A stretch of 64,000 nt of DNA from Pseudomonadota bacterium (lineage in GTDB: Bacteria; Pseudomonadota; Alphaproteobacteria; Acetobacterales; Acetobacteraceae), in the NCBI GenBank assembly GCA_021851785.1, contig JAJZBV010000001.1, forward strand, positions 62,001 through 126,000, written 5' to 3'. The number at the start of each line of letters is the position of its first letter. Position 1 is the first letter of the stretch. Shown piece by piece: positions 1-64,000 of this stretch. Both the position numbers and the translations under genes were made by a program. The notes beneath the pieces are model-generated. The model had not been told where the DNA came from and searched no databases. It saw nothing but the letters and a program-made list of their open reading frames with translations.

Positions 1-158
1 AGACATTCATAAAGCTCGGCCGGATCGTTGTCGTTACAATAGAGATAAATATGCTCGAAGCCGATGGCGCGGTGATAGGCGATCCATTCGGAAATGTTTT
101 TCGTCTCCCACCGCGCGCAGGCGGCGATCGAAAATTTGTATTTCGGCGCAAGGTCCAC
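1..158 (-). CDS. Glycosyltransferase family 2/92-like protein, N-terminal fragment cut by the window edge
   Basis: The frame opens with GTG at 158, preceded by a good ribosome-binding site (AAAGGGAG, 7 bases upstream), and runs off the left edge with about 52 codons visible. The peptide contains ISEWIAYHRAIGFEHIYLY followed by CNDNDP. This is the typical beginning of bacterial glycosyltransferases of the DUF23/GT92 and Glyco_tranf_2_4 type, where the NDN segment starts the nucleotide-sugar site. An in-frame stop lies upstream, so the start is well bounded. Acceptor and sugar cannot be guessed from this fragment. Confidence 0.6.
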   Translation of the reverse strand, partial: MDLAPKYKFSIAACARWETKNISEWIAYHRAIGFEHIYLYCNDNDPAELYEC

Positions 159-349
159 AGGAACGCTCCCTTTCCACCCATTGGCGCAAGGCGCGAGGCG
201 TGACGAAAGCGGCTTTCGGCTCCCTCAGGGCGACATCGGCGGCCCGCCGGACACTCATCGCAAGAGCGTGAGGCTGCCGCATAATTGTCGGCAATACAAG
301 CAGAAGCGAGGCACGCGGCAGACTTGCCGCTTGCCCCGCGGGCATGCTA

Positions 350-370
350 ATATACCTTATACCGGTATAT
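350..370. promoter_or_regulatory. Probable CsoR operator palindrome
   Basis: The inverted repeat ATATACC-N7-GGTATAT contains the perfect 12-bp palindrome TATACCGGTATA (358-369). It sits 15 bases upstream of the start of the CsoR-type gene. Known CsoR operators are pseudo-palindromes with TACC/GGTA half-sites, so autoregulation is likely. This is inferred from position and symmetry. Confidence 0.6.
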
Positions 371-384
371 GATCGAGGACCATC

Positions 385-660
385 ATGCATGATGACACCA
401 AGGCCGGGGTGCAGGCGCGCCTCAACCGCATCGCCGGCCAGATCAGCGGTTTGCAGCGGATGGTGGCGGGCGATCGCTACTGCATCGACGTGCTGACGCA
501 GATCGCCGCCGTGCGCGCGGCGCTGCACAAGGTCGAGGAACAGATCCTGCTCGATCATGTCGAACACTGCGTCGCCGATGCCTTCGCCTCCGGGGGGGTC
601 GCGGAACAGCGGCGCAAGGTGGAGGAGCTGGTCTCGACGGTCGGCCGCATGACGCGCTAG
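385..660 (+). CDS. csoR: CsoR-type metal-sensing transcriptional repressor
   Basis: The 91-residue all-helical protein belongs to the CsoR/RcnR (DUF156) family, which represses metal-efflux or sulfur/formaldehyde genes until its ligand binds. Cys33, His58 and Cys62 are present with spacings of 25 and 4, the same as the Cu(I) ligands Cys36/His61/Cys65 of Mycobacterium CsoR, so copper sensing is more likely than nickel, formaldehyde or persulfide sensing. The ATG follows GAGGA, and a palindromic operator lies just upstream. No copper exporter is visible beside it. The next gene is a fluoride channel behind two hairpins, so the regulated target may be the repressor itself or lie elsewhere. Confidence 0.8.
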   Translation: MHDDTKAGVQARLNRIAGQISGLQRMVAGDRYCIDVLTQIAAVRAALHKVEEQILLDHVEHCVADAFASGGVAEQRRKVEELVSTVGRMTR

Positions 661-675
661 TGTCCCGTTTCAGAA

Positions 676-764
676 AAGAGCATGCCTGGTTCAAATAGAG
701 CCAGACATGCTCTTCTAAGTTATTGTTTGAGAGCGTGATCAACGTCTCCGACGATCACGCTCTC
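676..764. repeat. Two consecutive long hairpins between csoR and crcB
   Basis: The first hairpin has 14-base arms (676-689 with 701-714) containing AAGAGCATG/CATGCTCTT and one mismatch. The second has perfect 12-base arms GAGAGCGTGATC/GATCACGCTCTC (729-740 with 753-764) around a 12-base loop. They may terminate csoR transcription or be mobile palindromic repeats. Neither is followed by a clear T tract. The conserved core of a crcB fluoride riboswitch is not evident. Confidence 0.55.
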
Positions 765-802
765 GCGCGGCGTGCCGCGACGCCGGTTGGGAAAGAGGGA
801 AG

Positions 803-1189
803 ATGGCGGGAATTCCATGGACTTATGTCGCGATCGCGGTGGGCGGGACGTTCGGCTGCTGGGCGCGCTATGCGATGACGGTGCTGATCCAGGGGGCCTG
901 GGGCACGGAATTTCCCTACGCGACACTGAGCATCAACCTGATCGGCAGTTTTCTGATGGGATTCCTGTTCGTCGCGACACTGGAGCGGATCACCATCGCG
1001 CCGGAATGGCGCACCGGCATCCTCACCGGCGTTCTCGGCGGCTTCACCACCTTCTCGACCTTCGAGATGGAGGCGTTGCAGCTCGTCGAGCGCGGCGAAA
1101 TGCTGAGAATGGGGCTTTACATCCTGTTGTCGGTCGGCCTTGGTTTTCTTGGCGCCTTTGTCGGCGTTTATCTTGCCAGGAATCTGTAG
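803..1189 (+). CDS. crcB: Fluoride ion exporter CrcB/Fluc
   Basis: This 128-residue inner-membrane protein has four hydrophobic segments and the family signature GGFTTFSTF near residue 75. An Asn in the first half (ATLSINLIGSF) matches the conserved pore Asn. Fluc proteins form dual-topology dimers that let toxic fluoride leave the cytoplasm. The start follows AGAGGGAAG. The stop is 10 bases before the DUF190 gene, a common pairing that suggests a two-gene operon. Confidence 0.92.
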   Translation: MAGIPWTYVAIAVGGTFGCWARYAMTVLIQGAWGTEFPYATLSINLIGSFLMGFLFVATLERITIAPEWRTGILTGVLGGFTTFSTFEMEALQLVERGEMLRMGLYILLSVGLGFLGAFVGVYLARNL

Positions 1190-1199
1190 GAGGCGCGCG

Positions 1200-1520
1200 G
1201 TGGGGGACGAAGTATGGGTGGCGCGGGTCTATATCAGCGAGAAGGACCACGGCAGGCGGCGTTCGCTGCTCAAGGAAATGCTCGCGATCCTGCATGACGA
1301 GGTCAAGCTGCCCGGCGTCATCGTGTTTCGTGGCATCGCCGGGTTCGGCGCGAGCGGCGAGGTGCATGCCGCCGACATGTTGCGCCTGACCGTCGATTTG
1401 CCCGAGGTGATCGAGTTCTTCGACGCCCCCGACGCGGTCGCGGCGGCGATCGCCCGTTTGGCACCCATGGTCCCGCCCGGCCACATCATCCACTGGCCCG
1501 CGACCCGGCACGGGCAGTGA
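1200..1520 (+). CDS. DUF190 family protein, crcB partner
   Basis: I place the start at GTG 1200 because a perfect AGGAGG lies 6 bases upstream, giving a 106-residue protein. A longer frame would run back into crcB. The sequence (VWVARVYISEKDHGRRRSLL, then VIVFRGIAGFGASGEVH) is typical of DUF190, small PII-like soluble proteins often encoded next to crcB. The function is unproven; a regulatory role toward the fluoride channel is inference from co-occurrence. Its stop overlaps the next start (GTGA). Confidence 0.8.
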   Translation: MGDEVWVARVYISEKDHGRRRSLLKEMLAILHDEVKLPGVIVFRGIAGFGASGEVHAADMLRLTVDLPEVIEFFDAPDAVAAAIARLAPMVPPGHIIHWPATRHGQ

Positions 1521-3049
1521 GGGGCCGCGGCGCGTTGCCTCCGCGCGCCGCCATGGCTCCGCTGCCGGCGGCGCTGTGGCTCATTCTCGCGACCCTGCTG
1601 CTCCGTCTCGCCCTCGGCTGGGCGCTCGGGCTCGGTATCGATGAGAGCTACATGGTCGCCGCCGGGCGGGAATGGCGGCTCGGCTATTTCGATCACCCGC
1701 CGCTCGCCTGGTGGCTCACCTGGGGGGCGGAGCAGGTGTTTGGCGCCGGCGCGAGCCCGGTCTTGCTCCGCCTGCCGTTCATTCTTCTGTTCGCGGTTTC
1801 GACCTGGCTTCTGATCCGGCTCACGACCCGGATTTTCGATGCCCGGGCGGCGTTCTGGGCGGCGGTGCTGTTCAACCTCGCGCCGGTGTTCGGGGTCGCG
1901 AGCGGCGGCTGGGTGCTGCCCGATGGCCCGCTCGATTGCGCGCTCCTCGCCGCCGCCCTCGCCCTGCTGCGCGCCCTCGAGGAGGGGCGGGCGCGGTGGT
2001 GGCTGGCGAGCGGTGCCGCCGCCGGGCTGGCTCTCGACGCCAAATATTCCGCCGTGCTCACCCTGCTCGGCGCGGCGTTTTTTCTCGCCACCACCGCAGA
2101 AGGGCGGGAAGCGCTCCGGCGCTGGCCGGTTTATGCCGCGCTCGCCCTCGCCCTCCTGGTGTTCAGCCCGGTGCTGCTGTGGAACGCGACCCACGCCTGG
2201 GCCTCGTTCGCGTTCCAGGGTGGGCGGGCGCTCGGCGGCTTCTGGCATCCGCTGGCGCCGCTGCTCGTGCTGGGGGGCGAGGCGCTGTTTCTGCTGCCCT
2301 GGATCTGGCTGCCGCTGATGGTTTGCGCCGTCGGCGCCGCGCGGCGTGGCCCGCGCGAGTGGCGGGGCTGGCTGCTGCTCTCGCTCGCCGCGCCGCCGGT
2401 GATCGTGTTCGCGGTGGTCGCGCTCTGGGCGCGGCAGAAGGTTTTGTTCCACTGGGCGGCGCCGGGCTATCTCTTTCTGCTCCCCCTGCTCGGCCGCGCG
2501 GTCGCGGCGCGGGTGCGGGCGGGCGGGCGGCTGGTCAGGGTCTGGCTCGCGCTTTCGGCGGCGCTGGTGCTGATCGGGCTTACGCTGGTCGGGAGCGAGG
2601 TGCGATTGAACTGGCTGCCGCGCGTCTTTCCCGATTTCGAGCGCGGCGCCGATCCCGATCTTCAGGCGGTCGATTGGACCTCGCTCCGCGAGGATCTCGC
2701 GCAACGCGGCCTGCTCGGCCCGCCGGCACCGGTGATCGCGGTGCTGCGCTGGCAGGATGCGGGCAAGCTCGATTACGCCCTGGCCGGCGCGGCGCGGGTG
2801 ATTTGTCTGGGCCCCGACCCGAGACAATATGGCGTCAATGGCGCGACCACCGCCGCGGCCGGGGCGGATGTGCTGATCGTCGCGCCGGGGATGGATCTGA
2901 CGCAGATCGAGACGCGGCTTGACGGACGGTTCGCGGCGATCACCGCGCTCGATCCGCTGGCGCTGCGCCATGCCGGCCGGGTCGCGGCGATGATCCCGCT
3001 GTTCCGCGGCGGCTTCTATCGGCCCGGTCCCAACGCGGGCGGGAAATAA
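1517..3049 (+). CDS. GT39/ArnT-like polyprenyl-phosphate-sugar membrane glycosyltransferase
   Basis: This 510-residue polytopic membrane protein has about ten hydrophobic segments. The first periplasmic loop carries DESYMVAAGREWRLGYFDHPPLAWWL, here split by the DE and DHPP motifs that define the GT-C/PMT_2 fold of ArnT and protein O-mannosyltransferases; the acidic pair acts at the catalytic centre. Such enzymes move a sugar from an undecaprenyl- or dolichyl-type carrier onto lipid A, glycans or proteins. The GTG start overlaps the DUF190 stop by 4 bases. The acceptor is unknown. Confidence 0.8.
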   Translation: MRGRGALPPRAAMAPLPAALWLILATLLLRLALGWALGLGIDESYMVAAGREWRLGYFDHPPLAWWLTWGAEQVFGAGASPVLLRLPFILLFAVSTWLLIRLTTRIFDARAAFWAAVLFNLAPVFGVASGGWVLPDGPLDCALLAAALALLRALEEGRARWWLASGAAAGLALDAKYSAVLTLLGAAFFLATTAEGREALRRWPVYAALALALLVFSPVLLWNATHAWASFAFQGGRALGGFWHPLAPLLVLGGEALFLLPWIWLPLMVCAVGAARRGPREWRGWLLLSLAAPPVIVFAVVALWARQKVLFHWAAPGYLFLLPLLGRAVAARVRAGGRLVRVWLALSAALVLIGLTLVGSEVRLNWLPRVFPDFERGADPDLQAVDWTSLREDLAQRGLLGPPAPVIAVLRWQDAGKLDYALAGAARVICLGPDPRQYGVNGATTAAAGADVLIVAPGMDLTQIETRLDGRFAAITALDPLALRHAGRVAAMIPLFRGGFYRPGPNAGGK

Positions 3050-3053
3050 AAAG

Positions 3054-3447
3054 CGCCAGACGGTCTGTAAGCCGGGTTCTGTCCGCGCCGAGCGGCGCGA
3101 GACGGCCATTCCTCTGGGACGCAACTCGCGTTGCGCCTCGCGCGACCAACCCGGGCGGCGGGGCGGGAATGCCCCTGGCATGCGGCGTCGCCGCCGATGC
3201 CGGCCGCCCCTATTCGGTCTTGCTCCCGGTGGGGTTTACCCTGCCACCCGCGTTGCCGCGGGCGCGGTGCGCTCTTGCCGCACCCTTTCACCCTTGCCCG
3301 GCGGGCGCGAACGCCGAAGCCGGGCGGTTTCCTTTCTGTGGCACTTTCCCTGGGGTCGCCCCCGCCGGCCGTTAGCCGGCACCGTATTCCCGTGGAGCCC
3401 GGACTTTCCTCCAGCGTTGCCGCCGGCGGCCGTCCGACCGTCTGACC
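3054..3447 (-). ncRNA. rnpB: RNase P RNA, class A
   Basis: On the minus strand the transcript begins with the P1 arm CAGACGGTC (near 3444) and has the universal block GAGGAAAGTCCGGGCTCC soon after. It continues with AGGGTGAAAGG and the tRNA-CCA binding loop GGTAAACCCC, and ends with ACAGAACCCGGCTTACAG followed by GACCGTCTG (3057-3065), which pairs with the 5' arm. The ~390-base length fits bacterial class A. A T-rich run follows the 3' end (CTTTTTATTT on the minus strand) and is a plausible terminator overlapping the end of the convergent GT39 gene. Reading frames inside this region are artefacts. Confidence 0.95.
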
Positions 3448-3548
3448 CGGGGGATGTGCGCGTTTGCCGCCCCGGCGTCAACATTGCGCCGCTCGCGGCA
3501 AAGCCTATTCTCCCGCGCTCCATGGAGAAAGGTCGCCGCTTGACGAAC

Positions 3549-3604
3549 GGGATGCGGGTCCGGGGCCGCCGGCCCCGGCGGGTCGAGGGCAGCGCCCTCG
3601 CCTT
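3549..3604. repeat. GC-rich palindromic intergenic repeat, copy 1
   Basis: A ~55-base unit starting GGGATGCGGG holds two inverted repeats (CCGGGGCCGCCGGCCCCGG and CGAGGGCAGCGCCCTCG). It aligns without gaps to a second copy at 7564-7618. It fills most of the gap between rnpB and the methyltransferase gene. Such elements are usually dispersed genome-wide. Confidence 0.7.
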
Positions 3605-3616
3605 GGTTTTTCTCTC

Positions 3617-4402
3617 ATGACCGAGGCCCCGGTGGTTTTCGACCGCCGCGCCGTGCGCCGCAAGCGCGAGCGGGCGGCCATGCGGGTCGGTTCGGTCGCG
3701 GCGCTATTGGACGATTTCGCGGCGCGGCTGATCGAGCGGCTGGACGATACCACGCGGCGGTTTTCGCGCGCGCTCGATCTCGGCGGACGCGGCGTGGTCG
3801 CGCCGCTCTTGCGGGCGCGCGGGATCGCCGTGGTCGCCGGCGATCTCTCACCCCGGATGGCGGCGCTTTCGGGTGCGCCGTGCCTTGCCCTCGACGAGGA
3901 GTTTCTGCCCTTCGCGCCGGCCAGCTTCGACCTGGTGATCGCGTCGCTCTCCCTGCACGAGGTCAATGATCTCCCCGGCGCCTTGATCCAGATCCGCCGC
4001 GCCTTGGCGCCAGGCGGTCTTTTTCTTGCCAGCCTGCCGCTGCTCGGCACGCTCGGCGAGCTGCGCGCCGCCCTGTTGGACGCGGAAGCCGAGATCAGCG
4101 GCGGCGCCGCGGCGCGCGTCGCACCGTTTCCCGATCTGCGCGACTGCGCCGGGCTTCTCCAGCGCGCCGGGTTCCATTTGCCGGTCGCCGATAGCGAGGA
4201 GATTGCCCTGCTCTACGCCGATCCGCTGGCGCTGCTCCGCGATCTGCGCGCCGCCGGCGAGGGCAATGCGCTCACCGCGCGCCGCCGGCGCATCCCGCCG
4301 CGGGCGCTGTTTCCCGCCGCTCTCGCCGCCTTGCCGCGGAGCGAGGGGCGGGTCAAGGCGACGCTGCGGCTCGCGGTGTTGACCGGCTGGGCCCCGGATT
4401 GA
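3617..4402 (+). CDS. SAM-dependent methyltransferase, NDUFAF5/BioC-like
   Basis: The 261-residue protein has a class I methyltransferase core: ALDLGGRG is motif I near residue 53, and DLVIASLSLHEVNDLPGAL with the following RRALAPGGLFLAS are motifs IV-V. The wording of the second block is characteristic of alphaproteobacterial relatives of NDUFAF5, a mitochondrial complex I assembly factor. The role in bacteria is not established. I chose ATG 3617 because the frame upstream of it is made of the palindromic repeat. The gene is separated from pntAA by 67 bases. Confidence 0.75.
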   Translation: MTEAPVVFDRRAVRRKRERAAMRVGSVAALLDDFAARLIERLDDTTRRFSRALDLGGRGVVAPLLRARGIAVVAGDLSPRMAALSGAPCLALDEEFLPFAPASFDLVIASLSLHEVNDLPGALIQIRRALAPGGLFLASLPLLGTLGELRAALLDAEAEISGGAAARVAPFPDLRDCAGLLQRAGFHLPVADSEEIALLYADPLALLRDLRAAGEGNALTARRRRIPPRALFPAALAALPRSEGRVKATLRLAVLTGWAPD

Positions 4403-4469
4403 CCCTTGCCAGCGTCGCGCGGGCCGCGTATGGCGGCGGGGAGCGTTTCATCGTTGGAGGATCGGTCGG

Positions 4470-5609
4470 ATGCGCCTTGCGGTGTTGAGGGAACGCGACG
4501 CCTTCGAAACTCGCGTGGCGGCAACGCCGGAGACGGTAAAAAAGCTGGTCGGGCTCGGCCTCTCCGTGGTCGTCGAGGCCGGCGCCGGGCATGGCGCCGC
4601 GATTGCCGATGACGAATTCCGCGCCGCCGGCGCCGAGATCGCGACCGATTCCGCAGCAATGCTCGCCGAGGCCGGGATCGTGTTCGCGGTGCAGATGCCG
4701 GATGGCGAAACCCGCGCGCAGATGCGGCGCGGCACCCTCGTGGTCGCGATCGCCAATGCCTTCGCCGATCCCGCCCTGGTGCCGGCGCTGGCGGAAGCGG
4801 GGATCGACGTGGTGGCGATGGAATTGCTGCCGCGCATCACCCGCGCCCAGGCGATGGATGTGCTGTCGAGCCAGGCCAATCTCGCCGGCTACCGCGCCGT
4901 CACCGAGGCCGCGGTGACGTTTCAGCGCGGATTTCCGATGATGATGACGGCCGCCGGCACGGTGCCGCCGGCGCGCGTCTTCGTGATCGGCGCCGGCGTC
5001 GCCGGGTTGCAGGCGATCGCCACCGCCCGCCGGCTCGGCGCCATCGTCTCGGCGACCGATGTCCGCCCCGCCGCCAAGGAGGAGATCAAATCCTTGGGCG
5101 CGAGCTTCGTCGGCGTCGAGGACGAGGAGACCGCCGGCCAGACCGGCGCCTATGCAAGGGAGATGAGCGAGGCATTCCGCCAGAAACAGGCGGCGTTGAT
5201 GGCCGCGACCATCGCCAAGAACGATATCGTCATCTGCACCGCGCTGGTGATGGGGCGCAAGGCGCCGGTGATCGTGACCGCGCCGATGGTGGCGGCGATG
5301 CGGCCGGGAAGCGTGATCGTCGATCTCGCCGCCGATTCGGGCGGCAATTGCGCGCAAACGGTGGCCGGGGAAAGCCATGTCACCGAAAACGGCGTCACCA
5401 TTCTCGGCTGGCGCAACTGGCCGGGGCGCATCGCCGTCGCCGCGAGCCATCTCTACGCCCGCAACCTGCTCACCTTCCTCTCCACCTTCTGGGACAAGGA
5501 GGCGAAGGCGCCGCGGCTTCCCGAGAGCGACGATATCGTCAAAGGCGTGCTGCTGACCCGGGGCGGGGCGGTCGTCCATAGCCAGTTCCAGCCCCCGAAA
5601 GCCGCGTGA
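4470..5609 (+). CDS. pntAA: NAD(P) transhydrogenase subunit alpha part 1 (NAD(H)-binding, domain I)
   Basis: This 379-residue soluble subunit begins MRLAVLRERDAFETRVAATP, the typical transhydrogenase/alanine-dehydrogenase N-terminus. It has a Rossmann motif VIGAGVAGLQAIATARRLG near residue 170 and the mobile-loop region around residues 225-245. It binds NAD(H) and passes hydride to NADP+ bound by PntB, driven by proton influx. Splitting of the alpha subunit into two genes is usual in Rhodospirillum-like alphaproteobacteria. A strong GGAGG precedes the start. It forms one operon with pntAB and pntB. Confidence 0.95.
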   Translation: MRLAVLRERDAFETRVAATPETVKKLVGLGLSVVVEAGAGHGAAIADDEFRAAGAEIATDSAAMLAEAGIVFAVQMPDGETRAQMRRGTLVVAIANAFADPALVPALAEAGIDVVAMELLPRITRAQAMDVLSSQANLAGYRAVTEAAVTFQRGFPMMMTAAGTVPPARVFVIGAGVAGLQAIATARRLGAIVSATDVRPAAKEEIKSLGASFVGVEDEETAGQTGAYAREMSEAFRQKQAALMAATIAKNDIVICTALVMGRKAPVIVTAPMVAAMRPGSVIVDLAADSGGNCAQTVAGESHVTENGVTILGWRNWPGRIAVAASHLYARNLLTFLSTFWDKEAKAPRLPESDDIVKGVLLTRGGAVVHSQFQPPKAA

Positions 5610-5627
5610 GGTCGAGGAAAACCGCCG

Positions 5628-6023
5628 ATGAATCCCCATGAACTGGCCGAAGAGGCCGCCGGGCTCGCGGACCGCGCGAGCGCGCTCGCCGATCACGCCC
5701 GCCAGCTCGCCGAAGCCGTGGCCCCGGCCGCGCATGGCGGCGCGCCGTTCGTCTATCTGCTGACGGTTTTCGTGCTCGCCTGCTTCGTCGGCTATTACGT
5801 GGTGTGGAACGTGACGCCGGCGCTGCACTCGCCGCTGATGGCGGTGACCAACGCCATTTCCTCGGTGATCATCGTCGGCGCCATGCTGGCGACCGGGCTC
5901 GCCGCGACCGGCACCGGTGTCGGCTTCGGCTTCGCCGCCGTGCTGCTCGCCTCGGTGAACATCTTCGGCGGCTTCGTCGTCACCCAACGCATGCTGCAGA
6001 TGTTCCGCAAGAAGACGAAGTGA
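5628..6023 (+). CDS. pntAB: NAD(P) transhydrogenase subunit alpha part 2 (membrane)
   Basis: The 131-residue protein has a charged ~40-residue N-terminal helix and then three or four membrane segments ([20 protein letters not shown], and others to residue 122). It supplies part of the proton-conducting domain II. The conserved [20 protein letters not shown] block is diagnostic. It lies 18 bases after pntAA and 7 bases before pntB. Confidence 0.95.
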
Positions 6024-6030
6024 GGACGCG

Positions 6031-7440
6031 ATGCCCGAGAGCCTGACCTCGGCGGCCTATCTGCTCGCCGCCGTTCTGTTCATCCTCGCGCTGCGCGGTC
6101 TCTCGCATCCCGATAGTTCCCGGCGCGGCAATCTGTTCGGCATGGTGGGGATGGTCATCGCCATCCTCGCGACCCTCGCCCATGGTTCGATGTCACTCGT
6201 CGGCTACGGGCTGATCGTGCTCGGGCTTGCGATCGGCGGCGGGATCGGGGTGTTCGTCGCGTTGCGCATCAAGATGACGGCGCTGCCGCAACTGGTGGCG
6301 GCGTTTCACTCCCTGGTCGGTCTCGCCGCCGTGTTCGTCGCCGCCTCGGCGCTGGCGGCACCTCAGGCGTTCGGGATCGGCGAACCCGGCGCCATTCATC
6401 TCGAAAGCCTGATCGAGATGTCGATCGGGCTTGCGATCGGCGCCATCACCTTCTCGGGCTCGGTGATCGCGTTCGCGAAATTGCAGGCCCTGATGCGCGG
6501 CGCGCCGATCACCTTCCCCTATCAGCACCAGCTCAATCTCGTGATCGGGATCGCCATCCTGGTTCTCGTCATCGCCTTCGTCGCGACCGGCGGCGTGGCC
6601 ACGCTGTTCTGGCTGATCGCGCTGTTGGCCTTTGCGCTCGGGTTTCTGCTCATCATCCCGATCGGCGGCGCCGACATGCCGGTGATCGTCTCGATGCTGA
6701 ACTCCTATTCCGGCTGGGCGGCGTCGGGCATCGGCTTCACCATCCAGAACCTCGCTTTGATCATTACCGGCGCTCTCGTCGGCTCGTCCGGCGCCATTCT
6801 TTCCTACATCATGTGCAAGGGCATGAACCGCAGCATCATCAACGTGCTGCTGGGCGGCTTCGGCACCGATTCCGGCGCCGCCGGCGCCGCCGGCCCCGGG
6901 GTTGGCGATCGCACCGTCAAAAGCGGCGCCGCCGAGGATGCCGCCTTCATCCTCAAGAACGCCTCCAAGGTGATCATCGTCCCCGGCTATGGCATGGCGG
7001 TCGCGCAGGCGCAGCATGCGCTCCGCGAAATGGCCGACACGCTGAAGGGCGAGGGGGTGGAGGTGAAATACGCGATCCATCCGGTCGCCGGGCGCATGCC
7101 CGGGCACATGAACGTGCTGCTGGCCGAAGCCAATGTCCCTTATGACGAAGTGTTCGAACTCGAACAGATCAACAACGAATTCTCGACCGCCGATGTCGCC
7201 TATGTGATCGGCGCCAACGACGTCACCAACCCGGCGGCGAAAACCGATGCCGCCTCGCCGATCTACGGCATGCCGATCCTGGAAGTGGACAAGGCGAAAA
7301 CCGTGCTGTTCGTCAAGCGCTCGATGGCCTCGGGCTATGCCGGCGTCGAGAACGAGCTGTTCTTCCGCCCCAACACCATGATGCTGTTTGGCGATGCGAA
7401 GAAGATGACCGAGGAAATCGTCCAGGCGCTCAACCACTGA
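6031..7440 (+). CDS. pntB: NAD(P) transhydrogenase subunit beta
   Basis: This 469-residue subunit has an N-terminal half of about nine membrane helices (rest of domain II) and a C-terminal NADP(H)-binding domain III. It carries VIIVPGYGMAVAQAQH and GRMPGHMNVLLAEA, then YVIGANDVTNPAAKTD and GYAGVENELFF, all conserved in the family. With the alpha subunits it couples the proton gradient to NADPH formation. The length is normal and no defects are seen. Confidence 0.96.
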   Translation: MPESLTSAAYLLAAVLFILALRGLSHPDSSRRGNLFGMVGMVIAILATLAHGSMSLVGYGLIVLGLAIGGGIGVFVALRIKMTALPQLVAAFHSLVGLAAVFVAASALAAPQAFGIGEPGAIHLESLIEMSIGLAIGAITFSGSVIAFAKLQALMRGAPITFPYQHQLNLVIGIAILVLVIAFVATGGVATLFWLIALLAFALGFLLIIPIGGADMPVIVSMLNSYSGWAASGIGFTIQNLALIITGALVGSSGAILSYIMCKGMNRSIINVLLGGFGTDSGAAGAAGPGVGDRTVKSGAAEDAAFILKNASKVIIVPGYGMAVAQAQHALREMADTLKGEGVEVKYAIHPVAGRMPGHMNVLLAEANVPYDEVFELEQINNEFSTADVAYVIGANDVTNPAAKTDAASPIYGMPILEVDKAKTVLFVKRSMASGYAGVENELFFRPNTMMLFGDAKKMTEEIVQALNH

Positions 7441-7500
7441 AGCAAAATTTGGGGCCGGTTCACGATCTCCGGAAAACGCGGGGCAGAGCCATCCTTTAGG

Positions 7501-7620
7501 CCAGGGGTTTCACCCCTGGACCCGAGCAAAGGCGGAGCCTTTGCAATCCTTCCCTCGGGATGCGGGATGCGGGGCTGGGGCCGCTGGCCCCAGCTTGTCC
7601 AGGGGCAGCGCCCTGGGATT
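7501..7620. repeat. Composite palindromic intergenic repeat, copy 2 with extra modules
   Basis: Several nested inverted repeats follow one another: CCAGGGGTTTCACCCCTGG (7501-7519), GCAAAGGC/GCCTTTGC (7526-7533 with 7537-7544) inside CCCGAG/CTCGGG (7521-7526 with 7554-7559), and then a unit (7564-7618) collinear with 3549-3604. It lies between pntB and the Tad locus and may also act as a terminator for pntB. Confidence 0.7.
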
Positions 7621-7657
7621 TACACAAAATTAGCAAAAACCAATCTAAAACTCATTT

Positions 7658-9046
7658 ATGGGACAAAGCCGCGCGAACAAACGAAGCGGGCAGCCCGTCC
7701 AGACCCTCTCCGATGGGCTCCGCGCCCGCGCGCGGCGCCTGTGGCGGGCGCGGCGGGGGGCGGTCGCGCTCATGGTCGGGCTCGCGCTGCCCGTCCTGAT
7801 CGGGGCGGCGGGGCTCGCGGTCGATGTCGGGCTTTGGTATCGCGAGAGCGCGCGGCTCCAGATGGCGGCCGATGCCGGGGCCATGGGCGCCGCCTATCTC
7901 CTGCAAAACGCTTCCGCCCAGGCGGCGGATTACCTCGCCGCGGCGAGCACCGAAATCCAGGGGATCAGCGGCGGCCATCTGATCGGAACCCTCGCCGGCC
8001 CGCCCGCGGTCAGCGTGATCGCCGGCACCAGCGTCACCGTGACCCTCTCCAGCCAGTCGGACCGGTTTTTCACCAATCTATTTTCGAGCGCGCCGGTGAT
8101 GCTCGCGGCGAGCGCGACCGCCGGGCTCGCCGGCGGCACCGCCTGCGTGCTCGCCGTCGGCACGACGCCGCAAACCGGCATCGACGTCGAGAATAACGGC
8201 AGCATCATCGCGACCGGTTGCAGCGTCTTTTCCAATTCCGCGACCAATATCGCCTGCAATGGCCCGGGCGCGCCGTCCTATGATTCGATCTATGTCCGCA
8301 ACGGCACCGTCACCGCGAAAAGCGTCGCCGCCGCCGGCACCGCCTGCATCAACACCTGGAACGGCAACACCCAGGTCTCGCCGGCGGCTTCCTCGGGCGC
8401 GCCGGTGGAGGTCAATCCGCTCGCCAATCTGGCCCCGCCGCCCGCCACCGGCTCCTGCCAGCAGGCGCCGAGCGGGCATGGCACCTGGACCCTGCAACCC
8501 GGCACCTATTGCGGCGGCCTCCAGATCGGCAACGCCTCGACGGTGAATTTCGCGCCCGGGGTCTATGTCATCACCGACGGCAATTTCACCATCAGCGAGG
8601 GCTCCACCATCGGCACCGCCGCCGGCGTCACCTTCTATCTCGGCGGCAACACCCCCGGCGCCATCGATTTCGAGAATTATACCAACACGAGTTGGGGGAT
8701 GTCGGCGCCGACCAGCGGGCCCTATGCCGGGGTGCTGTTCTATCAGGGCGCCGGCGCCAACGGCACGCCGCCGGTCAATACCATCGTCGGCAATTCCGGC
8801 CTCACTTTGGCCGGCACGGTCTATACCCCCTATGCCCAGTTGCAGGTGACCAACAACGCCCATCTCACCTATCCCGGCAGCCCGACGCCGCTCGGCGAGG
8901 GCCAATGCCCGAGCGTGTCCCCCGCCCCCGGCGCCGGGCTCAACGTCATCGCCCAAAGCCTCGACGTGCAGGGGAGTGCTGTGATCTGCGCCGGCGGCAC
9001 CACCGCCAATGCCGCCGCGCAAACCCGGGTGGTGCTGTTGCAATGA
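7658..9046 (+). CDS. TadG-like Flp pilus assembly protein (Tad domain)
   Basis: The 462-residue protein has a basic N-terminus ending RRGAVALMVGLALPVLIGAAG, a single membrane helix of the Tad/TadG type, followed by the typical VDVGLWYRESARLQMAADAGA segment. The remaining ~380 residues are a low-charge, Gly/Ala/Thr/Asn-rich region predicted to lie outside the membrane, with several Cys residues that could form disulfides. TadG-type proteins are minor components of the Tad secretion system. The gene begins the locus and overlaps the next gene by ATGA. Confidence 0.8.
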   Translation: MGQSRANKRSGQPVQTLSDGLRARARRLWRARRGAVALMVGLALPVLIGAAGLAVDVGLWYRESARLQMAADAGAMGAAYLLQNASAQAADYLAAASTEIQGISGGHLIGTLAGPPAVSVIAGTSVTVTLSSQSDRFFTNLFSSAPVMLAASATAGLAGGTACVLAVGTTPQTGIDVENNGSIIATGCSVFSNSATNIACNGPGAPSYDSIYVRNGTVTAKSVAAAGTACINTWNGNTQVSPAASSGAPVEVNPLANLAPPPATGSCQQAPSGHGTWTLQPGTYCGGLQIGNASTVNFAPGVYVITDGNFTISEGSTIGTAAGVTFYLGGNTPGAIDFENYTNTSWGMSAPTSGPYAGVLFYQGAGANGTPPVNTIVGNSGLTLAGTVYTPYAQLQVTNNAHLTYPGSPTPLGEGQCPSVSPAPGAGLNVIAQSLDVQGSAVICAGGTTANAAAQTRVVLLQ

Positions 9047-9522
9047 GGTTTTTTTCCGCCTGTCGCGCTTTGATCGGTGCCCGGCGCGGCGCCGTCGCGG
9101 TCGAATCGGCGCTGGCGATCACCCTGGTCCTGGTGCCGCTCTGCCTCGGCGCCGCCGATCTCGGCGTGGTGCTCGCGACCCAGGCGCGGCTCGATCAGGC
9201 GACGCAAGCGACGATCCTCGCCGCCTGGGGCAATACCGCCGCCGCCAGCCCCGCCGTGTTGCAGGCGCTGGCGACGGGCGCCTATGGCGCCGCGCCGCCG
9301 GGCCTCGTCATGACCACGCCGAGCCTCGCCTGCGTCTGCCTCACCGTCGCCAGCGGGCAGGAGACTTCGACCCCGGCGAATTGCGGCGGCACCTGCGCCA
9401 GCGGCCAGATGGCGACCTATCTTTCCCTCTCGCTCTCCGCCCAGGTGACGCTGCCGGTGCCGCTCCCGGCGCTGCCGGCGGCGATCGCGCTTTCTTCCGG
9501 CGGCACGGTGCGAATCCAATGA
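9043..9522 (+). CDS. TadE-family pseudopilin (first)
   Basis: The 159-residue protein carries a TadE-like N-terminus: GARRGAVAVESALAITLVLVPL, with the Glu after the presumed prepilin cleavage region, then a long helix and a soluble part with a Cys-rich stretch (CVCLTVASG and NCGGTCASG). Such pseudopilins are processed by the CpaA/TadV peptidase and join the Flp pilus. The ATG overlaps the preceding stop (ATGA), so translation is probably coupled. The next gene is another TadE-like protein. Confidence 0.75.
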   Translation: MRFFSACRALIGARRGAVAVESALAITLVLVPLCLGAADLGVVLATQARLDQATQATILAAWGNTAAASPAVLQALATGAYGAAPPGLVMTTPSLACVCLTVASGQETSTPANCGGTCASGQMATYLSLSLSAQVTLPVPLPALPAAIALSSGGTVRIQ

Positions 9523-9956
9523 GGGGGCGTCCAATGAGGGGGCGCGGGTCATTGTGGCGCGATCGGCGCGGGGTCGCGGCGCTGGAATTCGCCCTGACCG
9601 CCATCCCGGTCCTGATGCTGCTGCTGGCGACGGTCGAATTCGGGCGGCTGTTCGCCGATCAATACGCGCTCTCGCTCGGCGTCGAGCGGGCGGCGCGGTT
9701 CGCCGTGGTGCATGGCAGCCAGTCGGTGCTGCCGGCCTCGGGGGCCGACATCTCGGGTCAGTTCTATGCCGCCGCCGCGCCGTTTCTCGGCGCCGGGGCG
9801 GGCGGGGCGGCGGTCAGCGTCACTTTCACGCCGGACAACACGCCGGGCAGCGTGGTCACCGTGAACGCGACCTATGGTTTCCTGCCGGCGAGCCTTTTGG
9901 AGGCGATTCCGGCGCTGACCCTGAGCGCGCAGGCGAGCTATACGATCCAGAACTGA
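9519..9956 (+). CDS. tadE: TadE-family pseudopilin (second)
   Basis: The 145-residue protein has the TadE signature RRGVAALEFALTAIPVLMLL and then EFGRLFADQYAL. Two in-frame starts exist, ATG 9519 (overlapping the previous stop) and ATG 9534. They lie in a tandem copy of a 15-base unit (CAATGAGGGGGCG). In the second copy the GAGGGGG of the first becomes a well-placed ribosome-binding site, so both starts may be used. The role is the same as for the preceding gene, as a minor pilus component. Confidence 0.8.
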   Translation: MRGRPMRGRGSLWRDRRGVAALEFALTAIPVLMLLLATVEFGRLFADQYALSLGVERAARFAVVHGSQSVLPASGADISGQFYAAAAPFLGAGAGGAAVSVTFTPDNTPGSVVTVNATYGFLPASLLEAIPALTLSAQASYTIQN

Positions 9957-10231
9957 ATTGGCGCCGGAATCGCTGAAATATCAACCAAAAGTAGAATTTT
10001 CTTGAGCCCGGACAGGAGGTTCGCGCCCGATTCCGGCGCGGGTTTTGGCCGTCTCCGCCGCAATCGTCGCAAAAATAATCCCAAGCGTTAACGTTTTGCA
10101 AACCCTCCTCATGGTTGAGTGACCTCGGCGCGCAATGCCCGAGTGGAGGGGGATTGGCCTGCCGGGCAAAAGGTCCGCGTGTTGCGCTTTCCGCGCGAGA
10201 GATCGCGCATCAAACACCGGAGGAGTGAACG
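9957..10231. promoter_or_regulatory. Leader region of the flp pilin gene
   Basis: This is the only long gap (275 bases) inside the Tad locus. It contains two AT-rich patches (around 9970-10000 and 10070-10100) in otherwise GC-rich DNA. It precedes the pilin gene, which usually needs its own strong promoter. No individual -35/-10 pair is convincing. The ribosome-binding site GGAGGAG lies just before the flp start. Confidence 0.35.
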
Positions 10232-10408
10232 ATGCTTTCCTATCTCAAAACCTGGCTGGCGCTGAAAACCGACCGGCGCGCGGTGACGGCGCTGGAATAC
10301 GGGCTGATCGCGGCGGTGTTGGGGGCCGTAATTGTTACCGCATTCACGTCGCTTGGTACCGGGCTTACCACTGCTATCGGCAAGGCGGTAACTGCTCTCA
10401 GTGGGTGA
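10232..10408 (+). CDS. flp: Flp/Fap-type major pilin subunit
   Basis: The 58-residue prepilin starts with a short basic leader MLSYLKTWLALKTDRRAVTA. LEYGLIAAVLGAVIV follows: the Glu-Tyr pair after the hydrophobic segment start is the Flp motif needed for processing and assembly. It is preceded by GGAGGAGTGAACG. It would be cleaved by the prepilin peptidase encoded immediately downstream and polymerised by the CpaF/TadB/TadC machine into adhesive pili. Confidence 0.92.
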   Translation: MLSYLKTWLALKTDRRAVTALEYGLIAAVLGAVIVTAFTSLGTGLTTAIGKAVTALSG

Positions 10409-10480
10409 GCACCCTAACCGCTTCCAACTTCGTCCGAAAGCAAATCCTCGCAACGGAACACAGCCAAGACGGGGTGTTCG

Positions 10481-10990
10481 GTGTCGCAAAACGTTTTCCC
10501 GCTGATCACCACGAGCCTGACCGCCGGCGGCATGGCGTTGCTGCTTGCCGCCGGCGCCGAGGACATCGCGACCCGCCTGGTCTCCAACCGGCTCTCGCTC
10601 GCCCTCGCCCTCTGCGGCGTGGGCCTGCGCTGGCGGGAGGGCGCGCTTTGGATCGCCGTGCTCGCAGCACTCGCGGTGTTCCTCGCCGGAGCGTTCTGCT
10701 GGCGGCGCGGCTGGCTCGGCGGCGGTGACGTGAAGCTGCTCGGCGCCGCCGCGCTCTTCGTCCCACCGGCGCGGATCCCGGCGCTGCTGCTGGCGACGTC
10801 CCTCGCCGGCGGGGCGCTCGCACTGCTCTATCTCGCGCTCGCCGCCCTGCCGCCCGCCGCACCGGCGCGGGGGAAGGGGCCGCTTCCCGCCCGCCTCCTC
10901 CGCATCGAGCGCTGGCGCATCCGCCGCCACGGCCCGCTGCCCTACGCCTCGGCGATCGCCGCCGGCGCCGTTTTCACCCTGTTCCGTTAG
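10481..10990 (+). CDS. cpaA: Prepilin peptidase CpaA/TadV (A24 family)
   Basis: This 169-residue membrane protein has about five hydrophobic segments. It carries the two aspartates of the type IV prepilin peptidases: one in EDIATRLVSNRLS near residue 28 and the other in GGGDVKLLGAAALF near residue 85 (the GxGD motif). The C-terminal LPYASAIAAGAVF matches the family. It lacks the cysteine/methyltransferase N-terminal domain of PilD, as usual for CpaA. GTG start. Confidence 0.88.
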   Translation: MSQNVFPLITTSLTAGGMALLLAAGAEDIATRLVSNRLSLALALCGVGLRWREGALWIAVLAALAVFLAGAFCWRRGWLGGGDVKLLGAAALFVPPARIPALLLATSLAGGALALLYLALAALPPAAPARGKGPLPARLLRIERWRIRRHGPLPYASAIAAGAVFTLFR

Positions 10991-10999
10991 GGCGCCGTC

Positions 11000-11836
11000 A
11001 TGGCCCTCCGCCTCGCCCTGTTCGTCCTCATGGCGCTCGGCCTCGCCGGTTTCGGCGCCGTCGCCTGGATCGGAACCCACCCCCAGGCGCCGCGCGCCGT
11101 GGCCGTTCCGCCGGAGAAAATCCTGGTCGCGGCGCGGCCGCTCCGCGGCGGCAGCCTGCTCAAGCCGGAAGACGTCACCACCGCCGATGTCGCCCCCGGC
11201 GCCGCGCCGGACGGCGCCAGCGATGATTCGCCGGCGGCGCGCGCCAGCCTCTACGGCGCCATGGTCCGCCGCAGCCTCGCGATCGGTGAGGCGATCCTGC
11301 CGGCCGGGATCATGCGCCCCGGCGATCACGGCTTTCTCGCCGCCGTGCTCGGGCCGGACATGCGCGCCGTCACCGTCGCGGTCGATATCGTCACCGGCAG
11401 CGCCGGGCTGATCTGGCCCGGCGACCGCATCGATCTCATCCTGACCCAGACCCTCGATCCGCAATCGGCGCCGCCGAGCCGGCGCGTCGCCGCCGAAACC
11501 GTGCTCGCCAATGTGCGGGTGATCGCGATCGACCAGCAACTGGTGCAAGGCGCCTCGCCGGACGCGCCGGATCAGAAGGCGGCGCGCACCGTCACCCTGG
11601 AGGTCAGCCCGCAAGGGGCGGAGGAGGTGACGGTGGCGGCCAAGCTCGGGCATCTCTCGCTGGTGGTCCGCGCCGCCGACCCCGGCACCGCGCCCACCCC
11701 AACCGCCGCCCGCCCCTCCATCACCTGGGCCGGCAAAGTGTCGCCGGCGCTGGTCGAGGGGGATGTCCCGCATGGCGCGAGCAAAACCATGCGCGTCTAT
11801 CAGGGCGGCGCCGACGGCAAGGAATTCCATTTCTGA
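11000..11836 (+). CDS. cpaB: Flp pilus assembly protein CpaB/RcpC
   Basis: The 278-residue protein has one N-terminal membrane anchor and then an SAF domain (VLVAARPLRGGSLLKPEDV-type segment, residues 35-60). It continues with PGDRIDLILTQ and ARTVTLEVSPQGAE, both typical of CpaB. It works with the CpaC secretin in the periplasm. The stop overlaps the CpaC start by one base. Confidence 0.9.
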   Translation: MALRLALFVLMALGLAGFGAVAWIGTHPQAPRAVAVPPEKILVAARPLRGGSLLKPEDVTTADVAPGAAPDGASDDSPAARASLYGAMVRRSLAIGEAILPAGIMRPGDHGFLAAVLGPDMRAVTVAVDIVTGSAGLIWPGDRIDLILTQTLDPQSAPPSRRVAAETVLANVRVIAIDQQLVQGASPDAPDQKAARTVTLEVSPQGAEEVTVAAKLGHLSLVVRAADPGTAPTPTAARPSITWAGKVSPALVEGDVPHGASKTMRVYQGGADGKEFHF

Positions 11837-13239
11837 TGGCGACCGATCGCGCCTTCACCGCGCTCGCCCTTCTTCTGGCGCTGGCCGTCGCCGCGCCGGC
11901 CCCGGTTTTCGCCCAAGCCACGCCGGCCCCGGCACCAGCACCCGCGCCGGCCCCGGCACCAGCGGCCCATCCCGGCGTCATTCAGCTTTCGGCCGGCAGC
12001 GGCCAGGTGGTCTCGCTCCCCGGGCCGGCGACCAGCGTTTTCGCCGCCGACCCGAAAGTGGCCGAGGTGCGCCCGGCGAGCCCGACCTCGCTCTTCGTCT
12101 TCGGCGTCGCCCCCGGCCGCACCACCATCGCGGCACTCGACAGCGCCGGGCACCAGGTCGGCACGTTCACGGTCATCGTCAAGGCGTCGGGCTTTGGCGC
12201 CGGCGAGGCCGAGAGCGCCATCGCCCATCTGTCGCCGGAGAGCCATGTCACCATCGCGCCGACGCCGCAGGGCATGATCCTGAGCGGCGAGGTGCCGACG
12301 GCGGCGGCGGCCGAACAGGCGATGGCGATCGCCAAGCAATACGCCGCCAGCGGCCAGAAGATCGAGGACCGGCTGAGCGTGCGTGACGGCGTGCAGGTGG
12401 GATTGCGGGTGCGGATCGCCGAGATGAACCGCGTCGTGGTGCGCGAATTCGGGGTCAACTGGTCGAAACTGGGCAATTTCGCGTCCTTCACCACCAATCT
12501 CGCGACCAACCCGGCACTCGCCACCGCCGGCCTCGGCATGCCGACGCTGGGCAAGGGCATCGACGGCGCCGACGCCATTCTGGATGCGCTGGCGCAGGAT
12601 AATCTGGTGCGCATCCTCGCCGAGCCGACGCTGGTGACGATGAGCGGGCAGACCGCGAGCTTTCTCGTCGGCGGCGAATTTCCCATCCCGATCGCCCAGG
12701 AATTCGGCCAGATCTCGATCCAGTTCCAGCAATACGGCGTGCAGCTCGCCTTCGTCCCGACGGTGCTCAGCAATGGCCGGATCAGCCTCCATGTGCGCCC
12801 CGAGGTGAGCGAGCTGACCAACCAGGGCGCGGTGCAGCTCTCGGTCGGGCCCGGCTCGGTCTCGGTGCCGGCGCTGACCGTGCGGCGCGCCGAGACGACC
12901 TTGCAGCTCGGCAGCGGACAGAGCTTCGCGATCGCCGGCCTGCTCGAGGACCGCTCGACGCAGATCGACAATTCCGTGCTCGGGCTTGGCGAAATCCCGA
13001 TCCTCGGGGCGCTGTTCCGCTCCGACAGCTTTCAGCGCAACCAGACCGAGCTGGTGATCATCGTCACCCCCTATATCGTGCGCCCGGTGAGCGATCCCAA
13101 CGCGCTGGTCGCGCCGACCAGCGATGTCTGGCGCGCGCCCAATGATTTCGAGCGCATCCTGCTCATGCGCCAGCTTGCCCGCGGCGAGCCGCCGACGCCG
13201 GTGCATATCCCCGGCGATCCCGGATTCATCGTGCAGTGA
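11836..13239 (+). CDS. cpaC: Outer-membrane secretin CpaC/RcpA
   Basis: The 467-residue protein has a signal peptide (cleavage after VFAQA), an unusual run of alternating Ala-Pro (residues ~35-49), an N-terminal pilus/BON-like domain with LFVFGVAPGRTTI, and a C-terminal secretin domain. The secretin block includes LAEPTLVTMSGQTASFLVGG and GLGEIPILGALFRS, with TELVIIVTPYIV near the end. It forms the outer-membrane channel for the Flp pilus. Confidence 0.93.
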   Translation: MATDRAFTALALLLALAVAAPAPVFAQATPAPAPAPAPAPAPAAHPGVIQLSAGSGQVVSLPGPATSVFAADPKVAEVRPASPTSLFVFGVAPGRTTIAALDSAGHQVGTFTVIVKASGFGAGEAESAIAHLSPESHVTIAPTPQGMILSGEVPTAAAAEQAMAIAKQYAASGQKIEDRLSVRDGVQVGLRVRIAEMNRVVVREFGVNWSKLGNFASFTTNLATNPALATAGLGMPTLGKGIDGADAILDALAQDNLVRILAEPTLVTMSGQTASFLVGGEFPIPIAQEFGQISIQFQQYGVQLAFVPTVLSNGRISLHVRPEVSELTNQGAVQLSVGPGSVSVPALTVRRAETTLQLGSGQSFAIAGLLEDRSTQIDNSVLGLGEIPILGALFRSDSFQRNQTELVIIVTPYIVRPVSDPNALVAPTSDVWRAPNDFERILLMRQLARGEPPTPVHIPGDPGFIVQ

Positions 13240-13250
13240 AGGGCATCCCC

Positions 13251-13646
13251 ATGGCCGCATCCCGCCGCTGGCGCCTGTCCCTGCTGCTCGTCGCCCTCGC
13301 CGCCGCCGGGTGCGACGCGATCGACCCCTATGCCCGCCCCGGCGTCTGGACCCCGACCGGTGCGAGCGAGGCCAATCTCCGCGCCATGGTCGCGAACCCG
13401 GCCGATCTCGTGCGGGGCGCGGACGAGCAGGGCACCCAGGGCCAGCCCGCGGCGGATGCGGTCGCGGCGTGGCGCGCCGGGCACGCCAAGCCGCTCCCCG
13501 CCGGCGACACCGCGCAGCCCGGCCAGCCGCCGGCCGACAGCGGCGCCGGCGGCGCCCCGCCGGGCATGGGCGGGGCCCCCTCTGGCGCCCCCTCTGGCGG
13601 CGGGGCCGGCGTTGGCGCGGGCGGCGCCGGGGTTGGAGGCAATTGA
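13251..13646 (+). CDS. Short CpaD-like pilus lipoprotein
   Basis: The 131-residue lipoprotein has a signal peptide with lipobox LAAAGC (Cys near residue 21), then DPYARPGVWTPTGASEANLRAMVANPADLVRG, which resembles the conserved core of CpaD. Its last ~45 residues are a low-complexity Gly/Pro/Ala tail (GGAPPGMGGAPSGAPSGG). It is much shorter than classical CpaD (over 200 residues), so identification relies on position and lipobox. A GTG at 13236 overlapping the cpaC stop is an alternative start. Confidence 0.6.
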   Translation: MAASRRWRLSLLLVALAAAGCDAIDPYARPGVWTPTGASEANLRAMVANPADLVRGADEQGTQGQPAADAVAAWRAGHAKPLPAGDTAQPGQPPADSGAGGAPPGMGGAPSGAPSGGGAGVGAGGAGVGGN

Positions 13647-14881
13647 TGCCCGATGACGCCCGCATCGCCGCCCTTCCCGAGGACGGCGCCGCCGGAAGCG
13701 GCGACCGCGCGCCGCTCCTCGCCTTCATCGCCGATGGCGCGAGCGAGGCGATCCTGCGCGAGGTTCTGGGCGAAGTGGCGCTCGCCGGCGTCACCATCCG
13801 CCGTGGCAATGTCCGCGCCGCCATCGCTGCCCTGACCAAGACGCCGACCCCGCAGGCCCTGATCGTCGATGTCAGCGGCGAGGACCGGCCGCTGACCGCG
13901 CTCGGCGATCTCTCCGAGGTGGTCGAGCCGGATGTGCGCGTTCTGGTGGTCGGCGAGGAGGAAAGCCTGAATTTCTACCGGCTGGTCACGCGCCATCTCG
14001 GCGCGCTCGAATATCTCTACAAGCCGCTGACGCGCGACATGGTGGCGCGGCATTTCCTGCCGCTGCTGACCGGCGCCGAGCTTCCCGCCGACAATTTCCA
14101 AGGCGGGCGGATGGTGACCATCACCGGCGTGCGCGGCGGCGCCGGCGCCAGCACCATCGCGGCGCACCTCGCCTGGCATTTCGGCGTTGCCGCCGGACGT
14201 CACACCGTGCTCCTCGACGCCGATCTCCATTTCGGCACCGCCGCCCTTCTGCTCGACGGCAAGGCCAGCGCCGGGCTGCGCACCGCGCTGGAAGCGCCAC
14301 AGCGCATCGACGAGCTGTTCGTCGAGCGCGCGGCGCAGCCGGTTTCGGGGCGGCTCTTCGTGCTCGCCGGCGAGGAAACGCCCGACGCGGCGCCGGTCTA
14401 TGCCGAAGCCGCCGGCGAGAAGCTGATCGAGGCGCTGCGCCGGCGCTATAATCTGATCATCGCCGATGTCCCGCCGGCGCCGCTCGCCTTCAACCATGAC
14501 CTGCTCGGCCTCGGCCATCACCGGGTGCTGGTGCTGCCGCCGACGCTCGCCGGCGTGCGCGACACGCTGCGGCTCTTGGCACTGCCCCATGGCCGGCTGC
14601 AACCGCGCCGGCCGATCCTGGTCCTGAACCGCCTCGGCGCGCCCGGCAGCCTGACCCGCGCGCAGATCGAGGCGGCGCTGAAGCTCAAGATCGACGTCGT
14701 CATCCCCGATCTGCCGCGCCAGATGGCGCGCGCGACCGCCCTCGGCGCGCCCGCCTCGGGCCTGCGCGGCGGGTTTCGCGCCGGCATCCTGGCGCTGGCC
14801 AAGGAGGTCGCCTTCGTCAAGGTGCCGGATGAAATCCCCGCCCCGGGCAGACGGCGGCGCTGGTTCGGCTGGCGGCGATGA
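13646..14881 (+). CDS. cpaE: Pilus localisation ATPase CpaE/TadZ
   Basis: The 411-residue protein has an N-terminal receiver-like domain (residues ~25-145) and a C-terminal MinD/ParA-like ATPase domain. The deviant Walker A GVRGGAGASTIA starts at residue 161, and LLDADLHFGTAALLLD and YNLIIADVPPAP follow. CpaE proteins place the Tad machine at a cell site, often a pole. The start overlaps the lipoprotein stop (TGATG) and the end overlaps cpaF (ATGA). Confidence 0.9.
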   Translation: MPDDARIAALPEDGAAGSGDRAPLLAFIADGASEAILREVLGEVALAGVTIRRGNVRAAIAALTKTPTPQALIVDVSGEDRPLTALGDLSEVVEPDVRVLVVGEEESLNFYRLVTRHLGALEYLYKPLTRDMVARHFLPLLTGAELPADNFQGGRMVTITGVRGGAGASTIAAHLAWHFGVAAGRHTVLLDADLHFGTAALLLDGKASAGLRTALEAPQRIDELFVERAAQPVSGRLFVLAGEETPDAAPVYAEAAGEKLIEALRRRYNLIIADVPPAPLAFNHDLLGLGHHRVLVLPPTLAGVRDTLRLLALPHGRLQPRRPILVLNRLGAPGSLTRAQIEAALKLKIDVVIPDLPRQMARATALGAPASGLRGGFRAGILALAKEVAFVKVPDEIPAPGRRRRWFGWRR

Positions 14882-16242
14882 GCGAGACGGTTCCCCGCGG
14901 CGCGGCATTCGGGCGCCGCCGCGCGACCCCTGACGCGGCGCCCGCGCCCCTCGGCGCCGAACCCGCGCAAGCGCCGCCGGACACCTCGCTCGGCACGCTG
15001 CGCGGCCTCTGTCTCGAACAGCTCGACCCCGCCGCCGCCGCCGGCATGCCGCAGGAAAAGCTCGCCCAGGCGGTGGAGCGGCTGATCGCCGAGATCGCGA
15101 CCGAGCGGCGCATTCAGCTCAATGCCCGCGAGCAGCGCGAACTCGCGTTCAGCCTCGTCGACGACATGCTCGGCCACGGACCGTTGCAGCCGCTGCTCGA
15201 GGACGAGGCGGTGACCGACATCATGGTCAACGGTCCGGCGCGCGTCTTTGTCGAGCGCGGCGGCAAACTCACGCTCTCGGCGGTGCGGTTTCGCGATGCC
15301 GGCCATGTCGCCAATATCTGCCAGCGCATCGCCGCCGCGGTCGGACGGCGGATCGATGAAGCGAGCCCGATGGTCGATGCAAGGCTGGCCGATGGCTCGC
15401 GCGTCAACATCGTCTTCCCGCCGCTCGCCCTCGATGGGCCCTATCTCTCGATCCGCAAATTCGCCAAGAAGAAGATCGATTTTCCGAAACTGATCGAGTT
15501 CGGCTCGCTGACGCCGCCGGTCGCGCGGGTGCTCGAGATCGCGTCCCGGATCAGGCTCAACGTCATCATTTCCGGCGGCACCGGCTCGGGCAAAACGACG
15601 CTGCTCAACGCGATGTCGCGGCTGATCGACGGCGGCGAGCGCATCGTGACGGTCGAGGACGCCGCCGAACTGCAATTGCAGCAGCCGCATGTCGTGCGGC
15701 TCGAAACCCGGCCGGCCAGTCTCGAAGGGCGCGGCGAGATCAATCAGCGCGATCTGGTGCGCAACGCGCTCCGCATGCGCCCCGACCGCATCATCGTCGG
15801 CGAGGTGCGGAGCGGCGAGGCCTTCGACATGCTGCAAGCGATGAACACCGGCCATGACGGCTCGATGTCCACGGTCCACGCCAACACCGCGCGCGATGCG
15901 CTGACGCGCATCGAGAGCATGGTGCAGATGGGCAATATCGGCCTTCCCGCCCGTGCCATCCGCACCCAGATCGTGAGCGCGATCGATCTCATCGTGCAGG
16001 TCGAGCGCCAGCGCGATGGCGGACGGCGGGTGCTGCAGGTCTCCGAAGTCTGCGGCATGGAGGGCGACGTCGTCACCATGAACGACATCTTTCTCCTCGA
16101 GGTCGAGGGTGAGGGGTTGGATGGCCGGCTTCGCGTGCGCTACCGGGTCAGCCGGGCGCGGCCGAATTTTCATGACCGGCTGACCTATTTCGGCCTGGAG
16201 CGTGCCTGGACGACGGCGCTCGACGATGCGGAGCGCGGCTGA
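14878..16242 (+). CDS. cpaF: Secretion ATPase CpaF/TadA
   Basis: The 454-residue type II/IV secretion ATPase has an N-terminal helical domain, then [18 protein letters not shown] and Walker A GGTGSGKT at residues 233-240. An Asp box ([20 protein letters not shown]), Walker B ([17 protein letters not shown]) and a His box ([20 protein letters not shown]) follow. It drives both extension and retraction of Flp pili. All catalytic motifs are intact. Confidence 0.96.
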
Positions 16243-17201
16243 TGCTCGATCTCCGCCTGATGCTCGCGGGCTTCATCGGCTTGACCGGGCTCGGCATGAG
16301 CGCGCTTTTGCTACAGCGCGGCCATGAACGCGAACAGCTTTGGCAGGCGCGCGTCCGGCGTGTGCTCGACCCGCACGCGCGACAGCCGCACGCGGCCGAG
16401 GCGCCGCCGTTCCGGATCGGTCTCAGGAGCAGCGGCGCCAAACCCTGGCAGCGCGCGGTCGCGCTGTTTGGATTTCATCCCGAGCGGCGCGATCATTATC
16501 CGGTGCGCTGGTGGATTGTCCTGCCGGCCGCCTTGCTCGGCGCCCGGCTGGTGGCCGGGGTCATCGCCAATCTGCTGGGCGGGGCATCGCTTTTTCTCAT
16601 CGTTCCGATCTGGATCCTGCTCTGCCGGCAGATTTTCAAATGGTTCGACGACCGCCGGCGCGACGCCCTGTTTCGCCAATTTCCCGATGCCCTGGCAATG
16701 ATCGTGCGTTCGGTCAGGGTCGGCATTCCGGTGAGCGAGGCGATACGACTGGTCGCGCGGGAAAGCGTCGATCCGACGCGGCGGGAATTCGCCATCATCG
16801 CCGACAAGATCGCGATCGGTATGCTGCTCGATGAAGCGCTGCGGCAGATGGGGGGGCGCAACGATTTGCCGGAATACCGGTTCTTCGCGACGGCGCTTTC
16901 GTTGCAGAGCCAGACCGGCGGCGGTCTCGCCGAAACCCTCGAAAACCTCGCCGATGTCATCCGCAAGCGTGTCGCGATGCGCGAACGCGGCCACGCCTTG
17001 GCGTCGGAGGCGAAAACCAGCGCCGGGATTCTGGCGGCGCTTCCGGTTTTTGCCGGTGCTGGACTTGCCCTGATCAATCCCGGCTATATCGGTGTGCTGT
17101 TCTTCGACCCCAGCGGCAAACGCCTGATGGGCATCGCGCTCGGCATGCTCGCGGGCGGCATCATGGTCATGCGCGGCCTGATCCGGCGCAGCCTGACATG
17201 A
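16242..17201 (+). CDS. tadB: Inner-membrane platform protein TadB
   Basis: The 319-residue protein has two or three N-terminal hydrophobic segments and then a T2SSF domain (FPDALAMIVRSVRVGIPVSE, residues ~148-167; SLQSQTGGGLAETLENLADVIRKR). Two C-terminal helices follow. It forms the inner-membrane platform with TadC. The start overlaps the cpaF stop (TGATG). Confidence 0.92.
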   Translation: MLDLRLMLAGFIGLTGLGMSALLLQRGHEREQLWQARVRRVLDPHARQPHAAEAPPFRIGLRSSGAKPWQRAVALFGFHPERRDHYPVRWWIVLPAALLGARLVAGVIANLLGGASLFLIVPIWILLCRQIFKWFDDRRRDALFRQFPDALAMIVRSVRVGIPVSEAIRLVARESVDPTRREFAIIADKIAIGMLLDEALRQMGGRNDLPEYRFFATALSLQSQTGGGLAETLENLADVIRKRVAMRERGHALASEAKTSAGILAALPVFAGAGLALINPGYIGVLFFDPSGKRLMGIALGMLAGGIMVMRGLIRRSLT

Positions 17202-17211
17202 GCGCCCCGCC

Positions 17212-18138
17212 ATGAAAAATCTCTCGATCCTTGTCTTTACGGCGGCATCCTTTGCAACGCTTCTGGCCGCGAGCGGCGTTCTGCTATGGCGGATGGCCGG
17301 CCAGGAGCGGATCCTCGCGCGCCTTCGCGCCGTCCAGCCGGGCGCCGAGCGGCGACAGCGTGAGCGATCCGGAAATGTAGCCCTCCGGCTGATCGCGGCG
17401 ATCGGCAATGCGATCTCGCGGAGTGGCCTGCTTTCCGGCCGGACCCGCGCCGAACTCGAGCACACGCTCGCGCGGGCCGGTTTCCGCCGCGGGCATGGGT
17501 TGGAGTTATTCGTCGGCGCGAAGCTTCTGCTGCTGGTGACAATGCCGTTGCTCGGCCTCGTGGTTGCGGCACGTCTCGGTCTCGCCGGCGTCTCGCGCGA
17601 TATCCCGCTCGCCGCCGCCGCTTTGGTCGGGCTTTTGGCGCCTGATTTCGCCTTGCGCAGTCTGCGGAAAAACCATTTGAAAGCGCTCGAGCGCGGGCTG
17701 CCGGACGCGCTCGATCTGATGGTGATCTGCACCGAGGCCGGGCTCGGCCTCGAGCCGACGATCCTCAGGGTCGCGACCGAAATCCGCCATGCCCACGCGG
17801 CGGTCGCCGATGAGTTCGCACAGACCGCGAGCGAATTGCGCATCACCTCCGACGTCCGCAGCGCCTTGCTCAATGCCGGCACCCGGACCGGGCTCGATGG
17901 GATCAAGCGTCTGGCGACGACCCTGGTGCAGACCATCCAATATGGCACGCCGCTCAGCCAGGCGCTCAGGACTTTGGCGGCGGAGATGCGCCAGGAGATG
18001 CTGACCCGGTTCGAGGCGCGGGCGGCGCGATTGCCGGTGCTGCTCACGGTGCCGATGATCGTTTTCATTCTTCCTTGTGTTTTTCTGGTCGTCGGCGGTC
18101 CGGCGATGGTGCAGGTGATGCGGATGATGAGCCATTGA
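17212..18138 (+). CDS. tadC: Inner-membrane platform protein TadC
   Basis: The 308-residue T2SSF-domain protein has the TadC-type block LPDALDLMVICTEAGLGLEPTI around residue 165 and GTPLSQALRTLAAEMRQEM further on. It ends with a hydrophobic helix (LPVLLTVPMIVFILPCVFLV). It pairs with TadB as the pilus platform. The gene follows tadB after 10 bases. Confidence 0.92.
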   Translation: MKNLSILVFTAASFATLLAASGVLLWRMAGQERILARLRAVQPGAERRQRERSGNVALRLIAAIGNAISRSGLLSGRTRAELEHTLARAGFRRGHGLELFVGAKLLLLVTMPLLGLVVAARLGLAGVSRDIPLAAAALVGLLAPDFALRSLRKNHLKALERGLPDALDLMVICTEAGLGLEPTILRVATEIRHAHAAVADEFAQTASELRITSDVRSALLNAGTRTGLDGIKRLATTLVQTIQYGTPLSQALRTLAAEMRQEMLTRFEARAARLPVLLTVPMIVFILPCVFLVVGGPAMVQVMRMMSH

Positions 18139-18146
18139 GGCATGAA

Positions 18147-18899
18147 ATGATCAAGCTTGGTCCGTTGTTCACGGTATTGCTCGGCCTTGCGGCCTGTGGC
18201 GGGCCACGTCCGGCCGCGCTCAATCTGCCGCCGCAATCCCCCGCCCTCGGCAGCGGCGAGCCGACCATAAGGGTGGCCGACGCGGCGCTGCTGGGTGGCG
18301 CACCGGCGATGGCGCTGGAGGTCGCCGACGGGATCCTTTCAAAGAATCCCGCGGATTTGTCGGCACTTTTACGCAAGGGAGAGGCTTTGTATCTGCTCAA
18401 GCGCTATGACGAATCGGAAGCTACCCTCGATCGGGTGCTCAAGATCAGCCCGGCCAATACGGCGGCGTTGCTCGGCCTGGGGCGTATCGGGCTCGCGCGT
18501 GACCCCGCAAAGGCGGCGAAACTGTTTTCAGAGGTGCTCGCCAGTGATCGACGCAACGCGGTGGCGCTGAACGATCTTGGTATCGCGCGCGACCTTCTGG
18601 GACAGCATTCGGCGGCGCAACTCGCCTATCGGACGGCACTCGCGATCACGCCGGACATGCTTGCGGCGCGGGTCAATCTCGGCGTCTCGCTCGCGGTGTC
18701 AGGGCACGAGAAGGAAGCGCTCGAAATATTGCGCCCGCTTGCCAATGCCCCGGACATGATCCCGAGGGTACGCCAGGATCTCGCAACGACGCTGGCTCTC
18801 GCGGGGGAAGATGGCGCCGCCCGCGAATTGCTGGCCAAAGATCTCTCATCGGCACAAGTTTCCGAAGCAATGTCTGGCGTGATGCGCCTTCGTGATTAG
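18147..18899 (+). CDS. tadD: TPR lipoprotein TadD
   Basis: The 250-residue protein begins with a lipoprotein signal (LLGLAACGG, Cys17), followed by at least four tetratricopeptide repeats (for example PADLSALLRKGEALYLLKRY, ANTAALLGLGRIGL, NAVALNDLGIARDLLG). TadD is the pilotin-like periplasmic/outer-membrane component of Tad systems. It is the last gene of the locus. An IS remnant begins soon after its stop. Confidence 0.88.
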   Translation: MIKLGPLFTVLLGLAACGGPRPAALNLPPQSPALGSGEPTIRVADAALLGGAPAMALEVADGILSKNPADLSALLRKGEALYLLKRYDESEATLDRVLKISPANTAALLGLGRIGLARDPAKAAKLFSEVLASDRRNAVALNDLGIARDLLGQHSAAQLAYRTALAITPDMLAARVNLGVSLAVSGHEKEALEILRPLANAPDMIPRVRQDLATTLALAGEDGAARELLAKDLSSAQVSEAMSGVMRLRD

Positions 18900-18954
18900 C
18901 CCGAGCTTCCGATTTGTTTTTCTTGTAACTCGTTGAAAATACACGACCGAGACG

Positions 18955-19298
18955 GAGCCGGTGCGGCTATCGGTGGACGCGGGCAGGCTGGCATGGTCGT
19001 TGGCGGCCGATAGACTGACGGCAACCTGGCAACTGTCCTGTTTGCCGAGTTGCCCGCAGTATTGCCGCGCCACCCCAACCGAATGGGTGCCCTTCTTCGG
19101 GATCCCCGTGTCGTCGACGATCAGTGCGCGGATCGCGCCATGCCGTTCGATGACAGGCAGCACACAGGCTCGCACGGCCGCCAGTGCCGCATCGTCAGAC
19201 CAGTCGGCCTTTGCCACGAAGTGATGCAGCGACTGATGCGCCGCGCGACCGGCATGCCCCAGCACCGGCGTCAGTGCCTCGACATAGGCAGAAAAATG
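18955..19298 (-). pseudogene. IS701-family transposase remnant
   Basis: On the minus strand the frame reads FSAYVEALTPVLGHAG, then HQSLHHFVAKADWSD and LIVDDTGIPKKGTHSVGVARQYCGQLG, then NDHASLPA. This is the N-terminal third of IS701-type DDE transposases (the DDTG Asp is catalytic). Similarity stops abruptly after NDHASLP, and the true N-terminus and the rest of the catalytic domain are absent. It therefore cannot make an active enzyme. It marks a past insertion between the Tad locus and the next module. Confidence 0.8.
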
Positions 19299-19300
19299 TG

Positions 19301-19343
19301 ATTGAGCTAAACTGCAACTACCGCGTTGGCGGTTTAGTTCAAT
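19301..19343. repeat. Long imperfect palindrome resembling two facing IS ends
   Basis: The arms ATTGAGCTAAACTGCAAC (19301-19318) and GTTGGCGGTTTAGTTCAAT (19325-19343) pair almost completely around a 6-base loop. The right arm contains GCGGTTTAGTTCAATC (19329-19344), matching the end of the element at 30160-30175 in 15 of 16 positions. It directly abuts the IS701 remnant. The remainder of the gap up to 19574 shows nothing I recognise. Confidence 0.6.
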
Positions 19344-19574
19344 CTATAAAGAAAAGTCGTTTTATCACACACCCCTGACCGATTTGCAGAATAGCCGGCT
19401 GCGGCATAGGACGCAACTCAATTGCACCTGCCGTTCTTTTTTTCAACATGGCGCGGGGCAACCTTCCGCGCTCCATCTTGGTTTCTCGGGCCCCTCCTGC
19501 GGCGAAGAGGGGAAGCCGCAGGCCATAAGAGCGTGCACAGCAAAAGGCGAACGCCCGATTTTGGCAGACAGGTG

Positions 19575-20633
19575 ATGGCTAGGAATTTCGGAACAGATCT
19601 GGACAAGATCGATCTTTCTGCCAACGAGAGCCCGCTTGGCCCTGCTCCCGGCGCCATCCGCGCCATCATCGAGGGCGCGCTGAGGGCGCATCGCTATCCC
19701 GACGCCAATGGCTTGGCGCTGAAGGCGGAGCTGGCCGAGATTCTGGGGGTGGCGGCCGAGCAGGTGGTTCTCGGCAACGGCTCGTGCGAGGTCCTCGATC
19801 TGACCGCCCGCGCCGTTCTCGGCAAAGATGACGAGGCGATGATCGGCTGGCCCTCGTTTCCCGCCTACCGATCGATGGTTGACCGCGCCGGAGCCAAGGC
19901 GGTGCTGGTGCCGCTGAAGGACCATGCCTACGATCTCGACGCGATGGCCGAGGCGGTGACCGGTCGGACACGGCTGGTTGTTCTCGGCAATCCCAACAAC
20001 CCGACCGGGCTGACATTCGGGCAGGCGGCCTTCACGCGCTTTCTCGAACGCCTCCCCGGGGAGGTCGTCGTCATCATCGACGAGGCCTATCACGACTATG
20101 TCGGGCGCGCCGACCGCGCCAATGCCCTCGATGAGATCGCTGGTGCCCACGCGCTGGTGGTGACGCGGTCGTTCTCGAAGGCGCACGGCCTGGCCGGCCT
20201 GCGCCTCGGCTACGGGGTTGCGCCGGTGCGGCTGGCGCGCCAGATCGAGGCTCAGCGCCAGCGTTTCAATACCAGCGGGATCGCCCAGGCGGCGGCCATG
20301 GCAGCGCTCGCCGACCACGAACACTTGGCACGTTGCGTCGCCCTCAACGGCGCCGGCCGCCAATGGCTGGAAAACCGGCTGGCGGCACTCGACCTCTTTT
20401 TCCTGCCGTCCGAGGCCAATTTCGTGATGGTGCGGGTGGGCGAGGGCAAGGCGGTCCACGAGCATCTGCGGGCGAGGGGGGTTCTGGTCAAGCCGCTCGA
20501 TGCCTTTGGCCTGCCCGACTATATCCGGGTCAGTGTCGGCCGGCCCGAGGAGAACGAGCGGTTCATCCAGGCCCTGATCGCCGTTCTGCCACAGACCCTC
20601 CCCGGGGAGCCGGCATGCTGCACGCCGATATAA
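19575..20633 (+). CDS. HisC-like class I/II aminotransferase
   Basis: The 352-residue PLP enzyme reads like histidinol-phosphate aminotransferase: DLSANESPLGPAP near the N-terminus, VVLGNPNNPTGLTF around residue 135, EAYHDYV (PLP-phenol Asp/Tyr region), the Schiff-base Lys in TRSFSKAHGLAGLRLGYG, and the C-terminal YIRVSVGRPEENERF with the substrate-carboxylate Arg. HisC relatives also transaminate aromatic and related amino acids, and it sits in a U32/LysR cluster rather than in a his operon. A specialised substrate is therefore likely. I prefer ATG 19575; the frame is open for 51 codons upstream. Confidence 0.75.
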   Translation: MARNFGTDLDKIDLSANESPLGPAPGAIRAIIEGALRAHRYPDANGLALKAELAEILGVAAEQVVLGNGSCEVLDLTARAVLGKDDEAMIGWPSFPAYRSMVDRAGAKAVLVPLKDHAYDLDAMAEAVTGRTRLVVLGNPNNPTGLTFGQAAFTRFLERLPGEVVVIIDEAYHDYVGRADRANALDEIAGAHALVVTRSFSKAHGLAGLRLGYGVAPVRLARQIEAQRQRFNTSGIAQAAAMAALADHEHLARCVALNGAGRQWLENRLAALDLFFLPSEANFVMVRVGEGKAVHEHLRARGVLVKPLDAFGLPDYIRVSVGRPEENERFIQALIAVLPQTLPGEPACCTPI

Positions 20634-21619
20634 CATTTCACCAACTGCGGATTTTTTGTGCCGTCGCCCAGGCGGCAACCTTGACGCGCGCCGGCAAGCA
20701 ACTCAGCTTGGCGCAGCCCACGCTCTCACAGCAACTGGCGAAGCTCGAGCGGAGCATCGGTGCCAAGCTGTTCGACCGCACCCGGAACCAGATGGTGCTG
20801 ACCGAGGTCGGGCGCTTTTTCCTGCGCCAAGCGCAACTCATTCTCGATGAGGTTGACCAGGCGCAAATCGGCCTTGGGGAATTCGCGGCCGGGCTGCGCG
20901 GCGTCATTCGCCTCGCCGGCCTCAATTCGATCATCCGCGTGCTGGTGCCCAACGCCATCGCCCGACTTGCCGAAACCCATCCGGACGTCGAATTCGACAT
21001 TCACGAGACCGCGCCGGCCGAGGCGCTCGACCTGCTTTACAACCGCGCCGTCAATATCGGGCTGATCGCGGCAAATTCCGTTGCCCAGAGCAGCGTCTCG
21101 TTCAAAAAAATTCCGCTCACGGAGGATCCGTACGTTTTTGCGGTGCCGAGCGGGCTGCGACTGGCGGAGGTTCTAGATCCCGATGCCAGCCTGTCGCCCG
21201 CGGAAAGGAAGATCGTCAACAGCTGTATCCAGTTCAATTTTGGCACACAGCATACAAGGCGGATCGCACATTGGTATCAACGGGTGCTGCCGCGCCATCG
21301 GCTGGTCACCCAATGCCGCAGCTACGAAGTGGCGCTCGGCATGGTGCGAGCCGGCCTCGGCGTTTGCCTGGTGCCGGCTTTGACCGCGCATGACGGTCAT
21401 GCCGGGATGGCCGGCATCGACCTTTACGCGACCGACCAGCCCTCCCGGAAGACGGTGGCCTTGGTGCCGGCGCAGTATCTGCGGGTCGAACCATACAAGG
21501 CATTCCTTCGGGCATTACAGGCAGCGGCCGGCACGGTACGTCTGCCCCATATTCTGCCGCCGCCACCCTTCATCGAGTTAGCCGCGGACTCTCACCAGGC
21601 CGATCTCACCTCGGCCTGA
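20615..21619 (+). CDS. LysR-family transcriptional regulator of the U32 cluster
   Basis: The 334-residue protein has an N-terminal winged helix (FHQLRIFCAVAQAATLTRAG, then LSLAQPTLSQQLAKLERSIG at residues ~30-50) and a LysR effector-binding domain. The start overlaps the aminotransferase gene by 19 bases, so the two are co-transcribed, which is uncommon for LysR genes that usually diverge from their targets. The probable target is the promoter at 21620-21812. The effector is unknown. Confidence 0.85.
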   Translation: MLHADITFHQLRIFCAVAQAATLTRAGKQLSLAQPTLSQQLAKLERSIGAKLFDRTRNQMVLTEVGRFFLRQAQLILDEVDQAQIGLGEFAAGLRGVIRLAGLNSIIRVLVPNAIARLAETHPDVEFDIHETAPAEALDLLYNRAVNIGLIAANSVAQSSVSFKKIPLTEDPYVFAVPSGLRLAEVLDPDASLSPAERKIVNSCIQFNFGTQHTRRIAHWYQRVLPRHRLVTQCRSYEVALGMVRAGLGVCLVPALTAHDGHAGMAGIDLYATDQPSRKTVALVPAQYLRVEPYKAFLRALQAAAGTVRLPHILPPPPFIELAADSHQADLTSA

Positions 21620-21642
21620 TTTTTACCGCCGTAGCTGATCAT

Positions 21643-21710
21643 GGAACGCATGTTCCGTGCCGGCGATTCCGCGCCTTCGCAGGCGCACGATGAACGGTTC
21701 TCAACGTTCC
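21643..21710. promoter_or_regulatory. Dyad sites upstream of the U32 genes
   Basis: The 193-base gap between LysR and the first U32 gene contains GGAAC-N4-GTTCC (21643-21656) and a second dyad GAACGGTTC (21692-21700), followed by AACGTTCC. They share the GAAC/GTTC half-site and could bind the LysR protein. An AT-rich stretch (GGCTATTTAAAATCACAATCAC, split here as GGCTATTTAAAA and TCACAATCAC) and GGCTATAGG follow before the start. The assignment is inferred from symmetry and position only. Confidence 0.4.
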
Positions 21711-21812
21711 CCTGCCTGGCTATTTAAAATCACAATCACGGCTATAGGTTCCCGGCCGGTGAAGGCGCCGCTAGCATCGCTCGCAACGTGATCACGCCGG
21801 GGAGGATTTCGC

Positions 21813-22820
21813 ATGGTGATGATGATGGCGCCCGGGGGTACCGGGGAAATGGCCAGGCTGGCGCTCGACGAAGGCGCCGATGCGGTTTACGTCGGGGTTC
21901 TCGGCTGGAGCCGCCGCGGCGCGGAACACGAACTCAACGACGACGAGATCCGGGGAATCATCGACTATGCCGGTGCGCGCGGCAAGGAAGTGCGCGTCGT
22001 CGTCAATACCCTGCCGAGTTCGACCGAAATCCCGATGTTCCTTGATCGCATCGATATGTATGCCGGCTGGGGCGCCAAGGGATTCATGATCAGCGACGTC
22101 GGCTGCATGCGCCTCGTGCATGAGCGACTGCCGCACGTCGCGATCCACACCAGCGTCGGCTGCGGCATCACCAACTTCCAGGATGTCCGTTTCCTCGCCG
22201 AGAGCGGGGCTACCCACATCGTTCTGCCCTATCGCATGACGGTCGAGGAAATCGCCGAGATCAAGGCCAAGACCGGGATCGGCATCGAGGTATTCATGTT
22301 CAAGACGCCTTCCGGCGGCAAGATCTGCCCCGGCAAGTGCATGATGAGCAGCTATTTCAGCTATCGCCACTGGCTGGACGAGAACGGCAAGGATCACTTT
22401 TTCGGCAGCGCCAGCCGAGGCGGCGATTGCCTGCGGGTGTGCCAGTCCAACTGGGAGTTCGGTACCGACGAGGAATCGCTCGGCCAGCCGATGACCATCA
22501 AGACCAATCCGGCGCTGTGGGTGGAGGAACTGCCGGCCTATCTGGCGGCCGGCGTCGATTGCCTGAAGGTTCCCGGTCGCGACCGTTCGGCGCAACTGGT
22601 TCGGGACATCGTGCGCTTCTATCGCACGGTGCTCGATCGCATCGCTGCGGGCGAGACCATCGATTTCACCGCTTACCGCCCTTTGCTGGCGAGCTTCCAT
22701 GAGCGCTGGAAAACCGAGCGGGGATTGCGTGACCGGCGGCTGATCGCCGAGGCCCGGCGCGAAGCGCTTCGTGCCGATCGCCTCACCGCCGCTTCCCCCG
22801 TCTGCGTCCCTGCGCAGTAA
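21813..22820 (+). CDS. U32-family protein, CPGKC subtype (first paralog)
   Basis: The 335-residue TIM-barrel-type protein has the U32 (peptidase U32/YdcP/UbiU) plan: MAPGGTGEMARLALDEGADAVYVG at the N-terminus (here in two pieces, APGG and GADAVYVG), HTSVGCGITN in the middle, and AGVDCLKVPGRDRS late. Cys172, Cys176, Cys206 and Cys210 (ICPGKC and CLRVC) are shared with the paralogs at 23773 and 25700 and are likely Fe-S ligands. The first pair is CxxxC, tighter than the Cx6C of UbiU. Residues 31-35 (GWSRR) are also invariant. Characterised relatives hydroxylate quinone precursors, tRNA or rRNA without O2; the substrate here is unknown. RBS GGGGAGG. Confidence 0.8.
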   Translation: MVMMMAPGGTGEMARLALDEGADAVYVGVLGWSRRGAEHELNDDEIRGIIDYAGARGKEVRVVVNTLPSSTEIPMFLDRIDMYAGWGAKGFMISDVGCMRLVHERLPHVAIHTSVGCGITNFQDVRFLAESGATHIVLPYRMTVEEIAEIKAKTGIGIEVFMFKTPSGGKICPGKCMMSSYFSYRHWLDENGKDHFFGSASRGGDCLRVCQSNWEFGTDEESLGQPMTIKTNPALWVEELPAYLAAGVDCLKVPGRDRSAQLVRDIVRFYRTVLDRIAAGETIDFTAYRPLLASFHERWKTERGLRDRRLIAEARREALRADRLTAASPVCVPAQ

Positions 22821-22852
22821 CCGTCATGACCTCCGGATCGCAAGGAATGTCC

Positions 22853-23770
22853 ATGTTCGAATTGTCGACCGACGTCACCTCGCCGAAGATACTTCGCCGC
22901 GGCGACTATTCCGCCTATGATGCCCTGTATCTTGGCGATTTCTCATGTCCGGACACGCTGGACAATTTCAGCTCGCACCCCGAATACCTGGTTGAAGGGG
23001 TTGAAGCCGTCAAGCTGCAAGGCAAGAAATGCTATCTCCGGCTCCACGCCGTTCCGAGCAACCACGAACTCGGTTCGGTGCGGACAATTATCGAAACGGC
23101 GATGCGGCTGCCGTTTGATGCCTTCGAGGTGCATAATCTCGGTCTCCTCAAGATGCTGCGCGAAATCGGCTGCAACAAGCCGATCCATCTCGGGGTGTTC
23201 GGCAATCTCTACACTGACGCGACCGCGCGCGTGGTGAAGGATTATGGGGTGACGCGCGTCTATCCCAATCCCGAACTCAGCCTCAAGGAGGCCATCTACA
23301 TCCGTGATCAGACACCGATTCAGGTGCTGATGCCGGTGCATGGCAAGATTCCGCTGGTGATCTCGGAGACCTGCTTCATCCTTGAGCATTCCGACCGCCG
23401 GCCGGATACGGGCTGTGGTTATCTATGCACCCGCGAGCATTGGCTGACCCGCCGCGCCGCTGGCGGATGGTCGCTCAAGGATACCGGCCGCATGACCCTG
23501 AGTGGCAGCGATCTCTGCATGCTTGAGCACGTCGACAAGCTGGTCGAGGCGAAGTTCGACGCATTTTATGTCCAGAGTCACGGGGAAAGCGGCGAATATG
23601 TCGCAACCGTCGGCCGCGTGTATCGCGATGCGCTGACCAAGGCCTTCGCCGGCGCGCCGGCCGAAGATCTCGCCGACGCCCTGCGCGAGGTCGGCGCATT
23701 CGCCAAAATGGGTCTGTGCAACGGTTATTACTTCGAGAGCGCCGGTCGGCGCTATGTCGGAAGGGCCTGA
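22853..23770 (+). CDS. UbiV-like U32-family protein
   Basis: The ~305-residue protein belongs to U32 but differs from its neighbours. Counting from ATG 22853, cysteines at 32 (DFSCPD), 174 (ETCF), 188 and 192 (GCGYLC) reproduce the spacing of the four Fe-S ligands of E. coli UbiV (39, 180, 193, 197). UbiV works as a heterodimer with UbiU. By analogy this protein may pair with one of the CPGKC paralogs around it. ATG 22853 has AAGGA at 6 bases; ATG 22826 would add nine residues without a good ribosome site. Confidence 0.7.
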   Translation: MFELSTDVTSPKILRRGDYSAYDALYLGDFSCPDTLDNFSSHPEYLVEGVEAVKLQGKKCYLRLHAVPSNHELGSVRTIIETAMRLPFDAFEVHNLGLLKMLREIGCNKPIHLGVFGNLYTDATARVVKDYGVTRVYPNPELSLKEAIYIRDQTPIQVLMPVHGKIPLVISETCFILEHSDRRPDTGCGYLCTREHWLTRRAAGGWSLKDTGRMTLSGSDLCMLEHVDKLVEAKFDAFYVQSHGESGEYVATVGRVYRDALTKAFAGAPAEDLADALREVGAFAKMGLCNGYYFESAGRRYVGRA

Positions 23771-23772
23771 CC

Positions 23773-24756
23773 ATGCCAACCCTGTTGGCGCCGGGCGGCA
23801 GCCGCGAGATGGCCATTGTCGCCATCGATGAAGGGGCCGACGTGATCTACGTTGGACCACTGGGCTGGAGCCGGCGGCCAGCTGAATCGGAGATGGACGA
23901 CGACGACATCAAGTCGGTGATCGACTATGCCCGCGACCGCAATCGTCAGGTTCGCGTGGTGCTCAATACTTTTCCCAGTCCGTTCGAGATGGAAGGCTTC
24001 ATCGCCAAGATCCGTCGCTATGCGGAGTTCGGTTGCTCCGGATTCATCATCACCGATCCTGGCGCGATCGCGGTGGTGCGCCGCTTGCTGCCGCAGACGG
24101 TGATCCATGTCAGCATCGGCAGCGGCATCACGAATGCCTGGGATGCGCGCTTTTACCGGGATCTCGGGGCGGACATGATCATTCTGCCCTATCGCTGGGA
24201 CGAAAGCGAGATCGAGCGGGTGAGCCGGTGCGCCGATATCGGGCTCGAAGTCTTCCTGTTCGAGACCGTTCAGACAGGAAAGATCTGTCCCGGCAAGTGC
24301 ATCATGTCGAGCTATCTCAAGTTCCGCGACTGGCTCCCGGTGGAAGGCAAGGACGCATTTTTCGGCAGCGCCAATCGCGGCGCTAAGGAATGCTATCGGG
24401 TCTGCCAGGTGCCGTGGGAGTTCGCCAGCGGGCAGGGCGTGGCACAGAGTCTGAAATTGCGCCGCGATGCGCGGCTGATGCTGGAACAGTTGCCGCGCAT
24501 GGTGGCTCTCGGCGTGGAGTGCTTCAAGCTGTCGGGCCGGGAGCGGCCGGTGCCGATGATCCGCGACCTCGTGCGTTTCTATCGCAAGGTGCTGGACGGA
24601 ATCATCGACAAGAGCGCGCTGGATATGAGCGTGTATGCCGGGGAGGCGGCACTTCTCGGCGCGCGCTGGAAGATCGAGAAAAATAAGCGCGTCGACAGTC
24701 TGATCGACCGGGCCGTCCCGCACGAGGCCGAGCCCATGCGCTGGGCAACCGCGTGA
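23773..24756 (+). CDS. U32-family protein, CPGKC subtype (second paralog)
   Basis: The 327-residue paralog of the 21813 protein is alignable almost without gaps in the first 200 residues. LLAPGGSREMA, GWSRR at 31-35, HVSIGSGITNAWD, ICPGKC (Cys172/Cys176), CYRVC (Cys207/Cys211) and GVECFKLSGRERP are conserved. The start follows the UbiV-like gene by 2 bases. The probable role is as for the first paralog: an Fe-S enzyme, or the subunit of one, in an unknown hydroxylation-type reaction. Confidence 0.78.
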   Translation: MPTLLAPGGSREMAIVAIDEGADVIYVGPLGWSRRPAESEMDDDDIKSVIDYARDRNRQVRVVLNTFPSPFEMEGFIAKIRRYAEFGCSGFIITDPGAIAVVRRLLPQTVIHVSIGSGITNAWDARFYRDLGADMIILPYRWDESEIERVSRCADIGLEVFLFETVQTGKICPGKCIMSSYLKFRDWLPVEGKDAFFGSANRGAKECYRVCQVPWEFASGQGVAQSLKLRRDARLMLEQLPRMVALGVECFKLSGRERPVPMIRDLVRFYRKVLDGIIDKSALDMSVYAGEAALLGARWKIEKNKRVDSLIDRAVPHEAEPMRWATA

Positions 24757-25685
24757 CGTCCGCGCCACCTGCCTTGCGCTGCGCCTTCGAGGCTACCGGC
24801 AGCCCGTCTTGGATCATGCGCACGATACAGGAATACGCGCTGGATCGCCGGCACGGATTTCGCCTCGCGCTCGCCCTCGGCCACGACCGTGGCACACGGA
24901 CGCGACGGGCGACCGAAACGGCGCTGGTCGAGGGCACGGCCGATCTTATCGACACCGACTGGATTTCCTTGGCGCGCCATCGCCACGCAGGGATCGGTTG
25001 TGCCGCGGTCTTTCCTTACGGGCGCGTCATGGGTGGGATCGTCGTCGCCGCGGGATCGGGGATCACCGATTTCGACGGTCTGCGCGGCCGGAGGGTCGGC
25101 GTGGTGCGCCGCGACGACAAGAACTGGTCGGTGGTCCGTGGAGCCTGCCTGCTTGGCCGCGGCTTCGACCCCGATACCGAGGCGGAGGTCAGCGAGGCCC
25201 TATCGAAGACGACGCTGGTCGAATGGCTTGAGGCTGGCCGTGTCGATGCCGCTCTTGTTTACTGGCATCTGGTGCCGCGGCTGACGACGACGGGCCGTTT
25301 TCGCCAATTATACGACGTTCTCGACTTGCTCGATCTCCTCGGCGTCGCCTCGCCGCCGACGACTTTCTTCACCTGCCGCGACGAATTTATCGCCGAGCAG
25401 CCCGACGTCATCACCGGCTTCATCGCCGCGTACCGCGAAGCGGTGATGCTGATGCGCGCGGATGGCGCGGTGTGGGATCAGGCGGCGGCACAAACCGGTG
25501 ACCCACCAGAGGTTCTGGACGGCCTGCGCGCCGCCTGGTGCCGCCGGGTGTGCATCGATTGGCGCTCCGACGACCTGGACGATCTCGATCGCCTGTTCGA
25601 ACGGCTGAAATCTCTCGATGGCGAAGGCGCCCTTGGCATTGGCGCCATTCCCGCGGGCACGTTCGCCCTCTTTCCGACGCATTGA
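24753..25685 (+). CDS. Cytoplasmic NMT1/THI5-like (SsuA-type) binding-fold protein
   Basis: The 310-residue protein looks like the periplasmic binding proteins of nitrate/sulfonate/thiamine-precursor transporters. It has DLIDTDWISLARHR, then ITDFDGLRGRRVGVVRRDD, then WLEAGRVDAALVYWHLVPRL. It has no signal peptide or lipobox (it begins MTSAPPALRCAFEATGSPSW), and no permease or ATPase gene is nearby. It probably acts in the cytoplasm as a ligand sensor or as an enzyme; THI5-type proteins of this fold make the thiamine pyrimidine. The GTG start overlaps the preceding stop (GTGA). Confidence 0.7.
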   Translation: MTSAPPALRCAFEATGSPSWIMRTIQEYALDRRHGFRLALALGHDRGTRTRRATETALVEGTADLIDTDWISLARHRHAGIGCAAVFPYGRVMGGIVVAAGSGITDFDGLRGRRVGVVRRDDKNWSVVRGACLLGRGFDPDTEAEVSEALSKTTLVEWLEAGRVDAALVYWHLVPRLTTTGRFRQLYDVLDLLDLLGVASPPTTFFTCRDEFIAEQPDVITGFIAAYREAVMLMRADGAVWDQAAAQTGDPPEVLDGLRAAWCRRVCIDWRSDDLDDLDRLFERLKSLDGEGALGIGAIPAGTFALFPTH

Positions 25686-25699
25686 AAGGAGCAGCCAGC

Positions 25700-26659
25700 A
25701 TGGTTGCATTGATGGGGCCCGGTGGCACCCTGAACATGGCCGTTACCGCGCTGGAACAAGGATGCGATTCCGTGTTCGTTGGTCCCAAGGGCTGGAGCCG
25801 GCGACCGGCGAGCGATGAACTCGACGATGGCGAGATCAACGAATTGATCGCCTGGAGCCGTCCGCGGGGCAAGGACATCCGCATCGCCATCAACGTGATG
25901 CCGTCCCCGCAGGAAATTCCGACGTTCCTCTCGAAGATCGAGCGCTATGTCGGCTGGGGAGCCGGGGGAGTGATGATCTGTGATCCCGGCTGCATCCGGT
26001 TGGTGCATCAACAATTCCCCGATCTCGACATCCATGTCAGCGTCACCGCCGGCATCTTCAACAACGAGGACATTCATTTCTACCGTGCTCTCGGCGCCAA
26101 CATCGTCGTCATTCCCTATCGCTGGGGGACGGCGGAACTCGCGGAGATCCGCGACCAAAGCCAGGTCAAGCTGGAGGCGTTTCTGTTCCAGACCATCAAG
26201 CGCGGCCGCATCTGTCCCGGACGGTGCTATTCCAGCAGTTATTTCCGCATAACCCATCAGCTCGATGCCGACGGCAAGGACCATAATCTCGGCAGCGCCA
26301 GCAAGGGCGGAAGTTGCTACCGGGTCTGCCGGGCGAAGTGGAATCTCGACATCGACGATATCTCCCAGGGCGTGGTGGCCGATCTCAAGGCCACGCCGGA
26401 ACTGCTGCTCTGGGAAATGCCGGACTATGTGAAGCTGGGGGTTGACCGCTTCAAGATTCCCGGCCGCGAGCGTTCGGTCGAACTGGTCGGCGCGATCTGC
26501 GGTTTCTATCGGCGGGTTCTCGACCATGTGCTGGCCGGCAGCGACGACGTCTCAAGATTTGCCGAGGAATGGCACGAGATGCGCGCCCGCTGGGCGCAGG
26601 AGCGCGGCCGTCGCGACAATGCCCGCATCGATGACGCGCAAATGGTTCTGGCACAGTAG
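25700..26659 (+). CDS. U32-family protein, CPGRC subtype (third paralog)
   Basis: The 319-residue third member of the set has ALMGPGGTLNMA, GWSRR at 31-35, HVSVTAGIFNNED, ICPGRC (Cys172/Cys176), CYRVC (Cys206/Cys210) and GVDRFKIPGRERS. It is separated from the preceding gene by 14 bases with AAAGGAG ahead of the ATG. Three paralogs in one operon suggest hetero-oligomers or successive steps on related substrates. This is inferred, not demonstrated. Confidence 0.78.
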   Translation: MVALMGPGGTLNMAVTALEQGCDSVFVGPKGWSRRPASDELDDGEINELIAWSRPRGKDIRIAINVMPSPQEIPTFLSKIERYVGWGAGGVMICDPGCIRLVHQQFPDLDIHVSVTAGIFNNEDIHFYRALGANIVVIPYRWGTAELAEIRDQSQVKLEAFLFQTIKRGRICPGRCYSSSYFRITHQLDADGKDHNLGSASKGGSCYRVCRAKWNLDIDDISQGVVADLKATPELLLWEMPDYVKLGVDRFKIPGRERSVELVGAICGFYRRVLDHVLAGSDDVSRFAEEWHEMRARWAQERGRRDNARIDDAQMVLAQ

Positions 26660-26682
26660 ACGCGACGACAAGGAGCGCCACC

Positions 26683-29292
26683 ATGCACATTGCCGCCCAG
26701 CGCGCCGTGCCTGGCGCGTTCATCCGCGACCTGGCCGATATCGGCGCGGAAGATAGGGCGCTGGTTGGCGGCAAGGCGTTCCATCTCGGCCGGCTGATGC
26801 GCTGTGGCTTCAATGTTCCCCGCGGCTTCTGCATCACCAGCCTGGCCGCGCGCGGCGCCGGCCTGGCCGATGGCGGGCGGGCGTGGCTGTCCGCGCCGCT
26901 GCGTGCCACGGTGGTCGAGGCGTGGCGGCGGGCGGAATTCACGATCGCGGCGGTGCGCAGTTCGGCCAGCGAGGAAGACGGCCGCGAGGCGAGCTGGGCC
27001 GGCATTTTTCCCACCCTGTTGCCGATTACCGATGAGGAGCAACTGCTCGACGCGGTCGCGCAGTGTTTTGCCGCTCTGCACGCGCCGGAGGCGGCGCTCT
27101 ATCGCGACTCACGGCGCGGGACGGTTCGCCCCACCATGTCGGTGCTGGTTCAGGAACTGGTGACGGCGCGGGCGGCGGGCATCATCTACACCGCCAATCC
27201 GCTCACCGGAGAGGATGATGATATCATCGTCAATGCCGTCCACGGCCTGGGCGAGCCTCTGGCGGCCGGCCGTGTCAGCGGCGACGTGTTCGTGCTCGAT
27301 CGCGATGGCAGGCTGAAGGAAACGCGACTGTCGGCGCAGCCATTCATGCTGACGCCCGTCGGCGAAGTGCCGCTGGCCGGCCAGGGATCCCGGCAACCGG
27401 TGATTTCGCCGGACGAAGCCGCAACCCTGGCGCGGCTTGCGGTCGATATCGAAGCGGTGTTCAGCCGCCCGCAGGACATCGAATTCGCCATCGGCGACCA
27501 GGGCATCCATATCGTCCAGTCGCGGCCGATCACCCGATCCGCCGCCGGGGCCACCATCACCAGCAGCGATATCGATGCCTATGTCGCGCGCGAACGCCGC
27601 GCCTTGGCCGCGCGTCTGGCCGCCCGGCGCCGGGACGACCACCTTTCCGACCGCCCGGCGGTGTTCAGCAACGGCAATATCGGCGAGTTGCTGCCCACCC
27701 CCTCGCCAATGAGTTTCGGCCTGTTCCGCGCCATCTTCGCCGCGCGCGACGGGGCGATCGTCGGCGGCCGCCGCGCGCTCGGCTACCGGCTCGCCGATGA
27801 TGGCGCCGAGAATCTGTATGAGATGATCTGCGGCCAGCCTTATTTCAATGTCGAGGTGGACGCCGGCACCTTCGATATCGGGCTGCCGATCGATATCGAC
27901 GAAATCCTGGCCGGCATCGCCCGGGATCCCGCCCGCGCCAATTATCCTGAGTTCGGCCTTTACCGGCAGGGCATCAGCCTCGTGGAAGCCATCCGTCGGC
28001 ACGGTGCCGCTGAGGGACAGCGCCGGCACGACAGGCTATGGGGATTCCACGCCGACATGACGGCCTTCGCCCACGGCTTCCGCGCTCGTTTCGCGAGCGG
28101 CATCGAACCACGCCTCCGCGCCGGCATGAAGGAGGCGAAGCGGTACCGGCCGGCGGCGATGACCGAGGCGAAGCTGCTGGCCTCGTTTCAGGAACGGCTG
28201 GACTATCTGCGGCGGTATGCCTGCGTCTGGTTCGTGGTGGCGGCGCGGCTAGCTTTCTTCTTCGCCGACATGGTGCGCTGGCGGCTCGATCATCATCTCG
28301 GCGACAGCGGCGCGGCCGCAGCCTTGTTGCGGGGGCTTGCCGGCAGCCGCATCACGCGACAGGCCCTGGATCTCGAACGTCTGTCCGCAGGGCGCCTGAC
28401 CCGTGCCGCCTTCCTCGCCCGCTATGGCCACATGGCCTCGAACGAACTGGAAATCATGCGGCCGCGCCTCGTCGAGGAACCGGCGGTGATCGACCGGCTG
28501 CTCCATGACCTGACCCTGTCGGGGCGACGGCCGGCTGAAGAATTCCGCCAGCAGCGCCAGCGCCGTCTGGCGACGGAGCGGGAACTCCGCGGCCGGTTGC
28601 GGGCCGCCGCGGCGCCGGCCGGAGAGATCACGGCGCTGTTCGCCGATCTGCGGTTGGCGCAAACCTTCCTGCCGCTGCGCGAGACCATCAAATACTATTT
28701 CGCCGCCGAATACGCGGCGCTGCGCGCCATTCTCGTCGCCATTAACCGGCGCCTGAGCTGGGCGGAAGACGATGTCTTCCATCTGTACCCCGAGGAAATC
28801 GCCGAGTGTTTCGGCACTTCTCGCGATCTGGCCGGGACCGTCGCGCGGCGCCGGCGCGAGCGCCGGATCGCCGGTTTGCTGGCGCGCCAGCGGCGGCTCC
28901 CGGCGGTGGTGTTCGAAGCCGATCTTGCCGCGCTCGGCGCCTGCTCGACCGGGCTGGCGACAGGGCGGCTCGCGGCGGTTCCGGTGGCGCCCGGCGCGGC
29001 CGTGGGCGTGGTCAGGGTGCTGGACGACGGCGGTGCTTTGCCGCCCGCGGCACTCCATGGCGGCGAGATCATCGTGACCCGCTCGGCCAATCTCGGGCTG
29101 GCGCCCCTGCTGCGCATGGCGGGCGGCTTGGTGGTCGAGGTTGGCGGCATCCTTGCCCATGCCGCTTGTCAGGCGCGCGAGAGCGGCATTCCCGCCGTGG
29201 TGCTCGCCGATGCCACCGCCCGGCTTACCGACGGCATGACGGTCAGCCTCGACGGTGATCGCGGCTTCGTCGAGATCGTCGACCCGCCATAG
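26683..29292 (+). CDS. PEP-synthase/rifampin-phosphotransferase-like ATP and His-domain phosphotransfer enzyme
   Basis: The 869-residue protein has an N-terminal ATP-grasp/PPDK-type nucleotide domain (GGKAFHLGRLMRCGFNVPRG; AVRSSASEEDG; GIIYTANPLTGEDDD; IVQSRPIT near residue 285). A middle domain of no clear identity follows (residues ~300-760), and the C-terminus is a PEP-utilising mobile domain with VEVGGILAHAACQARESG. His826 there is the expected phospho-carrier, close to His825 of Listeria rifampin phosphotransferase, which has the same order and size. It probably phosphorylates a small molecule. The operon context argues for a pathway intermediate rather than an antibiotic. Confidence 0.8.
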   Translation: MHIAAQRAVPGAFIRDLADIGAEDRALVGGKAFHLGRLMRCGFNVPRGFCITSLAARGAGLADGGRAWLSAPLRATVVEAWRRAEFTIAAVRSSASEEDGREASWAGIFPTLLPITDEEQLLDAVAQCFAALHAPEAALYRDSRRGTVRPTMSVLVQELVTARAAGIIYTANPLTGEDDDIIVNAVHGLGEPLAAGRVSGDVFVLDRDGRLKETRLSAQPFMLTPVGEVPLAGQGSRQPVISPDEAATLARLAVDIEAVFSRPQDIEFAIGDQGIHIVQSRPITRSAAGATITSSDIDAYVARERRALAARLAARRRDDHLSDRPAVFSNGNIGELLPTPSPMSFGLFRAIFAARDGAIVGGRRALGYRLADDGAENLYEMICGQPYFNVEVDAGTFDIGLPIDIDEILAGIARDPARANYPEFGLYRQGISLVEAIRRHGAAEGQRRHDRLWGFHADMTAFAHGFRARFASGIEPRLRAGMKEAKRYRPAAMTEAKLLASFQERLDYLRRYACVWFVVAARLAFFFADMVRWRLDHHLGDSGAAAALLRGLAGSRITRQALDLERLSAGRLTRAAFLARYGHMASNELEIMRPRLVEEPAVIDRLLHDLTLSGRRPAEEFRQQRQRRLATERELRGRLRAAAAPAGEITALFADLRLAQTFLPLRETIKYYFAAEYAALRAILVAINRRLSWAEDDVFHLYPEEIAECFGTSRDLAGTVARRRRERRIAGLLARQRRLPAVVFEADLAALGACSTGLATGRLAAVPVAPGAAVGVVRVLDDGGALPPAALHGGEIIVTRSANLGLAPLLRMAGGLVVEVGGILAHAACQARESGIPAVVLADATARLTDGMTVSLDGDRGFVEIVDPP

Positions 29293-29321
29293 GCAACACG
29301 CGCGACCAATTGGGAGGCATC

Positions 29322-30158
29322 ATGCGATTGCTGCGCTATGGCCCGCCCGGGGCCGAAAAGCCGGGCCTGCTCGACGAGGCGGGACGGCTGCACAGTCTGG
29401 CCGGGCGGCTCGCCGATCTCGACGGCCCGGCCCTGGCCCCCGATCGTCTCGATTGGTTGCGCGCCGTTGATCCGGCCTCGTTGCCGCTGGTCGAGGGCAC
29501 GCCGCGGCTGGGCCCGCCGGTGGCCGGGATCGGCAATGTCATCGCCATCGGCGTGAATTACCGCGGCCATGCCAGCATCGTTGCGCTGCCCAACGAACCG
29601 ATCATCTTCTCCAAGCATACCGGCGCGATATGCGGCCCTGATGATCCCATCCGGATTCCCCCCGGTGCCAGCAAGGTCGATTGGGAGGTTGAGCTGGCGC
29701 TGGTGATCGGCCAGCCCGCCCGCCGGGTGCCGGTGGCGCGCGCGCTCGAATACGTCGCCGGCTACATGGTCGGCCACGACATTTCCGAGCGGGATTTTCA
29801 GAGCGAGCGCGGGGGCCAGTTCATCAAGGGCAAATCGTGGAGGAATTTCTGCCCGCTGGGCCCCTGGCTGGTGACCCGCGACGAGGTCGCCGACCCTCAG
29901 GCCCTCCAACTATGGCTCGACCTCAACGGTGAACGGATGCAGGAGTCATCGACCGACGATATGGTCTTCTCCTTGGCCGAGCTGGTCAGCTATGTCAGCC
30001 ATTTCATGGTGCTGCAGCCGGGCGACGTGATGCTCACCGGCACCCCGCCTGGCGTCGGCATGACCCAGGGGCGCTATCTCCGGGCCGGCGACGTGGTGCG
30101 CCTGGGCGTGGCCGGCCTGGGCGAGCAGTGCCAATTGGTGATGCCGGACGGCGATTAG
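29322..30158 (+). CDS. Fumarylacetoacetate hydrolase (FAH) family protein
   Basis: The 278-residue FAH-fold hydrolase or decarboxylase has IAIGVNYRGHA, then KVDWEVELALVIG with the two metal-binding Glu, GHDISERDFQ with the third acidic ligand, FIKGKSWRNFCPLGPW, and MLTGTPPGVGM. The family cleaves C-C bonds in acylpyruvate-type compounds or decarboxylates oxo-acids. The ATG at 29322 has GGGAGG upstream. Its TAG stop shares the TA that flanks a miniature inverted-repeat element. It is the last gene of the U32 cluster. Confidence 0.85.
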   Translation: MRLLRYGPPGAEKPGLLDEAGRLHSLAGRLADLDGPALAPDRLDWLRAVDPASLPLVEGTPRLGPPVAGIGNVIAIGVNYRGHASIVALPNEPIIFSKHTGAICGPDDPIRIPPGASKVDWEVELALVIGQPARRVPVARALEYVAGYMVGHDISERDFQSERGGQFIKGKSWRNFCPLGPWLVTRDEVADPQALQLWLDLNGERMQESSTDDMVFSLAELVSYVSHFMVLQPGDVMLTGTPPGVGMTQGRYLRAGDVVRLGVAGLGEQCQLVMPDGD

Positions 30159-30232
30159 AGCGGTCTAGTTCAATCAGATTTCAGCACGGTTGGGAACCCC
30201 ATTCCGATCCAAACAGCTCGGCTACCGCTCTA
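30156..30232. mobile_element. 77-bp MITE-like element with TA duplication
   Basis: GAGCGGT (30158-30164) and its inverted copy ACCGCTC (30224-30230) bound the element. Both are flanked by TA, the target duplication of IS630/Tc1-type transposons. The inner end GCGGTCTAGTTCAATC (30160-30175) is repeated at 19329-19344, and TCGGCTACCGCTCT (30218-30231) recurs inverted at 49925-49938. It carries no gene. Confidence 0.5.
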
Positions 30233-30360
30233 GCCCGCTCGCCTTCGAATACTCCGCCTTCGCGGTCGACGGACGGACGGATCTCAGCATGGGGGTCTAC
30301 AATCCGGCGACGCCGGGGGATGCGGAAAAAATCCGATTACGGATCGGCTCGATGCCATAG
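30232..30360 (+). pseudogene. C-terminal remnant of an unidentified protein
   Basis: Directly after the MITE, an open frame ending in TAG at 30358 reads SPLAFEYSAFAVDGRTDLSM, then GVYNPATPGDAEKIRLRIGS and MP. The composition and flow look like a genuine protein end rather than random GC-rich sequence, but no start or upstream domain exists. I cannot name the family. The rest of the gap to 30424 shows nothing. Confidence 0.3.
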
Positions 30361-30424
30361 GCGAACCTCGTCGGATTTCCCGGGCGACACATGAGTCGTG
30401 CGCTCCCCTCTCCGCTTCACTCGC

Positions 30425-31488
30425 TCAGCCGGCCTGCGCCTGAATTGCCATGCGACGCTGCAACCGTCGTTGCAGCTGATCCAGCACCACGGCGGCGATG
30501 ATGACAACTCCCTTGATCACCATCTGCCAGAACGAACTGACCCCAAGCATCACCAACCCGTCCCCGAGGATTCCGATGACAAAGGCGCCGATGATCGTGC
30601 CCCAGATGGTGCCGCGCCCCCCGGCTAGCGACGTGCCTCCCAGCACGGTCGCCGCGATCGCGTTCAGCTCGAACGTCTCGCCGCTCGCCGGATGCGCGGC
30701 CACCAGTTCGGAAGCGACGATCAAGCCGGCGAAGGCGGCGCAAGCGCCGGAGATCATGTAGACGATGAATTTGATGCGATTCACCGGCACGCCGGATAGC
30801 AGCGCCGCACGCTCATTGCCGCCAACCGCGTAGACGCGGCGGCCGAAGGGGGTGCGAGCCGCCAGATAGGCCGCGATCGCGCCCGCCACGGCCAGCGCGA
30901 TCACCGAGACCGGCACCCCGAGAACCGTCCCCGCGCCCAGAATTGGAAAGCCGGTGTTATGGAACTGCGGCCGTCCGACGAGATTGGGGAACGTCTCGCC
31001 GCCGGAAATCAGCAGCGCCGCGCCACGCGCGATATAAAGCGTCCCCAGCGTGGCGATGAACGGCGCGACACTCAACCAGGTGACCAGCAGCCCGTTGATG
31101 GCGCCGACCAGCACACCGGCCGCGATCACGGCCAGGATCACCACCGGCACGTCGGGGAACAGCGTGACATGCCAGAAGGCCAGCGGCAGCCCGCGGTCGA
31201 TCAACGCGCCGGCGATCATGCCGGCAAGGCCGACGATCGAGCCGACCGACAGGTCGATCCCGCCCGTTATCACGACGAAGGTCATGCCGATCGCCAGGAA
31301 CGCGTTGATGGAAACATGCTTGGCAAGCAGCACCAGGGTTTCCAGGGCCAGGAAATTCGGCGCGGTGGCGCTGAAGAAGGCGAACACCACGAATAGCGCG
31401 ATCAGCGTGCGCAGGCTGAGCAGCAGCAGCAGCGGCGAGGTGCGGCGCGGCCGGGAGGGCGAGGCGATCGGAATTTGCGCGCCGCCGC

Positions 31489-31492
<4 letters not shown>
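30425..31492 (-). CDS. Sugar ABC transporter permease (RbsC type)
   Basis: The 355-residue protein has about ten membrane segments and the RbsC/XylH-family blocks INAFLAIGMTFVVITGGIDL, SVGSIVGLAGMIAG and NERAALLSGVPVNRIKFIVY. It forms the membrane channel of a ribose-type importer. It overlaps the ATPase gene by ATGA and is the last gene of the minus-strand transporter group. By context its substrate is probably D-apiose or an oxidised derivative. Confidence 0.9.
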
Positions 31493-33038
<1,546 letters not shown>

Positions 33039-33042
<4 letters not shown>

Positions 33043-33740
33043 GGGGACGCGGCGCCAAGCGCGCGCAGGCGCACGACCGTGACCTGCGGCGGGGTCGAGG
33101 CCGACATGGCACCGGTGAACGCAACCCCGCGGCCCGGGGTCAGCGCGGCGAGGTCGAGGCCGGCGTGAGCGGATGCGGTCGCGCGATCGTTCAGCTCGCG
33201 CGAGACCTGCGCGAACTGGATTTGGTTGACCACCTCGTCGAAAGAGATGAACGGCAAGCTGTCGCGCAGCGTGGTTCCGAAGATCACCGGCCCGATCTGC
33301 AATTCCACGTCCTGCCCATCGATCTCCACGCTCAGCGTCGCGTGCCGCAGCGTCGTCTCGGCAGCCTTGATGCGCCCTTCGCCGCGGACGATGAAGTTCC
33401 ACGGCCCATCCCCGGCACGGGGGCGATGGCCGTAACTTCTGCCCGCCGCGTCCGGATCCTTGGCGAGCGCCTGCAGCACGGTGCCGATGTCGGTGGCCTT
33501 GTCCTGCATCAGGGGCAGCACGCGCGATACCCAGAGCGACGCCACGAACTGCTTGGCGTCAAATGTCGGGTTGCCGGCAAGATCGGTGCGGGCAACCTCC
33601 CGGTCCGGGACGACGGCGATGCCGCGCGCCACCAGCACGCCGGCGACGGCGACAACCGCAACGCTCAGCAGCGCGGACCGTCGCCGCCGCGGGGTGTGGC
33701 TCCGACCGTTTGCCACGCTTGCGTCTCGTGCCACACCCAC
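33039..33740 (-). CDS. DUF2291 family protein linked to the sugar transporter
   Basis: The 233-residue protein has one N-terminal membrane segment (ALLSVAVVAVAGVLVARG) and a periplasmic part with ASLWVSRVLPLM and GPVIFGTTLRDSLPFISFDEVVNQIQFA (here split by the GTTLRDSLPF core). That core is diagnostic of DUF2291. Members are encoded beside ribose/xylose-type ABC transporters, as here between the binding protein and the ATPase. The function is unknown; an accessory role in uptake is inferred. Confidence 0.75.
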
Positions 33741-33750
33741 GGCAGTCCTC

Positions 33751-36171
<2,421 letters not shown>

Positions 36172-36175
<4 letters not shown>

Positions 36176-37425
36176 GCGCGGTACCGCGCCAGGGCCTCAC
36201 GCAGCTCGCGATGGTCACGCGCGTAGGTCTCGGCGGGGATGCCGGCCATCGCCGCTTCCCAGGCCTGCCGCAGGCTCGCGACCCCGGCCGCGATGCCACC
36301 GGGATGCGCCATGATGCCGCCACCGGCGGCATGGATCAGGTCCGCCGAGCCGAGGCGCTGCCACGTCGCCGCGACCTGTCGCGCCGACTGGCCGGAGGAG
36401 AACACCGGCATGGCAAGCAACGAATGTTCCGGCCGCAGCGGCGCAAGGCAGGCGCGGGCCGAAGCCATGACACTGTCGTCATCCTCGCAGAACTTGTTGC
36501 CGATGCCGTTGACATGCAGGTGGTCCGCCCCGGCTAGCCGCCAGAGTTTTTGCCAGGCGACATAGGACCAGCCGAGCCAGGGGCACCGCGATAGCGCCCC
36601 CCAACCGTTGCGATGGGCGTGGAGGCATAGTTCGGCATGGCGACGCAGCGCCAGCATCCCGCTCAGGCCGACGCTGTTGAGGCTCGCCATCACGCAGGTG
36701 CCGCCCTCGGCGCGGACCAGATCGTGGCGGGCACGCATCTCGTCCACCTCGCCGGTCAGATTGAAGGCCACCATCACCTTGCGCCCCGTCCGCTCGGCAT
36801 GATCACGCACCACCGCCATCACGGCGCGCACGCGGGCCGTGAACGGGCAATGCGGTCCATCGGCCTGCAACTCGTCGTCCTTGATGAAGTCGATTCCGCC
36901 TTGGCACAGCTCGGCCACCAGGGCGGCGGTGTCCTCTGGCGACAGGCCGACGCTGGGCTTGATGATGGTGCCGATCAGCGGCCGGCCGGCGACGCCCGTC
37001 AGCGCGCGCGTGCCTCCGACGCCGAATTGCGGGCCGGGCTGGGCGGCGACGAAGGCCGCCGGCAGATGCACATCGAGGAGCCTGAGCCCACTCACCTCGC
37101 GCAATTCGAACAGATTGCCGGCGACGGTGGCGAGCAGATTGGGCAGCGATGGACCGAAATTGCCGAGCGGCCAGGAGATTTCGATCTCGCCACGCCGCCA
37201 GCGCCCGCTGCCGTCATTGCCGGCGCCGGGCAGGGTCGGCTGCTCGACCTCCTCCAGCAACGTGATCCGCTCGACGCGCGCGCCGGCGCGTTCGCGGAGT
37301 TCCGCCGTCTCGCCGGGCACGGCGACGAATGTGCCGCTCGATTGTTCCCCGGCGATGACCCGCGCCGCGTGGTCGAGGGCATAGCCGGACTCCAGCCGAT
37401 AGACTGCGCGCACACGGTCGTCCAA
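36172..37425 (-). CDS. oiaX: RuBisCO-like protein, probable 3-oxo-isoapionate-4-phosphate transcarboxylase/hydrolase
   Basis: The 417-residue form IV RuBisCO-like protein has IGTIIKPSVGLS with Lys156, and GGIDFIKDDELQ with Lys182, Asp184 and Glu185 (the carbamate/Mg site of RuBisCO is retained). HVNGIGNKF replaces loop 6, FSSGQSA replaces the phosphate-loop Ser, and AAGGGIMAHPGG holds the Gly triplet. The KPK motif has become KPS, so it is not a CO2-fixing enzyme. Known apiose pathways use such a protein to split 3-oxo-isoapionate 4-phosphate to 3-phosphoglycerate and glycolate. It starts the minus-strand operon. Confidence 0.78.
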
Positions 37426-37454
37426 ACCACCATCCTCCCTTGCCGCCGGGATGT

Positions 37455-37476
37455 TATTATCTCATCATACCATAAC
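37455..37476. promoter_or_regulatory. Candidate GntR operator, site B
   Basis: It lies in the 145-base gap between the divergent RuBisCO-like and GntR genes. On the minus strand it contains TATGGTATGATGAGATAAT. It shares TGGT-N-TGATGAGAT with site A and TGGTAT with site C. The position would let one dimer control both the catabolic operon and the regulator gene. This is inferred from sequence comparison within the window. Confidence 0.45.
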
Positions 37477-37570
37477 GCAAGACTAGCCGGTGCCCGTCCC
37501 GAGGTCGAGATGTCAGGTGGTCGCTTGTGCGACATCTTGACTTCGCGGCGCGACACCGGATCATCGTCGC

Positions 37571-38359
37571 GTGACCAACGGTGACACATCCGCTTCCCCC
37601 GCGCCGGAACCGATCATGCGGCGGAAGCTCTCCCATGAAGTGCTCGACCGGCTGATACACATGATCCAGTCGGGCGAGCTGGCACCCGATGACCATTTGC
37701 CCTCCGAGCGGGATCTGATGCAGCGCTACGGCGTCGGCCGCCCCGCGATCCGTGAGGCGATGCAGGCTTTGCAGCGCATGGGCCTGATCCGCATCACGCA
37801 TGGTGAACGCGCCCGCGTGACGCTGCCGACGGCGGACGCGATCGTCGATCAGGTTTCCGGCGCGATGGTGCAGATGCTGGGCCGCATGCCCGGCGGGTTG
37901 GACGAGCTGAAGGACGCGCGGCTGCTGTTCGAGGTCGGGCTGGCGCAGGTGGCCGCGCGGCGCGGCACACCGGCAACCGTCGCCGAGCTTCACGCGGCGC
38001 TGGCGGCGTGCCGGCAGGCCAGCGGCGACCATACCCGCTTCGTCGCCGCCGATATGGCATTCCATCGGCAGATCGCGGCCATGTCGGGCAATACGCTGAT
38101 TCGCGCGCTCAGCCAGGGCATGCTGGACTGGATGACGCGCTTCCGCCGCGACCTGGTCACGGCCCGCGGGGCGGAGCGGCTGACGCTGGAGGAACATGCC
38201 CGCATCGCCGACGCCATTGCCGCCGGCGATCCGGCGGCGGCCGGGGCGGCAATGAGCGACCATCTGACGCGGGCGAACCAGCTCTATTCGGTGCTGATGG
38301 CGGAACCGTCCGCGCCCGCGTCTCGGCCGCGCCGCCGAAAAGCGTCGGTCCATGGTTGA
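37571..38359 (+). CDS. GntR-family regulator (FadR/FCD subfamily)
   Basis: The 262-residue protein has an N-terminal winged helix (LPSERDLMQRYGVGRPAIRE around residue 45) and an all-helical FCD effector domain with the usual metal-site residues (LLFEVGLAQVAARR, then FVAADMAFHRQIAAMSGN, then EEHARIADAI). FadR-type regulators are usually repressors released by a sugar acid or related ligand. It is divergent from the oiaX-oiaK-transporter genes and upstream of the dehydrogenase genes, so it is the likely cluster regulator. GTG start. Confidence 0.88.
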   Translation: MTNGDTSASPAPEPIMRRKLSHEVLDRLIHMIQSGELAPDDHLPSERDLMQRYGVGRPAIREAMQALQRMGLIRITHGERARVTLPTADAIVDQVSGAMVQMLGRMPGGLDELKDARLLFEVGLAQVAARRGTPATVAELHAALAACRQASGDHTRFVAADMAFHRQIAAMSGNTLIRALSQGMLDWMTRFRRDLVTARGAERLTLEEHARIADAIAAGDPAAAGAAMSDHLTRANQLYSVLMAEPSAPASRPRRRKASVHG

Positions 38360-38374
38360 CTGATTATACCAGTA
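38358..38374. promoter_or_regulatory. Candidate GntR operator, site C
   Basis: On the minus strand it contains ACTGGTATAATCAGT, an imperfect palindrome with ACTG/CAGT ends. It overlaps the last codon of the regulator gene and lies about 50 bases before the ApnO-like gene. It shares TGGTAT-R-AT with site B. Confidence 0.45.
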
Positions 38375-38425
38375 TCCCATAGGCTGCCGCAGCCACCGGC
38401 ACACGCGCCGGCACAAGGGGTGAGC

Positions 38426-39253
38426 ATGACCGGGATCGCATTGTTCGGCGCGGGCGGGAAAATGGGCTATCGCCTGGCCCGCAACCTGAAGACCTCACCG
38501 TTCGAGGTTCGCCATGTTGAGGTCAGCGAGGCCGGGCGCGCCCGCCTCGCCAACGATCTCGGCATTGCCGCGGTGTCGCCGGAGACCGCGCTGCAAGGCG
38601 CCGAGGTGGTGATCCTCGCCGTGCCGGACACGCTGATCCGCGAGGTCTCCGCCGCCATCGCGCCGCGCCTCGCGCCCGGCACGATGCTGATGGTGCTGGA
38701 TGCCGCCGCCCCCTTCGCCGGGCATCTGCCGCAGCGGCCCGATCTGACCTATTTCGTCACCCATCCCTGTCATCCGCCGATCTTCAACGACGAGAGCGAG
38801 CGTGCCGCCCGCCACGACCATTTCGGCGGCATCGCGGCGAAGCAGCATATCGTCAATGCGCTGATGCAGGGGCCGGACGAGACCTATGTCCTCGGCGAAT
38901 CCATCGCGCGCGTGATCTGGGCGCCGGTGATGCGCTCGCATCGGGTGACGGTCGAGCAGATGGCGCTGCTGGAGCCTGGCCTGTCGGAAACCGTGTGCGC
39001 CTCGCTCTTGGACGTGATGCGCGAGGCGATCGACGCGGTGGTGGCGCACGGCGTGCCACGCGAGGCGGCACGCGACTTCCTGCTCGGCCACATGAACATC
39101 CTCGCCGCGGTAACCTTCGGCGAGGTCGAGGGTGTGTTTTCCGACGCCTGCAACAAGGCGATCCAGTTTGGAAAGCCGATTCTGATGCAACCGGACTGGA
39201 AGCGCGTGTTCGAACCCGACGAGATCGCCGCCAGCATCCGCCGGATCACCTGA
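38426..39253 (+). CDS. apnO: Probable D-apionate oxidoisomerase (ApnO-like, phosphogluconate-dehydrogenase-like fold)
   Basis: The 275-residue protein starts with a Rossmann motif (MTGIALFGAGGKMGYRLARN), then EVVILAVPDTLIREVSAAIA, then YFVTHPCHPPIFNDES. It has a helical C-terminal domain with RDFLLGHMNILAAVTFGEVEG. It is not a standard 6-phosphogluconate or 3-hydroxyisobutyrate dehydrogenase. Its cluster partners (kinase, RuBisCO-like, Gfo/Idh dehydrogenase) point to ApnO, which converts D-apionate to 3-oxo-isoapionate with NAD+. ATG 38426 is preferred over GTG 38420 because AAGGGG is then well spaced. Confidence 0.65.
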   Translation: MTGIALFGAGGKMGYRLARNLKTSPFEVRHVEVSEAGRARLANDLGIAAVSPETALQGAEVVILAVPDTLIREVSAAIAPRLAPGTMLMVLDAAAPFAGHLPQRPDLTYFVTHPCHPPIFNDESERAARHDHFGGIAAKQHIVNALMQGPDETYVLGESIARVIWAPVMRSHRVTVEQMALLEPGLSETVCASLLDVMREAIDAVVAHGVPREAARDFLLGHMNILAAVTFGEVEGVFSDACNKAIQFGKPILMQPDWKRVFEPDEIAASIRRIT

Positions 39254-39257
39254 CACC

Positions 39258-40295
39258 ATGCCGGACGCGCTGCGCGGGGCGCTGATCAGCTGCGGCTTTT
39301 TCGCAAACAATCACCTGCACGCCTGGCACGATGCGGACGGGGCCGGGATCGTTGCGTTGTGCGACACGGATGCGTCGCGTCTGCACGCGGTCGGCGCGAG
39401 GTTCGGCATCGAGCGGCTATACGCCGACGCCGAGCGAATGTTCGCCGAGGAGCGGCTCGATTTCGTCGACATCGCGACCACGGTCGGCAGCCATCGCGCC
39501 CTGGTGGAGATGGCCGCGCGACAGAAGGTTGCCGCCATCTGTCAAAAACCGTTCGCCGCGACGCTCGCCGATGCGGAGGCGATGGTCGCCTGCTGCGCGC
39601 ACGCCGGTGTAACCTTGATGGTGCATGAGAATTTTCGCTGGCAGACGCCGATCCTGGCAGTGCGCCGCGTAATCGACTCCGGACGCATCGGCGCGCCGTT
39701 CTGGGGGCGGATCAGCTTCCGTTCCGCCTATGACGTGTTCAGCGGCCAACCCTATCTGGCGCAGGGCGCGCGGTTCATCATCGAGGATCTCGGAATCCAC
39801 ATCCTGGACGTGGCGCGCTTCCTGCTCGGTGAGGTCGCCTCGGTCACCGCGCGTACCCGCCGCGTCAATCCGGCGATCCGCGGCGAGGATGTGGCAACGA
39901 TGCTGCTCGGCCACGACGGCGACGTGACCTCCGTGGTCGATTGCAGCTATGCCACGCGGCTGGAGCGGGATCCGTTCCCCGAAACCCTGGTCGAAATCGA
40001 TGGCACGCGGGGATCGGTGCGGTTGTCCCAGGGCTATCGTCTGACCGTCGCGGACCGCGACGGCGCGATCACGAGCGACGTGGCACCCCTCTTGCTCCCC
40101 TGGGCGACACGTCCCTGGCACAACATCCAGGAGAGTGTGCTGAGCATCCAGCGCCATTGGGTGGCGTGCCTGCGCGCCGGGTGCGAGCCGGCAACGTCGG
40201 GACGTGACAATCTGCGAACCCTCGCCCTCGTGCAGGCGTCCTACGACAGCGCGGCCACCGGCCAGACGGTCAGACTGCCCGCCCCCGCGCTCTGA
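39258..40295 (+). CDS. apsD: Gfo/Idh/MocA oxidoreductase, probable D-apiose dehydrogenase
   Basis: The 345-residue NAD(P)-dependent dehydrogenase has an N-terminal Rossmann domain, the catalytic Lys in AICQKPFAATLADAEAM (the EKP-type motif), and ENFRWQTPILAVRRVIDSGRIG. EDLGIHILDVARF carries the conserved Asp and His. In apiose pathways an enzyme of this family oxidises D-apiose to the lactone. The start is 4 bases after the preceding stop. No lactonase gene was found to follow it. Confidence 0.7.
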   Translation: MPDALRGALISCGFFANNHLHAWHDADGAGIVALCDTDASRLHAVGARFGIERLYADAERMFAEERLDFVDIATTVGSHRALVEMAARQKVAAICQKPFAATLADAEAMVACCAHAGVTLMVHENFRWQTPILAVRRVIDSGRIGAPFWGRISFRSAYDVFSGQPYLAQGARFIIEDLGIHILDVARFLLGEVASVTARTRRVNPAIRGEDVATMLLGHDGDVTSVVDCSYATRLERDPFPETLVEIDGTRGSVRLSQGYRLTVADRDGAITSDVAPLLLPWATRPWHNIQESVLSIQRHWVACLRAGCEPATSGRDNLRTLALVQASYDSAATGQTVRLPAPAL

Positions 40296-40691
40296 TCCGG
40301 GTTCGCGGTGAGTGGGCAGACGCGGTGACTCTGTGAGCATTTTCAATGGCTTACGGCGGGCCGATTCGGGGCGGGTGTCAATCGGCATCCACAAGGAACC
40401 CCTCTGAGGCGTTGGGACAGGCTTGTCCCGGTAGCGAACGGAAGGATCCGCGCGCGACGGCAGCAAGCGGCTGGCAACCGACGTCATCGACCCCGGATTG
40501 CTCCCGGCCGCCGCGGCCATCAGCCCTACACTCGAAGGCAAAACGATGCGTCAATCCCGTAGGTCTGATCTCGCAGCACAGGTCATTGTCGCTGGCGGTG
40601 TCGTTCCGATTGCGGATTAAGAAGCACCGGGCCAACGCACTTGACGCCATCAAATTAGTCCATTAATAAAAGCGACAACCGGAGGAAAGCG
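40296..40691. other. Gene-free stretch containing an IS-end repeat
   Basis: About 395 bases separate the apiose cluster from the next module. The notable content is the direct repeat at 40375-40450. The remaining sequence, including TAGTCCATTAATAAAAGCGACAACC-like AT-rich DNA near 40655-40680 ahead of a GGAGG site, may hold a promoter. No convincing gene is present. Confidence 0.5.
40375..40450 (+). repeat. 76-bp direct repeat, copy 1 (IS21-type end?)
   Basis: It starts GTGTCAATCGGCATCC and is collinear with 50065-50140. Positions 40401-40440 are identical to 50091-50130 over all 40 bases and include the small hairpin GGGACAGGCTTGTCCC. The TGTCAATCGGCA... beginning followed by an AAGG/AACCCC stretch resembles ends of IS21-family elements. 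The two copies face the same way and bracket the 9.7-kb module between them. Confidence 0.75.
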
Positions 40692-41128
40692 ATGTCCGAA
40701 ACACCGCCAAGCAATGCCCCCCAATCGCCCAACCGCGGTGGCCGCAGGCGACGGGCGGATTATGCCCTTGGCGGCAGATCACGACGCGCTGGATGGATAA
40801 CGACGTCTACGGTCACGTGAACAACGTGGTGGACGCCACCCTGATCCGGCAAGGGCCCCTCGATCCAGAGGCCAGCGAGGTGATTGGTTTGGTGGTTGAA
40901 ACAGGTTGCCGATACGCCGCTTCGTTGGCCTTCCCCGATGACGTCGACGCAGGCATTCGCGTGGCCCGTCTCGGCAATTCGAGCGTGCGCTACGAGGTTG
41001 GTTTGTTTCGTGCCGGTGAAGAAGACGCTGCTGCCGAGGGGTATTTTGTCCACGTTTATGTGGATCGCCACACCCGGCGGCCAACCAAGTTGCCGGCTGA
41101 CCTGCGCGCCTTTCTTGAAACACTGTAA
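40692..41128 (+). pseudogene. Broken acyl-CoA thioesterase (4HBT hot-dog)
   Basis: A strong ribosome site (GGAGGAAAGCG) precedes ATG 40692, but that frame only stays correct to RADY. The family sequence then continues in another frame as [16 protein letters not shown], so a frameshift lies near 40765-40780. After VNNVV a stretch of about ten residues usually present in the hot-dog core (around the YYS..FDTA segment) is missing. The rest ([42 protein letters not shown]) is normal. Both defects make activity unlikely. Confidence 0.7.
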
Positions 41129-41142
41129 ATCGGGGACGGCCA

Positions 41143-41922
41143 ATGAGCGTCGAAGGCATCGACATCTCGCGTGATGGAGGCATCGTCACCGTCACGTTCA
41201 ATCGCCCCGAACGGCGCAATGCTATCACGTTTGCGATGTGGAAGGCATTGGCGGGACTTTTCACCGATTTCGCCGCCGATGAGACGCTGCGCGGGGTGAT
41301 CCTGACTGGTGCGGGGGACTGCTTCTCCGCCGGGGCCGACATCGCCGATTTCGCGCAGACTCGTGCGACGATGGAGCAGGGTATCGTCTATGAGGAATGG
41401 GTTGATGCGGCGTGTGACGCCATCGCTGGGCTCGGTCGGCCGGTGATCGCGGCCATTCGCAGCTTCTGCTACGGCGGGGCATGCAATCTGGCGATGGCCT
41501 GTGATTTCCGCTTTGTCTCGCCGGATGCCCGCATGGCGATTCCGGCGGCCAAGCTGTCGATTGTATATGGCGTGCGTGGCACAGCGCGGCTGCTGGCGTT
41601 GGTGGGGTTGGCCGAGGCCAAGCGGGTGTTCTACGCCGCCAAGCCGTTCGATGCGGAGCACGCTCTTCGTGCCGGATTTGCTGATAGCATTGATGCCGAT
41701 CCTGTCGCCGCGGCCCAAGTGTGGCTGGCTGAGACCGCATCGCTTGCCCCGCTCTCGATTGCCGGAGCCAAGGAAATTTTGACCATGCTGGCCATGCCGG
41801 ACCGCCCGTTCGACGCCGACAAGGCCGATGCGGCGATCATGCGGGCGCTGACGAGTGACGATTATGCCGAGGGTCGGGCCGCGTTCGGAGCCAAGCGCGC
41901 GTCGCGGTTCCAGGGACGTTGA
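41143..41922 (+). CDS. Enoyl-CoA hydratase/isomerase family protein
   Basis: The 259-residue crotonase-fold protein has VTFNRPERRNAIT, then ILTGAGDCFSAGADI with the first oxyanion-hole Gly/Ala, and then FCYGGACNLAMACDFRF with the second oxyanion-hole block. KLSIVYGVRGTARL replaces the usual P-E loop, so the standard hydratase Glu pair is not evident and a hydrolase-type reaction is possible. It sits before molybdenum-hydroxylase subunits; in furoate pathways a crotonase (HmfE) hydrolyses 2-oxoglutaroyl-CoA. Confidence 0.85.
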   Translation: MSVEGIDISRDGGIVTVTFNRPERRNAITFAMWKALAGLFTDFAADETLRGVILTGAGDCFSAGADIADFAQTRATMEQGIVYEEWVDAACDAIAGLGRPVIAAIRSFCYGGACNLAMACDFRFVSPDARMAIPAAKLSIVYGVRGTARLLALVGLAEAKRVFYAAKPFDAEHALRAGFADSIDADPVAAAQVWLAETASLAPLSIAGAKEILTMLAMPDRPFDADKADAAIMRALTSDDYAEGRAAFGAKRASRFQGR

Positions 41923-41923
41923 G

Positions 41924-42802
41924 ATGAAGCCCGCGCTGCTGTCCTATCATTGCGCCACCTCTATCGAGGATGCCGTGGCGGCTCTGGCGGCGGCTGGTGG
42001 TGATGGCAAGATCATCGCCGGCGGGCAGAGCCTGATGCCGATGATGAATTTCCGGCTCGTCAGACCGTCGGTGCTGGTGGATATCAATCGCATCCCTGGG
42101 CTGGATACCATCACCCTGCGCGGCAATCGCTTGGGCGTCGGCGCTCTGGTGCGCCATCGGATGACGGCAAGCGACGAGACGATCCGCAGCCACATCCCCA
42201 TCCTGCACGGCGTGATGCAGCATGTGGCGCATCTGACGGTGCGCAATCGTGGCACTTTCGTCGGCAGTCTCTGCCATGCCGATCCGGCGGCGGAAATGCC
42301 GATGATGACGCAGTTCCTCAACGGCACCGTGCATGTCGCAGGGCCGCAGGGGCGCAGGCAGGTGGCGGTGGGTGATTTCATCACCGGCTCGCTGACCACC
42401 GATCTGGCATCGGACGAGATGGTCTACGAAGTCGATCTGGATACTTTCCCCGAGGGCACCGGCTGGGGTTTTCACGAATTCGCCCGCAGGCATGGCGATT
42501 ATGCTTTGGCAGCCGTCGCCGTCACGCTGGAGCGCGAGGCTGGGGTGGCGCGGCGGGTGCGGTTGGCGGTGATGGGGCTGGATGACCGTTCGCGCCGACT
42601 GGCCGAGGTGGAGGCGGCGCTGGAGGGTGAAGCGCCCGATGCGGCGGTGCTCGACCGCGCCTTGGCGGCTTTGCAGGCCAATATCACCCCGAATGGCGAC
42701 CTCAACGCGTCGCCGGAATACCGTCGTCATCTGGCCAATGTGCTGGCCAAACGCGCGATTGCCGATGCCTGGGCGCGTGCCGGGGAAAGGAGCCGCACAT
42801 GA
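41924..42802 (+). CDS. Molybdenum hydroxylase FAD-binding subunit (CoxM type)
   Basis: The 292-residue flavoprotein has the PCMH-type FAD motif AGGQSLMPMMNFRL (residues ~32-45) and the second motif VRNRGTFVGSLCHADPAAEMP. It passes electrons from the 2Fe-2S subunit to an acceptor. The start lies 1 base after the preceding stop, and the end overlaps the Fe-S subunit gene (ATGA). Confidence 0.92.
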   Translation: MKPALLSYHCATSIEDAVAALAAAGGDGKIIAGGQSLMPMMNFRLVRPSVLVDINRIPGLDTITLRGNRLGVGALVRHRMTASDETIRSHIPILHGVMQHVAHLTVRNRGTFVGSLCHADPAAEMPMMTQFLNGTVHVAGPQGRRQVAVGDFITGSLTTDLASDEMVYEVDLDTFPEGTGWGFHEFARRHGDYALAAVAVTLEREAGVARRVRLAVMGLDDRSRRLAEVEAALEGEAPDAAVLDRALAALQANITPNGDLNASPEYRRHLANVLAKRAIADAWARAGERSRT

Positions 42803-43281
42803 GCGGGAAGGTGGACGTTGCGGTCTACGTCAACGGCGTGATGTACGCGCGCCATGTCGAGCCGCGCATGTTGCTCAGTGATTTCCTGCGTCATGAACTC
42901 GGCCTGACCGGCACGCATGTCGGCTGCGAGCATGGTGTCTGCGGGGCCTGCACCATTCTGCTCGAAGGCCGCAGTGCGCGCTCCTGTCTGTTGCTGGCGG
43001 TGCAGGTGGATGGTGCGGAGATCGAGACCATCGAGGGCCAGGGCAGTATCGACCAACTCGGTCGTGTGCAGCAGGCGATGCGTCAGCATCACGGCCTGCA
43101 GTGTGGGTTCTGCACGCCGGGTTTCGTGATGACGATCACCGATATTCTGCGCAACCACGATGTGCGTGGCGAGACGGAAATCCGTGAGGCGCTGTCGGGC
43201 AATATCTGCCGCTGCACCGGCTACGAACATATCGTCAACGCCGTCCAAGAACTCCTCAGCGAACAGGAGCGCGCAAGATGA
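42799..43281 (+). CDS. Molybdenum hydroxylase 2Fe-2S subunit (CoxS type)
   Basis: The 160-residue protein has an N-terminal plant-type ferredoxin domain with CEHGVCGACTILLEGRSARSC and a C-terminal helical domain with the second cluster CGFCTPGF and CRCTGYEHI. All eight cysteine ligands are present. It carries electrons from the Mo centre to the FAD subunit. It overlaps its neighbours on both sides (ATGA). Confidence 0.94.
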   Translation: MSGKVDVAVYVNGVMYARHVEPRMLLSDFLRHELGLTGTHVGCEHGVCGACTILLEGRSARSCLLLAVQVDGAEIETIEGQGSIDQLGRVQQAMRQHHGLQCGFCTPGFVMTITDILRNHDVRGETEIREALSGNICRCTGYEHIVNAVQELLSEQERAR

Positions 43282-44039
43282 GACTGCATCTGCTCTCGGG
43301 CGGCCGTCTTCGCATGCGCCGTTTTGTCTACGAGCCCTCCGCCTCGCGTGAAGAGACGATCGAATTGCCGGTCTCCTGCGGCCTGATCCGCCACCCACAA
43401 GGCAACGTGCTGTTCGACACCGGCTGCAACCCGGAAGCGGCCACCAACCCGGAGGCGCGTTGGGGCGGGATGGCGCGGGCGATGGTGCCGATTTTCACGC
43501 CGCAGGACACGGTCGATGCGCAACTCCCACTGCCGGGTCTGACGGCAGACGACATCGACGGCGTCGTCTGCTCGCATCTGCATCCCGACCATTGCGGCTG
43601 CAATGACCGCTTCCGCCGCGCCACCATCGTCTGCCACGCCGCTGAAGTGGCGGCGGCCCGCGCCGAGGGGGCGGAGAAGATCGGCTATCTGCCCAAGGAA
43701 TGGGACCAGCCGCAAGGCTTTTCCACCTTTGATGGGCAAAAGGATCTGTTCGGCGATGGCCGCATCGTGCTGCTGCCGATGCCTGGGCACACGCCGGGGA
43801 TGACCTGCGCCCTGCTCGGTCTGGATGGCACGGGCCAAGTGCTGCTCGCCTCCGATGCTGCCCCGCTGGCGAGCAATCTGGAGAAATGTCTGGCGCCGAA
43901 AAACAGCTGGAATGTCGCCCTCGCCACCCAGGCTTTGCAGGAAATCCGCCGCCTGCGCGATTCCGGCACGACCGTCATCCTCGGCCATGACGATGCGCAA
44001 TGGCAGAGCCTGCGCAAGGGCGAGGAGTTCTTCGCATGA
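43278..44039 (+). CDS. Metallo-beta-lactamase-fold hydrolase (AHL-lactonase-like)
   Basis: The 253-residue protein has CSHLHPDHCGC, the HxHxDH zinc motif (residues ~98-103), LLPMPGHTPGM with the next His, the bridging Asp in LLASDAAPL, and ILGHDDAQW at the end. It resembles the N-acyl-homoserine lactonase branch. It is inserted between the Fe-S and Mo subunit genes with ATGA overlaps on both sides, so it most likely acts on a pathway lactone or thioester, not on quorum signals. Confidence 0.82.
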   Translation: MRLHLLSGGRLRMRRFVYEPSASREETIELPVSCGLIRHPQGNVLFDTGCNPEAATNPEARWGGMARAMVPIFTPQDTVDAQLPLPGLTADDIDGVVCSHLHPDHCGCNDRFRRATIVCHAAEVAAARAEGAEKIGYLPKEWDQPQGFSTFDGQKDLFGDGRIVLLPMPGHTPGMTCALLGLDGTGQVLLASDAAPLASNLEKCLAPKNSWNVALATQALQEIRRLRDSGTTVILGHDDAQWQSLRKGEEFFA

Positions 44040-46432
44040 CCGGCGAGAGCCTGTCGGCTGATCGCTCGGTCGAGCTGCGCCCGAAAATGGTGGGCAAGCC
44101 GATCCGCCGTACCGAGGATCCGCGCCTGCTCACCGGCTCCGGCCGTTATGTCGACGACATCACGCCGCAGGGCACGCTGCATCTGGCTCTACGCCGCAGT
44201 GACGTGCCGCACGCGACGATCCGCAGCATCGACATTTCTGCCGCTCTGGCCACCCCCGGCGTGCTGGCCGTGTTCGACGCTTCAGCGTTGGAGGGTGAGA
44301 TTTTGCCCGCCATTCCGACATCGCGGATGAAAGGCTACTACGCCACGCCGATCTGGCCGCTGGCCCGTGGCAAGGTGCGTTATGTTGGTGAGCCGGTGGT
44401 CGCCATCGTCGCCGAAAGCCGCTACGCCGCCGAGGACGCGCTGGAAGGCGTGATCATCGAATATGATCCGCTGCCGTTTGCCATCGACCCGTATGACGGC
44501 GCCGCACCGGATGCGCCGCTGATCCATGAGGAGGCGGGCACCAACACAATCATCTCGCGCGAATTCGCCCGCGGCGAGGTGGATCGGGTGATGGAAGAGG
44601 CTCCGGTCCGGGTCAGCGGCCGTTTCCGCATGACGCGCAAAACCGCGCTGGCCATGGAACCGCGTGCCTATCTGGCCGAGTGGGATCGCCGCCAGCGGGC
44701 ACTCACACTGCACACCACGAGCAACATTCCCGGCGTCATCCGCGACGTGCTGTCCGAATGCCTGGATCTGCTCGGCAACCGGCTGCGGGTGATCGCCCCC
44801 GATGTCGGCGGCAGTTTTGGCGGCAAGGGATCGCTCTATCACGAGGAGATGCTGGTCTGCGCGCTCGCCCGCAAGCTGGAGCGGCCAATCAAGTATACCA
44901 CGGACAGGCTTGAAGACCTGACCGCCACCAGCCAGGCGTTCGAGGAGGTGATGGACGCCGAACTGGCCATCGATCTCGACGGGCGCATTCTCGGCCTGCG
45001 CGCCGATGTGGTCGGCAATATCGGGGCCTATTCGATCTATCCGTGGACGGCAGCGCTTGAGCCTGTCCAGGTGGTCAGCTTCATGCCCGGCCCATATCGG
45101 TTCGAGCATTATCGCGGCCGGATCCGCGGCGTGCTGACTCCGAAGCCTCCCACAGGCCCCTATCGGGGCGTGGGCCGCCCCTCCTCGACGATGGCGATGG
45201 AGCGCCTAATTGAGATGGCGGCACGCAAGATCGGCATGGACCCGGTGGAGATCCGCCGCCGCAATCTGGTCAATGACGACGAGTTCCCCTACCGCACCGC
45301 CTCGGGGATCATCTGGGACAAATCCGCCTTCCAGCAATGCCTCGAAGCGGCCTGCGCGAAGGTCGATTACCCCGCCTTGGTTCGGGCACGCGATGCAGCG
45401 CGGGCGGCGGGGCGTTGGGTCGGGATCGGGCTTGCGTCCTATGCCGAATTGACCGGCATCGGCTCGCGCATCTCGGTGGCCCCCGGCATGCCGATCAACA
45501 CCGGCGTCGAGACCGCCAATATCCGCATCGATGCCACCGGCGCGATCACCGCAGCCTTCGGTATTGCATCACATGGCCAAGGTCTGGAGACCACGCTCGC
45601 CCAGGTGGTCGCCGACGAGATGGGCTGCAAAATGGAAGACGTGCAGGTGCTGCACGGCGACAGCGGTCTTGTCGCGATGAGCAGCGGCACCTTTGCCAGC
45701 CGCTCGGCGGTGCTCGCCGGTGGCGCGGCCACGCGCAGCGCGCATGTCGTCAAGGCCAAGGTGCTGCGTGCGGCGTCCATTCTGCTCGATGTGCCGGTGG
45801 ATGACCTGGATGCCTATGACGGCGTGGTCCGCGCCCGCTCCGCGAACGCGACGCTCACCTTCAAGGAGATCGCCAAGGCGGTCTATTCCCAGATGGGCCG
45901 CATTCCGCGCGAGCAGCGCGAGGAGCTTACGGCGTCTGAGACCTACGACCCGTTTTTCGGCACTGCCTGCTCGTCCACCCATCTCGCCATGGTCGAGATC
46001 GACCCGGAAACCTATGGCGTGACGATCTCCACCTATGTCGTTGCCGAGGATTGCGGCCGGGTGATCAACCCGCTGATCGTTGACGGTCAGGTGCATGGCG
46101 CGGTGGCACAGGGTGTCGGCGCAGCTCTGCTCGAAGAGATCATGCACAACGAGGACGGTCAGATCCTCACCGCCAGCCTTGCCGACTATCTGGCGCCGCT
46201 GGCCAGCAATATGCCGCGCATCCAGATCGTCCATGTCGAGGCCGATCTGCCTGCGACCATTGGCGGGTTCAGAGGCATGGGCGAAGGCGGCACGATCGGT
46301 GCCCCAGCCGCCATCGCCAACGCCATTTCCGATGCGCTCTCCCCGCTCGGCATCGAGATCGACACGCTTCCCGCCACGCCCGAACGCCTCTTCCGTCTGG
46401 TCGAGGCGGCGCGGTCCCGCTCTGCTATCTGA
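44036..46432 (+). CDS. Molybdenum hydroxylase Mo-cofactor subunit (CoxL/XdhB type)
   Basis: The 798-residue subunit has GKPIRRTEDPRLLTGSGRYVDD at the N-terminus (two pieces: GKPIRRTEDP and LLTGSGRYVDD), then GGSFGGKGSLYHEEML for Mo-pterin binding, then PTGPYRGVGRPSSTMAMERL. FRGMGEGGTIGAPAAIANAI contains the catalytic Glu. It lacks the AYRCSFR active-site loop of CO dehydrogenase, so it hydroxylates an organic substrate. 2-Furoyl-CoA is a candidate because of the neighbouring CoA ligase and crotonase genes. Confidence 0.92.
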   Translation: MTGESLSADRSVELRPKMVGKPIRRTEDPRLLTGSGRYVDDITPQGTLHLALRRSDVPHATIRSIDISAALATPGVLAVFDASALEGEILPAIPTSRMKGYYATPIWPLARGKVRYVGEPVVAIVAESRYAAEDALEGVIIEYDPLPFAIDPYDGAAPDAPLIHEEAGTNTIISREFARGEVDRVMEEAPVRVSGRFRMTRKTALAMEPRAYLAEWDRRQRALTLHTTSNIPGVIRDVLSECLDLLGNRLRVIAPDVGGSFGGKGSLYHEEMLVCALARKLERPIKYTTDRLEDLTATSQAFEEVMDAELAIDLDGRILGLRADVVGNIGAYSIYPWTAALEPVQVVSFMPGPYRFEHYRGRIRGVLTPKPPTGPYRGVGRPSSTMAMERLIEMAARKIGMDPVEIRRRNLVNDDEFPYRTASGIIWDKSAFQQCLEAACAKVDYPALVRARDAARAAGRWVGIGLASYAELTGIGSRISVAPGMPINTGVETANIRIDATGAITAAFGIASHGQGLETTLAQVVADEMGCKMEDVQVLHGDSGLVAMSSGTFASRSAVLAGGAATRSAHVVKAKVLRAASILLDVPVDDLDAYDGVVRARSANATLTFKEIAKAVYSQMGRIPREQREELTASETYDPFFGTACSSTHLAMVEIDPETYGVTISTYVVAEDCGRVINPLIVDGQVHGAVAQGVGAALLEEIMHNEDGQILTASLADYLAPLASNMPRIQIVHVEADLPATIGGFRGMGEGGTIGAPAAIANAISDALSPLGIEIDTLPATPERLFRLVEAARSRSAI

Positions 46433-46445
46433 AGGATTTCATGCA

Positions 46446-47204
46446 ATGAACCTGTCTCTCGACAACAAGATCGCGCTGATCACCGGCGGCGGGCGTGACG
46501 TGGGGCGCGAAATCGCACTCACCTTGGCTGCTGAGGGGGTGAAGGTTGCGATCAATTATCGGACCAGTGCGGCGGCAGCCGAAACGGTGGTGGCCGAGAT
46601 CACCGCGGCCGGCGGCAGCGCGCGCGCCTGGAAAGCCGATATCGGCAACGAGGCCGACACGGCGGCGATGGTCGAAGACATCGTGGCGACGTTCGGCGGC
46701 ATCGATATCCTGGTCAACAATGCCGGTGTTGCCGAGCGCGTCGGCTTCCTGGAGACCACCGAGGCGCAGTGGCGCCGTCATATCGATGTCGGTCTGATCG
46801 GCACCGTCAACACGTCCAAGGCCGCCCTGCCGCACATGGTCAAGGCCGGTCGCGGCGGGCGGATCGTCTCGCTCGGTGGTGACAGCTCGCGTGTGGGCGA
46901 GGCCAATCTCTCGATGGCCGCAGCGGCGCGGGCGGGCACGATCGCGTTGATCAAGTCGCTGGCCAAGGAGTTCGGACGCTATGACATCACCTGCAACGCC
47001 GTCACGCTGGGCATGATCCAGAGTGGGCATTCCGATCCGGCGTGGCTGGCCGAGAACCTGCCGAAAATGGTCAAGAATTACCCGCTCAAGCGGATTGGCA
47101 AGCCCGGCGATGTGGCCCCGCTGATCGCTCTGCTCGCCTCCGATGCCGCCAGCTGGATCACCGGCCAGACGATCAGCATCAACGGCGGGTTCGCAATGAT
47201 CTGA
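46446..47204 (+). CDS. SDR-family protein without the catalytic Tyr/Lys
   Basis: The 252-residue Rossmann protein keeps the nucleotide motif TGGGRDVG (13-20), NNAGV (91-95) and the C-terminal GQTISINGGFAMI. At the active site, where SDRs have YxxxK, the sequence is SMAAAARAG: position 158 is Ala and position 162 is Arg. Ser142 and Ser147 remain nearby. It may have lost oxidoreductase activity or act as a structural or binding partner. No reading-frame damage is present. Confidence 0.8.
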   Translation: MNLSLDNKIALITGGGRDVGREIALTLAAEGVKVAINYRTSAAAAETVVAEITAAGGSARAWKADIGNEADTAAMVEDIVATFGGIDILVNNAGVAERVGFLETTEAQWRRHIDVGLIGTVNTSKAALPHMVKAGRGGRIVSLGGDSSRVGEANLSMAAAARAGTIALIKSLAKEFGRYDITCNAVTLGMIQSGHSDPAWLAENLPKMVKNYPLKRIGKPGDVAPLIALLASDAASWITGQTISINGGFAMI

Positions 47205-47227
47205 GCCGCGCAGGGAGGAAACGTCAC

Positions 47228-48754
47228 ATGCTCAGAACCGATCTGATCGCGCCGCTGGCAACCCTGCTGGCGCGCCACGCGACGGCCCGTCCGAAGGCCG
47301 TCGCCTTCGAGGACCGCACACGCGCGTTGACCTATGCCGAATTGGCGGACAGCACGGCGCGCATCGCCGTCTGGCTCGCTGCGGCGGGCGTGCAGGAAGG
47401 TGACAGGGTGGCGATCCATCAGCCGAATTCGGTGGATTGGGTTGAACTGGCGCTGGCGATCAATCGCGCCGGGGGGGTCGCGGTGCCGATCAGCTTCGCC
47501 GCCACGCCGGGCGAGATCGCCTACCGGTTGGAAGATGCCAATTGCGTCCTCGCCTTCACCCGCGCCGAGACCGCCGACAGCCTGCGCAGCCTGTGCGCCA
47601 CGCGGGGCATAGCTGCCGCCGTGTCCGCCTTCGCGAACGGCGAGGGCGAGGCGGCGCGGGGAGGTGATCCGTCGGCCGCGCCGCGCGATCCGGACGACAT
47701 CATGCAGCCCGCCTTCATCGTCTACACCTCCGGCACCACCGGGCGGGCAAAGGGCGTTGTGCTGTCTGTGCATGGCCTGCTGTGGGTGACGGCTGCGTGT
47801 TGGGCACCGATCGTGGGAATGAATGAGAACGACGTGGTACTCAACGCGCTGCCGTTGTTCCACAGCTACGCGCTCAGCTTCGCGGTGATCACCATCGTTG
47901 CCACCGGCGCACGTGAATACACCATGGAGAATTTCTCCAACTCGCAGATGATCGAACTTCTGGCAGAACGCTCGTTCACCGTGCTGCCGGGCGTGCCGAC
48001 GGTGTTTCATTACCTGCTCGACAAGGCAAAGAACGAAGGCCGCCAATCGCTGGGCGGCATCCGCCTCTGTCTGTCGGCCGGTGCGATCATGCCCGGTCCG
48101 TTGAACCAGGATTTCGAAAGCTGGTTCGGCGTCAAGCTGCTCGACGGCTACGGCATCACCGAAACCTCGACGATGGTGACGATGAACTGGCCTGCCGGCG
48201 GGCGGAAAATGGGCTCGTGCGGCATTCCGGTGCCGGGGCTGACGGTGCGCGTGGTTGATCACGAGGACCGTGATGTGGCGGCCGGCGTGGAGGGCGAGCT
48301 GATCGTGCGCGGCCCGAATGTGATGCTGGGCTATCACGGCAATCCGGAGGCGACCGCCTCGGCGCTCAAAGATGGCTGGTATCGCACCGGCGATCTGGCC
48401 ACCTTCGACCGGGACGGTTTTCTGACCATCACCGGCCGTCTGAAGGAAGTGATCATCCGGGGCGGGCAGAATATCTCGCCCGCCGAGGTAGAGGAGGCGG
48501 TGAACGCCTTCCCCGCCGTGCTGGATTGCGCGGTGGTCGGCGTCAAGCACTCTTTCCTGGGCGAGGTTCCTGCAGCGTTTGTCATCCCCCGACCGGATCA
48601 GGAGATCGATGTGGCGGCACTGACGGCGCATTGCCGTGAAAAGCTATCATCCCACAAGGTGCCGCAGCATTTCTACGTCGTTGATGCGATCCCACGCACT
48701 GGCTCCGGAAAGGTGCAGCGCTTCAAGCTGCGTGAGCAGGCCGAAGTCGGCTGA
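47228..48754 (+). CDS. AMP-dependent acyl-CoA synthetase
   Basis: The 508-residue ANL-family ligase has the P-loop YTSGTTGRAKGVVLS (about residue 165), DGYGITETS (A5), GWYRTGDLATFDRDGFLTITGR (split as WYRTGDL and LTITGR) and the C-terminal catalytic Lys in PRTGSGKVQRFKL. It activates a carboxylic acid to its CoA ester in two steps. Its place after the Mo hydroxylase suggests it makes that enzyme's CoA-ester substrate (HmfD-like if furoate). A strong GGGAGGAAA precedes the start. Confidence 0.9.
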   Translation: MLRTDLIAPLATLLARHATARPKAVAFEDRTRALTYAELADSTARIAVWLAAAGVQEGDRVAIHQPNSVDWVELALAINRAGGVAVPISFAATPGEIAYRLEDANCVLAFTRAETADSLRSLCATRGIAAAVSAFANGEGEAARGGDPSAAPRDPDDIMQPAFIVYTSGTTGRAKGVVLSVHGLLWVTAACWAPIVGMNENDVVLNALPLFHSYALSFAVITIVATGAREYTMENFSNSQMIELLAERSFTVLPGVPTVFHYLLDKAKNEGRQSLGGIRLCLSAGAIMPGPLNQDFESWFGVKLLDGYGITETSTMVTMNWPAGGRKMGSCGIPVPGLTVRVVDHEDRDVAAGVEGELIVRGPNVMLGYHGNPEATASALKDGWYRTGDLATFDRDGFLTITGRLKEVIIRGGQNISPAEVEEAVNAFPAVLDCAVVGVKHSFLGEVPAAFVIPRPDQEIDVAALTAHCREKLSSHKVPQHFYVVDAIPRTGSGKVQRFKLREQAEVG

Positions 48755-48800
48755 GGCAGCATGGTTGATGGTGTGCGGTATTTCGAGCTAGGCCTCGATC

Positions 48801-49856
48801 ATGCTGCATACGTCACCAACCTGCGCCACAGTTTCCTATGATCCGGGCAAGCCGACCGTGCGCCATCTGGCCCGGCATTGCTCGATGGATCGCACGTTGC
48901 GCATCCTCTCCGATGCGTGGTCGTTCCTGGTTCTGCGTGAAGTCTATCTGGGCGCGCGCCGCTTTGAGCAGATTCAGGGCGTGTTGCGCATGCCGCGCAG
49001 CACGCTGAGTGAGCGGCTGTCGCATCTGGTCGAGACCAATGTTCTGCGCCGTGTTCCCTATGGCGAATCGACCTCACGTTTTGAATACCGCCTGACCGAA
49101 CGCGGGATGGATTTGTATCTCGTCATGTTGGCGATGCTGCGCTACGGCGACGATTGGCTGGCAGGCGATGCTCCGCCGCCGTTGGTGCTGACCCACACGA
49201 AATGTGGCCACGAAACGCACCCCGAAACCATCTGCTCGCACTGTAAGCAACCGATCCAGATCCATGACGTCACCTACCGCGACGGCCCTGGTGCGGGATT
49301 TTCTCCGGTGCCGGACGCCCCGCAACGTCGGCGCTCGCGCGGGGCCGAGTCGTTCGAACGTGGGCGCCCCTCCTCGGTATCACGCACATTGGGCATTCTC
49401 GCGGATCGGTGGACCTTTCTGGTTCTGCGCGAGACGTTCTTTGGCGTTCGCCGGTTCGACCAATTTCAGGACAATCTGGGCATTGCGCCCAACATCCTCA
49501 CCGACCGGCTCAACCGCCTGGTCGAGCAGGGCATCCTGACGCGAGAGAAGTACCAGGAACTGCCGGATCGCTACGAATACCGCCTGACCGATGCCGGGCG
49601 CGATCTGTATCTGCCGTTGATCCAGATGCTGCGTTGGGGTGATCGATGGCTGAGCGAGGCACCGCCCCTCTTGCTGCATCACAAGCTGTGCGACCACGAT
49701 TTCCAGCCTGTGATCGCCTGCTATCACTGCCATGAAGCCATCGATCCGCACGATATCCGCTATCGTCTGACCTACCCCTGGATGCGCCAGGACAAGCCGC
49801 CCGCGCTGCTTGGTGGCCCCGGCGATCCACCGATCGAAGAGAAGCAAGGGAATTGA
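48801..49856 (+). CDS. Tandem HxlR-family regulator with two zinc-knuckle-like segments
   Basis: The 351-residue protein is an internal duplication. Each half has an HxlR winged helix (RTLRILSDAWSFLVLREVYL at 31-50 and RTLGILADRWTFLVLRETFF at 195-214), then a C-terminal CxH...CxxC cluster (Cys135/His137/Cys145/Cys148 and Cys297/His299/Cys307/Cys310). Ordinary HxlR proteins are ~110-150 residues and bind DNA as dimers, so this chain is effectively a covalent dimer. It is the probable regulator of the preceding operon. Confidence 0.8.
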   Translation: MLHTSPTCATVSYDPGKPTVRHLARHCSMDRTLRILSDAWSFLVLREVYLGARRFEQIQGVLRMPRSTLSERLSHLVETNVLRRVPYGESTSRFEYRLTERGMDLYLVMLAMLRYGDDWLAGDAPPPLVLTHTKCGHETHPETICSHCKQPIQIHDVTYRDGPGAGFSPVPDAPQRRRSRGAESFERGRPSSVSRTLGILADRWTFLVLRETFFGVRRFDQFQDNLGIAPNILTDRLNRLVEQGILTREKYQELPDRYEYRLTDAGRDLYLPLIQMLRWGDRWLSEAPPLLLHHKLCDHDFQPVIACYHCHEAIDPHDIRYRLTYPWMRQDKPPALLGGPGDPPIEEKQGN

Positions 49857-49977
49857 TGCGGATCTCCATATGATGGGAAGCATCAGGATCTCGGGGTCCA
49901 TCTGACAGCATGGTGTGGCGTGGCAGAGCGGTAGCCGATCAGTCTGGATCGTATCCGGCGGATACGAAGGAGGTGAT

Positions 49978-50058
49978 GCCCTCGGTCGGTGTGAATGTTT
50001 GGCTGATCTTTCCGATGGCCGCCTTGTGGCTGCTGAGGTTGGCCATGATGACGGTGCC
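49978..50058 (-). mobile_element. Possible IS630-family transposase scrap
   Basis: On the minus strand 27 codons read GTVIMANLSSHKAAIGK and so on. The VIMxNLSSHK core matches the second DDE block of IS630 transposases (usually MDNLxSHK), but the catalytic Asp is Ala here. Similarity ends within a few residues. Confidence 0.35.
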
Positions 50059-50064
50059 CCCGGA

Positions 50065-50140
50065 GTGTCAATCGGCACGCAAAAGGGATCCCTCTGAGGC
50101 GTTGGGACAGGCTTGTCCCGGTAGCGAACGGGAGGATCCC
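50065..50140 (+). repeat. 76-bp direct repeat, copy 2 (IS21-type end?)
   Basis: It is collinear with 40375-40450, with an identical 40-base core (50091-50130) and a handful of differences outside it. This copy keeps the AAAAGGGATCCCTC version of the start, closer to typical IS21-type ends. It closes the 9.7-kb catabolic module. Confidence 0.75.
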
Positions 50141-50618
50141 GCGCGGCGCGCGTGGGAGTCGCCGCCCGCCGTCAGCGCCGGCAGGTGCGGTTCACCACGG
50201 CGACCGCGCGGATTGCGAGGCCGGTTTTGCGCAACGCGGTCGCGGCAATTGTCTGTCCGTTGATAAAGATCGGGACGAATTGATGGGACAAATCCGCCTC
50301 CGTCACGCGCGCAACGGCGCGTCCGTCGCCTGCTCCGTGTCGCTCAGACGCCCAAGAACGGATTGCATCCTTGCTCCTCCCGAACCCATGCGCGTGAACG
50401 CTCTCCGTCGTCACATCGCGACATATCGTACGCTGCATTATCATCTGGGCCAACCCGCCCCTGCTCCTCGCTTCGAGCAAAGTGGCCTGACCTTCGATCT
50501 TGAGACGGGTCGGCATGCCCGGTTGACGAATCTAGTCAATCAGATATAGTACGTATGTGTATGACTATCGGAGGCTGCGCGGCCGACAAGCGCCGCCGGG
50601 AGCGAGGGGGGAAGCTTC

Positions 50619-51767
50619 GTGGGGCCGCTGCACGGAATCAAGGTGGTCGAAATGGCCGGCCTCGCGCCGGGCCCCTTCGCGGCCATGATGCTCGCCGACA
50701 TGGGAGCTGAGGTGCTGCGGGTCGAACGCCCCGGGCAATCGGCCCCGTCCGGCCATCCCACAATGGCGCTGCTCGAGCGCAACCGCCGCTCGATTGTGCT
50801 CGACCTGAAGTCCCCCGCCGGCGGTCGCGTCATGCGCAGACTGCTCGCTGGCGCCGACGCCTTCATCGAAGGGTTCCGGCCTGGCGTCATGGAGCGCCTC
50901 GGCTTCGGCCCCGAGCCCTGCCTTGAGCTCAATCCGCGGCTCGTCTACGGCCGCATGACCGGCTGGGGGCAGGATGGACCGCTCGCCCAGGCCGCCGGCC
51001 ATGACATCAACTACATCGCGCTGACCGGCGCGCTGCATTCGATCGGTCGGCCCCATGGGCGACCGAGCGTTCCGCTCAATCTGGTCGGAGACTTCGGCGG
51101 CGGCGGCCTCTATCTTGCCTTCGGAATCGTCTGCGCGCTCCTAGAGGCGCGCAAATCCCGGCGCGGCCAGGTCGTCGACGCCGCCATGATCGACGGCGCC
51201 GCTTCGCTGATGACCTATGTTTTCGCGGCTCTCGCCTCGGGCGCGTGGAGCGACAAGCGCGGTGAGAACCAGTTGGACGGCGAAACCGCGCCCTGGTACG
51301 GCGTCTACGAGACCGCCGACGGGCGCTACGTTAGCATAGCCTCCGCCGAGCCGGCGTTCTACGCGGAGATGTTGCGGCGCACGGGTCTTGCGGAAGAGGC
51401 GCCGGATCAGAACGATCGCCGCGGCTGGCCGGCGCTGCGCGCGCGGTTAGAAGATATTTTCCGCAAGAAGACCCGCGACGAATGGTGCGCGATCATGGAG
51501 GGGACCGACGTCTGTTTCGCCCCGGTGCTGACGCTGCCCGAAGCGGTGATGCATCCTCACAACCGCGCCCGCGGCGTCTTCATCGATGTCGAGGGCATGG
51601 CGCAGCCCGCCCCTGCGCCGCGCTTCAGTCGCACTAGGCCTGACACGCCGCGCGCGCCCGAGCGGGCGCCCGGCGACCCCACGGACGCTCTGCGCTCGTG
51701 GGGTTTCGCCGACGCGGAGGTCGCCGAGTTTGCGCGCGATGGCGCGTTTGGAGCGCGTCGAGCGTGA
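50619..51767 (+). CDS. CaiB/BaiF family CoA-transferase or alpha-methylacyl-CoA racemase
   Basis: The 382-residue family III CoA-transferase-type protein has LHGIKVVEMAGLAPGPFAAM at the N-terminus and GADAFIEGFRPGVMERLG. GHDINYIALTGALHSIGR contains the GHD/IN segment typical of alpha-methylacyl-CoA racemases, and VLTLPEAVMHPHNRARG comes late. Racemase-like members epimerise 2-methyl branched acyl-CoAs. It stands upstream of a branched-chain-type transporter. GTG start after GAGGGGGGAAG. Confidence 0.85.
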   Translation: MGPLHGIKVVEMAGLAPGPFAAMMLADMGAEVLRVERPGQSAPSGHPTMALLERNRRSIVLDLKSPAGGRVMRRLLAGADAFIEGFRPGVMERLGFGPEPCLELNPRLVYGRMTGWGQDGPLAQAAGHDINYIALTGALHSIGRPHGRPSVPLNLVGDFGGGGLYLAFGIVCALLEARKSRRGQVVDAAMIDGAASLMTYVFAALASGAWSDKRGENQLDGETAPWYGVYETADGRYVSIASAEPAFYAEMLRRTGLAEEAPDQNDRRGWPALRARLEDIFRKKTRDEWCAIMEGTDVCFAPVLTLPEAVMHPHNRARGVFIDVEGMAQPAPAPRFSRTRPDTPRAPERAPGDPTDALRSWGFADAEVAEFARDGAFGARRA

Positions 51768-51890
51768 CATCTCCCTGTTCCGAGATCGTCACTCTTGTAC
51801 GCCGGGCCGTTTGCATTCAGGACGCCAATACGGTAAGCTGCTTAACTAAATAACGCCGCGCGAGCGGCGACGAGGGCGGAGGAAGCGTGC

Positions 51891-51977
51891 ATGAAGCTGC
51901 CACGCGATTGCAGGGCCCTGGACGGGCCGCGAATGCAGAACCACATCCCTCATGACAAATGCGGGCGCATGGCGTGA
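51891..51977 (+). CDS. Small 28-residue reading frame before livH
   Basis: ATG 51891 has a good ribosome site (GGCGGAGGAAG) and the frame (MKLPRDCRALDGPRMQNH...) ends at a TGA inside the start of the permease gene. It could be a translational leader coupled to livH or a scrap of a lost gene. There is no family match I know. The rest of the 190-base gap has no further gene. Confidence 0.25.
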   Translation: MKLPRDCRALDGPRMQNHIPHDKCGRMA

Positions 51978-52831
51978 TCGCGCTGTTGATCGCAAACTCG
52001 CTCGCGCTCGCCTCGCTGCTCATTATGCTGTCGAGTGGGCTCGCGCTGATTTACGGACTTCGCGACGTCATCAACTTCGGTCATGGCGCGCTCTATATGC
52101 TTGGCGCCTATCTCGGCTACTCGATCGCCCTGATCGGCGGATTCTGGACCGCGCTCGTCGTTTCGCCGCTCCTGCTTGCATTGCTCGGGATCGCCTTAGA
52201 ATATCTGGTTCTGCGGCCGTTGCGCGGCCGCTCGCATATCGAGGTGGCGCTGGTTACGCTCGGGCTCGGCATCATCCTGGGCCAGGCGCTGATCTTCGTC
52301 TATGGCGGCGAGGCGCGCGGCGTCGACGCGCCGCCGGCTCTGGCGGGCTCCGTGCGCATGTTTGGCCTTTCCTATCCGCTCTACCGGATCTTCCTCATCG
52401 CGATGGGCCTCGGCTCCTGCACGGCTCTGGCGCTGTGGCTGCGCTTCTCAACCTCCGGTCTTTATGTGCGCGCGGTCAGCCAGGATCCGTCCGTCGCGCG
52501 CATGATGGGCGTCAACGCCGACCGGCTCAGTCTGCTCGTCACCAGCCTCAGCGCGGCTTTCGCGGGCGTCGCGGGCGTGCTCGCGGGGCCCTATCTTTCG
52601 GTCGATCCCGGCATGGACGTAACCATGATCGTCAATTGTCTCATCATCGTGGTGATTGGCGGGACGGGCAGCATCGCCGGCGCGATCATCGCCGCGCTGC
52701 TGTTCGGCTTCGTGCAGGTTGCAGGCTCCGTGTTCCTGCCCGACCTCGCCGCGCTCGCGCCCTACGTTCTGTTGTTCGTCGTGCTTCTGATCGCGCCGCG
52801 CGGCATCGGTCGCGGCCGGGCGCCGGCATGA
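51959..52831 (+). CDS. livH: Branched-chain amino acid-type ABC permease LivH
   Basis: The 290-residue protein has about eight membrane segments and the LivH block SSGLALIYGLRDVINFGHGA, then LYMLGAYLGY. Late in the chain VVIGGTGSIAGAIIAALLFG is typical. It forms half of the inner-membrane channel with LivM. It overlaps the next gene by ATGA. GTG 51974 is an alternative start. The transported compound is likely an aromatic or alicyclic acid rather than leucine, judging from neighbours. Confidence 0.88.
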   Translation: MRAHGVIALLIANSLALASLLIMLSSGLALIYGLRDVINFGHGALYMLGAYLGYSIALIGGFWTALVVSPLLLALLGIALEYLVLRPLRGRSHIEVALVTLGLGIILGQALIFVYGGEARGVDAPPALAGSVRMFGLSYPLYRIFLIAMGLGSCTALALWLRFSTSGLYVRAVSQDPSVARMMGVNADRLSLLVTSLSAAFAGVAGVLAGPYLSVDPGMDVTMIVNCLIIVVIGGTGSIAGAIIAALLFGFVQVAGSVFLPDLAALAPYVLLFVVLLIAPRGIGRGRAPA

Positions 52832-53874
52832 GCGGTGGGACGACGACGCGCGTGGACGCCCGGGGCGGCTCCCTCTTCGCCGGCAGCGCTTCGGTCCGCG
52901 CGCTCGTCTATGTCGCACTGGCGGCGCTGCTGTTCGGGTTCGGCGCCATCGCTCCGACCCATCTGGCGAGCGAATTCGTGCTGCGCATCGGCGCCGGCGG
53001 CCTGCTGCTCGGGATGCTCGCGCTCAGCGTGGCGTTTCTCATGAGCCAGGCCGGCCTCGTGGTGCTCGGCGCGGCAAGCGTCTACGGCGGCGTCGGCTAT
53101 CTGTTCGCGATCGCCATGAGCAAATGGGATCTGTCGCCGACGGCGGCGCTGCTCTTCGCCTTCTGCACGGTCATCGCATACGCCGCGGTCCTCGGAGCTC
53201 TGATCGTCCGCACAAATCCGCTCGCTTTCATGATGCTGACCCTCGCTGCCGGCGAAATGATCAGCCATAGCGTGATGCTGGAAGGTTTGCGAGACTACAC
53301 GTCAGGCGCAGACGGGCTGGTCGTCACTTTCAAGGGCGCCGTCTTCGGCATGACCGCCGCCGATTTCGCGAACGCGACGCAGTTCTGGCCGATCGCCTGG
53401 AGCGCGGCCTGGATTCTCGGCTTTGCGGCGTTTGCGGTTCGCCGCTCGCGGTTCGGCGCGATCCTGCGCGCTATTCAGGAGAACGAGGAGCGCATGCGGT
53501 TCTCCGGCTTCGGCACCTACCTGCCGCGCCTCGCCGCTTTTGTATTCGTGAACGCGATTGCCGACGTTTGCGGCCTGCTGCATGTGCTGAATTCCGGCTT
53601 CGTTTCGCCGGAGAGCCTCGGTCTCAGCGTCAGCACGAACGCGCTCGTAGCGGCGTTGGTCGGCGGCGTCGCGAACTCGACCGGGCCGATCGCCGGCGGA
53701 GTCCTGTTCGCGTTCGCTCAAGATCAGTTCGGCGCGCACGGCTTCACGCAATTGCTGACCGGCCTCGCGGTGGTGGTGTTCATCGTCCTGCTCCCGCGCG
53801 GCGTCATCGGCGGCCTGATTGAAGGGGCGCGGCGGCGCAGTGTTCTTTCGTCCAAGCGCCGGAGGACTGCCTGA
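52828..53874 (+). CDS. livM: Branched-chain amino acid-type ABC permease LivM
   Basis: The 348-residue protein has about ten membrane segments. It keeps the LivM-type loop FGAILRAIQENEERMRFSGF (residues ~211-230) and SPESLGLSVSTNALVAALVGG. It is the second half of the channel. The gene is followed after 1 base by livG. Confidence 0.88.
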   Translation: MSGGTTTRVDARGGSLFAGSASVRALVYVALAALLFGFGAIAPTHLASEFVLRIGAGGLLLGMLALSVAFLMSQAGLVVLGAASVYGGVGYLFAIAMSKWDLSPTAALLFAFCTVIAYAAVLGALIVRTNPLAFMMLTLAAGEMISHSVMLEGLRDYTSGADGLVVTFKGAVFGMTAADFANATQFWPIAWSAAWILGFAAFAVRRSRFGAILRAIQENEERMRFSGFGTYLPRLAAFVFVNAIADVCGLLHVLNSGFVSPESLGLSVSTNALVAALVGGVANSTGPIAGGVLFAFAQDQFGAHGFTQLLTGLAVVVFIVLLPRGVIGGLIEGARRRSVLSSKRRRTA

Positions 53875-53875
53875 C

Positions 53876-54574
53876 ATGCTCGAGATTGCGAATCTTTCGG
53901 TGAGCTACGGCCGCGTCCGTGCGCTCGACGGCGTCGAAATCGCTATTAAGGGCGCCGGCGCGCTGCATGGGATCATCGGGCCGAACGGCGCGGGCAAGTC
54001 GACACTGCTCGACGTCGTGACGGGCCGTCGGAGCCCAAGCGGCGGCGCGGTCCGCTATCGCGGCAAGGACGTCACGCGCAAGTCGGTCGCGTGGCGACGC
54101 CGCCACGGCATGGCACGATCGTTCCAGCGCACCAGCATATTTCAGGATCTCACCGTACGCGAGCAGCTTACGCTGATCGCGCGCCATCTCGGCGACGATC
54201 GGCTCGGCGACGTAATCGAGGTGATGAACCTCGGCGATTGCCTGGACGAAAAGGCCGGCCGCATCGCCTATGGCGTGCAGCGGCGCGTCGACGTGGCGTT
54301 GGCGCTGATCGGCCGGCCGGAACTCCTGCTGATGGACGAGCCGGGCGCCGGGCTTTCCGCGGAGGAGACGCTCAACCTTTTCCTTCACCTGCGTGACCTC
54401 GTGCGCGACCGCGGCATGGCGGCGGTTGTCGTCGAGCACGACGTCGACGCCGTGTTCGCCTGCTGCGACGTGGTGACCGTGCTGGATCTAGGCCGTCATC
54501 TCGCGACTGGCGCTCCCGCCGAAATTCGCGCCGACGCCCGGGTGATCGCCGCCTATCTCGGAAGCGCCGCGTGA
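53876..54574 (+). CDS. livG: ABC transporter ATP-binding protein LivG
   Basis: The 232-residue ATPase has Walker A GPNGAGKSTLLDVVTG, RSFQRTSIFQDLTVREQL, Walker B LLLMDEPGAGLS and the switch His in VVVEHDVDAVF. The signature motif is degenerate (IAYGVQRRVDVALAL in place of LSGGQ), which is common in LivG relatives (LSYGxQRR). The end overlaps livF (GTGA). Confidence 0.9.
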   Translation: MLEIANLSVSYGRVRALDGVEIAIKGAGALHGIIGPNGAGKSTLLDVVTGRRSPSGGAVRYRGKDVTRKSVAWRRRHGMARSFQRTSIFQDLTVREQLTLIARHLGDDRLGDVIEVMNLGDCLDEKAGRIAYGVQRRVDVALALIGRPELLLMDEPGAGLSAEETLNLFLHLRDLVRDRGMAAVVVEHDVDAVFACCDVVTVLDLGRHLATGAPAEIRADARVIAAYLGSAA

Positions 54575-55266
54575 CCTCGCTGGAGATTCGCTCGCTCTAC
54601 GCCGGTTACGGCGCGTCCATGGTGCTGCGCGGCCTCGATCTCACGATCGGCGAAGGCGAATCAGTCGCGCTGGTCGGCCGCAACGGCGCTGGCAAATCCA
54701 CGCTGCTGATGTCGCTGTTCGGCGAAACACGTATCTTCTCCGGCGAAATCCGGGTAGGCGAGACGCGCATCGACGACCGGCCGGGTTATGCGGCCGCCAA
54801 GCTCGGCATCGCCATCTCGCCGCAGGGGCGGCGCATCCTGCCGAACCTGACCGTCAAGGAGAATCTTCTGCTCGGCCGAGCCACTGGGCGATCCGGCGCT
54901 TGGAGTCTGCGGGCGGTCTACGACCTGTTCCCGGTCCTAAACGAGCGCGCCAATAGCGCCGGCACGATGTTGAGCGGCGGCCAGCAGCAGATGCTGGCGA
55001 TCGGCCGCGCGCTGATGGCGAATCCCGATCTGCTGCTGCTCGACGAACCTTCGGAGGGATTGTCGCCCGTTCTCATCGACGACCTTGCCCGCGGGCTCAA
55101 CGAAATCCGACGCGCCGGCGCCGGCGTGCTGATCGTCGAGCAGCATCTGAGTCTGGTGAAACGGGCGGCGGACCGCTTCGTCATTCTCTCGAAGGGACGG
55201 ATCGTCGGGGCAGGCCCGATTTCCGAGATGGACAGCCGCGAGAACCATGCGCTGATGGCGCTTTGA
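54571..55266 (+). CDS. livF: ABC transporter ATP-binding protein LivF
   Basis: The 231-residue ATPase has Walker A GRNGAGKSTLLMSLFG, LGIAISPQGRRILPNLTVKE, signature MLSGGQQQMLAIGRALM and Walker B LLLLDEPSEGLSP. It forms the nucleotide-binding dimer with LivG. All motifs are intact. GTG start. Confidence 0.92.
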   Translation: MTSLEIRSLYAGYGASMVLRGLDLTIGEGESVALVGRNGAGKSTLLMSLFGETRIFSGEIRVGETRIDDRPGYAAAKLGIAISPQGRRILPNLTVKENLLLGRATGRSGAWSLRAVYDLFPVLNERANSAGTMLSGGQQQMLAIGRALMANPDLLLLDEPSEGLSPVLIDDLARGLNEIRRAGAGVLIVEQHLSLVKRAADRFVILSKGRIVGAGPISEMDSRENHALMAL

Positions 55267-55289
55267 GAACTTTGGAAAGGAGAGGAAAC

Positions 55290-56489
55290 ATGAAGACCCG
55301 ACTTGCGAGCCAGATCGTCGGCGCGACGCTTGCCGCCATGATGGGCGCCGCGCCCGCCTACGCCGCCGATACAATCAAAATTGGCGTGCTGCTGATCGAT
55401 TCCGGCCCGCTCGCCGGCCTCAAGGAGACACAGACCAAGGCGGTCAACCTGGCCATCGAACAGATCAACGCCGCCGGCGGCGCCGCGGGCAAGAAACTGG
55501 AGGCCGATTTCATCACCTATCCCGGCACGCCCGACACGGCCGTCGATGGAGCCACGCGGGCGGTGCAGAAGGACGGTGCGTTGTTCCTTACCGGCATGGA
55601 CACCTCCGCCGTATCGCCGGCGCTTTCGGCCAAACTCTCGGCGCTGAACGCCCTGATGGTGGAGGTATACGCCCAGGCCGACGCGATGACGGGCAAGAAC
55701 TGCGCGCCGAATTACTTCCGCGCCAACGTCAACGATTCGATGCTAATGAACGCCGCCGGGCAGTTCCTGGAGGAGAATCCCAGCGTCAAGAAATGGGACA
55801 TCATCGCCGTCGACTATTCCTCGGGGCGCGACTCGGCGCAGAAATTCCAGGCGCTGGTCAAGTCGCAGGGCGGATCGATCGGCAAGGTCTTGTTCACGCC
55901 GTCGGGCACCGCCGACTTCGGCGCGAAGATTTCCGAGCTGGGCGCCGACCCCGGCGACGGCCTCTATGTCACGATCTTCGGCAGCGACGCCATCAATCTC
56001 GCCAAGCAGCAGGCGCAATTCGGGCTGTTCCAGAAATATAAGCTCGTGCTCGGCAATTCCTTCGTGATCCCGCAGGTTCTGCCCGCGATGGGCGATACCG
56101 TGCTTGGCGTCTATCAGACGCTCGGCTTCGTGCCCGGCGAGGCCGGCGCGGGCGCGGAAGCTTTCGTCAAGGCTTACAAGGCGAAGTACAACGGCGAGCT
56201 GCCCGCCTACACGAGCGCGGACCAATACGCCGCCATCCAGTTGATGGCGGCGGCGATCGACAAGGCCAACTCCACCGACGTCGCGGCGGTGCGCGGGGCG
56301 CTGGCCGGCCTGAAGACGGATACGGTGCTGGGCCCCGTCGCGGTGCGCGCCGAGGACCATCAGACCGCGCGCCCGATCCTGATGAACCTGATCGCCAAGA
56401 ACGCTGACGGCAAGCCGGGCTATGAGATCAAGCAGGTGTTCTCCGGCGAAAGCTTGCTGCCGCCGGTGGACAAAGCCTGCAAGATGTAA
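55290..56489 (+). CDS. Periplasmic substrate-binding protein, LivK/type 1 family
   Basis: The 399-residue protein has a signal peptide ending PAYAADT, then KIGVLLIDSGPLAGLKETQT with the Peripla_BP_6 fold. It belongs to the group often found beside acyl-CoA catabolic genes. It feeds the LivHMGF proteins encoded immediately upstream. The ribosome site is GGAGAGG. It is followed by a strong hairpin. Confidence 0.88.
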   Translation: MKTRLASQIVGATLAAMMGAAPAYAADTIKIGVLLIDSGPLAGLKETQTKAVNLAIEQINAAGGAAGKKLEADFITYPGTPDTAVDGATRAVQKDGALFLTGMDTSAVSPALSAKLSALNALMVEVYAQADAMTGKNCAPNYFRANVNDSMLMNAAGQFLEENPSVKKWDIIAVDYSSGRDSAQKFQALVKSQGGSIGKVLFTPSGTADFGAKISELGADPGDGLYVTIFGSDAINLAKQQAQFGLFQKYKLVLGNSFVIPQVLPAMGDTVLGVYQTLGFVPGEAGAGAEAFVKAYKAKYNGELPAYTSADQYAAIQLMAAAIDKANSTDVAAVRGALAGLKTDTVLGPVAVRAEDHQTARPILMNLIAKNADGKPGYEIKQVFSGESLLPPVDKACKM

Positions 56490-56500
56490 GCGCGAAAGCG

Positions 56501-56523
56501 GGAGGGCGTTCGCCGCCCTCCCC
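56501..56523. terminator. Hairpin between convergent genes
   Basis: A perfect 9-bp stem GGGAGGGCG/CGCCCTCCC with loop TTCGC lies 12 bases after the binding-protein stop and 9 bases before the stop of the convergent dehydrogenase gene. It lacks a T tract but is well placed as a bidirectional terminator. Confidence 0.6.
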
Positions 56524-56531
56524 CAGCGAAG

Positions 56532-57551
56532 TCAAACGATCAGCGAAACCTTGCCGAACTGGGCGCCGGCGCTTAGCCGATCAAGCGCCGAGCGGACATC
56601 TGCGATCGCGAATTGACTGTCGATCTCCGGCTTCACGAGCCCGCGCGCGAACACGTCGAGCAACTGGCGGAATTCGCCGACGCTGCCGCCGGTCGATCCG
56701 TAGATCTCGAGCTGGCGGATGAACATCCGCTGCAGATCGGCGGGCGGGTTGGCGCCCGACGTCGCGCCGCAGGTGACGAGCCGGCCTCCCCGACGCAGCG
56801 ACTTCAGCGAGTCGGCCCAGCTCGACGCACCGACGCTGTCGATCGCCATATCGACGCCGCCGTTGCTCATGTCGAGGATCGCCTTCGCCACATTATCCTT
56901 GGTGTAGTTTACGCCGCCGGCCGCGCCGAGCGCCATCGCGCGCGCGATCTTGGCGTCGCTCGACGAGGTGACGAAGGCGCGCGCGCCGATCATGGTTGCG
57001 AGTTGCAGACAGGCGACCGCGACGCCGCCGCCGATGCCGACGATCAAAACGCTTTCCCCCGGCTGCAAGGCGCGCTTGCCGAACAGCATCCGCCACGCCG
57101 TCAGATGGCCGGTCATCAGCGCGCCGGCGGCGACGAGATCGGAGTCGTCAGGCAAGGGGAAGAAACACTGGCTCGGCATGGCGACATATTCTGCGAAGCC
57201 GCCATGCCGATGCTCGCCCATGATCTTGACGCTCTCGCACAACGGCTGATCGCCCGCGAGGCAATAGCGGCAATTTCCGCAGAACACCTCGGAATAGAGC
57301 ACCGCCTTCATTCCGGGCTTCAGACCGCTGCCAGGCGCGCTTTCTGCGATCACCCCGGCGGCCTCGACGCCCATCACTTGCGGCAGGCTGTGGGTTATGC
57401 CGGCGCCGCTGTCGCGCATGTAGAGATCGACGCGATTAGCGGAACTCGCCGCGACGCGCAGCACGGATTCCCCTTGCGCCGGCGTGGGATCGGGAAAGTC
57501 GCGCCAGCTAACGCCATCGGCTCCGCGCCACTTGAGCACCGCCGCCTTCAT
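56532..57551 (-). CDS. Zinc-type alcohol dehydrogenase/quinone oxidoreductase (MDR family)
   Basis: The 339-residue MDR protein has the structural zinc ligands Cys91, Cys94, Cys97 and Cys105 and a Rossmann motif VGIGGGVAVACLQLA near residue 170. The catalytic-zinc cysteine position is occupied by the NRVDLYMR segment, which is more like quinone reductases, so the chemistry is uncertain. It is convergent with the transporter operon and divergent from the TetR remnant region. Confidence 0.85.
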   Translation of the reverse strand: MKAAVLKWRGADGVSWRDFPDPTPAQGESVLRVAASSANRVDLYMRDSGAGITHSLPQVMGVEAAGVIAESAPGSGLKPGMKAVLYSEVFCGNCRYCLAGDQPLCESVKIMGEHRHGGFAEYVAMPSQCFFPLPDDSDLVAAGALMTGHLTAWRMLFGKRALQPGESVLIVGIGGGVAVACLQLATMIGARAFVTSSSDAKIARAMALGAAGGVNYTKDNVAKAILDMSNGGVDMAIDSVGASSWADSLKSLRRGGRLVTCGATSGANPPADLQRMFIRQLEIYGSTGGSVGEFRQLLDVFARGLVKPEIDSQFAIADVRSALDRLSAGAQFGKVSLIV

Positions 57552-57607
57552 CCCGCCTCCCGTCGTTTTCGCACGAAGCGGAGATTATTCGTACGGAGCC
57601 TTACTGT

Positions 57608-57871
57608 CTACCGTCGACTTGGCTTCGGCGCCTGCGGGTCAGTCCACGGAGCCTCGAGCATGCCGACCATAGCGTCGATGAAATTACGCAGCGGGTCCGG
57701 GCTGCTCCACGGCTTCGCGAAACCGCCGCCGTTCTCGCCGTTCTCGAAGGGGCCGCGAAGCCGGGCGGCGGCGATGATGTCGCGCACGGCGACGCCGTCG
57801 ACACCGTTCAGCGCGAACAGCCGGCGGGCCGCGCGCTTGATGCGCTCGTGCGGGGACAGATCCACTCGCAT
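57608..57871 (-). pseudogene. Truncated TetR-family regulator
   Basis: The 87-residue frame starts as a TetR DNA-binding domain (SPHERIKRAARRLFALNGVD, then GVAVRDIIAAAR). It breaks off before the recognition helix region (normally ...YHFGSKEGL) and jumps to a segment (GPFENGENGGGFAKPWSS...) that would belong to a distant ligand domain. An internal deletion joined the two. It is unlikely to bind DNA. Confidence 0.6.
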
Positions 57872-57941
57872 CTTGCGTCTCTAATGCAACCGCATTAAGC
57901 GATCTCACCACACCGCGCAACCGGAGCGTCGCCTAATATCC

Positions 57942-58299
57942 TTCGTCCTGACCGAGGACCAGAACATCGCGCGGCTGGCCGCCGCCGGTTTCGCCGAAAC
58001 CCACGCCAAGGCGGCGACCGGCGAGGGCGGATTCCTGTTCGTCGCCGACCGCGTCAAGGACATGATCGTGTCCGGAGGCGAGAACGTCTATTCCATCGAG
58101 GTCGAGCGCGCGCGGTTCCTTCTCCCGGCCGTGCGCGAGGCCGCAGGATCGGAATTCCGAGCGAGCAGTGGGGCGAGAGCGTGCATGCGGTGATCGCCCT
58201 CAACGAGGGCGCGTCGGCAACGGCGGAGGAGCTGACGGCGCCCACCGCTTGCGATTGCGGCCAATCTTCGCCAGTGTCGCGAATCGTAAATATGTGATC
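57942..58299 (+). pseudogene. C-terminal remnant of an acyl-CoA synthetase
   Basis: The frame reads [20 protein letters not shown], then [22 protein letters not shown], the A8-A9 region of ANL ligases. Near 58146 it shifts frame and continues as [21 protein letters not shown], then ASATAEEL, before collapsing. The upstream two-thirds of the gene are missing, and the segment before GEGG ([15 protein letters not shown]...) seems to come from another protein. Confidence 0.7.
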
Positions 58300-58354
58300 C
58301 ATCGCTTTGCTAGCGAACAATCTCCGCCGGAAATCCGGCTTTGAGGTTCAAGAT

Positions 58355-58831
58355 ATGGCGCCAGATTTGAACTGGGAACTTCGGCTCGGTTTTCTCGTGC
58401 ATGACGTATCGCGGTTGCGGCGGCGCGTCGTCGACAAGGCGCTGAAGCCGCTCGGGGTGACGCGCTCGCAATGGTGGGTGCTGGCGTTTCTGTCGCGCTC
58501 GGACGGCATGAGCCAGGTCGCGCTGGCCGACGAACTCGATCTCGGCAAGGTCGCGCTCGGACAATTGATCGGCCGGCTGGAGAAAACCGGCTTCGTGTCG
58601 CGCCGCGCCGACGAAGAGGACCGCCGGGTCAAGCGGGTGTTCCTCACCCGCCGCGGTCAGTCGCTGATCGCGCGCATTCGTGAGAGCGTCTCGGTCACCG
58701 AGAAGGAAATTCTCGAAAAGATCGAGGAGGCGGACTTGCGGGCGACCGGCCGGGCCTTACGCTTGATGAAGGAAAACCTGCTCGCGATGATCGTCGACGG
58801 CGAGGAGAGCGACGCCACCGACGCGGCCTGA
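58355..58831 (+). CDS. MarR-family transcriptional regulator
   Basis: The 158-residue winged-helix protein has the MarR dimer helix (RLGFLVHDVSRLRRRVVDKA), the DNA-binding helix (MSQVALADELDLGKVALGQL, then IGRLEKTGFVSR) and the wing DEEDRRVKRVFLTRRG. MarR proteins of this kind often respond to aromatic or acyl-CoA ligands. I chose ATG 58355; a longer frame begins at 58307 in the decayed region. It is intact among pseudogenes. Confidence 0.85.
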   Translation: MAPDLNWELRLGFLVHDVSRLRRRVVDKALKPLGVTRSQWWVLAFLSRSDGMSQVALADELDLGKVALGQLIGRLEKTGFVSRRADEEDRRVKRVFLTRRGQSLIARIRESVSVTEKEILEKIEEADLRATGRALRLMKENLLAMIVDGEESDATDAA

Positions 58832-58833
58832 CG

Positions 58834-59426
58834 TCACGCGAGCCCGATCTCGCCGCGATCCAGCACCAGGACGTCGCGCTCGACCGCCCGCGCGCGAAAG
58901 CGGACGCCGCCGTCGTCGAATAACTCAATGCGGATCGTGTCGCCGGGATAGGCAGGGGCGGCGGCGCGCCGAAGCCGCCGGCGCCGCCGTCATCGCGCAG
59001 GAATTCGGCGGCCGTCATGTCGGCGAGCGGCGCCCCGGTCGTCTGATCTTTGATGTCGTGCCCGGTGTAGAGCACAGCGCCGCGCCCCGCCCCCTTGTCG
59101 GCCAGCGCGATGACGCGGTGCTCGGCTTCGACGAGCCCCTCGGCGAGAATCGGGCGATGAAGGACGAACCGCTGTTCGCCGTGCAGGATGCGCCGCCACG
59201 CGATGCCCGTGGCGGGCTCCCTGTGCCAGAACGGCGGCCAGCACAAGGTCACGCATTGGCTGGGCGCGGCGAGCGGACCGCGCCCCTCGTAGACGTAGGG
59301 AAGTTCGTCCTCGTCGGTCGGGTCCGAGCCCATGCCAAGGCTCAGCGCATAGAGCGCGGAGTCTCTCGCGTCGTAGGCTTGAGCGATCGGCGCGAATGTC
59401 AGCGCGCGCACATAGTCGATATTCAC
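58834..59426 (-). pseudogene. Deleted MaoC-type enoyl-CoA hydratase
   Basis: GTG 59426 (ribosome site GGAGGG) opens a frame with the first hot-dog domain of MFE-2-type hydratases: NIDYVRALTFAPIAQAYDARD, YVYEGRGPLAAPSQCVTLCW, ILHGEQRFVLHRPI and YTGHDIKDQTTGAPLADM (about 150 residues). After GGFGAPP the frame is lost. The genuine C-terminus (PGDTIRIELFDDGGVRFRAR, ending DRGEIGLA) appears in another frame. Nearly all of the second, catalytic hot-dog domain is missing. Confidence 0.7.
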
Positions 59427-59635
59427 GCCGTTCCCTCCGTTGCGCACGTCGGCGCCAGCAGACATTCCTGTGTCGCGCTCGCGACCATTTCGCCCGACCG
59501 GGCGTAGACCCGCGCATCGTCAGACCTCGGCCGTGCGCGGCGCGCGGGCTCACGCAGTCGAACAGCAGCCAGGCGTCGGCGCGGAACGCCAGCGGCTCGG
59601 CGATCTCCTGCGCGCGCCGCGTCGCGGCAGGTCAT
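59423..59635 (-). pseudogene. C-terminal remnant of an acyl-CoA thioesterase (TesB type)
   Basis: One minus frame reads EPLAFRADAWLLFDCVSPRAAHGRGL and a second continues DDARVYARSGEMVASATQECLL, together the last part of TesB-type thioesterases (…DEWLLYD.SP…G…GRVF..DG.LVASV.QE). A frameshift separates them near 59520 and no N-terminal part exists. Its stop overlaps the start of the broken MaoC gene, so these were once consecutive genes of one operon. Confidence 0.65.
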
Positions 59636-60318
59636 CCATGGAAGCGGACGGCGTCGTCGACAGCGGCGCGCCCGACGCGGGCGGCATTGGCCTTGACCGC
59701 GACGTCCTCGTAACCGAACGAAACGCCGAACAGCAGCTTCTGGCTTGGGCTCACGCCGAGATGCGCACGCACGATGTCCGGAAACAGACTAAGAGCCCCC
59801 ATCGCGCAGGAGGCAACGCCATGCGCCGTCAGCGCCAGCATCAGCGTCTGCGCCCACATGCCGATATCGGTCGCCTCGCGCTCGCCGAAACTCTCGTCCA
59901 TGAAGATGAACGCGGCATGGGGCGCGTCGAAGCACGCGTGATTGCGCACGTAAGCCATTTTCCGGCCGACGAGATCGCGCCGCTCGACCCCCATCGCGCC
60001 GTAGAGCCGATGCGCCGCGTCGACCTGTCGCTCGCGATGCACGCCGGTGAATTTGCGGTCGGCGACGAAATCTGGCTTGATCGGTTTGTCCCGCATGCCG
60101 GCGTCAACAAGCGCGGCTTTCAGCTTCGCGAGCGTTTCGCCAGAGACGACATGGGGCGTCCAAGGCTGGACGTTGCAGTTCGACGGCGCCCATTGCGCGA
60201 GTTCGAACGCCTCGCGGATGATCGGCTCTGGCACCGGGTCGGATAGGAAGCCGCGTACGGAACGGCGGCGGCGGATCGCCTCGGCGACGCTCATCGTTGC
60301 GGACTTATGCCGGCTCAT
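59632..60318 (-). CDS. Nitroreductase-family flavoprotein
   Basis: The 228-residue FMN-dependent protein has AIRRRRSVRGFLSDPVPEPI, then WAPSNCNVQPWTPHVVSGE (FMN-phosphate and ring contacts), and VASCAMGALSLFPDIVRAHL with FGVSFGYED in the C-terminal half. It probably reduces nitro groups, quinones or enoyl/enone compounds with NAD(P)H. ATG 60318 follows GAGGAGGAGCC. The upstream gene overlaps by ATGA. Confidence 0.88.
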   Translation of the reverse strand: MSRHKSATMSVAEAIRRRRSVRGFLSDPVPEPIIREAFELAQWAPSNCNVQPWTPHVVSGETLAKLKAALVDAGMRDKPIKPDFVADRKFTGVHRERQVDAAHRLYGAMGVERRDLVGRKMAYVRNHACFDAPHAAFIFMDESFGEREATDIGMWAQTLMLALTAHGVASCAMGALSLFPDIVRAHLGVSPSQKLLFGVSFGYEDVAVKANAARVGRAAVDDAVRFHG

Positions 60319-61076
60319 GGCTCCTCCTCGATCAGCGCCAGCCCACGCGCCGCATAGGCCCGCGCGAGATGTCGTCCCACCCGCGCCGCATTTGGCAAAA
60401 CCCCGATTACGCGGGGTTCGGCCTTGTGGAACATCACGTTGGCGATACGGAAGTCGCCGTGACACAAAGCGAGGGTCTCGCTTTCCGGGACGCGCTTGGC
60501 GAGCCAACTCACGACGCGATCGAGATCCGGATTATCCTCATCGCCGCGTCGATACTGGCCCCACAGTCCCGGCCAGCGGCTGATCTGGCGCTTGAAATAG
60601 TTGCCGGCGTGACCGGGCTCGGTCAGGCCGAACGAGAGATGTTTCTTGCCGGTGATGATGCCTTCGATATAGGTCTTCTGCTCGGGCGTGCCGTAATCCG
60701 CAATCGCGGGAATGATCGGAAAATTGCCGACGATCAAGGATTCGTCCTGCAGATCGTTGTGCAGCCCAAGTCCCTTCGCGGCCAGATGCTCGCGGATCGC
60801 CGCAATGGCGAGATTGGAGGCGGCCGAGCCGCCGCAGGACTTCGGCAATCCGTAACGCAAATGGCCGACCTTGTCGGCGCGGCACTCCATTTCCGAAATG
60901 AGTGCGCGCCATTCCGCGCGCGGCCGCCCGTCGTGATCCCAGTCGGTTCGGGCGTGCTCGCGCCGATGGTCGAAGAACTGCCGATTCTCATGCTCCATCG
61001 GCTTGATCTCCGCTTCGATGAACGCGTCCAGCTCGGCGAGCTTCTCCGTGATTTCCCTGGGTAGATCGAAATCCAT
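60315..61076 (-). CDS. Chimera: acyl-CoA dehydrogenase N-terminus fused to a truncated APH-type phosphotransferase
   Basis: Residues 1-156 are the N-terminal helical domain of an acyl-CoA dehydrogenase (LPREITEKLAELDAFIEAEI; GLHNDLQDESLIVGNFPII; KHLSFGLTEPGH). At about residue 157 the sequence jumps, in frame, to an aminoglycoside-phosphotransferase-type domain (NYFKRQISRWPGLWGQYRR; ALCHGDFRIANVMFHK with the catalytic His206-Gly-Asp208). That domain is cut at PRVIGVL just before its metal-binding Asp. Neither half can be complete. A deletion between two adjacent genes is the simplest origin. Confidence 0.7.
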   Translation of the reverse strand: MDFDLPREITEKLAELDAFIEAEIKPMEHENRQFFDHRREHARTDWDHDGRPRAEWRALISEMECRADKVGHLRYGLPKSCGGSAASNLAIAAIREHLAAKGLGLHNDLQDESLIVGNFPIIPAIADYGTPEQKTYIEGIITGKKHLSFGLTEPGHAGNYFKRQISRWPGLWGQYRRGDEDNPDLDRVVSWLAKRVPESETLALCHGDFRIANVMFHKAEPRVIGVLPNAARVGRHLARAYAARGLALIEEEP

Positions 61077-61145
61077 GGCAACGCCTCCCTCGCGTTATCT
61101 TGTCTGTTCAGACTTGTCGTGCGTCAGCTCACTTTCATCGTCAAA

Positions 61146-61667
61146 TCATTTGGGCAGCGCTATGCGGCCGTAGGGATGCGTGCTGCTGACGCCGCCGTCG
61201 ACCGAGAGTAATTGCCCGTCGACATAAGAGGAGTCGTCGCTGGCGAGGAAGGCGGCAGCGGTCTCCTCCGCGCGGCCCGGCCGCTTCATGGGCGTTACAT
61301 GACCGAGTTTATGCGTCACGCCCCTCGCGCGCGCATCCTCGAATACGCTGCGGGTCAACTGGGTCTCGACAAGACCCGGCAGCACGGCGTTGACGCGCAC
61401 GCCGGTTCCGGAGAAGGCGTTCGCCCGCAGCGACGCGGCCGACGAAGTCAATATGATCGAACCATAGCCCTGCGCCGTCATGTGCCGGCCGGCGTATTTG
61501 ATGGCGAGGAAGCAACTTATGACGTTGATGCGATAGACCTCCGCCCATTCCTCGGCGGTCTGCTCCAGGAACGGCGTGTTGGTGCCGGTGACGCCGATAT
61601 TGGCGACGTTCTCCTCGACGGAGGCGCCGGTGACGAGGCAGAGGCGGTCCTTCAACCGCGGGGTCAT
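61146..61667 (-). CDS. SDR-family protein with two internal deletions (probably inactive)
   Basis: The 173-residue frame starts DRLCLVTGAS, then jumps to VANIGVTGTNTPFLEQTAEEWAEVYRINVISCFLA, losing the rest of the cofactor-binding half. A second jump after TSSAASLRANA removes the YxxxK active site before FSGTGVRVNAVLPGLVETQL. The C-terminus (YVDGQLLSVDGG) is normal. The frame remains open despite both deletions, but activity is not expected. The start overlaps the CoA-ligase stop (ATGA). Confidence 0.65.
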   Translation of the reverse strand: MTPRLKDRLCLVTGASVEENVANIGVTGTNTPFLEQTAEEWAEVYRINVISCFLAIKYAGRHMTAQGYGSIILTSSAASLRANAFSGTGVRVNAVLPGLVETQLTRSVFEDARARGVTHKLGHVTPMKRPGRAEETAAAFLASDDSSYVDGQLLSVDGGVSSTHPYGRIALPK

Positions 61668-63322
61668 GTTTTCACCTTCTCGAGGATGTCGTCGAACGCC
61701 TTGGCCTGTTCGCGCAACAGGAATTTCTGGATCTTGCCGGTCGGTGTCTTTGGTAGGTCGTCCGCGATCACGATGCGTTCGGGCCAATATTGCTTGGCGA
61801 CCTTATGCTCCGCCATGTAGGCCTGCACGGCCGCCAGATCGAGCGTATGGCCGGGGCGCAACGTCACGAATGCGCAGGCGCGCTCGCCCAGGCGCGCATC
61901 GGGATAGCCGACCAGCGCCGCGGAGAGAACGGCGGGATGTTTGAACAACAGGCCCTCGATCTCGACGATCGGCACGTTCTCGCCGCCGCGAATGATGATG
62001 TCCTTGGTGCGGCCGTTGATGCGGATGTAGCCCTCGTCGTCGATGTAAGCGAGGTCGCCGGTGTCGAACCAGCCATCGGCGTCGAACGGTTGCATGTCCG
62101 GACGCTTGTAGTAGCCGAGCGCCATCTGCGCGCCGCGTACCTTCAAGGCGCCGGTCTCGCCGACAGACGCGGGCGAGCCGTCGGTCCGCACGACCTTGAC
62201 ATTGACGCCGTCCAGCTCCCGTCCGTCCGAGGTCGCGGACTTGATCAGCGCGCGCTCCGGTTCCGTCAGCGTGCTGGACAAGGATTCCGTCATGCCCCAC
62301 AGCGAGCAGACGACGGCACCGAGTTCACGATGCACGCGCTCGATCAGCGCCGGCGGAATCGGCGCTCCGGCGCACAGGAATTTGCGCAGGCACGCCGGTT
62401 TGGGCGCTCCGTGGATGACCGCCTCGCACATGTCGGTGAGGAAGGTCGCGGCGCCGGCGGAGAAGGTGACGCCCTCCTGCGCCATGATCGCGACGCCGCG
62501 CTTGGGCTCCCACACGTCCTGAAAAATGACGCTCGCGCCGATATTCAGTCCGAGCAGCATGCCGGCGGCGAAGCCGGTCATGTGACCCAACGGCGAACAG
62601 ACCAGCATCGTATCGCTCTCGTCGAGTCCAAATCTTCCGGCGAGCGCGATATTGCAGGCCATCAGAGTGTTGAGGCAATGCATGACGCCCTTGGGCGAAC
62701 CGGTCGTTCCGGAGGTAAACATCAACACGGCCATCGCGCCGCCCAGAAGCGGGCCAATGTCGCCGACGGGCGGCGGCCCGAGCCGCTCCTCGCCGGAGAG
62801 CAGCGCCGCGTCGAAGGCGTTCGGGCCCGCGCCGTCGACGACGAAAACGTGCTGGAGTTTCGCCAGCACGGGCGTCAACGCCGCCGCCATCGCTTCGTGA
62901 TCGAAGCCGCGAAACGTCTTGGGGACGACGAGCACCTTGCTCTCGGCGCATTCGAGCATGTAGCTGAGTTCGCGCTCGCGGAAGATCGGCATCAGGGGAT
63001 TGACCACCGCGCCAACGCGAAACGCCGCGAGCGTCACGACCGCGAACTCCCACCAGTTCGGCAGTTGCACGGAGACGACGTCGCCGGGACCGATCCCGCG
63101 CCGCCGCAGCGAGGCGGCGACGCGGGAGATCACGTCGCCGAACTCAGCGTAAGTGAAGCGACGCCCGTCGGGGCGATCCTGGCGATAGGCCAGCAGCGCA
63201 AGCTTGTCCGGCGTGCCCGCGATTGTCCGTTGAAGGAACTCGTCATAGCTTTTGTCGATCCAGAAACCCCCCGCACGCATCGCCGCGGCGTGCGCGACAG
63301 GATCGAAACGCGTTGCCGTCAT
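61664..63322 (-). CDS. Cyclohexanecarboxylate-type acyl-CoA ligase (AMP-binding)
   Basis: The 552-residue ANL ligase is intact: MFTSGTTGSPKGVMH (P-loop), CSLWGMTESLSSTLT (A5), GWFDTGDLAYIDDEGYIRIN with GRTKDIIIRGGENVP (split here), and the catalytic Lys in PKTPTGKIQKFLLREQ. The N-terminal FDPVAHAAAMRAGGFWIDKS is typical of AliA-like cyclohexanecarboxylate and related ligases. It would prime an alicyclic or branched acid for beta-oxidation. It is the only clearly functional CoA-pathway gene in the decayed section. Confidence 0.87.
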   Translation of the reverse strand: MTATRFDPVAHAAAMRAGGFWIDKSYDEFLQRTIAGTPDKLALLAYRQDRPDGRRFTYAEFGDVISRVAASLRRRGIGPGDVVSVQLPNWWEFAVVTLAAFRVGAVVNPLMPIFRERELSYMLECAESKVLVVPKTFRGFDHEAMAAALTPVLAKLQHVFVVDGAGPNAFDAALLSGEERLGPPPVGDIGPLLGGAMAVLMFTSGTTGSPKGVMHCLNTLMACNIALAGRFGLDESDTMLVCSPLGHMTGFAAGMLLGLNIGASVIFQDVWEPKRGVAIMAQEGVTFSAGAATFLTDMCEAVIHGAPKPACLRKFLCAGAPIPPALIERVHRELGAVVCSLWGMTESLSSTLTEPERALIKSATSDGRELDGVNVKVVRTDGSPASVGETGALKVRGAQMALGYYKRPDMQPFDADGWFDTGDLAYIDDEGYIRINGRTKDIIIRGGENVPIVEIEGLLFKHPAVLSAALVGYPDARLGERACAFVTLRPGHTLDLAAVQAYMAEHKVAKQYWPERIVIADDLPKTPTGKIQKFLLREQAKAFDDILEKVKT

Positions 63323-63386
63323 GGGCTTCTCTCCTTGGCGTCTAATTCGTTAGTTAGCGTATCGTTTGCGCCGCCGCCCCTTCGAG

Positions 63387-64000
63387 TCAAGTGGCCCCGA
63401 ACGCGTGAGGGCCGCCGAGATAGGCGGGATAGCCCGCCTGCCGCACCGCCGCGTAATCGGCGATCCTGAGTTCCTCCTCGCTGCGGCCCGCTCCGAGCGG
63501 CCTGACCGCCTCGCCGATGCGCGCGAGCGCGGCGCGTGCGATCCTCGCGCGCGCGTCGTCGCTGTCGATCCAGTAGCCCGGCAGACAACGCTGGCGTGCC
63601 GGCGCGGCCTCGCCCATGCCGGCGAAACCCGCGGCGGCGAGCGCGGCGGCGTCGCCCCGGCTGCGATCAAGCTCGCCTCGCACGGCCGCAATGGTCCTTT
63701 CGACAATTTCGGGCAACTGGCCCTTGCGCTCCAGCCGCTCGTAATCGAGGCGACCGATGAACATGGTCTGGATCATCGCGCGCGGCTCCGGGCGCAGCAC
63801 GAGATGAACGAAGCTCGTCATCTCGCTGCGAATGCCGCCTTCGAGACTCTGCGGCAGCCCGAACTCGACGCAATCGAGAATAGCGAACACGGCCGGGTAG
63901 TGCCCGAGGGACGTTTGCAGCGCCGCGCGGCGCACGGGCGCCAGCGCCGCGCTGACCTCGGTCGGCGACGGCGCGACCCAGTTGTCGCGATCCCAGGGTT
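63387..64000 (-). CDS. 3-Hydroxyacyl-CoA dehydrogenase/enoyl-CoA hydratase-like protein, cut by the window edge
   Basis: The frame is open from the right edge and ends at 63387 (about 204 residues seen). WDRDNWVAPSPTEVSAALAP, then FGLPQSLEGGIRSEMTSFVH and EPRAMIQTMFIGRLDYERL, resemble the segment after the crotonase domain of FadJ-type bifunctional proteins. The end DYAAVRQAGYPAYLGGPHAF resembles the C-terminal dehydrogenase motif GYGWPRYRGGP. The spacing is shorter than in full FadJ, so the HAD part may be reduced. The family assignment is moderate. Confidence 0.5.
   Translation of the reverse strand, partial: PWDRDNWVAPSPTEVSAALAPVRRAALQTSLGHYPAVFAILDCVEFGLPQSLEGGIRSEMTSFVHLVLRPEPRAMIQTMFIGRLDYERLERKGQLPEIVERTIAAVRGELDRSRGDAAALAAAGFAGMGEAAPARQRCLPGYWIDSDDARARIARAALARIGEAVRPLGAGRSEEELRIADYAAVRQAGYPAYLGGPHAFGAT

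Follow-up and report, generated by a model that had tools for sequence, protein, structure and literature searches.

Three sister U32 proteins (U1, U2, and U3) encoded within the 64,000-nucleotide stretch of DNA analyzed here (the window) were found to share a distinctive cysteine pattern and to belong to a conserved gene cluster, and they are probably enzymes that add oxygen without the use of O2. On sequence evidence, our preferred reading is that U1 to U3 serve as U-type subunits in a module for O2-independent hydroxylation, encoded by a mobile biosynthetic cluster whose most likely purpose is anaerobic PQQ synthesis, a proposal put forward tentatively and at somewhat less than even confidence. 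The cluster may provide some bacteria with a way to make PQQ without oxygen. Its conservation, the PqqT-like protein that it encodes, and its tie to PQQ enzymes extend beyond the preliminary description of this DNA, which ended at position 26659.

Results

Three genes of the forward strand were assigned to the U32 family by translation, Pfam, residue counts, and phylogeny, with the CPGKC subtype represented by U1 (P0001; 21813..22820) and U2 (P0003; 23773..24756) and the CPGRC subtype by U3 (P0004; 25700..26659). The translations agreed with the earlier placement of Cys172 and Cys176 within ICPGKC (U1 and U2) or ICPGRC (U3), of a second C-x3-C pair at Cys206/210 (Cys207/211 in U2), and of a GWSRR stretch at residues 31-35 in all three proteins; the resulting cysteine spacing was Cx3Cx29Cx3C in U1 and U3, with x30 instead of x29 in U2. 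Identity to U1 was 47% for both U2 and U3. When a 79-row alignment was examined, Cys172 and Pro173 were present in all 75 operon members and Cys176, Cys206, and Cys210 in 79 of 79 rows. This conserved pattern is not due to chance, and the U1 to U3 family was found to have the four conserved cysteines of the U32 oxidases (Fe-S hydroxylases). GWSRR had also been described as invariant, which did not hold for the family: the tryptophan was retained in 68 of the 79 rows and replaced by F in 9 and Y in 2, all 11 of these rows being U2 proteins (L012-L021 and L029). Nor was GWSRR specific to the subtype, as rows of a sister clade (L032-L035) were found to carry it in the absence of CPG. A first cysteine pair is present in the extra U32 proteins of L032-L034, as Cx7C.

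Profile searches placed the three proteins in the U32 family and apart from its named members. Peptidase_U32 (PF01136; cut-off 22.4 bits) was matched by U1 (128 bits), U2 (97 bits), and U3 (97.6 bits) as well as by the UbiV-like protein V, the four proteins spanning 97-128 bits, whereas the scores of U1, U2, and U3 were far under the cut-offs for UbiU (NF047963; 123.4, 100.2, and 106.1 bits versus 440) and TrhP (NF011996; 116.2, 106.2, and 106.8 bits versus 534). The UbiU cysteine motif Cx6Cx16Cx38C was absent from U1 to U3: the first pair is Cx6C in UbiU but Cx3C in the window proteins, and the second is C193/C232 in UbiU but Cx3C at 206/210 in the window proteins. The U32 RNA hydroxylases TrhP and RlhA resemble the window proteins in family and in their Cx3C second pair but differ in having the motif Cx6Cx15Cx3C; we know of no V partner for either. 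The first pair had been noted to be more compact than the Cx6C of UbiU-type proteins, and a spacing unlike that of characterized U32 families was borne out by the E. coli reference proteins and by the excerpted text of PMC6747719, which gives Cx6C for those families. In a 60-row tree, which took in 11 of the 25 cluster loci plus the window, the CPG[KR]C proteins were monophyletic, with TrhP and RlhA outside their clade and six UbiU rows separated from it at 100/100; together with the 75 aligned operon members, this establishes CPG[KR]C as a real subtype. U1, U2, and U3 each formed a separate clade within this tree, and of 150 genomes around an Aromatoleum genome, 10 were positive, with exactly three U matches apiece; both findings fit the earlier suggestion that the several copies act jointly or sequentially. 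The AlphaFold model of U1 (79 rows) had a mean pLDDT of 84.8, with low values over the cysteine loops (53 at 171-180, 65 at 201-210, and 53-54 at 211-230). Foldseek ranked the U32 protein 5d88 first with this model at a TM of only 0.49/0.64, which supports a predicted barrel fold and nothing beyond. The U1 sequence had no match in the PDB, and the best PDB match of the 79-row U32 profile was again 5d88 (E 0.023).

V (P0002; 22853..23770, forward strand) was identified as a UbiV-like U32 protein by translation, profiles, and residue count. Its four UbiV-type cysteines (Cys32, 174, 188, and 192) were found in 29 of 29 aligned rows, E. coli UbiV among them, and correspond to the UbiV motif CxnCx12Cx3C with Cx13C in place of Cx12C; the score against UbiV (NF047965) was 62.3 bits, below the cut-off of 275. 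UbiU-UbiV and the window proteins are alike in family, in the pairing of U-type and V-type genes in one operon, and in having four conserved cysteines each; the window cluster differs in its three U-type copies to one V. The source genome has a separate UbiU-UbiV pair besides the cluster. A variant ubiquinone pathway was considered for the cluster and dropped, since a separate UbiV scored over its cut-off in 21 of the 25 cluster genomes (below in 4).

The conserved unit was found to extend from about 19572 to 30158 and to comprise a HisC-like aminotransferase, U1, V, U2, a PqqT-like protein, U3, and a phosphotransferase, to which an SDR and a FAH-family protein are often added. The order U1-V-U2-binding protein-U3-ppdk was retained in 22 of 25 loci (at least 47% identity), the others being a variant order (L028) and two loci ended by contig ends (L029 and L030). 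All further genes of the unit are on the forward strand. The HisC-like PLP aminotransferase (19572..20633), whose start (GTG 19572 or ATG 19575) is uncertain, scored 288.7 bits against NCBIfam hisC (cut-off 276.6). Its homologues lie ahead of U1 in L007, L009-L026, and L031, and that of L028 follows ppdk. A LysR-type regulator (20630..21619) was assigned by NCBIfam LysR models, all 25 of which among the matches listed were below cut-off, and by its position, which is the same in L007-L011 and L025; it lies between hisC and U1 in L007, L009-L011, and L025. The PEP-synthase-like phosphotransferase (ppdk; 26683..29292), based only on Pfam PF01326 and PF00391, has a PPDK_N ATP-binding domain, a middle part with no Pfam match, and a swivelling His domain, the motif of which was found in 23 of 23 homologues longer than 700 aa. 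Rifamycin phosphotransferase was its best NCBIfam model, followed by PEP synthase models, with none of the 23 models reaching its cut-off, and these families likewise have ATP-binding and swivelling His domains; the PEP-binding barrel of PEP synthase was not found by Pfam, leaving two of three domains recognized. The FAH-family protein (hydrolase/isomerase; 29322..30158), assigned by NCBIfam and by adjacency in other loci, was nearest to 2,4-didehydro-3-deoxy-L-rhamnonate hydrolase (343 bits when scored from 29325; cut-off 500), and 18 of the 25 loci have an FAH-family gene next to the cluster. No close SDR was detected in the window, only relatives of 31% and 30% at 46449 and 61191, and no pqqB, pqqC, or pqqE homologues were found in the window or L007-L035 by tblastn (source-genome queries, E up to 1e-6). 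Promoter and terminator scans gave no excess over shuffles, which includes the consensus match of a terminator-like hairpin at 21596-21618 in the lysR end region. There was likewise no general FNR box upstream of hisC (22 regions) or U1 (24 regions): the hisC regions contained one perfect site (L025) and the U1 regions one site with a single mismatch (L027), and the mean best mismatch was 3.27 versus 3.85 shuffled for hisC and 3.71 versus 3.91 shuffled for U1. The cluster has probably moved horizontally, because among 195 genomes (the source and 194 relatives) it was detected in the source only. Seven of the 25 loci belong to Aromatoleum or Azoarcus, and the cluster was also found in Sideroxydans and Ferrovum (L018 and L019).

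The binding protein (24753..25685, forward strand; assigned by profile, Foldseek, and hydropathy) was related to PqqT in both sequence and fold, with a profile match to PqqT 9b1u of E 8.4e-41 and a Foldseek TM of 0.88/0.91 to PqqT with PQQ. Its other Foldseek matches included Thi5, SsuA, and MqnD. DKNW and YW stretches are common to the two proteins, at an identity of only about 26%. PqqT is described, in the portion of the literature consulted, as the periplasmic PQQ-binding protein of Methylobacterium extorquens; by contrast, the cluster protein is apparently cytosolic, as its N-terminal hydropathy peak (0.51; 0.09-1.53 in 25 relatives) did not indicate a PqqT-type signal peptide, and a separate PqqT-like protein of L026 reached 3.48. 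An ordinary periplasmic transporter part was dropped as a candidate on this hydropathy.

A PQQ alcohol dehydrogenase was over cut-off in 25 of 25 cluster genomes compared with 95 of 398 Pseudomonadota (source genome included), and UbiV and PQQ dehydrogenase occurred together in 21 of 25 compared with 15 of 398, counts from related genomes (the 25 represent about 12 lineages, judged from titles and similarity) whose significance is overstated if kinship is ignored. Among the 150 genomes around an Aromatoleum genome, the dehydrogenase was present in 10 of 10 cluster carriers and 49 of 140 others. Physical linkage was seen only in L026, where a divergent PQQ dehydrogenase, accompanied by a PedF cytochrome c550 and the PqqT-like protein, is located about 1.4 kb away from the cluster, and where permease-like and ABC-ATPase-like genes are beside the cluster. 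PqqC and PqqB were over cut-off in 21 of 25 cluster genomes and PqqE in 19; pqqB and pqqC were below it in L022, L024, L026, and L028, all MAGs in which absence is not firm, and L026 had none of pqqB, pqqC, and pqqE over cut-off. Imported PQQ is a possible source for PQQ dehydrogenases in genomes without pqq genes. Ordinary pqqB and pqqC are available in 21 of 25 genomes, whose PQQ can be explained without the cluster; its interpretation as a simple replacement for missing PQQ genes was dropped on this ground, leaving an anaerobic route that runs in parallel, in the manner of UbiUVT.

Discussion

In the proposed mechanism, U1, U2, and U3 would each be a barrel-fold U32 oxidase with a predicted [4Fe-4S] cluster on Cys172, 176, 206, and 210, and a single UbiV-like partner would serve all three, by analogy with the UbiU-UbiV pair, with a prephenate-type compound as the putative oxygen donor. 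The apparently cytosolic PqqT-like protein would keep the intermediate, a soluble aromatic poly-acid, available to the three hydroxylases, a role likened to that of UbiT, the proposed holder of ubiquinone intermediates. The module would replace the O2-dependent step(s) of PqqB and/or PqqC, comparable to UbiUVT, which exists alongside the O2-dependent hydroxylases of ubiquinone synthesis, and any role of the aminotransferase, SDR, FAH, and phosphotransferase is one that we infer. Counting against PQQ as the predicted product are (i) the PqqT identity of about 26% and the periplasmic location of PqqT; (ii) the genes foreign to the pathway; (iii) pqqB and pqqC in 21 of 25 genomes; (iv) the single linkage; (v) UbiV below its cut-off in 4 of 25 genomes; (vi) the lack of a general FNR box and of a close SDR in the window; and (vii) the kinship of the genomes counted and the possibility of PQQ import. 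With regard to (ii), the pathway in the excerpted text of PMC12423496 has no place for HisC-like, SDR, FAH, or phosphotransferase genes.

The same module could instead yield another aromatic product used with quinoproteins, such as a PQQ derivative or a chelator of the metal in lanthanide-type PQQ dehydrogenases. The PQQ-dehydrogenase co-occurrence and the L026 linkage would be equally accounted for, the aminotransferase, phosphotransferase, SDR, and FAH point to more chemistry than the PQQ end steps, and the binding-protein fold carries other ligands (in Thi5, SsuA, and MqnD); we nonetheless regard such a product as unlikely, with PqqT by far the closest solved relative (E 2.7e-26 versus 3.1e-15 for the best non-PqqT protein by Foldseek). 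Similarly improbable is anaerobic catabolism of an aromatic or amino-acid substrate by transamination, three hydroxylations, phosphorylation, SDR oxidation, and FAH C-C cleavage, with the PQQ co-occurrence reflecting life style. Features that would suit catabolism are the LysR regulator of the window and of 6 of the 25 loci, the nearest relative of the FAH protein, the ABC ATPase genes close to L013, L014, and L020, and the share of loci from Aromatoleum and Azoarcus, which are aromatic degraders. However, Sideroxydans and Ferrovum are to our knowledge not degraders, the binding protein is akin to PqqT, and all 25 cluster genomes have a PQQ dehydrogenase.

Salvage, repair, or degradation of PQQ taken up into the cytoplasm through an ABC importer of the PqqT type appears more improbable still. 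It draws on L026, with its signal-like PqqT N-terminus and adjacent transporter-like genes, and on the in-cluster PqqT-like protein, which by hydropathy has no signal; yet a one-query search of the window and L007-L035 matched such a permease in L026 alone, and a need of PQQ for three hydroxylases is hard to see. Returning to anaerobic PQQ synthesis, a broader form of this proposal, which we hold with less assurance and consider rather doubtful, is a complete or near-complete O2-independent PQQ route with a set of three U and one V, a ligand relocated to CPG[KR]C, and horizontal spread among bacteria that use quinoproteins under anoxia (denitrifiers, phototrophs, and iron oxidisers). On this broader form, lineages without pqqBCE would have no other route to PQQ.

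According to the excerpted text of PMC12423496, known PQQ synthesis requires O2, with O2 consumed by PqqC, Hyphomicrobium grows on methanol with nitrate in place of oxygen, and final PQQ steps without oxygen were only speculation in that 2025 paper. The pqqAED-puuD-serC-pyrD cluster of Hyphomicrobium denitrificans was proposed there for anaerobic PQQ, in a role termed speculation; it resembles the window cluster in its proposed O2 independence and its aminotransferase gene but differs in containing pqqA, E, and D copies. The term U32 is absent from the main text of that paper. In the excerpts of PMC12423496 and PMC10878069, which mention both UbiU/UbiV and PQQ, UbiUV are ubiquinone enzymes only. 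Among the matches listed from open-licence PMC (preprints outside the scope), no literature linking U32 to PQQ synthesis was found, nor, among those listed from the same source, any on U32 proteins in the cluster hosts. The cluster is a concrete candidate for PQQ synthesis without O2 in bacteria other than Hyphomicrobium. If the proposal is true, the reach of the U32 oxidases would extend from ubiquinone and RNA, for which they are known, to a soluble cofactor, and a single V subunit would serve three different U subunits with altered ligand spacing.

Cysteine motif and phylogeny of the U32 proteins

The three CPG[KR]C-type proteins U1, U2, and U3 (21813-22820, 23773-24756, and 25700-26659) all belong to Pfam Peptidase_U32, with U2 and U3 each 47% identical to U1. 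Translation and residue counting confirmed every cysteine and GWSRR position assigned to them in the preliminary description. Their cysteine pattern was found to be Cx3Cx29Cx3C (x30 in U2); in the alignment, Cys172-Pro173 was kept in 75 of 75 operon members and Cys176, Cys206, and Cys210 in all 79 aligned rows. For U32 proteins in general, Pelosi et al. describe CX6CX15CX3/4C as recurrent, and for UbiU CX6CX16CX38C (PMC6747719); the E. coli reference proteins match these motifs. The proposed departure of the first pair from the Cx6C of UbiU was thus upheld: the pair is Cx3C, and at the level of sequence the compact ligand spacing is real. GWSRR, by contrast, was neither invariant nor specific to the subtype as had been claimed, since F or Y replaces W in 11/79 rows and four more distant loci (L032-L035, 41-44% identity) carry GWSRR without CPG, making it the broader of the two. 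Three of these four have CFTYLGKC (Cx6C, as in UbiU), L035 is without the first cysteine, and in all four the stretch ahead of Cys176 is shorter by two residues. We infer that the compact CPG spacing is a derived state, in which the first ligand would lie at -4 rather than -7 relative to Cys176. A further U32 type was also observed in L032 (2424-3278), L033 (8192-9046), and L034 (31-561), with GWSR[AS], 284 aa where complete, a Cx7C first pair, and a Cx3C second pair; in these sets of three genes it comes first, ahead of the UbiV-like protein (V) and a GWSRR protein with Cx6C.

The CPG proteins reached none of the NCBIfam equivalog cut-offs. A maximum-likelihood tree of 60 rows, covering the window and 11 of 25 cluster loci (L007-L031, at least 47% identity), placed them in one clade (support 98/97), with the GWSRR group that has no CPG as its sister and UbiU, TrhP, and RlhA outside both. 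U2 and U3 formed separate clades (100/100 each), as did U1 (95/98 with one Methylomirabilota copy, 100/99 without it); the placement of the remaining two Methylomirabilota copies was not firm. These separate clades indicate that the three copies are old and have been kept together, rather than being recent duplicates.

V (22853-23770), a fourth Peptidase_U32 protein encoded between U1 and U2, has Cys32, Cys174, Cys188, and Cys192 aligned with the four cysteines of E. coli UbiV in 29/29 rows, yet it scored only 62 bits against the UbiV model (cut-off 275). A separate UbiU and UbiV are present in this genome besides the cluster. In this UbiU (locus L001, 1492-2487, minus strand of contig C32), the equivalent of E. 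coli C169 is absent (the stretch reads GTMVEGRC) and an additional cysteine lies four positions ahead of the C193 equivalent, which may reflect a ligand swap.

Organization and distribution of the cluster

The binding-protein gene (24753-25685) lies between U2 and U3, and the large PEP-synthase-like phosphotransferase gene (ppdk, 26683-29292) follows U3. When the window genes were mapped on the loci, the order U1-V-U2-binding protein-U3-ppdk was found in 22 of 25; L028 (Methylomirabilota) reads V-U-U-binding protein-U-ppdk, and contig ends cut L029 and L030. In L028 the HisC-like aminotransferase gene (19572-20633 in the window) follows ppdk, and L007, L009-L026, and L031 have it upstream. In L025, hisC is preceded at a distance of 101 bases by a perfect FNR-type box, TTGATATAGATCAA, the sole perfect one in 22 hisC-upstream regions. 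The LysR-type regulator (20630-21619) recurs in six loci besides the window. An SDR gene is present in 19/25 loci; the window has no close SDR, its nearest relatives (31% and 30%) being far from the cluster. A FAH-family gene (29322-30158) adjoins the cluster in 18/25 loci, while L026 and L031 have a FAH more distant in sequence (36-37%), located upstream of hisC, so this activity may have been acquired on more than one occasion. The window's FAH gene could instead belong with the adjacent minus-strand genes (30425-36175), which resemble genes for a sugar ABC transporter and for a kinase of four-carbon acid sugars. Upstream of the cluster, the genes of 11836-18899 resemble those of a Tad/Flp pilus, with secretin, CpaE-like, CpaF-like, and TadB/C-like members. 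Beside the L028 cluster (80-3765) are a second PqqT-like copy, a flavoprotein resembling fumarate reductase, and another gene that weakly matches a binding protein. In L030 (Thiodictyon, 4281-6308), an ORF reading like a radical-SAM protein comes after the cluster, and then a UbiU gene, identified as such by the tree.

According to the record titles, hosts include Rhodoblastus, Aromatoleum, Azoarcus, Thiorhodococcus, Sideroxydans, Ferrovum, Motiliproteus, a Deltaproteobacterium, and Methylomirabilota. The alignment of the three proteins, used in a single pattern-based scan over 84,980 species genomes, picked out 58 loci, a lower bound. In a set of 195 genomes made up of this one and 194 relatives, five of them congeneric, no genome besides this one had the cluster, which points to horizontal transfer.

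Association with PQQ

The binding-protein profile matched PqqT, the pyrroloquinoline quinone (PQQ)-binding protein of Methylobacterium, at E 8.4e-41 (best other protein, 1.4e-4); the matched structures were solved with PQQ bound (9b1u, 9b1v, and 9ooz). Its AlphaFold model (mean pLDDT 92.9) superposed on PqqT with TM 0.88/0.91 at 26% identity, the E-value of the best non-PqqT fold match being worse by about 11 orders of magnitude. The two proteins have DKNW and YW stretches in common, the latter including the site of PqqT variant Y161W; the DKNW lysine may correspond to K142 of the PqqT work, a residue named in PMC12828617. Neither the binding protein nor its relatives showed a signal-like stretch at the N-terminus (hydropathy peak 0.51 in the window, 0.09-1.53 in 25 relatives).

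In L026, a divergent PQQ dehydrogenase gene (4897-6690, minus strand, 741 bits) lies about 1.4 kb from the cluster with one small ORF in between. After it come a PedF cytochrome c550 (177 bits, cut-off 122), a weak match of the MoxJ type, a PqqT-like protein whose N-terminus is signal-like (hydropathy peak 3.48; 27% identical to the window protein), a gene that resembles a permease but scores below cut-offs, and an ORF resembling an ABC ATPase. By tblastn of the window and L007-L035, neither this dehydrogenase nor pqqB, C, or E was detected in other loci; physical linkage therefore rests on one genome.

Co-occurrence was examined in 25 cluster-bearing genomes, namely the present genome plus the genomes of L007-L028, L030, and L031. 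PQQ-dependent alcohol dehydrogenase (TIGR03075) was over cut-off in 25/25, compared with 0/14 control genomes and 95/398 in an even sample of Pseudomonadota that includes this genome; in a set of 150 genomes taken around one of Aromatoleum, it was present in 10/10 carriers versus 49/140 others. UbiV was over cut-off in 21/25 versus 121/398, and UbiV together with the dehydrogenase in 21/25 versus 15/398 (this genome among the 15), with the Fisher tests taking related genomes as independent where about 12 lineages are distinguished by name and similarity. PqqC, PqqB, and PqqE were over cut-off in 21, 21, and 19 of the 25; the genomes of L022, L024, L026, and L028 have PQQ dehydrogenases with pqqB and pqqC not over cut-off. 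This genome has two PqqC genes over cut-off (contig C30, 23716-24426; contig C26, 60724-61434), one within the pqq operon, and a single PqqE that is over cut-off.

Proposed function

In PQQ synthesis, ring hydroxylation of the tyrosine in the Glu-Tyr precursor is catalysed by PqqB. The final oxidation, which uses O2, is the work of PqqC (PMC12423496); that paper regards the last steps without oxygen as a matter of speculation and proposes a pqqAED-puuD-serC-pyrD cluster in Hyphomicrobium, and the term U32 is absent from its main text. U32 oxidases hydroxylate without O2, and the oxygen of anaerobic ubiquinone derives from prephenate (PMC11574389). Among the matches listed, none connected U32 proteins to the synthesis of PQQ; PMC10878069 mentions UbiUV as well as PQQ and, in the part consulted, draws no link between the two. 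In our proposal, U1, U2, and U3, each with V, would oxygenate the ring or catalyse equivalent steps, acting on an intermediate bound by the PqqT-like protein. The phosphotransferase is probably active, as the swivel-His motif is kept in 23/23 homologues over 700 aa, and would perhaps phosphorylate a hydroxyl. The aminotransferase, whose lysine motif is present in 20/21 homologues, might have as its substrate either the precursor or the keto acid that remains of the oxygen donor. The cluster is likely an O2-independent hydroxylation module; that PQQ is its product is a credible but tentative assignment.
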